Source of the DNA: a virus | Strand: one strand, 5' to 3' | IMG/VR virus record: IMGVR_UViG_3300017963_003053 | Coordinates: 1-23,820 of that record | DNA length: 23,820 nt | Shown: piece by piece, positions 1 through 23,820 of the stretch | Numbering within the stretch: position 1 is the stretch's first letter | Layout of the letters: each line of letters starts with the position of its first letter | Made by a program: the position numbers and the translations under genes | The notes under the pieces: model-generated | Seen by the model: the letters and a program-made list of their open reading frames with translations, nothing else | Database searches by the model: none | What the model was told of the DNA's origin: nothing

Positions 1-161
1 GAACGTTTCTCAGCAGACTTAAATGTTGGAAGCCGCTCACCGACAAATCCCGCTGATTTGGTGTCTACGGAATAGAATCGTTGATCGGAATACTCGATGA
101 CTTCCGTCATTGAGTCGAACAAGAAAATCTCATGGTCCTCATTGGTCGTAATGTGTCTCAT
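1..161 (-). CDS. Partial hypothetical protein, N-terminal 53 residues
   Basis: An open frame starts at ATG 161 on the minus strand and runs off the left edge without a stop. It begins 16 nt after the stop of the MoxR-like ATPase gene, so it is the next gene of that operon. A weak AAGGT lies upstream. The visible protein starts MRHITTNEDHEIFLFDSMTE and continues with FVGERLPTFKSAEKR. In phages and bacteria a MoxR/CobS ATPase is often followed by a VWA-domain or CobT-like partner, which fits the position. The pattern of an F-D-S-hydrophobic-Y segment followed by a GF-G segment is also loosely like phage proteins of unknown function found next to such ATPases. I do not recognise it with confidence. 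Confidence 0.6.
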   Translation of the reverse strand, partial: MRHITTNEDHEIFLFDSMTEVIEYSDQRFYSVDTKSAGFVGERLPTFKSAEKR

Positions 162-177
162 GATTGTGACCTTTCGG

Positions 178-1425
178 TTAGGGAGTATAGCTTTTGACTT
201 TGTTTACTTCATCTTCACGCCAGCCCATGAACAACGCTTCTTCTACCTCTTCCATGGTAAAGGGTTCATGGTCTCTCCCATAGTCTTTTGGGTAGAGCAT
301 CTCATGAGCGTCACGCATGAACCGAGTGCTGATTGCTCTTTCAAGACGGTGTGCATCCACGGCCTTGCGATAACGTAAAAGTAGAGCACGCAATTCGTCG
401 TCAGGACAGAGGATAGTTTCTACCCGTTCATCATAGTCCATGGCTACTTTGCCGATATGGAATCGGTCAAGACTTGCGGCATCCAGTTTGTTACGACCGC
501 TGTAAAGACGGTCAGCCCCAGTACCTACCGTGTTGGCGGCAGCGGTGCAAACAAAATCCGCATGACGTTTGGCGTAAGGTTTCTTAGGACGGTTTGACAC
601 AGCCACTTGCCCATTAGCCAAGGCCGCATTTATGAAAAGCAGCACGTTACTGTCTGCGGCATCAATCTCATCCAGAAGGAACACGCCACCGTTTTCATAA
701 CACTTTATGAACTCACTAACCCCGTAGTTGAATTGTCCGTTCCTTCCGGTAGGCAACAGACGACCGCCCAATACACCCTCTGACATTCCGCTGGTGCAAG
801 AGACAAACGCAAAAGGCAGACCCAAAGCAGTGGCTACTTGTTCACACAGATGAGACTTACCGCAGCCAGTGGGACCGTACACGAATATGTTTTTGCGGGC
901 CTGAGCAAGTTTCAAAACACGGCGGAACTGAGCGTGGAAAAGGTCCTTCATGACCTTTGCTTTTTTGGTTCCAGGTTTCTTGATTCGCACTTCCACAACG
1001 TTCATAGAGGCTTTCTTGACTTCTTCGCGTGCTTTGTCACGTTCCTTCTCAGCTGTCTCTGCTTGCTTTTTAGAGACACCGATCTGGTGTTGAAGTTCAG
1101 CGACAGACGCCTTCATTCTTTCTATTTGCAGTCGCCACTGCTCTTGGGTTCGGTTGTGAGTCCTTTCATCTGACCCATCTTGCTGGTCTCGGGAGGTCTT
1201 ATGACCAAACCGGCCCGGTTCTCCACGAAGCCTGCCTACGCCACAAATCAGACCCACTTCATGCATCGTGAGAATAATGGTAGCGATTCTACTCGTATTA
1301 CTAGTGGAGATATAACGTCTCACTTCTTCTATCAACCGGAGTTTGGTCCAGTAACGGTTTGGTTTCTCAGCAAGAATCCGAAGCACAGTTAGTACTACAG
1401 CACTGTAATCAAACTTTCTAGCCAT
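178..1425 (-). CDS. MoxR/CobS-type AAA+ ATPase with N-terminal winged helix and coiled coil
   Basis: 415 residues. Residues 1-75 look like a winged-helix domain and 95-140 form a charged coiled coil. The AAA+ module spans about 155-400: Walker A GPTGCGKS (184-191), Walker B VFLLDEID (248-255), sensor-1 Asn in AAANTVGTG (about 298) and an LDRF arginine (321). The ANTxGxG and LDAASLDRF pattern is that of the CobS/CbbQ/MoxR branch, whose members remodel partner proteins, usually with a VWA-domain partner encoded next door. Here the neighbours are two cysteine-rich small proteins upstream and the partial gene downstream. AAGGAG lies a few bases before ATG 1425. Fusion of a DNA-binding-like winged helix to a MoxR core is unusual and suggests that it acts at DNA or on transcription. 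The ATPase family is sure, the target unknown. Confidence 0.88.
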   Translation of the reverse strand: MARKFDYSAVVLTVLRILAEKPNRYWTKLRLIEEVRRYISTSNTSRIATIILTMHEVGLICGVGRLRGEPGRFGHKTSRDQQDGSDERTHNRTQEQWRLQIERMKASVAELQHQIGVSKKQAETAEKERDKAREEVKKASMNVVEVRIKKPGTKKAKVMKDLFHAQFRRVLKLAQARKNIFVYGPTGCGKSHLCEQVATALGLPFAFVSCTSGMSEGVLGGRLLPTGRNGQFNYGVSEFIKCYENGGVFLLDEIDAADSNVLLFINAALANGQVAVSNRPKKPYAKRHADFVCTAAANTVGTGADRLYSGRNKLDAASLDRFHIGKVAMDYDERVETILCPDDELRALLLRYRKAVDAHRLERAISTRFMRDAHEMLYPKDYGRDHEPFTMEEVEEALFMGWREDEVNKVKSYTP

Positions 1426-1495
1426 GATTAGCTCCTTGTTAAGATTGAGGGTAACAAAAAAGTCTGCCCCCTAATTGCCCCTAAGCATCAAAAGA

Positions 1496-1771
1496 CTATT
1501 CATAATCTGTGTCTTCCTCTTCATCATCCTCTTCATCATAGGGATCATCCTCTTCATCATAGGGATCAAACGGTTCGCCCTCTTCGTCCATCCATTCAGT
1601 GAGGGCGTCGCCATTGTCCCACTCTTTTATCATGGTACACCCACAATCACACTCCCAAGTAAGTACGATACCACTATCTGTGATGTCTATTTCATCGGGG
1701 CTTCCAAGAGAGGCATCGCAACGAGGACAAGCACTAGACAAAACCGCTTCCGTTAGGTAAGTACCACTCAT
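1496..1771 (-). CDS. Small zinc-ribbon protein with acidic tail
   Basis: 91 residues from ATG 1771. That ATG overlaps the TGA of the upstream gene (ATGA) and follows a strong GGGAGG, so I prefer it to the ATG at 1804. Two cysteine pairs, CPRC (15-18) and CDCGC (41-45), look like a zinc ribbon. The last 22 residues are almost all Asp/Glu/Tyr, with DPYDEED present twice in tandem; at DNA level this is a short tandem repeat around 1541-1570. It is translationally coupled to the cysteine-rich protein encoded at 1768-2193. Function is unknown; binding to a basic partner or to the DNA-binding face of another protein is only a guess. Confidence 0.75.
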   Translation of the reverse strand: MSGTYLTEAVLSSACPRCDASLGSPDEIDITDSGIVLTWECDCGCTMIKEWDNGDALTEWMDEEGEPFDPYDEEDDPYDEEDDEEEDTDYE

Positions 1772-2193
1772 TTCGCACCTCCCTTCCGCCGATGCTCGGC
1801 ACAAACGACACGGCCAGTACCCCGAATCAACTGCCCGTCAATTCCGTTCTCTTTACAGACTCCGCAAATCACTTCCCCTGCCCAACACGATCCGCAGTAC
1901 ATACAATCCGGGTGCGTCTTGGGTTCTCGGCAGCGACACTTCTTTTTTGCCGTCTGCTTCTTCGCTGGCTTCTGAGGTTTCTGGTTACGGCGGAAGTCAT
2001 CGCCATCAGTTTCATCAAACACTTCCCATTTGTCGCCGAACCAACCGTATTGCTCCACTAGTAGACACACATCGTTGTCGAAGAGCACAAGGGCTTCACC
2101 GTCTTGCATAATCGTGTCTACGATCTTGGCATTCGGTTGTCCCATCTCTTCGCGCATGTAACGGACAGCTTCGGTTCGCATTGTGTTACTCAT
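1768..2193 (-). CDS. Cysteine-rich putative zinc-binding protein
   Basis: 141 residues. ATG 2193 is chosen because GGAGAAG stands directly before it; the longer frame from 2247 would run through the hammerhead ribozyme sequence. The N-terminal 60 residues look like a small alpha/beta unit (ALVLFDNDVCLLVEQYGWFG). A lysine-rich linker follows (70-85), then a C-terminal module with Cys 86, 88, 97, 100, 103, 110, 113 and 131 and His 134, enough for two zinc sites. It is the first gene of the minus-strand operon that includes the MoxR-like ATPase. The long structured leader with a self-cleaving ribozyme lies just upstream. Role unknown. Confidence 0.78.
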   Translation of the reverse strand: MSNTMRTEAVRYMREEMGQPNAKIVDTIMQDGEALVLFDNDVCLLVEQYGWFGDKWEVFDETDGDDFRRNQKPQKPAKKQTAKKKCRCREPKTHPDCMYCGSCWAGEVICGVCKENGIDGQLIRGTGRVVCAEHRRKGGAK

Positions 2194-2208
2194 CGTACTT
2201 CTCCAAAA

Positions 2209-2261
2209 AGGGTTTCGTAAAGGTAACTCATCAGAGCGGGGTACCAATCCCCGCTGACCCT
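2209..2261 (-). ncRNA. Hammerhead ribozyme, type III
   Basis: Read on the minus strand from 2261 to 2209. Stem III is AGGGU (2261-2257) with ACCCU (2213-2209), 5 bp. The cleavage triplet GUC ends at C2256. Stem I is AGCGGGG (2255-2249) with CCCCGCU (2241-2235), 7 bp, loop AUUGGUA. The core CUGAUGA is 2234-2228. A short stem II (2227-2217) has G-C, U-A, a U-U mismatch and A-U closing a 3-nt loop. GAAA is 2216-2213. Every core nucleotide of the hammerhead consensus is present in the right order, including A15.1-U16.1 and C17. Both chain ends lie in stem III, so it is type III. Cleavage would fall after C2256, giving the mRNA for the 1768-2193 gene a new 5' end. Stem II is short and weak, the main doubt. 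Confidence 0.82.
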
Positions 2262-2262
2262 G

Positions 2263-2305
2263 CGATTGTCTCGGCTACCTTTGGTAGGGCATGCGGAGAC
2301 AATCG
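2263..2305 (-). repeat. 10-bp stem with inner hairpin next to the ribozyme
   Basis: CGATTGTCTC (2263-2272) and GAGACAATCG (2296-2305) are perfect inverted repeats. Inside them CTACC (2275-2279) and GGTAG (2283-2287) form a second stem with a 3-nt loop. On the minus-strand transcript this element ends one base before stem III of the hammerhead ribozyme, so it could stack on it. Confidence 0.7.
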
Positions 2306-2648
2306 TTGAGTGTCTTATCCGGTTTGATTCGCTCGAATGCGTCCAACTACCCTTCGCATCATTCGTTTGTGTGTCGTTCGACTAGAATGACCCGCGTAAA
2401 ATCCTGCGGTAGGTCAGGGCGATAGCAGAGGACTACCGGATGAGAGCTAAAAGCCAGACCGTTATCGTCTAACTTTTCGTTTCTTCTTTCCCGTTCTCTT
2501 TAGAGAGCTAAGGGGGTTGCGTCTGGCGTTTTTGTCTTCTTACAGGGTACTAGGTCGGTCAACCTGTTTTCGCCTGTCGCGGGTCCAAAAACGTTCCCTT
2601 CTTCCGCAAGCCGTTCAAGTTATCAAAGAGCGTAATTCAACTACGTAT

Positions 2649-2677
2649 AATATAAGGTATTATCGGGACAGAGTAAA
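2649..2677 (-). promoter_or_regulatory. Promoter TTTACT-N17-TATATT for the ribozyme-led operon
   Basis: On the minus strand a TTTACT -35 box (2677-2672) is followed after exactly 17 bases by TATATT (2654-2649). The same -35 box and spacing occur at 4444-4472, 4647-4675 and 20953-20981. It points to the operon starting at 2193 and would give a leader of about 450 nt. Confidence 0.6.
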
Positions 2678-2756
2678 TAGGCGGGGGGGCCTATTTCCGA
2701 GTTTTTTTGGAAATAATCGGGGGCGATTATATAAACCCTTATAGGATAAGGGTTTA
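2675..2756. repeat. Three consecutive hairpins with G-rich loops
   Basis: AAATAGGC/GCCTATTT (2675-2682 with 2689-2696, loop six G); ATAATCG/CGATTAT (2713-2719 with 2724-2730, loop four G); TAAACCCTTAT/ATAAGGGTTTA (2732-2742 with 2746-2756, loop AGG). All stems are perfect. The first overlaps the -35 box of the leftward promoter. Function unknown. Confidence 0.7.
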
Positions 2757-2858
2757 CGTCGAAAAGTTTTTTTGATTTTTGGGGAATTTTTGGCCTTTTT
2801 CGGCCTGTTTTCGGAGTAAAAAGGGGCTAAAAATCGGTCGGACCGGAGAATTCCAACG

Positions 2859-2908
2859 AAAAAGGCGGGTATTCCCGGCAAAAGAGGATTGATCCAGGAA
2901 TACCCGCC
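2859..2908 (-). terminator. Intrinsic terminator of the ParB-like gene
   Basis: GGCGGGTATTCC (2864-2875) and GGAATACCCGCC (2897-2908) form a perfect 12-bp stem with a 21-nt loop. On the minus strand a run of five T follows. It begins 33 bases after the stop of the minus-strand gene at 2941. Bases 2757-2858, further on, are T/A-rich with a CGGTC-G-GACCG palindrome and no gene. Confidence 0.85.
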
Positions 2909-2940
2909 CAAAAAGCAAAAGTAATACACGGCCGTATAGG

Positions 2941-4365
2941 TTAGGCCGCTATAGGCTGCTTATTGCGTAAGTGGGTCACAGCGACTGGTTTGACGTTACC
3001 TGCCCCTTGGAACCCTTGCGATACTTTTATCTCAGCAGACTTATCTTTCAAGGATAAGACTCTTCCCTGCCAAGGCTCATCTACTCCGTTTACAACCCAG
3101 ACAAGTTTACCTTTGAGCTTAGTAGGAGCCTTTGTTGTTGTCTTAGTGGACTTACTCTTTTTGGAGGAGGGTCTGGTTGACGCCTTGCGCTGTTCTCGTC
3201 TTTTGCGGATAGCTCTTTTCTCTTTTTCAACCTGTTCGCTTTGGAACTCCTCATTCTTGGCAGCGTCACCTAAGTCAATTCCCCCCACTGTGGGTATCTC
3301 AGAGAGAACCGGCCAGCCGTCCTTTTCAACAAACTTGAGAGCAATACCCTCTTTGGTAATCTGCTTTTCGCGAATATAGAGATTCCACGCTTTTGCAATA
3401 ACAGAGGTACGAACAAGAACCGAATCACCACCGTCGTCGATGATCTTCTGGAGAGAATACTTGATAGGAGACACTTCATCAGCATCGTTTGCTAACAACA
3501 CGAAGAAGTCACAAGCGGCATCCCAGTTTTTCCAACTTAGATGTTTTTCATCTTGTTCCTTCCGGTACTTTGTTGGATTGGTAGAAGAACAACCCATGAG
3601 GTAGAGCATCCCACAAGCATAGCCTGTTCTCAACAGCCGTCCAATCTTTCCTTCCTTGTCATTCTCGGCATGGATATGTTGAGCAGCCTCAAGAATCTTT
3701 GGATGGTTGTCTCCAAAGGCAATCAGTTCTGGGTGAGTGTCTTTGAGACCAGGATGAAACGCTTTTACATACCCAGTACGGTACCAGATGTGCTTTACGC
3801 CATAGCTAAGAATACCTGCTAGGTCTTTCCGTTCTTTAGGCCTGATCTTTTGGAGTAGATCAGACCGAAAGTAAACGTCAGTTAGGGATCGGGGTTTACA
3901 AGTATCCATAGTATTGACTGTTGTGTCATCTTCTTCCACCCCATAAACAATGGCAGTAGAAATGGTTGGTGAAGAGGACCATTCAGGGTAAGCATTAGGG
4001 TCTTTTTCGTATGCTTGGTTTGCGAGGACAAGGGCGATAAGGGTATGTTGCCCGTTTAGAACTAATCCTGTTTTACCAATGATGCGTGTCTCTCCATTAA
4101 AGCACCATCGGCCACGTAGAATCTCCTGTTGAAGCTTTTCAACGTTTGAAAGGTACAAAGGACGATTACGAATGTTGTTGATGCAGCGCACTTTCTTTTG
4201 GTACAAGTCTTTTAGAAGAAAGTCTGTTCCAAAAGTAGAGTTGCCCTCTTCAGTCCACCCTAGTAGCTTTTTGGCTAACCCAATGTCTAGTCTTTGTACA
4301 AACTCTGCCTTAGGTTTGTACGACACAACACGATGCTTGGCCTTCCGTTGCTGCTTCTTGACCAT
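2941..4365 (-). CDS. ParB-like domain protein
   Basis: 474 residues from ATG 4365 (GGGAG 8 nt upstream); an in-frame ATG at 4398 would add 11 residues, and I prefer 4365. Residues 70-115 carry the ParB/sulfiredoxin-like signature: a helix (NVEKLQQEILRGRW), then a strand pair ending in LVLNGQHTLIAL, matching the D/N-G-Q-H-R/T motif of phage and actinobacterial ParB-like proteins. The middle is helical. Residues 380-430 are Lys/Ser/Thr-rich and basic, and the last 50 residues resemble a small SH3/KOW-like barrel (KLVWVVNGV...WQGRVLSL). ParB-fold proteins are variously DNA binders, CTPases or nucleases; no ParB partner or parS-like site is evident. It is monocistronic, with its own promoters and terminator. 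A regulatory or DNA-tethering role is inferred. Confidence 0.65.
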   Translation of the reverse strand: MVKKQQRKAKHRVVSYKPKAEFVQRLDIGLAKKLLGWTEEGNSTFGTDFLLKDLYQKKVRCINNIRNRPLYLSNVEKLQQEILRGRWCFNGETRIIGKTGLVLNGQHTLIALVLANQAYEKDPNAYPEWSSSPTISTAIVYGVEEDDTTVNTMDTCKPRSLTDVYFRSDLLQKIRPKERKDLAGILSYGVKHIWYRTGYVKAFHPGLKDTHPELIAFGDNHPKILEAAQHIHAENDKEGKIGRLLRTGYACGMLYLMGCSSTNPTKYRKEQDEKHLSWKNWDAACDFFVLLANDADEVSPIKYSLQKIIDDGGDSVLVRTSVIAKAWNLYIREKQITKEGIALKFVEKDGWPVLSEIPTVGGIDLGDAAKNEEFQSEQVEKEKRAIRKRREQRKASTRPSSKKSKSTKTTTKAPTKLKGKLVWVVNGVDEPWQGRVLSLKDKSAEIKVSQGFQGAGNVKPVAVTHLRNKQPIAA

Positions 4366-4443
4366 ACTACAGGCTCCCAATCTAAAAAGTAGTAGCATCT
4401 CTCATGACATCGTCACATGCCGAGCCACCGGATGCTCGAAACC

Positions 4444-4472
4444 TTTATAGCGTTTTACTCTTTCAGAGTAAA
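4444..4472 (-). promoter_or_regulatory. Leftward promoter TTTACT-N17-TATAAA
   Basis: Minus-strand TTTACT (4472-4467), spacer exactly 17, TATAAA (4449-4444). The start would be near 4437, about 70 nt ahead of ATG 4365 of the ParB-like gene. It is the mirror image of the rightward promoter at 4647-4675. Confidence 0.72.
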
Positions 4473-4489
4473 CCCCGATTTTCTCTACT

Positions 4490-4506
4490 ACTACTACGGT
4501 AGTAGT
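4490..4506. promoter_or_regulatory. ACTACTAC palindrome, possible operator
   Basis: ACTACTAC (4490-4497), one G, GTAGTAGT (4499-4506): a perfect 8-1-8 dyad between the two leftward promoters, with further GTAGTAG copies to 4515. A related run of ACTACTACTACTATAC overlaps the -10 of the promoter at 20953-20981. Confidence 0.5.
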
Positions 4507-4530
4507 CGGTAGTAGACTTTCCCGAGTATA

Positions 4531-4559
4531 ATTATACTAGATCGAGGCTAACGAGCAAA
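4531..4559 (-). promoter_or_regulatory. Possible second leftward promoter TTTGCT-N17-TATAAT
   Basis: Minus-strand TTTGCT (4559-4554) and TATAAT (4536-4531), spacer 17. The -10 lies in a 14-bp perfect palindrome AGTATAATTATACT (4525-4538). The -35 differs from the local consensus TTTACT at one position. It would read toward the ParB-like gene, behind the promoter at 4444-4472. Confidence 0.5.
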
Positions 4560-4611
4560 GGGGGGAGCGTTTCCGCCGTTTCCGCCGTATTTTCTACCGG
4601 GTTTTACGCTA

Positions 4612-4655
4612 CTAGATAAAAGGTTTACTCCCCCTTAGATAAAAGGTTTACTCCC
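4612..4655 (+). repeat. Direct repeat TAGATAAAAGGTTTACTCCC
   Basis: Two copies (4612-4632, with one extra A, and 4636-4655). The second carries the -35 box of the rightward promoter. Just upstream CGTTTCCGC occurs twice in tandem (4567-4584). This could be a regulator-binding array or a duplicated -35 region. Confidence 0.7.
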
Positions 4656-4675
4656 AGAGGCAAAAACGCTATAAA
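4647..4675 (+). promoter_or_regulatory. Rightward promoter TTTACT-N17-TATAAA
   Basis: TTTACT (4647-4652), spacer 17, TATAAA (4670-4675). The start would be near 4682, giving a ~30-nt leader before ATG 4712. It probably drives the plus-strand replication genes that follow without a break. Confidence 0.75.
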
Positions 4676-4711
4676 GGTTTCGGGCGTTAGAAGGAAAAGG
4701 CAAGGCAAGGC

Positions 4712-5020
4712 ATGGCTAAACGCAAACGAAGAAAACCACCAAAGGCTAGACTGGTAAAACGATTGGTGCCTGAACCAGGTACTTGGGAAAATAAAATACC
4801 GGCTGGTATGCCTGACCTCCCCAAAGCCAAACCCGTCAAAGCAACAGCACCTAAGTTGACCGGCAGAGAAGTCTATGACAAAGTACAGGAGGATGGACTA
4901 GGCCACTGTATTTATGACCTTATCCCTGCGGATAAGATAAGCGACAAAAGACTAAGGATTCTTTGGAAAAAAGCACGCTTATCGTTGCGTGCTGTAGTAG
5001 ATTGTTTGGAGGAACAGTAG
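4712..5020 (+). CDS. Hypothetical protein, basic N-terminus
   Basis: 102 residues, the first gene after the rightward promoter. AAGGCAAGGCAAGGC immediately precedes the ATG, giving a repeated ribosome-binding-like sequence. Residues 1-20 are Lys/Arg-rich (MAKRKRRKPPKARLVKRL), and the C-terminal half is predicted helical (LTGREVYDKVQEDGLGHCIY, then KRLRILWKKARLSLRAVVDC). I recognise no family. Its basic tail and first position suggest an early DNA- or RNA-binding protein, which is inference. Confidence 0.7.
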   Translation: MAKRKRRKPPKARLVKRLVPEPGTWENKIPAGMPDLPKAKPVKATAPKLTGREVYDKVQEDGLGHCIYDLIPADKISDKRLRILWKKARLSLRAVVDCLEEQ

Positions 5021-5022
5021 CA

Positions 5023-5217
5023 ATGGGTAATTACAAGTATCCGTGGGACAAGTGGTTTGCGAGAACCAAACGGTTCAAACTGAAAAGAGGCAGAGATTAC
5101 GCCTGCATGACCCACGCTATGGCTCAGCAAATCAGAGATACCGCATCAGTTAGGGGTGTTTTTGTAAGCATCCAAATCAATGAAGACGACTCCCTGTGGG
5201 TAAAGGTATTCAAATGA
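5023..5217 (+). CDS. Small hypothetical protein
   Basis: 64 residues from ATG 5023, two bases after the previous stop, with GGAGGAA in the end of the upstream gene. Its own TGA overlaps the start of the RuvC-like gene (ATGA). The protein is basic in the first half and ends in a strand pair (GVFVSIQINEDDSLWVKVF). Family not recognised; the spacing and ribosome binding site support a real gene. Confidence 0.7.
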   Translation: MGNYKYPWDKWFARTKRFKLKRGRDYACMTHAMAQQIRDTASVRGVFVSIQINEDDSLWVKVFK

Positions 5218-5732
5218 ACAAGCGCACCACTTACATAGGCATCGACCCAGGCAGAGGAGGAGGGGCTGCTGCTATAACTACTCATGAAATCAAAGTACTG
5301 CCTTTTCAACGTGTTTCTGAGGCTCGCATTATCAGTTGGATGGCATCTGTCTCCGCACGCCCTTACTGTACTAACAGATGTACTATCGGCTTGGAAAAAG
5401 TGCAGACACACCAGGCCAGTGGTCGGGTCAGTGCCTTCCACTTTGGAGACTCCTACGGCTTTTTAAGAGGCGTTATCAACACACTCGCCCTTACTTTGCG
5501 AGATTCACCAACCATTTTAGCCGTTTTACCCCAGAAATGGCAGCAGGGTTTGGCAATCAATCCAAGAAAAGTAAAGACGGGAGAGACAAAGGCACAGTAT
5601 AAGAAGAGACTATTGAGATGTGCCAAAGATACTTTTCCTGATTTGACTGTGTGGAAGGAGACGATGTGGTATCAACAGGGGGTGTGTGACGCTCTGTTAA
5701 TCGCTCATTATTTACAAGTCAGTAGCAACTAG
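5214..5732 (+). CDS. ruvC: RuvC-like Holliday junction resolvase
   Basis: 172 residues, the usual RuvC length. ATG 5214 overlaps the upstream stop as ATGA, and AAAGGT precedes it. RNase H-fold motifs are visible: IGIDPGRGGG with Asp11, LEKV with Glu61, and CDALLIAHYL with Asp159 near the C-terminus. PQKWQQGL followed by KTGETKAQYKKRL is typical of phage RuvC homologues. It would cut four-way junctions or branched DNA during recombination or before packaging. It sits with glycosylase, exonuclease and recombinase genes, which agrees. The fourth acidic residue of E. coli RuvC is not obvious. Confidence 0.85.
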   Translation: MNKRTTYIGIDPGRGGGAAAITTHEIKVLPFQRVSEARIISWMASVSARPYCTNRCTIGLEKVQTHQASGRVSAFHFGDSYGFLRGVINTLALTLRDSPTILAVLPQKWQQGLAINPRKVKTGETKAQYKKRLLRCAKDTFPDLTVWKETMWYQQGVCDALLIAHYLQVSSN

Positions 5733-5750
5733 TACGAAGGTGTGCTTTCT

Positions 5751-6323
5751 ATGCGAAACAAACGAAACAAACCTCTGAAAAAGTATAGAGACCACAAAAG
5801 GCAGTGGGCTAATTGTAGCGAGTGTAAGCTTTGCCAATTTCGTTCTCAAATTGTACTGTATAGAGGACGCCTTCCTTGCCAAGTATTGTTTGTTGGAGAA
5901 GCACCTGGAGTGTCTGAAAATCTTTTTGGTGTTCCTTTTTATGGTCCTGCTGGAAAACTGTTGGATAAAATTATTGCAAAGGCATGGGCAGGTTTGTCTG
6001 TCAGTTGGGGGTTTACAAACCTTGTTGCCTGTTTACCAAAGGAGAGTAAAGAGAAGGGTAAAGAGCCACCCTTATGGGCAATCCAAGCGTGTAAAAAACG
6101 CTTGCAGCAAATAGTTATGCTGGCTCAACCAAAAGGGGTTGTTTGTGTGGGCGCTTTGGCAGAAAAACATTTTCAACCACCGAAAGGGGCAAAGCATGCG
6201 TCAATAGTTCACCCAGCAGCTATCTTACGTGCAGACGTTTCACAAAAAGGATTAGCAGTACAACAAGCTGTTGGAACTGTTTTTGACTTAGCTCGCAGGT
6301 TAGGGATAACTGCTAAAGTGTAA
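5751..6323 (+). CDS. Family 4/5-type uracil-DNA glycosylase with Fe-S cluster
   Basis: 190 residues from ATG 5751 (GAAGG ten bases upstream; the GTG at 5742 sits too close to that site). Motifs: CSEC (22-25) plus Cys94 and Cys114 as likely 4Fe-4S ligands; VLFVGEAPGVSE (46-57) followed by GVPFYGPAGKLLDKI; TNLVACLP (89-96); VHPAAIL (153-159). These are the family 4 glycosylase signatures, also seen in the SPO1 polymerase-related protein family. The expected job is removal of uracil from DNA, giving an abasic site. A stem-loop terminator follows at once. In a phage that may carry modified thymine, its substrate specificity is worth checking. Confidence 0.88.
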   Translation: MRNKRNKPLKKYRDHKRQWANCSECKLCQFRSQIVLYRGRLPCQVLFVGEAPGVSENLFGVPFYGPAGKLLDKIIAKAWAGLSVSWGFTNLVACLPKESKEKGKEPPLWAIQACKKRLQQIVMLAQPKGVVCVGALAEKHFQPPKGAKHASIVHPAAILRADVSQKGLAVQQAVGTVFDLARRLGITAKV

Positions 6324-6339
6324 GGCATTCTAGACTCTT

Positions 6340-6405
6340 GCAGTGGTGCGACACTTTGCTAGGATGGCTTTTGACGAGAATCAGAGTGTCGCCCACTGCT
6401 TTTTT
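6340..6405 (+). terminator. Stem-loop with T-run between glycosylase and exonuclease genes
   Basis: GCAGTGGTGCGACACT (6340-6355) pairs with AGTGTCGCCCACTGC (6385-6399) over 15 bp with one bulged T, followed by TTTTTT. The 29-nt loop is long for a simple terminator. It could be a partial terminator, an antitermination target or an RNA-processing site inside the operon. Confidence 0.72.
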
Positions 6406-6427
6406 CTTTCATTTTCAGGAGAACACA

Positions 6428-7540
6428 ATGGGTACATTAAAGCAAAAGTTGAAGGGTGCTAAACGCACTAAGCCAGGAAGAAACGGAATACCTTTGTGGA
6501 AAGGCCCAAAACAAGATGGAATTACACAATCGTTGCTTAGTGCCTTTTTATTCTGCAGAGAGCGGTTTCGTTTGCAAACAATTGAAGGCTGGAAGAAACC
6601 TCCTCAATTCGAACATATGTTAGAGTACGGACAGATGTTCCATTGTTGTGAAGACAGCAGACGTAGTGGCGGTGATTGGAAAAAAGCTTTACTAGCCTAT
6701 TGTAAAAAGTTGATAAAGAAGTATCCTCTTCAACAAGAGCAGGTTGCTCATTGGCATCGTGTCTGTGCCCTTCAGTACCCACATTACGTTGAATATTGGA
6801 AACGACATGAAAGCAGAAAGAAGAGGGTATCACTCTGTCAAGAAAAGGTTTTCAGCGTGCCTTACTACTTGCCTAGTGGCAATACCGTTCTACTACGGGG
6901 CAAATGGGATGAAATTGTTTTTACAGGCAAGCAATTGTTGCTTGGGGAGAATAAGACCAAAGGAACGATTGACGAACAACAACTCAAAACACAATTGAAG
7001 TTTGATCTCCAAACTATGTTTTATCTGGTAGCCCTCAAAACTAGGCTTGACGAGGACAATGCAAGTAATTCCCTTTTGGGAAGAGACTATGGGCAAGTTA
7101 GAGGCATTGTGTACAATGTGGTACGCAGGCCATTGAGTGGAGGAAAGGGTACCATCAAGCAATTAAAGAATGAAACCAGAAGTGAGTATTACCAACGTGT
7201 AGCTACTTACTTTGAAGAGGAGCCTGAACGGTACTTTTACCGTTGGGAAGTTACCGTGTTACAAGAGGATGTTGAGGCTTTTGAAAAAACCTTTTTGGTG
7301 CCAGTACTAGAAAGCCTTTGCGAATGGTATGAATGGGTAGCTCCTGTTTCCAAAGGAACAATAAGGGGAATCAATCCTGCTCCTTGGAATAATCCGATCC
7401 ATTGGCGTACCCCTTTTGGCACATGGAATCCCCTTTCATCCCGAGGAGGAGGAGCAACCGTTTTTGACAATATGTTAGAGTCAGGAAGCACCCTGGACGT
7501 AGTGCAAGCAGATTCTCTTTTTAGAGAATTAGAGAACTAG
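6428..7540 (+). CDS. PD-(D/E)XK exonuclease, Cas4/RecB-like
   Basis: 370 residues from ATG 6428 with CAGGAG seven bases upstream; the longer frame from a TTG lies over the stem-loop and is rejected. Active-site pattern: His72 in GQMFHCCED, Glu139 in QEKVF, Asp161 in GKWDEI, Glu174 and Lys176 in LLGENKTK, and the QxxxY motif Gln195/Tyr199 in FDLQTMFYL. This is the RecB/Cas4/AddB-type nuclease fold, found in phages beside Sak4-type recombinases. I see no cysteine arrangement that clearly makes an Fe-S cluster. Expected role: resection or processing of DNA ends for recombination. Family firm; exact polarity unknown. Confidence 0.82.
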   Translation: MGTLKQKLKGAKRTKPGRNGIPLWKGPKQDGITQSLLSAFLFCRERFRLQTIEGWKKPPQFEHMLEYGQMFHCCEDSRRSGGDWKKALLAYCKKLIKKYPLQQEQVAHWHRVCALQYPHYVEYWKRHESRKKRVSLCQEKVFSVPYYLPSGNTVLLRGKWDEIVFTGKQLLLGENKTKGTIDEQQLKTQLKFDLQTMFYLVALKTRLDEDNASNSLLGRDYGQVRGIVYNVVRRPLSGGKGTIKQLKNETRSEYYQRVATYFEEEPERYFYRWEVTVLQEDVEAFEKTFLVPVLESLCEWYEWVAPVSKGTIRGINPAPWNNPIHWRTPFGTWNPLSSRGGGATVFDNMLESGSTLDVVQADSLFRELEN

Positions 7541-7544
7541 CGAA

Positions 7545-7571
7545 ATAATAGAGTCGAGGTATAATAGAGTC
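7545..7571 (+). repeat. Direct repeat ATAATAGAGTC, period 16
   Basis: Identical 11-mers at 7545-7555 and 7561-7571, just after the exonuclease stop. The second copy contains TATAAT (7560-7565), but no TTTACT- or TTGACA-like -35 box stands 17 bases upstream, so a promoter is not claimed. Confidence 0.5.
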
Positions 7572-7591
7572 TACTAAAAAGGGAAGCACGG

Positions 7592-7810
7592 ATGTTATAT
7601 CAGTTGCATCATCAACATCGTAATGGTCTAACTGATTTTCTTGCTCAGACAAAGATTGCTGATGTTCTTCCTTGTACTGCACAACGAAAGATTTTAACAG
7701 AATGGGTCCTGCGAATGCAGATCAGGCATCCTTTACCCGCTAATTGTTCGTGGTTGCTATGCAAACAATCTGATCCTCAATTCATGGTTTGTTCTAGGAA
7801 GGAAAACTAG
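7592..7810 (+). CDS. Small hypothetical protein
   Basis: 72 residues with AAGGGAAG upstream of ATG 7592. The stop lies 3 bases before the next gene. It has four cysteines, no clear zinc-site spacing and no recognised domain. The frame fills the gap between the exonuclease and the Sak4-like gene exactly, which supports it, but the composition is unremarkable. Confidence 0.55.
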   Translation: MLYQLHHQHRNGLTDFLAQTKIADVLPCTAQRKILTEWVLRMQIRHPLPANCSWLLCKQSDPQFMVCSRKEN

Positions 7811-7813
7811 GTT

Positions 7814-8677
7814 ATGGTCAAAGTGCGCAAACAAACTGCAAGACGAAAGACAAAACGAGCAACAAAAGCAACCCGTGTAATGACAAAAGTAAGCCCAATT
7901 GGTTTTGAAAAAGACCAAGGTATCAGTATCAACATCTTTGGCCGTAGTGGGTCGGGCAAAACAACTCTGTGGAGCACTTTTCCGGGAAAGATTATTGTTA
8001 TGCTTGCTAGTGGCGGGCGGAACACAGGAGAACTACGTTCAATTGATACTGCGGCCAACCGAAAAAAGATTGACCAAGTGGTGTTAGCAGAGAGCGTTGA
8101 GCTAGTTGATGTGTGTAAGCATGTACAAAGGAAGGGAGGATATCAAACAGTCGTATTGGAGCATGCTACGGGTCTTCAAGAGTTGGTACTCAAAGAGATA
8201 CTAGGCATAGATGAGATACCTGCTCAAATGTCTTGGGGTATTGCAAAGCGAGAACAGTGGGGCCAGTGCACCCTACAGATGAAAGAATTGCTTCGTCAAT
8301 TATTAGACTTGATGTGCAACGTTGTGGTAGTTGCTCAGGAGCGAGAATTCAAGTCAGATGACGATGAGGAAGAAGCACTACTGCTTCCACGGGTAGGCTC
8401 TGCACTGGCTCCTTCTGTGACAGGGTGGGTAAACTACTCTTGTGACTACGTTGTTCAAACGTTTGTGCGAGCAAAAAGGAACAAGAAGGTAATCAAGGTC
8501 GGTAAGAAAAAAGTGGAGCGGTTAGTGAAAGGGGCAGGAGTAGAGTACTGTGTCCGAGTTGGACCCAGTGAGGTTTACATGACAAAGTTCAGAAACCCAA
8601 GAACAGACAAACCGATGGAAGAAGTCATGGTTGATGGTAGTTACCAGAAAATCATGAAGCTGATTCAACGTAAGTAA
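7814..8677 (+). CDS. Sak4/RecA-like AAA ATPase (phage recombinase)
   Basis: 287 residues. A basic N-terminal extension (1-25) precedes a RecA-core ATPase: Walker A GRSGSGKT (43-50), a conserved FPGKIIVML strand after it, and Walker B YQTVVLEHAT (110-119), where the usual Asp is Glu. The VVVVAQERE strand and the late SCDYVVQTF strand fit the Sak4 single-strand annealing/RecA-like family (AAA_24 type). Such proteins pair with a ssDNA-binding protein encoded next to them; the acidic protein at 8714-9766 fits that place. Expected role: strand annealing or exchange in phage recombination-dependent replication. The Glu-for-Asp change may affect hydrolysis. Confidence 0.82.
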   Translation: MVKVRKQTARRKTKRATKATRVMTKVSPIGFEKDQGISINIFGRSGSGKTTLWSTFPGKIIVMLASGGRNTGELRSIDTAANRKKIDQVVLAESVELVDVCKHVQRKGGYQTVVLEHATGLQELVLKEILGIDEIPAQMSWGIAKREQWGQCTLQMKELLRQLLDLMCNVVVVAQEREFKSDDDEEEALLLPRVGSALAPSVTGWVNYSCDYVVQTFVRAKRNKKVIKVGKKKVERLVKGAGVEYCVRVGPSEVYMTKFRNPRTDKPMEEVMVDGSYQKIMKLIQRK

Positions 8678-8713
8678 CTATTTTTTGTATCTTGTTTCTC
8701 AAGGAGAACACTT

Positions 8714-9766
8714 ATGGCTAAGCGTAAAAAAAGCAGTTTGTTCAGTGTGGTAGGTAAGGCTGGAGTAAAAGCCTTTAACACACACAAAGAAGATGCTACT
8801 ACGGTTGCTGGGGGTGATCTGCCTCCAGGTATTGAGAATGGTATTGCCCGTTTAACGGAGTGTAAATTTGACACGTTCAAAAAGGGAGACTTCCAGGGAG
8901 AATACTACTTTATTGCTTCTGGCGTAGTGCTGTCTCCTGAAGCGGTGGATGGAATCCCTGTAAAAGGATTGCACACCCGGATTGGACCTGAGCCTATCTG
9001 TGACACCCCTGATCGCAGTCGTGAGTCTCTTGACGAACACCTAGCTTGGGTACTGAACCAACTACGATTGCTAGGATGTGAGACAAAAGACCTTGACTTT
9101 GAAGACCTTGAAGAAACTGTGTCTGTCTTAAAAGAGGCAGCACCAACTTTCCGTTTCCGAACGTGGAAAGGAGAACCCACTAAGGCTTGGCCCAACCCGC
9201 GTGTTAACAACCAGTGGAACGGTATTGTTGATTGGGACGATGCCACTGATCCTGATTCGGAAGTTGAAGAAGTTGAAGAAGATGAAGAAGATGAATCCCT
9301 TGCAGAATTGGGAGAAGCTGCCGATGGAGGAGATTCTGATGCCGAGACAAGTCTGACTAAAAAAGCTGAAGAAGCAGGAATAGACCCTGACGAATACACC
9401 ACGTGGACTAGTCTTGCGTCTGCTATTGAGCTTGCATCTGAAGAAGAGGACGAAGAAGAGGACGAAGAAGAGGAAGAGGAAGAGGAAGAGGAGGAGGAGG
9501 AAGACACCGATGAAGAAGATGAGGATGAGGATGAGGATGAAGAAGAAGAAGAAGAAGAGGAAGAAGACGATGATGATGAAGATGCTGAAGAAGAACCACC
9601 GGAGAAAGGTGACGTGTATTACTTCAAGCCTCCCAAAGCAAGGAAGAAAATTGAAGTGACAGTGACTGCTGTGTTTGCAGGAAAGGAAACCTGCAACGTG
9701 AAGTCATTGGATGATGGAAAGGTCTACAAGAAGGTAGCCTGGGATAAGCTTAGCACGGAAGAGTAA
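8714..9766 (+). CDS. Probable ssDNA-binding protein with very long acidic tract
   Basis: 350 residues, AAGGAG upstream. Residues 40-175 form a compact beta-rich domain (ARLTECKFDTF, GEYYFIASGVVL, FRFRTWKGE, WNGIVDWD) like phage ssDNA-binding proteins encoded beside Sak4. Residues 215-240 contain a small helical motif (AEEAGIDPDEYTTWTSLASA). Residues 243-294 are 50 Asp/Glu out of 52 (exceptions Thr264, Ala291). The last 50 residues look like an SH3/KOW-type barrel (GDVYYFKPP, KIEVTVTAVFAG, VAWDKL). Acidic tails of SSB proteins recruit partners and self-regulate DNA binding, but here the acidic stretch is internal. Assignment as the SSB partner rests on position and domain look, not on a named motif. 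Confidence 0.6.
   Translation: MAKRKKSSLFSVVGKAGVKAFNTHKEDATTVAGGDLPPGIENGIARLTECKFDTFKKGDFQGEYYFIASGVVLSPEAVDGIPVKGLHTRIGPEPICDTPDRSRESLDEHLAWVLNQLRLLGCETKDLDFEDLEETVSVLKEAAPTFRFRTWKGEPTKAWPNPRVNNQWNGIVDWDDATDPDSEVEEVEEDEEDESLAELGEAADGGDSDAETSLTKKAEEAGIDPDEYTTWTSLASAIELASEEEDEEEDEEEEEEEEEEEEEDTDEEDEDEDEDEEEEEEEEEDDDDEDAEEEPPEKGDVYYFKPPKARKKIEVTVTAVFAGKETCNVKSLDDGKVYKKVAWDKLSTEE
9440..9595 (+). repeat. Purine-rich GAA/GAG/GAT/GAC codon tract
   Basis: 156 bases of almost pure GAN codons coding the acidic segment of the preceding gene. It is nearly all purine on the plus strand, prone to replication slippage and able in principle to form triplex DNA. Length variation between relatives is likely. 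Confidence 0.8.
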
Positions 9767-9769
9767 TTC

Positions 9770-9838
9770 ATGTTTCCTTGGAACCCCCTTCCCTGGCGTT
9801 GGTTCTCCGGCAATGTTGGGGGAGGGGTATATTTATAA
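9770..9838 (+). CDS. Possible 22-residue Trp/Pro-rich microprotein
   Basis: ATG 9770 to TAA 9838 encodes a 22-residue peptide starting MFPWNPLPWRWFSG and ending GGGVYL. GGAAGAG lies eight bases upstream, inside the end of the previous gene, and the stop abuts the ribosome binding site of the next one. Three Trp and three Pro in the first 11 residues make a chance frame less likely but do not prove translation. The same DNA can also form an imperfect CCCCCTTCCC/GGGGGAGGGG stem. Confidence 0.35.
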   Translation: MFPWNPLPWRWFSGNVGGGVYL

Positions 9839-9851
9839 AAGGAGTACAAAT

Positions 9852-10100
9852 ATGAAAGCAGCCTTCAAAGCTATTTCATTGAAACAGCAAGGGCCTATTG
9901 TTACCCGTGGGAATACAAGTGGAGTTTCTTTGGACCTCACTCCTCTTCTTACTTTCTTGACGGATTTGGGAAACCGATTCATTACAATGACTCCGGTAAA
10001 CCCTGCAGTGTTTTTAGTGTTCTATTGGGATGGGATAGATGGTGAAGAAAGCCAAGTATCAAATCTGCCCGCAGTGCCAGAAGAAACACCTAAAGAATAA
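9852..10100 (+). CDS. Hypothetical protein
   Basis: 82 residues from ATG 9852 with AAAAGGAG upstream; the longer frame from 9813 has no site. One hydrophobic stretch (VSLDLTPLLTFLTDLG) is followed by VNPAVFLVFYW, and the C-terminus is acidic. The last 62 bases overlap the zinc-ribbon gene at 10039 in another frame. No family recognised. Confidence 0.65.
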   Translation: MKAAFKAISLKQQGPIVTRGNTSGVSLDLTPLLTFLTDLGNRFITMTPVNPAVFLVFYWDGIDGEESQVSNLPAVPEETPKE

Positions 10101-10200
10101 GCCTTGTCCTACTTGCTATTCTGTCTGTGTCGCTTGCGGAGGCACTGGATTAAATAGTAAGGGAGACAAGTGTGCTTGTTGTCTAAGGCAGGGAAAATAA
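10039..10200 (+). CDS. 53-residue zinc-ribbon protein, overlapping reading frame
   Basis: ATG 10039 to TAA 10198-10200, reading through the last 62 bases of the previous gene and stopping directly before ATG 10201. The peptide has nine cysteines: ICPQC (9-13), CPTC (23-26), SVCVAC (28-33, followed by GGTG as in DnaJ-type CxxCxGxG repeats) and CACC (45-48). That density and spacing suggest two zinc sites. GGGATGGGATAG precedes the start. It is probably a real small DNA- or protein-binding factor. Confidence 0.6.
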   Translation: MVKKAKYQICPQCQKKHLKNKPCPTCYSVCVACGGTGLNSKGDKCACCLRQGK

Positions 10201-10794
10201 ATGTCTTTACCAAGAAAGATAAGTAGAGCGTTGCGCAAGCAATCTAAACTATCGCTGCGTCCTGAAATTCTGTTAACTCCAAACATTCCTCGTCCAATGC
10301 ATGGAGTAAACCCCCGCACAATTATGGGTACTAGTTGGTGGAACCAGGAAAGACGGAAAGCATACAAAGCTTCATCGTATCGTTGTTTAGCTTGTGGAGT
10401 CTCTAAGTTTGATGCTTTATACCGGAAGTGGCTAGAGGCTCATGAGCTCTACAGTGTTGACTATCAAAAAGGCAGACTTGTCTACCTTGAAACAGTAGCT
10501 CTTTGCTACGCTTGTCATAACTACATTCATGATGGCAGACTACAAGCGTTGTTAGACACCCAGGAAATTACACACGAGAAGTACGTAAAAATCATACAGC
10601 ACGGGAACCGTGTATTGCAGCAAGCTGGGTTGTCTAGACCCCCTCGACACGTTAGGGAGGCAGACATTAGTGATATGTTGTTGAACGGGCTTGTCGCTCC
10701 GTGGAAAGATTGGAGACTAGTGTTCAAGGGTAAGTTGTATCCACCACGGTTCAAAACAGAAAAACAATGGCAAAAAGCGATGAGGAAAAGATGA
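10201..10794 (+). CDS. HNH-like zinc-binding protein
   Basis: 197 residues, starting directly after the previous stop, with AGGGAAAA upstream. The centre shows CLAC (62-65), LEAHELYSVDY with His81, and LCYACHNYIHDGR with Cys102, Cys105, His106 and His110. The order of zinc cysteines, HE and CHxxIH is that of HNH/treble-clef endonucleases. The conserved-looking NPRTIMGTSWWNQERRKAY segment precedes it. It may nick DNA or act as a recombination nuclease; phage copies may also be domesticated. Its stop overlaps the polymerase start (ATGA), so the two are co-translated. Catalysis is not shown by the sequence. Confidence 0.62.
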   Translation: MSLPRKISRALRKQSKLSLRPEILLTPNIPRPMHGVNPRTIMGTSWWNQERRKAYKASSYRCLACGVSKFDALYRKWLEAHELYSVDYQKGRLVYLETVALCYACHNYIHDGRLQALLDTQEITHEKYVKIIQHGNRVLQQAGLSRPPRHVREADISDMLLNGLVAPWKDWRLVFKGKLYPPRFKTEKQWQKAMRKR

Positions 10795-12824
10795 GAATTG
10801 CGCTTGACACTGAGACCACTGGATTGGATTTGTACCATGGAGACAAACCATTCATGGTGCAGGTTTGTTTTGAAGACGGCAACCAACTGTGGTGGGAGTG
10901 GGATGTTGACCCTCTTACTAGAGAGCCCAAAGTCATAGAAGAGGAACTAAACGAGATACAAAGCACGTTGGATTCTGCTGATGAAATCGTTTTGCAGAAT
11001 CCTAAGTTTGATTACTGCGCTTTGCGTACTGTGATGCCAAATTTGCGGTGGGATTGGGGTAAGGTAAAGGACACTCTGCTAGCAGGGCACTTGTTGGCTA
11101 GCAACGAGAGGCATGATCTCACTACTATGGCTTTGATCTATCTTGGAGTGGATGTTCAAAGCTATGAAGACAACGTGCGTAAGGCTGTACTAGCAGTTCG
11201 ACGGTTCTGCATGGGACGGAATCCTAAGTATCCCGATTGGATGATAGCAAGAGGCGGCAATCCAAAGATGCCAAGCGCAAAAGAAAGTAGCTGGAAAAAC
11301 GATATGTGGCTGCCCCGTGCTTACGCTCTAGAGAATAACCTGCCGAAGGGCCATGAGTATTGGAGCGTCACGGAAAAGTACGGCAATAACGACACAGAGA
11401 CTACGCTTGCACTCTATGGGCGACAACTCAAGTTGCTTAGAGAAAAACGGCTAGTGCGTCTTTACCAAGAGAGGTTGAAGCTACCTGGTATTGTAGCAGC
11501 CATGGAGGATCAAGGTGTTACCTTCAGTCAAAAACGGGTAAAGCAGCGACACAAACAATACCGGAAAGAGTCTGTTGACTACGGTAAGGTATGCAAGACC
11601 TTAGCAAGCAAAAAAGGGATAGAACTAACCTTACCAAAGTCAGGAAACAACAAATCATTACTATTGGCAGTTGAAGCTTTACTGCCTGCTAAAGTGAATC
11701 TCCCTTTGACAAAAAAGGGCAATCCGTCTTTGTCGGCCGACACGATTGAAGAATTGTTGAGTACTCTAACAGAAACTAGTCCTGCTTCTAAGTTTTTAAC
11801 GGCTCTAGTAGAGAAGCGCAAAAGGGATACTGCGGTGAGCTACTTAGAAGGGTACCAAAAATACCAACTACCATTACGGGTATTCAAGCGGGGCAAACGA
11901 TTGAGATATGTTAATTGGTATGTACTACATCCCTCTTTGAATCCAACTGGGTCTCATACGTTGAGATGGAGCAGCAAACACCCTAATGAGCAAAATATCA
12001 GCAAAAAGGATGGCTTTAATCTCCGGTATTGCTTTGGACCTGCTCCAGGCCGTGAATGGTGGTCTATTGATGCTAAGAATCTAGAGTTGCGAATCCCAGC
12101 CTATGTTGCCCAAGAAACAGAACAAATCAATCTGTTTGAAAAGCCCGATGAACCCCCTTACTACGGCAGTAACCACCTACTAGTGTTTGATATCCTTTGG
12201 ACAGAAAAGCTAGGATTAGACACATCTGATCCAAAGTACCTACTGAAGGCCAAAAGTAAGTACAAGGCAACACACTACCAGTGGACAAAGAATGGTAATT
12301 TTGCCGTGCAGTATGGTGCAGTAGAAGAGAGCGGTACAGCTGACCGTACTTACCACCAGAAGGGAGCACAGGCAAAAATTCAAAGACGGTTTGCTAAGTC
12401 ACGTGTCCTAAATGAAAAGATGATTGCAGTCGCTGAACAGCGTGGCTATGTAGAAACGTTGCCTGATAAAACAGTTGATCCGACAAGGGGATACCCTTTG
12501 TGGTGTAAGCGCACTAAGTGGGGACGAATAATGCCTACTACTCCGTTGAACTATATGGTGCAAGGTACTGCGATGTGGTGGATGATGAAGGCTATGATTC
12601 GAGTGCAAGAATACCTAGATACTCTCAAAGGCTCCTACATGATTATGCAGGTACACGATGAGCTAGTCTTTGACTTTCCAAAAGCCAAGAAAAGAAACCT
12701 TCCGAAGATACGGAAGATAGCACAGTTAATGGAGCAAGGGGGAGAGGATATTGGGGTTCCTACTCCTGTAAGTATTGAGTACCATCCCGTGTCTTGGGAT
12801 ACGGGTGTTTCTGTCGTAACATAG
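10791..12824 (+). CDS. polA: Family A DNA polymerase with 3'-5' exonuclease
   Basis: 677 residues from ATG 10791: GAGGAAAAG stands just before it and it overlaps the upstream TGA as ATGA, so I prefer it to ATG 10767. Proofreading domain: DTETTGLD (Asp6, Glu8), NPKFDY (Asp74), YGNNDTE (Asp201). Polymerase domain: HTLRWSSKHPNEQNIS (389-404), motif A SIDAKNLELR (Asp427, Glu432; T7-like DAxxLELR), motif B KNGNFAVQYG (Lys500, Phe504, Tyr508), PLNYMVQGTA (585-594), motif C QVHDELVF (620-627). No 5'-3' exonuclease domain. This is the likely replicative enzyme. The position of the conserved O-helix arginine (R754 of E. coli Pol I) appears to be Tyr496. Phe504 occupies the E. coli F762 site. Confidence 0.95.
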   Translation: MRIALDTETTGLDLYHGDKPFMVQVCFEDGNQLWWEWDVDPLTREPKVIEEELNEIQSTLDSADEIVLQNPKFDYCALRTVMPNLRWDWGKVKDTLLAGHLLASNERHDLTTMALIYLGVDVQSYEDNVRKAVLAVRRFCMGRNPKYPDWMIARGGNPKMPSAKESSWKNDMWLPRAYALENNLPKGHEYWSVTEKYGNNDTETTLALYGRQLKLLREKRLVRLYQERLKLPGIVAAMEDQGVTFSQKRVKQRHKQYRKESVDYGKVCKTLASKKGIELTLPKSGNNKSLLLAVEALLPAKVNLPLTKKGNPSLSADTIEELLSTLTETSPASKFLTALVEKRKRDTAVSYLEGYQKYQLPLRVFKRGKRLRYVNWYVLHPSLNPTGSHTLRWSSKHPNEQNISKKDGFNLRYCFGPAPGREWWSIDAKNLELRIPAYVAQETEQINLFEKPDEPPYYGSNHLLVFDILWTEKLGLDTSDPKYLLKAKSKYKATHYQWTKNGNFAVQYGAVEESGTADRTYHQKGAQAKIQRRFAKSRVLNEKMIAVAEQRGYVETLPDKTVDPTRGYPLWCKRTKWGRIMPTTPLNYMVQGTAMWWMMKAMIRVQEYLDTLKGSYMIMQVHDELVFDFPKAKKRNLPKIRKIAQLMEQGGEDIGVPTPVSIEYHPVSWDTGVSVVT

Positions 12825-12862
12825 AGAAACCGCTATAAAGCGTGACAGGTTAGGAGTGAGTG

Positions 12863-13441
12863 ATGGCAACTAGAGACAAGTATGGTAATCTTACCGATGA
12901 AGTGTGTACAAAGAGGTTTAAGAAATGGATTGAGCATTTCAAGCCAGGTAGCTCAAAAAGAAAATATCCGCCCGGTAAAACACATGACTGGGTGTACTAC
13001 AGCCACCATGTTCTCCTTCAGATACTAGCTGCCTTGGCAGACGAGCAAGACCTAGTAGAGATTGATCGGGGTCTTCATGGTGGCACAAGACCGTCTTTCA
13101 AGTTGTCTTGGAACAGTAAAGTGTCAACTCTTATTCCTGTCTGGGCAGAAAAGATGAGGAAGGACCACCCGAATAATGGGCTTTGGGAAATGGCACAAAG
13201 AGACTATGACTTCTTCACGCAAAAGTTTCGCTGTTTTGTCTTGTTAGCTTATGGGCAGAGAGGGGAAACATTGGAGAGTAGGGTATCTGTGGTGGAAGGG
13301 TCTAATGGGCTTACTACAGACTATCTTAGGATTGCTCCGTTGGAATCCTGCCTTGTTGCTGCTCAATCCTCTCATGGTACTATCTGCTTTGAAGAGATTC
13401 CTCAGCCAACCTTTGATTTATACAAGAAACTCCTATTATGA
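12863..13441 (+). CDS. Hypothetical protein, possible winged-helix segment
   Basis: 192 residues from ATG 12863 with TTAGGAG eight bases upstream. Residues 45-85 (YYSHHVLLQILAALADEQDL, then a GG-R-hydrophobic hairpin) are compatible with a winged helix. The rest has a beta-rich C-terminal half and no known motif. It is flanked by the true polymerase 3' end on the left and a diverged copy of that 3' end on the right (13452-13514), so it may have arrived by recombination together with a replacement polymerase tail. Function unknown. Confidence 0.65.
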   Translation: MATRDKYGNLTDEVCTKRFKKWIEHFKPGSSKRKYPPGKTHDWVYYSHHVLLQILAALADEQDLVEIDRGLHGGTRPSFKLSWNSKVSTLIPVWAEKMRKDHPNNGLWEMAQRDYDFFTQKFRCFVLLAYGQRGETLESRVSVVEGSNGLTTDYLRIAPLESCLVAAQSSHGTICFEEIPQPTFDLYKKLLL

Positions 13442-13451
13442 CTCCGACTGA

Positions 13452-13514
13452 GAGATTCCTGTAAGTATTGAGTATCACCCCTCTAATTGGTCAGAGGGAA
13501 TTTCAGTTTCTTAG
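13452..13514 (+). pseudogene. Remnant of a DNA polymerase C-terminus
   Basis: The frame ending at TAG 13512-13514 reads EIPVSIEYHPSNWSEGISVS; the active polymerase ends TPVSIEYHPVSWDTGVSVVT. At DNA level TCCTGTAAGTATTGAGTA is identical in both (18 bases), then they diverge with synonymous and conservative changes. An in-frame TGA stands just before it and there is no start codon, so it is not a gene. It marks a past duplication or allele exchange at the polymerase 3' end. Confidence 0.8.
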
Positions 13515-13530
13515 CTTTGGGAGAATTACT

Positions 13531-14025
13531 ATGGATCGTAACAGGTTAGGATTCAAAGAGAGACACAATTTAGCCAATTGGCTAAAAGCTCATTGGGAGA
13601 TGATTGTAGAAAAAAGGTTGGTGCGAGAAGTAGTAGCAGCCCGTGCATCTGAGGATTTAGGAGTAAACTGTACAGAAAATAATTTATCCAGTGTGGTAAA
13701 GGAAATGGAAATGGAATGGCCTAAAGCAGCTACCAGAAAACGGACCACTGGACAAACCAAAGACCGTTACAAGTTTGTAGCAAGACAATTGTATATTACC
13801 CAAAAATACTTGTTGGCCCTTCTTTGTTATCTAAAGGATTATTTAGAGGAAGAAACACTGCATCAAGATATTCTGACAAAAGTTAAGCTTTTTGTACCTG
13901 TTGCAGATGAAAAAGGAAGACTATTGAACTCCGAAGCCTTAAAAGCTATAGCTAATGGGCGAGATTGGCATGCCTCTGACTTTACACAGGAAGTTGAAGA
14001 AGATGAAGAAGATGACTCCAATTGA
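13531..14025 (+). CDS. Putative DNA-binding protein, helix-turn-helix N-terminus
   Basis: 164 residues from ATG 13531 with TTGGGAG upstream; the longer frame runs into the polymerase remnant and is rejected. Residues 1-65 read like a phage HTH/winged-helix unit (LANWLKAHWEMIVEKRLVRE, then ASEDLGVNCTENNLSSVVKE). A Lys/Arg-rich linker and a helical middle follow, and the tail is acidic (EVEEDEEDDSN). It overlaps the aGPT-Pplase-like gene by 14 bases. A regulator of the island is possible; no target is visible. Confidence 0.6.
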   Translation: MDRNRLGFKERHNLANWLKAHWEMIVEKRLVREVVAARASEDLGVNCTENNLSSVVKEMEMEWPKAATRKRTTGQTKDRYKFVARQLYITQKYLLALLCYLKDYLEEETLHQDILTKVKLFVPVADEKGRLLNSEALKAIANGRDWHASDFTQEVEEDEEDDSN

Positions 14026-14878
14026 TAGGTTTCTCTGGTGGATTAGAGAGCGACATAGCATCTACCTGAAAAAGGAAGCTGAAGAACCGAAGCCTTGGAC
14101 AAAGGACAAGGTGCTACAACGCTACTTTTTCACCAATCCATACCGAGAAAATGACAAGGTCACAGTTTGGATACGAAAACACATCCGACTACCTTATGCT
14201 AAGCATCCTTGTCTGCCTTTTATGCTCTGCGTTGCTAGGCAGTTTAACTGGCCTGACACCCTACAAGAGTTGATAGATCGGAATGCTTGGCCTACTAAAC
14301 GTTGGCGACCAACGTTAGTTGCTAAGGTACTAGATCAACGAAAGAAAAGAGGTTTGAAGGTTTATACAGGGGCTTATATGGTTCGGGCAGAGAGCAATCG
14401 AAATGCTGCTTGGTATCATTGGAGTAAAAACCTTTACATGGCTACAATTGTTCTTGGAAGAGTCTGGGACAAACGAGCCGAATTTGCAAAATGGTTACAG
14501 ACAAATAGTATGGAAGTATCGACCCGGTGGTTGCAAGCACAGTATGGGTGGGGAGGATTTATGGCTTATGAGGTAGTATGCGATCTAAGACACACTAAGT
14601 ACCTTAGAAAAGCACATGATGTAATGACTTGGGCCAACTTAGGTCCTGGTGCCCGCAGGGGTCTCAATCGAATCCATGGCAGAGAAGTGAAGCAGGGCCT
14701 GTCCCAAAAGCAGGGCTGTAAAGAAATGAGAGCACTACTGAGCGAAGCTCAATCTAGGTTGGGTGATCTTCCTTTAATGGAGATGAGAGAAATTGAACAT
14801 AGTCTCTGTGAGTTTGACAAGTATGAAAGAGCAAGGTTAGGGGTAGGTAAAATGAAGAGAATGTACGCGGGCAAATGA
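14012..14878 (+). CDS. aGPT-Pplase / 5-hmdU-DNA-kinase helical-domain family protein
   Basis: 288 residues from ATG 14012 with GAAGAAG upstream. Conserved blocks of the alpha-glutamyl/putrescinyl-thymine pyrophosphorylase and HMUDK-helical superfamily are visible: FLWWIRERHSIYLKK (7-21), PWTKDKVLQRYFFTNPYREND (28-48), VYTGAY (117-122), GGFMAYEVVCDL (181-192), WANLGPGARRGLNR (207-220), LCEFDKYE (265-272). Known members act on 5-hydroxymethyluracil in phage DNA: they phosphorylate it (when fused to a P-loop kinase) or displace the pyrophosphate with an amine. This copy has no P-loop domain. Together with the hydroxymethylase at 21617 it is the strongest sign of thymine hypermodification. The exact reaction is not predictable. 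Confidence 0.8.
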   Translation: MTPIDRFLWWIRERHSIYLKKEAEEPKPWTKDKVLQRYFFTNPYRENDKVTVWIRKHIRLPYAKHPCLPFMLCVARQFNWPDTLQELIDRNAWPTKRWRPTLVAKVLDQRKKRGLKVYTGAYMVRAESNRNAAWYHWSKNLYMATIVLGRVWDKRAEFAKWLQTNSMEVSTRWLQAQYGWGGFMAYEVVCDLRHTKYLRKAHDVMTWANLGPGARRGLNRIHGREVKQGLSQKQGCKEMRALLSEAQSRLGDLPLMEMREIEHSLCEFDKYERARLGVGKMKRMYAGK

Positions 14879-14911
14879 CTCTTTGCAGTTAATGTGTTAA
14901 GAGGCTAAGAC

Positions 14912-15760
14912 ATGAAACTGTTCATTTATGTACCAACACGGGGAAGAATCCTAGATCAAAAGTCTATGCGGTTTTTGCGATTAAAAGAATGTAAAGACCG
15001 TGTGGCATTTGTAGTTCCACAGTGTGAAGCCTTAGCATTCAAACGAAAGTACTCTTGGGCTAAAGTCAAAGTTGTGAAAGATGAATGGAAGATTGGAACA
15101 ATCAGTCAGTACATTATTGAAAGTAAAGGTCGGTACAAGGTTTTGATTGACGATGACTTTCAATTGCTTCGAAGACGGAACAAACTTAGTGTGTCTCAAA
15201 AAGGGGGGGTAGCTACTGATAAAGACGTTAGACTGCTGTTTGCTCGGGTAAAGTACTGGTTAAGAAAAGGTTTTGCTCACGGTGGGGTAAGTCTACGACA
15301 AACAAACCACTTTTGCAAGGATGCTTGGTACAAATTTAATAGTCGAGTGTCTGGGTTTATGTTTTTTGACTCACGGGTTGTGCGCCAAGAGGGAATAAGA
15401 TTTGATGCCGTACAAGAGAGACAAGACTTTCACATGACACTATCGTTGCTAGAATTGGGTTACTCTAATGTAGTTGATTATGAGTTTGCAGTCGGTCAGT
15501 ACATTCAGGGGACAAATGCTGCGGGCGGTTGCTCCCGATACCGAACACCAGTGTTTTTGTTGGAACAAGCAGAACGGTTAGCACAGCTGCACCCAAAGAC
15601 GGTTAGAGTTGTTTTCAAGCAACCGAAAGTAGCTGAAGCTACAAAGTCTATGTTGACGGACAAAGGCATACCCGATGTAAGGATACAATGGGTGAAATCG
15701 CTGGGGCTTCGTTCAGCAGAAAGAAAAGTAACAAAACCTTACCGCTGTGTGAGAGTGTGA
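14912..15760 (+). CDS. TAGT-like glycosyltransferase (copy 1)
   Basis: 282 residues. GT-A-like fold signs: KLFIYVPTRGR at the N-terminus, VAFVVPQCEA, and the metal-binding IDDDFQL with Asp80-82. The C-terminal half carries ERQDFHMTLSLLELGYSN, then AAGGCSRYRT and DVRIQWVKSLG, as in TET-associated glycosyltransferases of phages. That family transfers sugars to hydroxymethylated pyrimidines in DNA. A second copy lies at 18378-19169, sharing the start, DDD motif, GGC-YRT block and DVRxQWxKS block. No TET-type hydroxylase is in the window; the hydroxymethylase at 21617 would supply the hydroxyl instead. Sugar and acceptor unknown. Its stop overlaps the deacetylase start (TGATG). Confidence 0.75.
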   Translation: MKLFIYVPTRGRILDQKSMRFLRLKECKDRVAFVVPQCEALAFKRKYSWAKVKVVKDEWKIGTISQYIIESKGRYKVLIDDDFQLLRRRNKLSVSQKGGVATDKDVRLLFARVKYWLRKGFAHGGVSLRQTNHFCKDAWYKFNSRVSGFMFFDSRVVRQEGIRFDAVQERQDFHMTLSLLELGYSNVVDYEFAVGQYIQGTNAAGGCSRYRTPVFLLEQAERLAQLHPKTVRVVFKQPKVAEATKSMLTDKGIPDVRIQWVKSLGLRSAERKVTKPYRCVRV

Positions 15761-16302
15761 TGTATTGGTTGATTGAACCTCATGCTGATGATGTGTTTCT
15801 TTCTTTACACCAGCACATAGTTGACCTTTGGAAAGATGTTTCAAAAACTATTGTAACTGTATTTGCTACACAACAAAGAGTTAAAGAAGCACGGGAATAC
15901 GCTTTGGCAGTTAAATGTCGACACTTCTGTCTAGGATTAGAAGAAGGGGGTGGCTTATCTCAAAAAGCAGGCTTTGTGCCTCCATTTGACGAGTGGAAGT
16001 TGCCTAGAAAAAGAGGGGATGTCCTCATCTTTCCTATTGGAATACAACACCCAGACCATTTAGCAGTTGCGAAACGTGTGCCTACAATCGGAGTAGTTTG
16101 GCGGTATTTGGATACTCCTTACTACACAAAACAAAAGGTAGCCCAAGAGTTGATAGAAAAAACTCGGGGGCGTTGTATTCGATCAATAAGGTATGCCACT
16201 AGGCATAAATGGAAGCACGTTGAAAAGTTCAAAAGTCAAGGCAAGTTTTTCTTTTACAATCCTCCCAACACTTTACCTCGGATGGAGGTAGTCATGTCAT
16301 GA
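15760..16302 (+). CDS. PIG-L/LmbE-family deacetylase
   Basis: 180 residues from ATG 15760, sharing one base with the upstream stop. The N-terminal EPHADD (His8, Asp10, Asp11) matches the zinc-binding PHPDDE signature with Pro-to-Ala and Glu-to-Val changes. IQHPDHLAVA matches the second HPDH motif. This family removes acetyl groups from N-acetyl sugars (GlcNAc-PI, mycothiol precursors, BshB). At about 180 residues it is short. Coupled to a glycosyltransferase, it probably deacetylates the transferred sugar or its nucleotide donor, leaving a free amine; that role is inferred. Confidence 0.78.
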   Translation: MYWLIEPHADDVFLSLHQHIVDLWKDVSKTIVTVFATQQRVKEAREYALAVKCRHFCLGLEEGGGLSQKAGFVPPFDEWKLPRKRGDVLIFPIGIQHPDHLAVAKRVPTIGVVWRYLDTPYYTKQKVAQELIEKTRGRCIRSIRYATRHKWKHVEKFKSQGKFFFYNPPNTLPRMEVVMS

Positions 16303-16502
16303 ACCACAAAAGAGATGCTATTCCCGCTTGGAAGTACAAGGTAGGAAAACAAACAGCATACAATCGTTGGTTTGAAGGAAAAGGTGCCCCCCTACAAAGT
16401 GACATATTTCAGAGGACACATGAGAGCAACCCAGTTATTAGTAGAAAGGCAATAACGTGTTGTATAAACAGCATTCTCCGTTTTCAGTACAAGTTGAGTT
16501 AG
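16299..16502 (+). CDS. Small hypothetical protein
   Basis: 67 residues. ATG 16299 overlaps the deacetylase TGA (ATGA) and GGAGG stands about ten bases upstream. The last 46 bases overlap the radical SAM gene. The peptide is basic (pattern AWKYKVGKQTAYNRWFEGKG) with no recognised domain. The start context is good, but the long overlap leaves doubt. Confidence 0.5.
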   Translation: MNHKRDAIPAWKYKVGKQTAYNRWFEGKGAPLQSDIFQRTHESNPVISRKAITCCINSILRFQYKLS

Positions 16503-17413
16503 TAGAGGGGTGTTCCCTGGCTTGCTCTTTTTGCGGAATCAATGGGATCAGAAAAGGTCCTGGAAACTTCAAGTATGCTCGGTTAGGAATGCTAAGTAGG
16601 GTGGCAGCAGAAATAGCAAGACTAAAATGGACGCCTCGCATTGAATTTGCTATGCATGGAGAACCAAGCTTGCATCCTAAACTGCTTCATTGTGTGCGTG
16701 TCTTTCGCAGAAGATTGCCTCATCTATCTTTGATGCTAACAAGTAATGGTGCAGGCTTTCGAGGGAAACAGGTAGAAAGGATAGTAGCATTACAAAGGGC
16801 GGGTCTAAACGTTCTTGGCCTAGATAACTATGACCATGATGGTTCCGTTCCAGGCATTGTTAGAATGCTGCACAAAAAACACCCTAGTGTGCCTGTCCGG
16901 TATTACCCTGAAGACAAAGCAGCATCAGTATATCGAAAAAGAAAACCAGACTCGTTTGAAGTAGTCGTTTTGGCTGACATAAGAAAGCATGCTACCGGCA
17001 CTCGTAAACTCGCGAATCATGCTGGACAAGCATTTCCACCGGACACAAGTAAGCAAAATCAAAGGTGTGCGCTCCCATTTCGGGACTTAGCAATCCGTTG
17101 GGATGGTAATGTTGCTATCTGTTGTGACGATTTTAGAGGAACGTACAAAATAGCTAACGTGAAAGACATGCCGCTGGACGCTTTGTGGCAGCACCCTAGG
17201 TTTGTCGCTGCACGTAAGGCACTGTATCATCGACTCAGAGACTTCCTGCCTTGTGCGATCTGTAATGCTACCAGCATCCGCCCTGGTCTTTTGCCTGACC
17301 CTACTGGACAGGAGTCACTGCCTTTTCCATCGAGCAGGGATAACCAAGCCATGAAAGATGCTGTTGCAAACGGTCCTTATACAAAACCCGTTAAACGTCC
17401 TTGGGAGATGTAA
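16457..17413 (+). CDS. Radical SAM protein with SPASM-like C-terminus (copy 1)
   Basis: 318 residues from GTG 16457; an in-frame stop at 16442 excludes an earlier start, and AAAGG lies upstream. The radical SAM cluster motif CSLACSFC gives Cys19, Cys23 and Cys26. EFAMHGEPSLHP matches the GGEP-type motif. The C-terminal region (RCALPFRDLAIRWDGNVAIC, CC-D, then PCAIC and GLLPDPTG) has the cysteine layout of SPASM/twitch domains that bind extra Fe-S clusters. Chemistry could be C-C, C-N or C-S bond formation, epimerisation or dehydrogenation. It sits between glycosyltransferases and a deacetylase, so a nucleobase- or sugar-linked substrate is likely. It shares architecture with the next gene. 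Confidence 0.85.
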   Translation: MLYKQHSPFSVQVELVEGCSLACSFCGINGIRKGPGNFKYARLGMLSRVAAEIARLKWTPRIEFAMHGEPSLHPKLLHCVRVFRRRLPHLSLMLTSNGAGFRGKQVERIVALQRAGLNVLGLDNYDHDGSVPGIVRMLHKKHPSVPVRYYPEDKAASVYRKRKPDSFEVVVLADIRKHATGTRKLANHAGQAFPPDTSKQNQRCALPFRDLAIRWDGNVAICCDDFRGTYKIANVKDMPLDALWQHPRFVAARKALYHRLRDFLPCAICNATSIRPGLLPDPTGQESLPFPSSRDNQAMKDAVANGPYTKPVKRPWEM

Positions 17414-18376
17414 ATGTTCAAATTCCGTAAAGACAAACAACATGCTCCTTTCAACATTACTGTGGATGTCACTTCGGGGTGCTCTATTCGTTGCTCTTTC
17501 TGTGGTGTAAAGGGTGTTTACAGTAAAGCAGGGGTGTATGATCACATGAGCTTGAAGACGGGTAGACTTGTAGCACGCAAGTTAAATGAAGCAGGTTGGA
17601 TTTGCAGAATAACTATTGGATGTTTTGGAGAACCCACTGAAAACCCGCACTTGAAGGAGATTGTAAGAGCTATCCGAAAGGCTGCCCCTAAGCATTCAAT
17701 AATGATGTTGAGTAACGGGTCTGGTCTAGTAAAACACGCACAGAAAAAGTTTGAAGAATTGCATAACGCGGGATTGAATGCTATTTGTATTGAAGACTAT
17801 CGTAAGCAAGGGTTTCTTCAAAAGATACGAAAGCAAGGAGTGCAATTTGCGGGAAGATACCCAAACAACAAAAAGTTAAATCCGCAACAACGGTTCTCTG
17901 TCAATAAGCACTTAAACATTATCATCAACGATTTGAGGGACAACAGTGGTAGAGGGAGTAGTCATAGTCACATCAATAATCATTGCTGTTGCGGGGGTCC
18001 CCCTAATAATCGGGGCGTAGGTAAACGGTGCACTAGGCCTTTTCGTGATTTTGTTATTCGTTGGAATGGCTTTGTGCCCGGTTGCTGTAATGATTGGAGG
18101 ATGAAGTATGTGGTAGGTGACATTCGCAAACACACGTTTGAACAGTTGTGGCAGTCACAAGGATTTTATGCACTGCGTCAAAAAATGTATGCTGGTGAAC
18201 GAGATTTTGGTCCTTGTAATGGGTGCGATTTAATTGGCACAAGAGTGGGCTTGCTGCCTGATCCAACAGGCCAAATGGAGATGGAACCCCCCAATTCATT
18301 AACGGAACGTGTGCTTCAACAGTGCATGAGGCATCCTGATATGACGCCTGTAAATTTAAGAGCATGGGAACAGTAA
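17414..18376 (+). CDS. Radical SAM protein with SPASM-like C-terminus (copy 2)
   Basis: 320 residues, starting right after the previous stop, GGGAGATG upstream. The cluster motif CSIRCSFC gives Cys23, Cys27 and Cys30; GCFGEPTENP follows. The C-terminus (RCTRPFRDFVIRWNGFVPGC, CNDW, PCNGCD, GLLPDPTGQ) parallels copy 1, so the pair arose by duplication. Copy 2 alone carries an insert near residues 177-195 with HSHINNHCCC, an unusual His/Cys cluster that could bind an extra metal. The two may act in sequence or as a heterodimer. Substrate unknown. Confidence 0.85.
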   Translation: MFKFRKDKQHAPFNITVDVTSGCSIRCSFCGVKGVYSKAGVYDHMSLKTGRLVARKLNEAGWICRITIGCFGEPTENPHLKEIVRAIRKAAPKHSIMMLSNGSGLVKHAQKKFEELHNAGLNAICIEDYRKQGFLQKIRKQGVQFAGRYPNNKKLNPQQRFSVNKHLNIIINDLRDNSGRGSSHSHINNHCCCGGPPNNRGVGKRCTRPFRDFVIRWNGFVPGCCNDWRMKYVVGDIRKHTFEQLWQSQGFYALRQKMYAGERDFGPCNGCDLIGTRVGLLPDPTGQMEMEPPNSLTERVLQQCMRHPDMTPVNLRAWEQ

Positions 18377-18377
18377 A

Positions 18378-19169
18378 ATGCAAATCTTTATACCAACTAG
18401 GGGTAGGATTAACAACCAAGTAACTTTTGAACGGTTCCACTTGGCTAAAAGTCTATACCCAGTAACGTTTATTGTGCCTGAAGAGGAGTATCACGGGTTT
18501 GTGTCCAAGTGGGGTACTCAAGCAGAAATTAGGATAGTACCTAGTGAGTGGCACATTGGTAACATCCATGATTACATTGCTTCCTATTGGGGGGATAAAA
18601 AGCATGTGGTCATTGACGACGATTGCAAGTTGTATCATTGCCCGTCTAAAAAGTCATGCCTGATTGTTCGGCATGCAAGACAGGCACGTAATATGTTTTT
18701 ACAGTTAGAGAAGGCACTAGACACGTTCGCATACGCTGGGTTGACTCCTTCAGGTTACCACACGCTGAGCCCCTTTCCATCGTATGTCAACAGCCGCGTG
18801 TTGAACTTCCATGCTTATCGTCGCGACATCATCGTCAAAGAAGGGATCAAGTGGAGATTACCTACTAGTGGGGACCAGCATGCGGTTTTGACAACATTAG
18901 AACTTGGATACGCAGTACACCTAACAAATCGTTGGTGTGTCCAAGCTGCAAACTGGCAACCAGGCGGATGCACAGAGTATCGCACCGCAGAATTGGCGGA
19001 TCAATCCTTTCAAACGTTGGCCAAACTACACTCTAAAGTCAAATTACGCAAGTCTACTACGGCTACTGACCAACAAACACTTGACGTGCGCGTTCAATGG
19101 AAGAAGTCCTACGGAATACGTAAGTATGATCGTAAACTCAAACGACCAGGGGTGGAAGTATGCGACTGA
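18378..19169 (+). CDS. TAGT-like glycosyltransferase (copy 2)
   Basis: 263 residues, GGGAACA upstream. It parallels copy 1: MQIFIPTRGRINNQ start, VTFIVPEEEY, GNIHDYI, VVIDDDCKLYH with Asp80-82, DQHAVLTTLELGY, PGGCTEYRTAEL, and DVRVQWKKSYG. Two paralogues suggest two sugars, or a disaccharide added stepwise, or one enzyme for each of two acceptor positions. It lies downstream of the two radical SAM genes, overlapping the sulfotransferase-like gene by 10 bases. Confidence 0.75.
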   Translation: MQIFIPTRGRINNQVTFERFHLAKSLYPVTFIVPEEEYHGFVSKWGTQAEIRIVPSEWHIGNIHDYIASYWGDKKHVVIDDDCKLYHCPSKKSCLIVRHARQARNMFLQLEKALDTFAYAGLTPSGYHTLSPFPSYVNSRVLNFHAYRRDIIVKEGIKWRLPTSGDQHAVLTTLELGYAVHLTNRWCVQAANWQPGGCTEYRTAELADQSFQTLAKLHSKVKLRKSTTATDQQTLDVRVQWKKSYGIRKYDRKLKRPGVEVCD

Positions 19170-19762
19170 TACAAATCCAAGGATGTCGGCGGTCAGGAAA
19201 CCATGCTGTAATTGAATGGATTTTTAGTTATTACAAGGGGGGCTGTTTACACAACAACCTACCCCTGCCTTGGAATGGAAAGACTAGACCTAGCGAATAC
19301 TTAATGTACGGAGACTATGAGAGGTTTCCTGAGATAGAGATACAATCTTGGGAGGACAAGGTGCTGAAAGATGCTGTGATTGTGTTGAGGTCTGCTTACA
19401 ACTGTGTGGCTTCCCGTCTTAATGGTCCTAAGTATCTTCTGGAGTCAACAAGAAAGATTTGCAGATTTACACCCGTCTGGAAAGCGCATGCCAAAATGGT
19501 ATTAGCAGGCCACCCTCACATAGTCTATGATCACTGGCTAAACAATCCTAAACCAGCACATCAGCTACTACAGCTGCCAACCCCTTGCAAACGTCGCACT
19601 GCACGCAAACCAAGAAGAGGCAGTGGGTCTTCATTCAAACACAGTCCATCTAATTACTTTGAAAGGTGGAAGCAAGTCGATCTGCCTACAGAGATTGTAG
19701 AAGACAAAGAGATAGCAGAACTTAACAAGGAGATATTTGGATGGTGGATAGCATACAACTAG
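19160..19762 (+). CDS. Sulfotransferase-like P-loop protein
   Basis: 200 residues; the start lies 10 bases inside the previous gene with GTGGAAG upstream. The N-terminal QIQGCRRSGNHAVIEWIF has the G-x-R-R-S-G-N-H-A form of the PAPS-binding loop in sulfotransferase-fold proteins. VIVLRSAYNCVASRL matches the second conserved strand-helix (LRDPxxxxxS). A GSGSSF segment near residue 156 is typical of related small phage and cyanobacterial members. It has no GKS/T, so it is not a classical kinase. It may sulfate a sugar on DNA or on a surface glycan. Whether it uses PAPS is unknown; some members of the fold are non-catalytic. Confidence 0.65.
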   Translation: MRLIQIQGCRRSGNHAVIEWIFSYYKGGCLHNNLPLPWNGKTRPSEYLMYGDYERFPEIEIQSWEDKVLKDAVIVLRSAYNCVASRLNGPKYLLESTRKICRFTPVWKAHAKMVLAGHPHIVYDHWLNNPKPAHQLLQLPTPCKRRTARKPRRGSGSSFKHSPSNYFERWKQVDLPTEIVEDKEIAELNKEIFGWWIAYN

Positions 19763-20430
19763 TTGACCGTCAGGTCGTGATAGACCATCCTTGCAATGGT
19801 CCTCATAAGTGTAAAGAGGGGCTATGGTATGGGCACCACAAGGGAAAAAGCATTTGGAAAGATGGAAAGGTGTTTCTTTCTTTAGAAGACACTCCCTGTG
19901 TAGACCACGTTGCTTCCCCTCACTACATTGACGGTCTTTTGTTCTACCACGGAAGGGAGCCGGCTACAAGAAGGCAAATGACGTTTGTTTGGGATGGAGA
20001 AAGACATTATGGACCTGTTGCTCCTTTCTATTTGCGGCCGTGGAAAATACGCCATCTTTGGTATGGGTTGTGTAAGTACCATGGGTGCTCTTTGTTTAGT
20101 GCTTGGGATCCAACAAAAGAATGGACCTTTCTTCGTGTGGTTATTCCGAAAGTACGACACGGATTTTATTACAGAGGGTGGGTCTACTATACGTTGATTG
20201 GAGACGCTCCAGAAAGGGTATTCCGTGCCAGGTTAAAGAAGCCAAATAATACTGCACAAGAGGTACTTCGTCCTGTATATCCTTGGGAAGGTGCGGAAAT
20301 GCCGCTCAAACCGAGTAAGAGCGGAGCAGTGACTCACCTAGTCAATCAGTTGCGCGACCCAATGGTGTATCAGGGAACGTTGTATTATGTTTACGGAGGG
20401 GAACAGGGCATTGCTCGTGTTGAGTTATAG
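19741..20430 (+). CDS. Possible beta-propeller/glycosidase-like protein
   Basis: 229 residues. ATG 19741 is inside the previous gene and is preceded by AAGGAG, a near-perfect site. The protein has repeated short beta-strands rich in Trp, Tyr and Gly (GKSIWKDGKVFLSL, SPHYIDGLLFYHG, HGFYYRGWVYYTL, DPMVYQGTLYYVYGG), as in GH43-like or exo-alpha-sialidase-like propellers. No catalytic triad could be assigned. It may recognise or trim the glycan made by the upstream transferases. Last gene of the plus-strand run. Confidence 0.55.
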   Translation: MVDSIQLVDRQVVIDHPCNGPHKCKEGLWYGHHKGKSIWKDGKVFLSLEDTPCVDHVASPHYIDGLLFYHGREPATRRQMTFVWDGERHYGPVAPFYLRPWKIRHLWYGLCKYHGCSLFSAWDPTKEWTFLRVVIPKVRHGFYYRGWVYYTLIGDAPERVFRARLKKPNNTAQEVLRPVYPWEGAEMPLKPSKSGAVTHLVNQLRDPMVYQGTLYYVYGGEQGIARVEL

Positions 20431-20437
20431 GTGTAGA

Positions 20438-20471
20438 AAAAGCCTCCAGCGGTTTTTCGCAAGAGGCTTTT
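20438..20471. terminator. Bidirectional terminator between convergent genes
   Basis: AAAAGCCTC (20438-20446) and GAGGCTTTT (20463-20471) form a 9-bp stem with an A-run on one side and a T-run on the other. It lies between the plus-strand gene ending at 20430 and the minus-strand gene ending at 20489, so it can stop both transcripts. Confidence 0.85.
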
Positions 20472-20488
20472 AGAAGAGAAGCACACGA

Positions 20489-20893
20489 TTAACAAAGCTT
20501 GGAACCTTCCTTTGTCAGATGGTAACCCTTGCCCTCTTGCAGTTTAACCCAGTCGATTAAACCGTTGGTGCGAAGAGTGGCGCAGTCGTCTACAGCTTTG
20601 TCTTTACCGCCAAACTTGTCCCAGACTGCTTCCCGTTGTATTACAGTCGTCGGGCGAGTGGCGTGCCTCTTTTTGAGGAACCTAAGAATGTTGAGTCTTG
20701 TCGGAGTCAAACGAATACTAGAACCAGAAGGAGTTTCTACCAATTCACCTTGGCTCTTGTTAGTTCTCTTGTCCGCCTTTCCTTTTTTACCCTTGACTGT
20801 CTTTTTGACAGTCTTTTTGACGACCTTCTTCTTAGCTGCCTTTTTGGGAGTTGCCTTCTTGTTGCTCTTCGTTGTCTTTTGTGCCTTTACCAT
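20489..20893 (-). CDS. Histone H1-like protein with winged-helix C-terminus
   Basis: 134 residues from ATG 20893, with AAAGGAG upstream; the ATG at 20932 has no better site. Residues 1-48 are Lys/Ala/Thr-rich with KKAAKK and KKTVKK repeats, as in bacterial H1-like and AlgP-type tails. Residues 60-134 look like a winged helix (LTPTRLNILRFLKKRHATR, then TLRTNGLIDWVKLQEGKGYH). It would bind DNA without much specificity through the tail and with more through the winged helix. It is transcribed alone against the direction of its neighbours, from a promoter of the shared TTTACT type. It may coat phage DNA or act as a global regulator. Confidence 0.72.
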   Translation of the reverse strand: MVKAQKTTKSNKKATPKKAAKKKVVKKTVKKTVKGKKGKADKRTNKSQGELVETPSGSSIRLTPTRLNILRFLKKRHATRPTTVIQREAVWDKFGGKDKAVDDCATLRTNGLIDWVKLQEGKGYHLTKEGSKLC

Positions 20894-20952
20894 TTTGACG
20901 CTCCTTTGAAAGAAAGAAAATGTTAGAACCAAACAGTAGGTTCACTACTACT

Positions 20953-20981
20953 ACTATACGGGTTTGACGTGCAAAAGTAAA
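20953..20981 (-). promoter_or_regulatory. Promoter TTTACT-N17-TATAGT of the histone-like gene
   Basis: Minus-strand TTTACT (20981-20976), spacer 17, TATAGT (20958-20953). An ACTACTACTACTA run overlaps and follows the -10, and a GGGTTT/AAACCC dyad (20960-20965, 20979-20984) overlaps the -35. The same TACTAC motif is near the promoters at 4444-4559. Confidence 0.68.
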
Positions 20982-21040
20982 CCCATTCTGGGAAGAAAAA
21001 GCAAAAATAGTTCTAAATCATTGCTACAAAAGGAGTTACA

Positions 21041-21592
21041 GTGTCTATAAACACGATTTTCCTGGATATGGACGACGTTTTGGCTGACTTTATTCGGGGT
21101 GCTTTGGAGATTCACGGGATTACCCGTGAAGAATTCATTGCTCAGCATGATGGTAGTTGGTCAATCGTTTCGACTCTTGGATTATCAGAAGAGGAGTTTT
21201 GGCTGCCGATCATTGAAGCGGGTCAAAGCTTCTGGCAGGAATTGAAGTTGACAAAACATGCGACAGAGTTGATGCAATGGGTGACAGACCAAAAGTTGGA
21301 TTACTACATTTTAACTTCTCCTGTCTCTACCCCTCAATGCTATGCTGGAAAGTACCTGTGGCTTCAAGAGTTTTTGGGTCCGGCTTTTAACTGTTACGTG
21401 CCTACCGTGCATAAGCATCTGTTAGCAAAACCTGGAACGTTGTTAATAGACGATAGCCCGTCTATATGCAGAACGTTTAGAGACGGAGGAGGATTCGCTA
21501 TTCAATATCCGACAAGGTATAATAGTCTTTCTTGGTTCTCCTGCCAACCTGTCAAGTTTGTTTCCCATATTGTTGACAGTTATACTGAGTAG
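21041..21592 (+). CDS. HAD-family 5'(3')-deoxyribonucleotidase
   Basis: 183 residues from GTG 21041 with AAAGGAG seven bases upstream. The N-terminal IFLDMDDVLADF carries the nucleophile Asp9 and acid/base Asp11 and is the NT5C-type signature; YYILTSP is motif II and TLLIDDSPSICRTF is motif IV. The family dephosphorylates dTMP, dUMP and other deoxynucleotides. Next to a hydroxymethylase-type thymidylate synthase homologue, the sensible role is to lower dTMP so that the modified nucleotide is used for phage DNA, as in phages with hydroxymethyluracil. Specificity is not visible. Confidence 0.85.
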   Translation: MSINTIFLDMDDVLADFIRGALEIHGITREEFIAQHDGSWSIVSTLGLSEEEFWLPIIEAGQSFWQELKLTKHATELMQWVTDQKLDYYILTSPVSTPQCYAGKYLWLQEFLGPAFNCYVPTVHKHLLAKPGTLLIDDSPSICRTFRDGGGFAIQYPTRYNSLSWFSCQPVKFVSHIVDSYTE

Positions 21593-21616
21593 GTCTAAAA
21601 CAAAAGGAGTAGTGTT

Positions 21617-22738
21617 ATGCAAACGCAATGGTCTTTTAACTCGGTTGATGAGGCATTTGAAAATATGGTGAAGGTCTTTTTGACGTCAGAACAGGTACAA
21701 CAGACAAACAGTAGAAACGGACCAGTACTAAGACTGCCTGGCCCGCAACTGTTTGTGTATAAGCAACCCTGTAATCGTGTCTTGTTTAATCCTGCAAGAG
21801 ACTGTAACCCGTTTTTTCATCTGTTTGAGTCTCTTTGGATGCTCGCAGGGTGTAACCGTGTAAAACCTCTATCATATTACAATTCTAACATCACAGACTA
21901 CAGTGACGATGGAGAAACTTTTCATGGAGCTTATGGCTATCGTTGGCGTAGTCATTTTGGTGTAGACCAATTGAAACAGATCGAAGAAGAACTCTTACTA
22001 GATCGTGAGAGCCGTCGATGTGTTTTGCAAATTTGGTCCTCTACTGCTGATTTAGGAATCCATATGATTACAAAAGACAAGCCTTGTAACACGCATGCTT
22101 ATTTTGCCCTTGTAAACGACCATCTGGATCTGACTGTCTGTAACCGCAGCAACGACTTGGTTTGGGGAATGCTCGGTGCAAATTTTGTGCACATGACTTT
22201 GCTATTAGAATACATGGCCTGCTGTTTGAATGTGCCAATAGGACGGTACTTCCACATTACAAACAACTTGCACGTTTATCTCAGCAATTGGAGGCCATCA
22301 GACTGGACAAACTGGAAACAGCATCGAACGCAGTATTCTCCTCCTATTCTTAATCACCCAATGGGACATGGTCCTCGCTTAGTTAGTGACCAGACTGTAT
22401 TTGACGCAGAGTGTAAACGGTTTGTTGATTCGATTGACGGGACCTTCCAAGAGCCATTTCTACAAAACGTTGCCCAACCGATGATGGCAGCGTTTAGGGC
22501 ACATAAGCAAAGAAAGTATTTTGGTGACCTGAACTGCTTTACCCTTATTGACCGGGTGCATGCCCCTGACTGGAGAGAGGCAGGTCGGCAGTGGCTTATG
22601 CGAAGAAAAGAGAATTGGATGGCTAAAAACAAAAAAGGTAAAGGGAAAACCACTAACGTTTACCTTGCAAGGGAAGAGAAGAGACAGGCGGCGAATCCAG
22701 ACGATTCTCAGTACAATGGTAGTGGAGATTCTGACTAA
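21617..22738 (+). CDS. Thymidylate-synthase-family pyrimidine hydroxymethylase
   Basis: 373 residues, AAAGGAG upstream. Synthase-fold motifs: Glu71 in HLFESLWMLAG, FHGAYGYRWR (102-111), DRESRRCVLQIW (129-140), catalytic Cys157 in KPCNTH, and RSNDLVWGMLGANFVHMTLLLEYMA (177-201). The last block, RSND-W-G-GAN-VH, is that of dUMP/dCMP hydroxymethylases rather than the PFNIA block of true thymidylate synthases. The reaction would add a hydroxymethyl group to C5 of dUMP (or dCMP) using methylene-THF. Asn189 near the substrate site favours uracil if it matches E. coli Asn177, but a one-residue offset leaves that open. A Lys/Gln-rich tail of about 40 residues is extra. Confidence 0.82.
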   Translation: MQTQWSFNSVDEAFENMVKVFLTSEQVQQTNSRNGPVLRLPGPQLFVYKQPCNRVLFNPARDCNPFFHLFESLWMLAGCNRVKPLSYYNSNITDYSDDGETFHGAYGYRWRSHFGVDQLKQIEEELLLDRESRRCVLQIWSSTADLGIHMITKDKPCNTHAYFALVNDHLDLTVCNRSNDLVWGMLGANFVHMTLLLEYMACCLNVPIGRYFHITNNLHVYLSNWRPSDWTNWKQHRTQYSPPILNHPMGHGPRLVSDQTVFDAECKRFVDSIDGTFQEPFLQNVAQPMMAAFRAHKQRKYFGDLNCFTLIDRVHAPDWREAGRQWLMRRKENWMAKNKKGKGKTTNVYLAREEKRQAANPDDSQYNGSGDSD

Positions 22739-23292
22739 TGCCAAGACCAGTACTAACCAAATCTGACTTTGTATGTCGGTATGCCTTAGGCGAGTTTGGC
22801 AATGCTAGTCCTACGTGGAACACTTTTGAAGAGTGGACGGGTAGGAAAGTAGGTTCAGGTACGTTGTACCACATACGTAACCGAGTAAAGGGGGGAGCAA
22901 CTTGGTACAACGTGCGTTCCTGTGACCTGAAAAACGTTTGGGAGTTTGCTTCCAAAAAGTGTGGGCAATGCAATTTGTATATCTCAGCTATGGCTCCTAC
23001 CAAAAAGACAATCCTTCAAGGGGAGGTACAAGAAGGAGTGTGGGGACTGGAGTTGACGTACACAAGAGTCAAAAAACCCATGCGAGATGCTTTGCGAGAA
23101 CAAAGTATCAGCACAAGAGGATTAGAAGCGAGTCTACTGCTAGGCGTTGCTATGAACGATCTTAGTGGAGACTGGCTGATGTACTTGCTAGAGATGTACC
23201 CTGAACACGTTGTTGAGTTTTCCGTGTATAGTGTGTGCTGGGGAACTGTACCTGGACACAACACGGTTTTTTGGGAAGTTAGAAAGTACTGA
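22738..23292 (+). CDS. Hypothetical phage protein
   Basis: 184 residues; the start shares one base with the hydroxymethylase stop (TAATG), and GGAGA lies nine bases upstream, so translation is coupled. It opens with MPRPVLTKSDFVCRYALGEF and GNASPTWNTFEEW, and ends HVVEFSVYSVCWGT then NTVFWEVRKY. This has the look of a conserved phage family, but I cannot name a function. Its tie to the hydroxymethylase and primase genes suggests a nucleotide or replication role. Confidence 0.7.
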   Translation: MPRPVLTKSDFVCRYALGEFGNASPTWNTFEEWTGRKVGSGTLYHIRNRVKGGATWYNVRSCDLKNVWEFASKKCGQCNLYISAMAPTKKTILQGEVQEGVWGLELTYTRVKKPMRDALREQSISTRGLEASLLLGVAMNDLSGDWLMYLLEMYPEHVVEFSVYSVCWGTVPGHNTVFWEVRKY

Positions 23293-23314
23293 TGGAGCGA
23301 GAAAGACAAAGAAT

Positions 23315-23820
23315 ATGCCCACTGCAATAAAACAACTACCAAAACCACTGCAACCATTCTTTGCTCACGGAGTTGATCTAGACTACCAGAAAGAGCAAGA
23401 GGAGACAGTGGGTATCTGTCCCTTTTGTGGAAAGGAAAACAAGTTTTACGTCAATAGTGATACTGGGCTATGGAGTTGTAGAGTGTGTGCCCAAGGAACA
23501 GTAAATGGAGGAGGAAACATTGCTACGTTTTTGGCGGAGCTATGGAAGGCCAGTGATGAAGACACGACGGAGTATGCAGACCTGGCTAAGCAAAGAAGCC
23601 TGCTGGAAGAAGAGACGCTGATGCACTGGGGGGTAGCTCGGTCAATACTAACAGACCGTTGGCTTGTTCCAGGTTTTGGTAGTGACGGAAAGGTTAGACA
23701 ACTCTACCAATACGTCAATACGACAAAAGGCAAGAAGCTATTAGCAACTCCAAGTTTAGGACATCAATTGTTTGGAGTAAACTTACATCGAAAGAACTGT
23801 TCAACTGTGTTTCTCTGTGA
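23315..23820 (+). CDS. DNA primase, N-terminal part (cut by right edge)
   Basis: ATG 23315 opens a frame of 168 residues that continues past the edge. A zinc-ribbon of primase type is clear: CPFC (35-38), FYVNSDTGLWSCRVC with Cys55 and Cys58, and GGGNIATFLAEL after it. Downstream residues (WLVPGFGSDGKVRQLYQYVN, then LFGVNLH) fit the linker into the TOPRIM catalytic domain as in T7 gp4-like and other phage primases or primase-helicases. Whether a helicase is fused cannot be seen. The ribosome binding site is weak (GGAG about 20 bases upstream), so the start is less certain than the gene. Confidence 0.85.
   Translation, partial: MPTAIKQLPKPLQPFFAHGVDLDYQKEQEETVGICPFCGKENKFYVNSDTGLWSCRVCAQGTVNGGGNIATFLAELWKASDEDTTEYADLAKQRSLLEEETLMHWGVARSILTDRWLVPGFGSDGKVRQLYQYVNTTKGKKLLATPSLGHQLFGVNLHRKNCSTVFLC

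Follow-up and report, generated by a model that had tools for sequence, protein, structure and literature searches.

A boxA-bearing phage leader with a conserved RNA junction and a hammerhead ribozyme before the first gene: a candidate nut-like element

Organization of the leader

The stretch of DNA analysed here (the window) is a viral record of 23.8 kb from an uncultured phage and encodes PolA, Sak4, an exonuclease and a glucosyltransferase. On its minus strand the terminator of an upstream gene is followed by a promoter, about 450 untranslated nucleotides, a type III hammerhead ribozyme, a Shine-Dalgarno (SD) sequence and an ATG at 2193. The leader occupies positions 2194–2677, a range correctly given in the original prediction, and is read from 2677 to 2194. 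Upstream lies a gene for 485 amino acids (2941–4398, minus strand). Its end is marked by an intrinsic terminator read from the sequence (2908–2859, minus strand), in which a 12-bp stem, GGCGGGTATTCC/GGAATACCCGCC, is followed by TTTTT. This predicted terminator sets the transcription unit of the leader apart from the 485-aa gene.

A sigma-70-like promoter, TTTACT-N17-TATATT, had been proposed at the start of the leader and is found at 2677–2649 (minus strand), with the motif CCGATA in its spacer. Taken alone, the match is at chance level (5 sites in 6 kb against 6.8 expected). Related phages keep a promoter at the same place, with the form TTKACT, a CCGATA-like spacer and TATANT. The spacer word between the −35 and −10 elements reads CCGATA or CCGATT in the promoters of the window, L050, L054, L052 and L049. 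Transcription would start near 2642. An inverted repeat, AAATAGG-CCCCCCCG-CCTATTT (2696–2675, minus strand), overlaps the −35 element and is a possible operator. Inverted repeats at or near the −35 element occur in five phages (window, L050, L054, L052 and L057) with a different sequence in each, and they look like operators.

The original prediction had also described an untranslated, structured leader that ends in a ribozyme and has no gene for about 450 nt before the first ATG, and both points hold. No credible open reading frame was found in 2194–2650, where the longest has 44 aa and lies on the plus strand; a hidden reading frame in the leader was thus rejected. Since the leader does contain ATGs lacking an SD sequence, the "first ATG" is to be understood as the first with an SD (GGAG, 2204–2201, minus strand). 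It opens a gene of 141 aa (2193–1768, minus strand). The predicted fold of the leader has −136.6 kcal/mol, compared with −124.5 ± 5.6 kcal/mol for shuffled sequences (z −2.15). The proposed 10-bp hairpin was recovered at 2305–2296/2272–2263 (minus strand), ending one base before hammerhead stem III. It is likely to act as an insulator for the folding of the ribozyme, as judged from the modelled structure, and similar hairpins are seen in L054, L057 and L070. In the window, no Rfam family scored above its gathering threshold within the leader; apart from the hammerhead, the matches were at chance level.

Conservation of the layout in distant relatives

A DNA search of the phage collection gave no near relatives, and scanning with one protein at a time, the AAA ATPase or the product of the 141-aa gene, brought up no relatives either. 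Searches with PolA and the 485-aa gene revealed many distant relatives, whose PolA proteins share about half of their residues with that of the window. Several of these loci carry two labels (L053 is L002, L050 is L007, L054 is L198, L052 is L220, and L074 and L232 are one contig). Promoter, boxA, leader, hammerhead and ribosome-binding site (RBS) follow the homologue of the 485-aa gene in the window, L053, L050, L057, L054 and L052. L070 and L074 joined the set through a motif scan. The leader has the orthologous position in each relative. By sequence comparison, its layout is kept among related phages though most of the sequence has changed.

The first genes after the ribozyme are unrelated among these phages, and the leader would therefore serve the operon. 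The idea that it is tied to one particular downstream gene was rejected for the same reason. In L074, the second gene encodes an AAA ATPase that is 49% identical to that of the window.

The hammerhead ribozyme

The ribozyme (2262–2207, minus strand; predicted cut at 2256/2255) has the core CUGANGA ... GAAA, an NUH cleavage site, stems I–III and an open stem III, as expected of a type III hammerhead. Read along the RNA, its parts are GGGUC^A, a stem I loop AUUGGUA, CUGAUGA, a two-pair stem II with the loop UACCUUU, GAAA and CCC. Stem I is formed by 2255–2249/2241–2235, the core segments lie at 2234–2228 (CUGAUGA) and 2216–2213 (GAAA), and a pseudoknot joins GGUA (2245–2242) with UACC (2225–2222).

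The match to Rfam family RF00008 (30.7 bits, E 2e-4) is under the gathering score of 48.5. This score and the promoter match, which is at chance level in the window alone, would fit a chance explanation, in which a long intergenic region happens to hold a sequence resembling a hammerhead and a word resembling boxA, and folds in an ordinary way. Comparison of the relatives speaks against it. In an alignment of hammerheads from eight phages, 97.9% of the cells are paired and 12 of the 18 pairs have changed on both sides. The covariation score is 0.633 compared with 0.194 in shuffles (0 of 500 reach it), and it is destroyed by sliding the partners. The loop–loop pseudoknot covaries as well (GGUA/UACC, GGCA/UGCC, CGCA/UGCG). 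A search for compensatory changes, suggested along with the original prediction, is thus passed by the hammerhead, and also by the junction helices described below, which differ in sequence. A clade model built from the eight sequences scores 71.9 bits (E ~1e-19) on the window, which is one of its training sequences, and 40 bits (E ~1e-9) on the held-out L074/L232. The orthologous position of the leader is a further argument against chance. For the ribozyme the chance explanation is already refuted, and for the region as a whole we regard it as very improbable. Despite the Rfam score, comparison settles the assignment of the window element as a type III hammerhead.

The hammerhead of L052 is type II by sequence inspection, and the other leaders end in type III. 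In L053 and L074 the core reads UUGAAAA, in which C3-G8 is replaced by U3-A8 (L053:6829; L074:2757–2703, minus strand), and the SD overlaps the 3' strand of stem III in both. Such a U3-A8 pair is known from natural hammerheads and, according to a passage in PMC3088659, was noted to be active in vitro in earlier work. Second hammerheads of type II are present in the same operon at L050:6807 (L007 898, minus strand), just before an HNH gene, and at L054:7880. A degenerate hammerhead at L054:6917–6969 (26 bits), whose stem III is poor, apparently falls between types II and III and is possibly decaying.

The start codon lies 11–19 nt past the ribozyme in eight of nine type III leaders; in L050 a second ribozyme, type II, occupies the space between the type III hammerhead and the start codon. 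After the predicted cut, the mature 5' UTR would begin with stem I and have 55–62 nt (six leaders measured). This nearly constant length would suit a simpler role, in which the ribozyme merely yields a protected mRNA 5' end (a 5'-OH and a hairpin), boxA merely carries polymerase across an untranslated stretch and the rest of the leader is regulatory filler. Multiple intergenic hammerheads also favour such a role. They occur in the other phage contigs L019, L021, L023 and L029, with two or three each and some right before start codons, and within this leader family in L007 and L054.

A boxA close behind the promoter

The original prediction had missed two elements upstream of the cut, a boxA and a junction domain. 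The boxA, GCTCTTTGATAACT, lies at 2631–2618 (minus strand) behind the promoter and, with conserved downstream bases (TTGAACGGC), covers 2631–2610. It is present in eight leaders. A loose word, [N][ACT]TCTTTGANAA[CT], gave 15 matches in 3.03 Mb of PolA relatives (both strands) where about 4 were expected. Eight of the 15 head a minus-strand unit, six of these within a leader that ends in a hammerhead; the six include L052/L220, whose type II ribozyme was assigned by inspection. For a tighter word, GYTCTTTRANAA, simple arithmetic gives rough odds of about 4e-4 per 450-nt leader. Among ten boxA members, two have GATCTTTGA, which departs from the consensus at one base.

The gamma-proteobacterial boxA consensus is GYTCTTTAANA (PMC5725501). 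The window sequence GCTCTTTGATA is one base off this form. About 140–200 nt upstream of 16S, the rRNA leaders of Hydrogenedentes, Elusimicrobia and Binatia have the words GCTCTTTGAAAA, GGTCTTTGACAA and GCTCTTTGAAAG. Since the same GA form is found in the 16S leaders of three phyla, the boxA of the window was considered rRNA-type; it agrees with the boxA consensus, taken as either the gamma form or the GA form seen in other rRNA leaders.

The downstream bases ACTYRARCGGC are kept in most boxA members. Together with boxA they can form a small hairpin over boxA itself (GCU-C-UUUGA-NAAC-UYRAR-C-GGC), so that a binder other than NusB/S10 is possible. Leaders with a ribozyme and without boxA were found at L219:1154–1102 (minus strand) and L049:6958–7010; thus boxA and ribozyme can separate.

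The extended boxA word was also used as a route to the host. It gave 75 genome matches without a link to rRNA, mostly coding or chance, and they were rejected as host pointers. In one Elusimicrobia MAG (L143:445–464), the extended word is flanked by two tRNA-Lys genes that belong to an array of 25 tRNAs.

A three-way-junction domain

Between boxA and the ribozyme, a conserved RNA domain folds as a three-way junction (2445–2313, minus strand). It is shared by the window, L054, L057 and L053. A linker some nine bases long (CCUGACCUA in the window, 2418–2410; CCUGACCCA in L054, CCUAACCUA in L057 and CCUACCCCA in L053; consensus CCURACCYA) is followed by the hairpin CCGC...GCGG (hairpin D, 2409–2392), directly by helix E (2391–2385/2364–2358) and then by the 3' strand of helix C (2422–2419/2357–2354). 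The helix sequences differ in each phage. The exact topology is present in the minimum-energy fold of three of the four members and lies 0.6 kcal/mol above the minimum in L057, where an A-G mismatch closes helix C. When the flanks were shuffled, it appeared in 0 of 400 cases for each of the four. L070 has a related but incomplete form.

The domain is absent from Rfam. A search with the junction motif gave 36 new viral matches, none with boxA or a hammerhead. A lax helix test is passed by about one in six motif-only chance matches in other viruses and is weak alone; we therefore put the weight on the exact topology and the shared context. On this comparison, the four members make the domain a candidate RNA family, for which an exact search motif is available.

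Topology and linker are kept in phages whose leader sequence is otherwise unrelated, which argues against the leader being filler. Likewise, the short leaders of L050 and L074 retain boxA. Reporter constructs in which boxA shields untranslated RNA from Rho (PMC4807359) would still fit a ribozyme that merely protects the mRNA end, and we consider that explanation unlikely.

The conserved domain and boxA lie wholly within the part that would be cut off, and therefore the leader itself is possibly a functional small RNA, as originally suggested. Given the boxA, a role in cis on RNA polymerase is at least as likely as a small RNA acting in trans. The main alternative to the nut-like reading developed below takes the leader as a small-RNA gene with the ribozyme as its 3' end processor. 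The RNA of about 387 nt would act in trans, for instance as a sponge whose boxA withdraws NusB/S10 from the rRNA operons of the host, or via the junction domain, and boxA would also aid folding. The leader is well folded, and there are published parallels: when lambda nutL RNA is transcribed at a high level, Nus factors are titrated and rRNA is expressed less, and tethering through boxA was proposed to guide the folding of rRNA (PMC4807359). However, L050 and L074 keep boxA and ribozyme with only 84–89 nt from boxA to the cut and without the full junction domain, so the arrangement does not depend on a large RNA. Moreover, the ribozyme sits against the RBS, which would be needless for a pure small-RNA gene. 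We hold this alternative to be possible, though rather doubtful.

Discussion

We propose that the region is a nut-like, boxA-loaded 5' leader of the leftward operon, which is separated from the mRNA by a ribozyme. This reading builds on the observed arrangement, conservation and covariation of the parts and on analogy, and we give it a probability of about 0.5. Once past the promoter, polymerase would transcribe boxA in the first tens of nucleotides. NusB/S10 of the host and further Nus factors would then load on boxA, aided by or jointly with the junction domain, and the modified polymerase would read through the untranslated leader and the operon by antitermination. In the cell, the hammerhead would cut the nascent RNA about 387 nt from its 5' end. 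The mRNA would thereby be freed from the boxA complex, and would begin with a 5'-OH and the stem I hairpin, its start codon lying about 60 nt from the new end. In general, mRNA decays more slowly when it starts with a 5'-OH and a hairpin, and the same may apply here.

Release from the boxA complex could also affect translation. Complexes of boxA and Nus factors travel with polymerase, loop the RNA and repress suhB translation, and repression is seen even at 100 nt between boxA and SD (PMC5725501). In lambda, nutL represses N from about 200 bp upstream, and RNase III modulates this (PMC5725501). Unmasking of the RBS through cutting was rejected as a general explanation: predicted SD pairing is unchanged in five of six leaders and altered in one (L057). 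Therefore, any effect on translation would have to act via the Nus loop or RNA stability.

The closest parallel is the lambda pL leader, which consists of nutL (boxA/boxB), an RNase III site and gene N (Wilson et al. 1997, 2002, as cited in PMC5725501). In both, a phage operon begins with a promoter, a boxA near the RNA 5' end and a structured stretch, and a cut, predicted in the present case, separates the boxA complex from the first gene's RBS. The ribozyme would do here the job that RNase III does in lambda, between nutL and N. In contrast to lambda, the cut would be made by a hammerhead within the RNA itself and a three-way-junction domain lies in between; the lambda site has a boxB hairpin and an N-type protein, and no lambda-type boxB was identified here. 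In an rRNA leader, too, this boxA word, read by NusB/S10, closely follows the promoter of a folded RNA that is not translated, whereas here a ribozyme and protein genes come next instead of rRNA. Structured RNAs early in a transcript that could act on polymerase are also represented by HK022 put RNA and EAR-type antiterminator RNAs. The present leader is similar to these by description and differs in having a boxA.

The hammerheads of phages and prophages in the passages of Perreault et al. 2011 (PMC3088659) cited here are likewise small and beside a gene, with a short stem II and a loop–loop pseudoknot between stems I and II. The rare U3-A8 core (here in L053 and L074) and several hammerheads per operon, as in some relatives, are shared as well. 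Those passages do not describe a boxA, a shared promoter or a conserved upstream RNA domain. The hammerhead is thus of a known kind; what appears to be new is that it occurs together with boxA and the junction domain. Tentatively, and with less confidence than in the nut-like reading, the leader may represent a new class of phage RNA, a boxA-loaded antiterminator with a three-way junction that is self-cut by a hammerhead and is active afterwards on polymerase or in sequestering Nus factors.

The passages cited here from PMC3088659 and PMC6155905 treat it as an open question what hammerheads do in phage genomes. In this family the ribozyme is fixed between an rRNA-type boxA and the first RBS across distant phages. 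Its place therefore suggests a concrete, testable role, in which the hammerhead would cut an antitermination leader off the mRNA.

Follow-up and report, generated by a model that had tools for sequence, protein, structure and literature searches.

Cleavage by a hammerhead ribozyme leaves a 2′,3′-cyclic phosphate on the 5′ product and a 5′-OH on the 3′ product. Hammerheads are common in phages, where their role has stayed unproven (Perreault et al. 2011, PMC3088659); in that paper a pseudoknot is described as being used by about 40% of all hammerhead types, and the dicing of operons is proposed as a function. The haloviruses HF1 and HF2 carry a hammerhead, HHphage, which precedes the start codon of an early transcript's first gene by 13 nt, and the mapped 5′ end of this transcript lies at most 3 nt from the HHphage cleavage site (PMC3088659).

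Leaders that contain the antitermination element boxA, for which the published gamma-proteobacterial consensus is GYTCTTTAANA (PMC5725501), are a second point of reference. The prevailing view is that boxA-bound Nus factors draw the RNA into a loop with RNA polymerase; this looping represses the translation of suhB and of lambda N (PMC5725501); the repression of lambda N is modulated by RNase III (as cited in PMC5725501).

Here, a hammerhead from the IMG/VR virus record IMGVR_UViG_3300017963_003053 is described, and the whole stretch analysed (23,820 bases) is referred to as the window. The hammerhead belongs to one conserved class that is almost always positioned directly before a ribosome-binding site and that escapes standard annotation cut-offs in the members scanned. 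The class holds its position across phages that have diverged strongly, and one clade has the hammerhead paired with an rRNA-type boxA-like element. Placement and boxA pairing together turn a vague idea of RNA processing into a specific and testable one.

Anatomy of the ribozyme

The minus strand of the window from 2262 to 2209 forms a complete type III hammerhead (Table 1) with the letters C AGGGU C AGCGGGG AUUGGUA CCCCGCU CUGAUGA G UUACCUUUA C GAAA CCCU. All hammerhead core positions occur here in order, as an earlier note on this DNA had read them, and the elements named by it (stem III AGGGU/ACCCU, GUC, the 7-bp stem I, CUGAUGA and GAAA) were each found within the place that it gave. Stem III consists of 5 bp (A2261-U2257 with A2213-U2209), the predicted cleavage site follows GUC at C2256, and stem I (2255-2249 with 2241-2235) has 7 bp closed by a 7-nt loop. 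A descriptor scan and the alignment to RF00008 both recover the type III core (CUGANGA...GAAA, with A15.1-U16.1 and an H17 that is not G), and the three helices are arranged with stem III open-ended, stem II being merely 1-2 bp long.

The pairs of stem II are limited to G2227-C2217 and U2226-A2218. The U-U mismatch that had been assigned to this stem is better read as part of a different arrangement, in which a 2-bp stem II is accompanied by a GGUA/UACC pseudoknot that covaries in relatives. The kissing pairs between loop I and loop II are G2245-C2222, G2244-C2223, U2243-A2224 and A2242-U2225, so that the mark of pseudoknotted hammerheads, Watson-Crick pairing of loop I with the stem II region, is present as 3-4 covarying kissing pairs. 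When the ribozyme segment is folded in isolation, stems III and I form as described.

Table 1. Features of the hammerhead locus in the window, in the direction of transcription (positions of the window)
Feature	Position	Strand	Remarks
Upstream gene (phrog_5931)	2941..4398	-	syntenic anchor for finding relatives
Intrinsic-terminator-like hairpin with T run	2859..2908	-	ends upstream gene
Sigma-70-like promoter TTTACT-17-TATATT	2649..2677	-	best site in promoter scan
Untranslated structured leader, ~385 nt	2256..2642	-	fold z ~-2.8; start placed from promoter
boxA-like element GCTCTTTGATAACTTGAACGGC	2610..2631	-	near-match to published consensus; recurs in relatives
Hairpin directly 5′ of ribozyme, 10-bp outer stem	2263..2305	-	z -4.65
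Type III hammerhead	2209..2262	-	predicted cut C2256/A2255; RF00008 30.7 bits; leave-out model 64.2 bits
Stem III 5′ strand AGGGU	2257..2261	-	partner ACCCU 2213-2209; covaries in relatives
Stem I 5′ strand AGCGGGG	2249..2255	-	7/7 stem I pairs covary
Loop I AUUGGUA	2242..2248	-	GGUA pairs with loop II UACC; pseudoknot covariation
Stem I 3′ strand CCCCGCU	2235..2241	-	covariation in relatives
Catalytic core CUGAUGA	2228..2234	-	sequence; invariant in alignment of relatives
2-bp stem II and loop II	2217..2227	-	UACC at 2225-2222 kisses loop I
GAAA (G12 A13 A14 A15.1)	2213..2216	-	sequence; invariant in relatives
Shine-Dalgarno GGAG	2201..2204	-	4 nt past ribozyme end
First gene, 141-aa Cys-rich protein	1768..2193	-	KCRCREPKxHPDC motif
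Second ORF, 102 aa, acidic C-terminus	1496..1804	-	ORF list
AAA_5 / CobS-MoxR-like ATPase (phrog_249)	178..1425	-	family searches

Detection and significance

The search with the Rfam hammerhead III model, put forward by the earlier note as a check, did return a match (E 1.3e-6 when this model alone was run on the whole record; E 7e-5 for the full-length alignment when 301 nt were compared with 4227 families), at a score of 30.7 bits that lies under the RF00008 gathering cut-off of 48.5 bits. Since no hammerhead was reported at the Rfam gathering threshold in any of the 18 loci of the class that were scanned, this cut-off is uninformative for the class. The segment 2262-2209 is a hammerhead by its anatomy, yet not a member by the Rfam cut-off. 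A covariance model built from 30 viral relatives, with the window excluded, scores it at 64.2 bits (E 1e-16).

Rfam scans of the whole window miss the site and a scan of a short stretch recovers it, for which speed filters are probably responsible. Matches resembling mascRNA and snoRNA (E 0.84 and 3.8) were rejected as chance, and a search with the exact 25-nt ribozyme pattern gave no match. A descriptor scan for types I-III found exactly one hammerhead and no second one within the window; the rate per window in dinucleotide shuffles is 0.14 for sites of all types together and 0.02 under a weaker type III criterion (stem I of at least 5 bp and stem III of at least 4 bp).

Relatives and covariation

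Relatives were collected with two patterns. The first fixed only stem III (GGG/CCC), CTGATGAG and CGAAA and left stem I unconstrained; it matched 55 IMG/VR contigs, most of which carry a stem I of 5-8 bp. The second fixed the stem I and loop spacing of the window and left stem III free beyond two pairs, and it retrieved 68 contigs, most with all 7 stem I pairs and a loop I of the form NNUNGYA. A stricter version of the second pattern matched only twice in 257 Gb of prokaryote genomes, and both matches were rejected as chance as neither has a stem I. Chance matches thus appear to be few, and the class, judged by these pattern searches, looks essentially viral.

Among 37 distinct members, 99.6% of the cells in stem I are paired and both-sided changes occur at 7 of the 7 pairs; the stem III pairs beyond the fixed U-A and G-C also covary. 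In the same members, nucleotides 4-6 of loop I pair with nucleotides 5-3 of loop II. Columns 18-41 of this pseudoknot hold GC in 20 cases, AU in 6, CG in 3 and UA in 1, columns 20-39 hold UA in 32 and CG in 5, and double changes number 10 and 5 at two of the pairs. None of 500 shuffles matched the covariation score, and in slid controls the pairing falls from 96.5% to about 30-44%. Stem I and the loop-loop pseudoknot are under selection.

Type II permutations were recognized by eye among the later elements of L066 and L073, with the same stem I, loop and pseudoknot. Both loci (L066:1054-1670 and L073:3198-3868, minus strand in each) contain rows of very small genes, with a type III hammerhead first and apparent type II copies after it, and in L066, L073 and L107 a hammerhead-like element stands before each of several successive small genes.

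Placement before the ribosome-binding site

Among the distinct hammerheads with a well-formed stem I, a Shine-Dalgarno (SD) sequence with a start codon follows within 30 nt in 56 of 72, and within 60 nt in 60. By comparison, positions drawn at random from this DNA give 6.6%, and the antisense strand gives 4 of 92. In the window the ATG of the first gene lies at 2193-2191 (minus strand). Sixty SDs could be scored, of which 5 lie inside stem II or the core and 11 overlap stem III; the remainder usually start 0-9 nt past the ribozyme. Loci with an SD in stem II or overlapping stem III are L005, L014, L017, L019, L048, L067, L069, L071, L079, L083, L094 and L099, and in the first five of these the start codon comes nearly directly after the ribozyme. 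The freeing of such buried SDs would need both cleavage and unfolding. For the window RNA, the energy model gave no clear difference in SD accessibility between the cleaved and uncleaved forms, and masking of the SD is therefore not claimed for it. A further set of closely related hammerheads (L068, L072, L078, L084, L097, L106 and L109) is followed by AGGG(C/A)..., mostly with no start codon nearby; what lies behind them may be a noncoding RNA or a gene farther off.

Family searches agree with the operon content first proposed, a cysteine-rich protein followed by an AAA_5/CobS-MoxR-like ATPase. The 141-aa cysteine-rich protein matched no Pfam or PHROG family, and its gene has no DNA or protein match among cultured phages; its KCRCREPKxHPDC motif is also found in the protein encoded downstream of the G001/L006 hammerhead. 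In G003, G005 and G006 a gene located just past a hammerhead encodes a MoxR/CobS-like ATPase about 54% identical to that of the window, and G004 has a less similar one (about 36-39%) in such a position. Across the class the downstream genes share no common family, which led to the rejection of a gene-specific role for the hammerhead. Searches of IMG/VR with one protein at a time (the Cys-rich protein, the MoxR-like ATPase or the thymidylate synthase) found no close relatives.

Elsewhere in the window, the regions 14912-19169 and 21617-22738 (plus strand) encode two TET-associated-type glycosyltransferases (TAGT / phrog_842), two radical SAM-SPASM proteins and a thymidylate-synthase homologue, a probable DNA-base hypermodification cluster. 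Between the genes for a Sak4-like annealing protein and a DNA polymerase, 8714-9766 (plus strand) encodes a protein with a very long Asp/Glu run and no family match.

The same locus in diverged phages

In the diverged phage G007, 12 genes of the window are matched at about 31-56% identity, and a hammerhead sits at the corresponding position, on the 3′ side of the gene homologous to 2941-4398; 3 of its 7 stem I pairs differ from those of the window, and the changes are compensating. A protein search with the 2941-4398 gene, which is independent of the RNA, returned 18 loci, and the hammerhead recurs at the place it has in the window in phages that share this neighbouring gene at 37-47% identity. 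Hammerheads anchored in this way are those of L157 (the G007 locus), L158, L165/L166, which have a CUGACGA core and a GUU site, and L161, which is decayed; L160 has a type II-like hammerhead with an extra U.

In L158 a type III hammerhead is followed by a type II, the two standing back to back in one leader (7704 to about 7810, plus strand), and a Bacillus-like boxA, GTTCTTTGAAAAC, which begins 6 nt after the -10 box, lies just before them. The L161 copy (about 7801-7851, plus strand) retains its stems, loop I, GAAA and an intact boxA leader, with UUGAAAA in place of the CUGAUGA core; by its sequence it is apparently dead. G007 (L139) also has a second copy of the 2941-4398 family (11163-12233, minus strand) that is 36% identical and has three in-frame stops.

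It is very improbable that the site in the window is a chance match or a dead relic. A score under the Rfam gathering cut-off and a decayed copy in L161 would fit such an origin; opposed to it are the result of the leave-out model (E 1e-16), the covariation among relatives, the synteny across genomes about 45% identical and the fact that the window keeps every core base intact. The main claim of the earlier note, that the 5′ leader of a phage operon holds a type III hammerhead, is supported by the covariance models, by covariation and by a placement that is both SD-adjacent and syntenic.

The upstream leader and its boxA-like element

The hammerhead had been placed between a promoter and a ribosome-binding site. 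The SD and ATG do follow it; the promoter lies far off, with the best sigma-70-like site about 390 nt upstream, and hence a long leader lies between promoter and ribozyme; the boxA-like element of this leader had been overlooked. Over the 80 nt before boxA the promoter-like score in eight leaders averages 8.5 of 12 against 6.1 in random windows, such scans being weak on their own. Within the boxA-like element, GCTCTTTGATA differs from GYTCTTTAANA at one position (A8 to G). The element also occurs in L006, L009, L158, L160, L161 and L165, and L023/L053 have a weaker form, GATCTTTGACAAC. An extended boxA pattern run over IMG/VR matched two contigs only, each with a hammerhead about 350-400 nt downstream.

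Among 15 distinct loci of the 2941-4398 gene, boxA is present in 5 of the 6 that carry a hammerhead, a variant of one or its remnant, and in none of the other 9 (Fisher p 0.002, for 15 related loci with relatedness uncorrected); the association weakens if the type II-like extra-U locus and the broken-core locus, 2 of the 6, are not counted as hammerheads. In the class as a whole, the strict boxA pattern accompanies 5 of 93 hammerheads, and the syntenic hammerhead of G007 is without it, so boxA cannot be the sole reason for the class. A second type of leader without boxA is seen in L012 and L065, which have in common AACACACGGGAG..GCAAAG and a TGACCGA motif immediately ahead of the hammerhead.

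These distributions bear on a plainer account, in which the cut matures the message either by fixing its 5′ end as a 5′-OH and a blunt hairpin, against 5′-end-dependent decay, or by making single-gene messages, and boxA is incidental. The majority of the class without boxA agrees with it, as do some hammerheads found between genes that follow one another closely, where they stand in tandem, about 280-330 nt from one to the next, before successive small genes; operon dicing, as proposed by Perreault et al. (PMC3088659), agrees as well. The co-occurrence of boxA and hammerhead in phages with the 2941-4398 gene argues against it, and there is little to dice in the window and G007, where the upstream gene ends in a terminator of its own before a new promoter. 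We regard plain maturation as somewhat unlikely.

The leaders are structured, with fold z of about -3.7 in each of the related L006 and L009 (Table 1 gives that of the window). This structure (z -2.8 to -3.7), the hairpin in which leaders end just before the ribozyme and a hairpin ACCUACCGC-N-GGAU...GCGG common to three leaders would suit the detached leader being the key product, either as a stable boxA noncoding RNA that acts in trans (for example by titrating NusB-S10) or as one that stays on the polymerase. Such a role is unlikely given that only about 80 nt separate boxA from the ribozyme in L158, that conservation of the leader is low beyond boxA (mean column identity 48%) and that the position of the ribozyme is fixed to the SD and not to the leader.

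When upstream RNA is included in the folding, an energy model without the pseudoknot favours a competing fold, by about 2.5-4 kcal/mol over the hammerhead, that pairs the 5′ strand of stem III with an upstream ACUC; this counts against the mechanism proposed below. The predicted competition, together with the SDs that are hidden in stem II or stem III of 16 among 60 relatives and would be freed by cleavage, could point to a regulated ribozyme whose leader senses a ligand or protein and captures the stem III strand, cleavage turning translation on. That the model leaves out both pseudoknot and core contacts weighs against this, as does the divergence of the leaders, too great for a common sensor, and regulation of this kind is considered quite unlikely.

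Proposed mechanism

With moderate confidence, we favour a pseudoknot-stabilised hammerhead that detaches a boxA leader from the message by cutting itself. Transcription would start from the promoter near 2677-2649, so that the boxA-like site (2631) would be near the 5′ end of the transcript. There it would be bound by the NusB-S10 of the host, which would hold the leader on RNA polymerase; Nus binding at this site is rather probable. The folded untranslated leader would follow the candidate boxA, and the ribozyme, transcribed last and directly before the SD, would cut the nascent RNA at C2256/A2255. Cleavage in the cell is very probable. It would release the boxA leader of about 385 nt, ending in the hairpin (2263..2305) and a 2′,3′-cyclic phosphate, and the message would then begin with a 5′-OH and a blunt 7-bp stem I hairpin, 62 nt before the start codon.

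The likely purpose would be to free ribosome loading while the antitermination complex holds the leader, with self-cleavage taking the place of the cut that RNase III makes in lambda between nutL and N; protection of the 5′ end of the message would be a by-product. Relief of Nus-loop repression as the reason for the hammerhead is put forward tentatively, by analogy with lambda N and suhB. It may be, and we suggest this with equal caution, that the phages with boxA-hammerhead leaders obtain antitermination without translational repression by a tethered loop, the self-cut right beside the SD freeing the message. Hammerheads without boxA would have to serve a wider purpose, the separation of the SD from whatever RNA precedes it. 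If the proposal is true, boxA-hammerhead leaders would give phage hammerheads a defined physiological role.

Comparison with known systems

The ribozyme resembles the type III hammerheads of RF00008 in all core bases, in the GUC, and in an open stem III with stems I and II closed by loops; it differs in that the class has a stem II of 1-2 bp with kissing loops and falls below the gathering cut-off. Type II hammerheads (RF02276) share the module of stem I, loop I and pseudoknot and stand in tandem with type III in L158, L066 and L073, and they are distinguished by circular permutation, with GAAA on the 5′ side.

The pseudoknotted hammerheads of Perreault et al. 2011 are alike in the loop I-loop II pseudoknot, in tolerating a very short stem II, in their phage context and in clustering near genes, whereas no regular position beside the SD and no leader with boxA were found described in the accessible parts of that paper (PMC3088659). 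HHphage of HF1/HF2 likewise lies close before the start codon of a first gene; in the same parts it is grouped with core-variant hammerheads, belongs to an archaeal virus and has no boxA reported (PMC3088659). Hammerheads in phage leaders are already known, and the pairing with boxA appears to be new: in the literature searched, no published description was found of an SD-fixed class missed by Rfam cut-offs or of a boxA-hammerhead leader.

The leaders of lambda N (nutL - RNase III site - N) and suhB have an antitermination site and a structured spacer (PMC5725501), to which the boxA-like element and the folded leader of the window would correspond. In both, the downstream gene is translationally repressed by a loop tethered to RNA polymerase (PMC5725501), and the window is likened to them in its possible working only. 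The lambda N leader is cut by RNase III, whereas in the window the cut would be the RNA's own.

Follow-up and report, generated by a model that had tools for sequence, protein, structure and literature searches.

The DNA analysed here (the window) is a 23.8-kb fragment (23,820 nt) of an uncultivated virus record, and it carries a gene cassette that probably builds a glycosylated thymine in the virus DNA, bypassing the phosphorylated intermediate on which phages M6 and PaMx11 rely. In these Pseudomonas phages, M6 (5-NedU) and PaMx11, thymidine hypermodification reportedly proceeds via a 5hmdU kinase and an amino-acid transferase. The window cassette most likely yields thymine positions decorated with one or two amino-sugars that have been processed and possibly sulfated, with no phosphate-activation step. 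The most detailed form of this reading, a kinase-independent branch in which 5hmU replaces thymine and carries sulfated, deacetylated amino-sugars oxidised by radical SAM chemistry, is put forward tentatively. Because the window is a fragment, gene absences were judged from its relatives.

Layout of the cassette

The cassette is a single co-oriented, partly coupled cluster located 3' of PolA and bounded by the PolA and TS genes, with coupled overlaps inside. The preliminary description had placed the named genes together in one region, and this was confirmed, all of them lying in the same place and on the + strand. The features are:

10767..12824, + strand: family A DNA polymerase (PolA), PF00476 1.8e-28; conserved upstream neighbour of the cassette
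12860..13441, + strand: 193-aa protein between PolA and aGPT1, without Pfam or PHROG match
13468..14025, + strand: 185-aa protein, no significant family (Pfam, PHROGs); weak relative in L027 (3e-4)
14012..14878, + strand: aGPT1 / HMUDK_hel protein, PF18723 2.9e-51
14912..15760, + strand: putative glycosyltransferase TAGT1, PF20691 4.1e-5, phrog_842 4.2e-22
15760..16302, + strand: PIG-L/LmbE-type N-deacetylase, from zinc motifs, a family-profile match and the PF02585 matches of relatives
16299..16502, + strand: possible 67-aa ORF, start overlapping the stop of PIG-L (ATGA)
16457..17413, + strand: rSAM1, BtrN-like twitch radical SAM enzyme, PF04055 and PF13186 (Radical_SAM + SPASM)
17414..18376, + strand: rSAM2, divergent rSAM1 paralogue, PF04055 7.3e-11, PF13186 7.1e-12
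18378..19169, + strand: putative glycosyltransferase TAGT2, PF20691 2.9e-9, phrog_842 2e-24
19160..19762, + strand: sulfotransferase-like protein, from motifs and conserved context
19741..20430, + strand: orphan 229-aa protein, no homologue found
21041..21592, + strand: 5'(3')-deoxyribonucleotidase, phrog_2643 1e-17; PF06941 1.4e-4, below cut-off
21617..22738, + strand: TS-family pyrimidine hydroxymethylase, predicted dUMP-specific, PF00303 1e-18, phrog_5131 5e-100

PolA adjoins aGPT1 likewise in relatives such as L029, L031, L041, L067 and L080, and the PIG-L gene is translationally coupled to TAGT1 through a TGATG overlap. The orphan protein, which had been described as a possible beta-propeller, had no homologue in any library searched or in IMG/VR, and that assignment is unsupported. 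The genes appear to fall into two submodules, TAGT1-PIG-L-rSAM1 and rSAM2-TAGT2-sulfotransferase-like protein, a layout under which either a disaccharide or a pair of sugars tailored in different ways would be plausible.

Core enzymes and their distribution among virus loci

The family assignments of the preliminary description were borne out by direct HMM matches for aGPT1, TAGT2, rSAM1/rSAM2 and TS, but not for the PIG-L and sulfotransferase-like proteins. The aGPT-PPlase/HMUDK_hel identity of aGPT1 was firm, with PF18723 matched over the full length (residues 23-294; 174.9 bits, cut-off 25). An AF2 model of aGPT1 had a pLDDT of 94, and its best fold matches in the PDB were HhH-GPD DNA glycosylases; since these fell short of significance (E 0.18 at best, TM 0.3-0.4), the likeness to DNA glycosylases is taken as a hint only. 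Because aGPT1 is present both in loci of the kinase type and in those of the glycosyltransferase type, recognition of 5hmU-DNA is a likelier role for it than the pyrophosphorylase activity that its name implies, and we propose that it is an all-helical recognition and base-flipping factor common to all branches. No aGPT1 was detected in G022 and G026, environmental records with TAGT and rSAM genes, so it would not be strictly required.

The deoxynucleotidase and the hydroxymethylase-type TS of the preliminary description were both recovered through their PHROG matches, and the former is proposed to remove dTMP. The nearest PDB entry of the TS-family protein was a CMP 5-hydroxymethylase (4e-19, versus 3e-11 for TS), which would suit a dCMP hydroxymethylase and TAGT enzymes that glycosylate 5hmC as in T-even phages, whose glucosyltransferases for glucosyl-5hmC belong to the same TAGT/phrog_842 family (PMC13390438). 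Cytosine is nevertheless improbable as the modified base: the protein has Asn189, as in SPO1 gp29 (a dUMP hydroxymethylase) and M6 gp58, where T4 gp42 has Asp; its identity is 31% to SPO1 gp29 versus 19% to T4 gp42, and reaches 39% to M6 gp58 (39-41% for M6/PaMx11); and aGPT1 goes with thymine modification in M6-like phages. From Asn189, the enzyme is predicted to be dUMP-specific. An ordinary thymidylate synthase, with light or no DNA glycosylation and a partly decayed cassette, would be compatible with the fact that sequence alone cannot tell TS from hydroxymethylase with certainty, but is very improbable, given that every catalytic motif examined (PIG-L, TS, TAGT, rSAM) is intact and that phages in which thymine hypermodification is proven carry a TS of the same clade linked to aGPT1.

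Both TAGT-like glycosyltransferases of the preliminary description matched phrog_842; against PF20691 (cut-off 27.5), TAGT2 scored above the threshold with 37.6 bits and TAGT1 just under it with 24 bits. All 18 sequences compared, the two window proteins among them, have the DDD metal motif (D80-D82) unchanged. TAGT2 is approximately 24% identical to a TAGT of Brevibacterium phage LuckyBarnes, and TAGT1 and TAGT2 lie on long branches that gave no definite pairing. Both are putative glycosyltransferases of a hydroxymethyl-pyrimidine in DNA; TAGT/phrog_842 also contains the second glucosyltransferases of T-even phages, whose substrate is glucosyl-5hmC (PMC13390438).

The distribution of these genes was surveyed in 42 independent virus loci anchored on aGPT1, in which TAGT was found in 18, the 5-HMUDK kinase in 15 and both in 0 (p = 1.4e-5). 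This sample supersedes an earlier exclusion estimate of p=0.008, which was biased because its loci had been picked mostly via the radical SAM gene. Among 41 independent rSAM loci, 30 had TAGT, 34 aGPT1, 33 TS and 0 a kinase or AADT, and the gene order aGPT1-TAGT-rSAM-TS recurs; the association exceeds chance, dozens of independent loci showing it. A TAGT or putative glycosyltransferase lay nearby in 41/41 rSAM loci, a count that is partly circular because the non-TAGT clusters (c61, c70, c54, c114, c115) are weakly assigned and were chosen near the radical SAM gene, so that the firm number is 30/41 (TAGT). The rSAM family itself was present in just 1/42 aGPT1-anchored loci, which makes the radical SAM enzymes a minority decoration.

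Searches detected the kinase in M6 and PaMx11, and distantly in SH-Ab 15599, and AADT (aGPT2) in the same three; no kinase was found in the window, in 24 whole environmental relatives or in the complete LuckyBarnes genome, and no AADT/aGPT2 in the window, in 24-26 environmental records or in that genome. Since the window is a fragment, a kinase and an AADT could lie elsewhere in its own genome, and its aGPT1 is 47% identical to gp55 of M6, a phage that uses the classical route; this route could then operate, in which an amino acid is attached via a pyrophosphate intermediate and the TAGT, PIG-L and sulfotransferase proteins decorate the adduct. This is doubtful in about the same degree as the cytosine reading, for the kinase lies directly upstream of aGPT1 in M6, PaMx11, a Rhizobium phage and SN1, a site held by unrelated genes in the window, and kinase and AADT are missing from 24 whole relatives. 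The combination of kinase/aGPT-PPlase chemistry with glycosylation, suggested in the preliminary description, is thus unsupported, and the absence of kinase and AADT here and in all TAGT-bearing relatives indicates that glycosylation replaces their chemistry. Nor is the combination of genes unique to the window: the branch with aGPT1, a glycosyltransferase and TS is widespread, and the window is an elaborate representative of it.

Tailoring genes

The window PIG-L protein had no direct HMM match (Pfam, PF02585 included). Its zinc motifs PHADD (PHxDD) and HPDH (HPxH) are invariant in the window protein and three relatives, PF02585 was matched above cut-off in relatives L140 and L160 and below it in L106 and L148, and the family profile matched teicoplanin GlcNAc-pseudoaglycone deacetylase (2.6e-7), which upholds the PIG-L deacetylase assignment. 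The two radical SAM proteins were likewise verified, with Radical_SAM and SPASM domains and the CxxxCxxC motif plus four auxiliary-cluster cysteines (3+4) in 31/31 family sequences. In the PDB, the best match of the rSAM family profile was BtrN (7e-22; next best 1.6e-6), an enzyme that catalyses a two-electron oxidation of an amino-cyclitol (PMC9012708), and a sugar dehydrogenase or epimerase function is proposed for rSAM1 from this similarity. The rSAM2 protein is 32% identical to rSAM1; a recent tandem duplication was considered as the source of the pair and is unsupported, as the two do not group together in the tree, where support is weak and the rSAM2 branch is long. Searches of cultured phages by tblastn with rSAM2, the PIG-L protein and the sulfotransferase-like protein found nothing.

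The sulfotransferase-like protein contains the motifs RRSGNHA (5'-PSB-like) and LRSAYNCVASR (3'-PB-like), and the RRSG(N/G)HA motif and an R-x-x-Y-N-x-x-x-S-R stretch are kept in four relatives; the motifs were assigned by eye. These relatives emerged from an alignment search only, single-sequence searches giving no close homologues. No family match was obtained in Pfam, PHROGs, NCBIfam or PDB, and the profile matched nothing relevant in the PDB, so the protein is called sulfotransferase-like only; a structure model built from four sequences had a pLDDT of 33. Relatives occur in L031, L104 and L115, each beside TAGT/rSAM genes. The L115 relative lies in an operon, TAGT-ST-rSAM-APS kinase (APS kinase match 1.7e-57); APS kinase makes PAPS. 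No APS kinase was found in the L031 record or among the window proteins scanned. An unrelated, independent cassette in L140 has the order GT-PIG-L-aGPT1-APS kinase-Sulfotransfer_3-TS. The product of 19160..19762 is thus a putative sulfotransferase, identified from motifs and context, and an amino-sugar and/or sulfate, as anticipated in the preliminary description, is the best reading of the tailoring genes given the PIG-L and BtrN profile matches and the APS kinases of L115 and L140.

Polysaccharide loci commonly contain sulfotransferases, PIG-L and GT4 enzymes, the sulfotransferase-like protein is putative only, and G022 has TAGT-ST-rSAM-APS kinase with TS and aGPT1 undetected. These points would fit a surface glycan, or another host or virion molecule, as the target of the glycosyltransferases, deacetylase, radical SAM enzymes and sulfotransferase, with only TS and aGPT1 serving DNA. 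However, TAGT enzymes form a family that glycosylates DNA bases, the genes are flanked by PolA and TS and show coupled overlaps, and PIG-L and a sulfotransferase recur beside aGPT1 in L140. The rSAM family is also nearly confined to this context, with no bacterial-genome member and only generic proteins of ~30% identity among the matches listed. A glycan target is therefore unlikely, if slightly less so than the cytosine and classical readings, and DNA hypermodification, favoured in the preliminary description and here placed at thymine positions, is most likely.

Proposed pathway and comparison with known systems

The substrates and order of steps that we infer are as follows. The TS-family enzyme would convert dUMP to 5-hydroxymethyl-dUMP while the deoxynucleotidase clears competing dTMP, and 5hmdU would be incorporated into DNA by the neighbouring PolA, where aGPT1 would recognise and expose it. 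TAGT1 and/or TAGT2 would then glycosylate the hydroxymethyl oxygen, or one of them may extend the first sugar. The PIG-L enzyme would strip an N-acetyl group, turning a GlcNAc-like into a GlcN-like sugar, the BtrN-like radical SAM enzymes would oxidise or epimerise a hydroxyl carbon of the sugar, and the sulfotransferase-like protein would add sulfate from the donor PAPS. N-deacetylation followed by sulfation would be reminiscent of heparan sulfate maturation. Sulfated DNA bases are not known to have been reported before. The modification presumably protects against host nucleases.

The window shares with M6 and PaMx11 a TS-family hydroxymethylase, aGPT1 and an adjoining PolA polymerase, but has glycosyltransferases in place of the kinase, aGPT2/AADT and a PLP or FAD enzyme, and its radical SAM proteins are BtrN-like rather than of the M6 gp53 type. 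LuckyBarnes, a cultured phage whose complete genome is kinase-free, has aGPT1, two TAGTs and TS at gp38-gp41, in a cluster that, unlike the window, is without annotated PIG-L, radical SAM or sulfotransferase. BtrN, the butirosin biosynthesis dehydrogenase, is the closest solved structure to rSAM1/2 and shares the radical SAM and four-Cys twitch clusters, but acts on a small-molecule amino-cyclitol, and its sequence similarity is remote. Pelagiphages of the HTVC023P type are reported (PMC9599517) to have TS, aG/PT-PPlase1, a 5'-deoxynucleotidase and a beta-glucosyl-HMC-alpha-glucosyltransferase near PolA, so that part of the window gene set, namely TS, aGPT1, deoxynucleotidase and glucosyltransferase near PolA, is already published; radical SAM, PIG-L and sulfotransferase genes are not reported for these pelagiphages. 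Kinetoplastid base J (beta-glucosyl-hydroxymethyluracil) is likewise a 5hmU of DNA whose hydroxymethyl group bears a sugar, but is made from T within DNA by JBP1/2 and JGT (PMC6449724), whereas the 5hmU of the window is predicted to arise at the nucleotide level and to be further tailored; the same 2019 paper gave glucosylated 5hmdU as unreported in phages (PMC6449724). In Bacillus phage SP-15, a uracil-derived base with sugars and negative charge likewise replaces thymine, but it is a different base, dihydroxypentyluracil bearing glucose and phosphoglucuronate, associated with UDP-glucose dehydrogenase and teichoic-type genes and with no aGPT1/TAGT/rSAM cassette described (PMC5977210).

The aGPT1-linked hypermodification of thymine thus splits into two mutually exclusive branches, one with kinase and AADT and the other with a glycosyltransferase, the latter being about as common as the former in the virus collection sampled. 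As far as we are aware, biochemistry is known for the kinase + AADT branch only. The glycosyltransferase branch predicts glycosylated 5hmU in phages, with LuckyBarnes as a cultured phage of this branch, and the BtrN-like radical SAM enzymes, deacetylase and putative sulfotransferase of the window would bring antibiotic-style amino-sugar chemistry, possibly with sulfate, onto DNA.

Gene content and layout of the cassette

The window, a 23,820-base IMG/VR record of an uncultivated virus, carries the cassette as a co-oriented gene run at positions 12860-22738, directly downstream of a family A DNA polymerase gene (10767-12824). Genes overlap or abut at several of its junctions, and a TGATG stop/start joins the first TAGT glycosyltransferase gene to the PIG-L gene. 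Most members of the gene list in the preliminary description, which had proposed a DNA hypermodification pathway, were confirmed by family searches; the sulfotransferase-like protein (ST) was recognised by no model, and the putative beta-propeller proved to be an orphan for which a homologue search found no relative.

Features of the window cassette
14012-14878 (+), HMUDK_hel/aGPT-PPlase1 protein (aGPT1; PF18723), family search 2.9e-51, 47% identity to phage M6 gp55
Two TAGT glycosyltransferases (TAGT1, TAGT2; PF20691), family searches
Two radical SAM + SPASM proteins (rSAM1, rSAM2), family searches
Deoxynucleotidase, family searches
TS-family enzyme (TS), family searches
19741-20430, orphan protein
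16299-16502, 67-aa ORF
20489-20932 (-), lysine-rich ORF in the island gap

A direct family search with the window PIG-L protein gave no match. The protein keeps the PHxDD and HPxH motifs, its relatives match PF02585, and its profile retrieves GlcNAc-pseudoaglycone deacetylases. The 67-aa ORF, which overlaps the PIG-L stop codon in ATGA and extends into rSAM1, could be a small operon gene or a chance reading frame. The lysine-rich ORF is probably a real gene, because a relative (L118:10749-11189 (-), 3e-6) lies at the corresponding position of the L031/L118 virus.

Kinase-bearing and TAGT-bearing loci

The gene order in phage M6 is aGPT2 amino-acid:DNA transferase (AADT), PLP enzyme, radical SAM, P-loop 5hmdU DNA kinase, aGPT1, TS, and polymerase; in PaMx11 and a Rhizobium phage the kinase lies immediately upstream of aGPT1 and TS. 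A profile of the kinase and a query for AADT recovered both genes from M6 and PaMx11 and, as distant matches, from Acinetobacter phage SH-Ab 15599. Neither gene was detected in the window, in any of 24 environmental records searched in full, or in Brevibacterium phage LuckyBarnes, whose complete genome carries aGPT1, two TAGTs, and TS; the sole window match was an 18-residue P-loop stretch of an unrelated ATPase. Among the records searched, PF18723 was present in 28/30, TS in 28/30, and TAGT in 24/31, and TAGT and kinase never occurred together.

To remove selection bias, a second scan was anchored on aGPT1 alone and restricted to independent loci flanked by 4 kb or more on each side. The resulting 42 loci comprised 18 with TAGT, 15 with kinase (14 of these with AADT), none with both, and nine with neither (Fisher p = 1.4e-5 for mutual exclusion). 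Since 15 of the 42 carried the kinase, the approach that found no kinase beside TAGT is able to detect that gene in this collection. The kinase is replaced by TAGT in TAGT-bearing loci and, judged by its genes, the window pathway differs from the known M6-type pathway.

aGPT1 is common to both branches and to loci with neither gene, and would recognise and flip 5hmU, serving any writer enzyme that a locus encodes. Its structural model (pLDDT 94) is all-helical, with HhH-GPD DNA glycosylases as the closest, non-significant, PDB neighbours. It was not detected in two TAGT/rSAM environmental records, G022 and G026. Loci L008, L009, and L012 have the order methyltransferase-aGPT1-TS, lack a neighbouring kinase or glycosyltransferase gene, and possibly form a third branch; in L008:9174-11661 the methyltransferase gene (PF13489, 7.5e-10) immediately precedes aGPT1 and TS.

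Predicted modified base and sugar chemistry

In PDB searches, the window TS-family enzyme matched CMP 5-hydroxymethylase at 4e-19 versus 3e-11 for thymidylate synthases; its identity is 31% to SPO1 gp29 and 19% to T4 gp42. By alignment it has Asn at residue 189, as do SPO1 dUMP hydroxymethylase and M6 gp58. We take the equivalent residue of T4 dCMP hydroxymethylase gp42 to be Asp179, at which the automatic alignment was shifted by one residue. These features, together with aGPT1, point to 5hmdU, and hence to thymine positions, as the predicted site of modification; the deoxynucleotidase would remove dTMP. A UDG-superfamily protein is encoded at window 5742-6323 (PF03167, 1.5e-18) and in relatives L029 and L030, and may remove plain uracil left unconverted by the hydroxymethylase.

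In a scan, the window radical SAM alignment matched 128 virus loci, and the neighbourhoods of 80 were retrieved; these carried aGPT1 (68), TS (64), and TAGT (54), most commonly in the order aGPT1-TAGT-rSAM-TS. After dereplication, 41 loci had 3 kb or more on each side (TAGT 30, aGPT1 34, TS 33, kinase 0, AADT 0), and a TAGT or putative glycosyltransferase lay within 6 kb of the rSAM gene in 41/41, the non-TAGT assignments being weak. No true member of the family was seen among the matches listed for bacterial genomes. Against the PDB, the family profile retrieved BtrN first (7e-22; second match 1.6e-6). BtrN performs a two-electron oxidation of 2-deoxy-scyllo-inosamine and holds a four-Cys auxiliary cluster (PMC9012708); the three radical SAM and four auxiliary cysteines are likewise present in this family, invariant in 31/31 sequences. 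On these grounds, the best inference is a predicted role in sugar oxidation or epimerisation.

Cassette variation, possible sulfation, and novelty

In near relatives the polymerase-to-TS frame is constant and the tailoring genes vary, the window having the largest set among the loci compared.

Tailoring genes in related virus loci
L029, two aGPT1 (tandem, L029:7453-9215), TAGT, rSAM
L031, glycosyltransferase (GT), sulfotransferase-like, TAGT, rSAM
L041, TAGT, FkbM methyltransferase, two GTs, rSAM

The FkbM-type gene (L041:6234-6950), within an aGPT1-TAGT-rSAM-TS cassette, is likely a sugar O-methylation variant. The window cassette can be read as TAGT1-PIG-L-rSAM1 followed by rSAM2-TAGT2-ST, which suggests two sugars. 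A recent duplication giving rise to rSAM1 and rSAM2 was not supported by the tree, where the two lie apart, though at weakly supported nodes and with a long branch.

Relatives of ST occur in three virus groups, each adjoining a TAGT and/or rSAM gene. The L115 operon reads TAGT, sulfotransferase-like, rSAM, APS kinase, the last matching PF01583 at 1.7e-57 and the NCBIfam adenylyl-sulfate kinase model over cut-off. APS kinase produces PAPS, the sulfate donor. In L140, an independent case, a GT-like fragment and a PIG-L gene (over cut-off at 1.3e-6) precede aGPT1, which is followed by an APS-kinase-like gene (2.7e-12), a Sulfotransfer_3 gene (narrowly below cut-off at 4.1e-5), and TS; L148 and L160 have GT4-like, PIG-L, aGPT1, TS. 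From these neighbourhoods, predicted deacetylase, PAPS-supply, and sulfotransferase genes, the sulfotransferases being unrelated, converge on aGPT1/TS or TAGT/rSAM more than once. The amino-sugar or sulfated base envisaged earlier draws its strongest support, of an indirect kind, from this convergence. Adjoining the L115 operon is a 1123-aa DNA polymerase III alpha (DnaE-like) ORF (L115:10370-13738); part of it matches the uracil-DNA glycosylase of the window at 7e-8, so that polymerase and UDG appear to be fused.

Thymidine-hypermodification genes in numerous permutations were reportedly described from viral metagenomes in a 2022 article in NAR. The combination of TS, aGPT1, deoxynucleotidase, and glycosyltransferase, also present in the window, is described in a 2022 paper on pelagiphages (PMC9599517), and SP-15 has uracil derivatives carrying sugars (PMC5977210). 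Literature searches, whose coverage excluded the main primary papers, found none that links this combination to genes for radical SAM or sulfotransferase proteins. One reading of the cassette, DNA bearing an amino-sugar that is both sulfated and oxidised, would be new if demonstrated.
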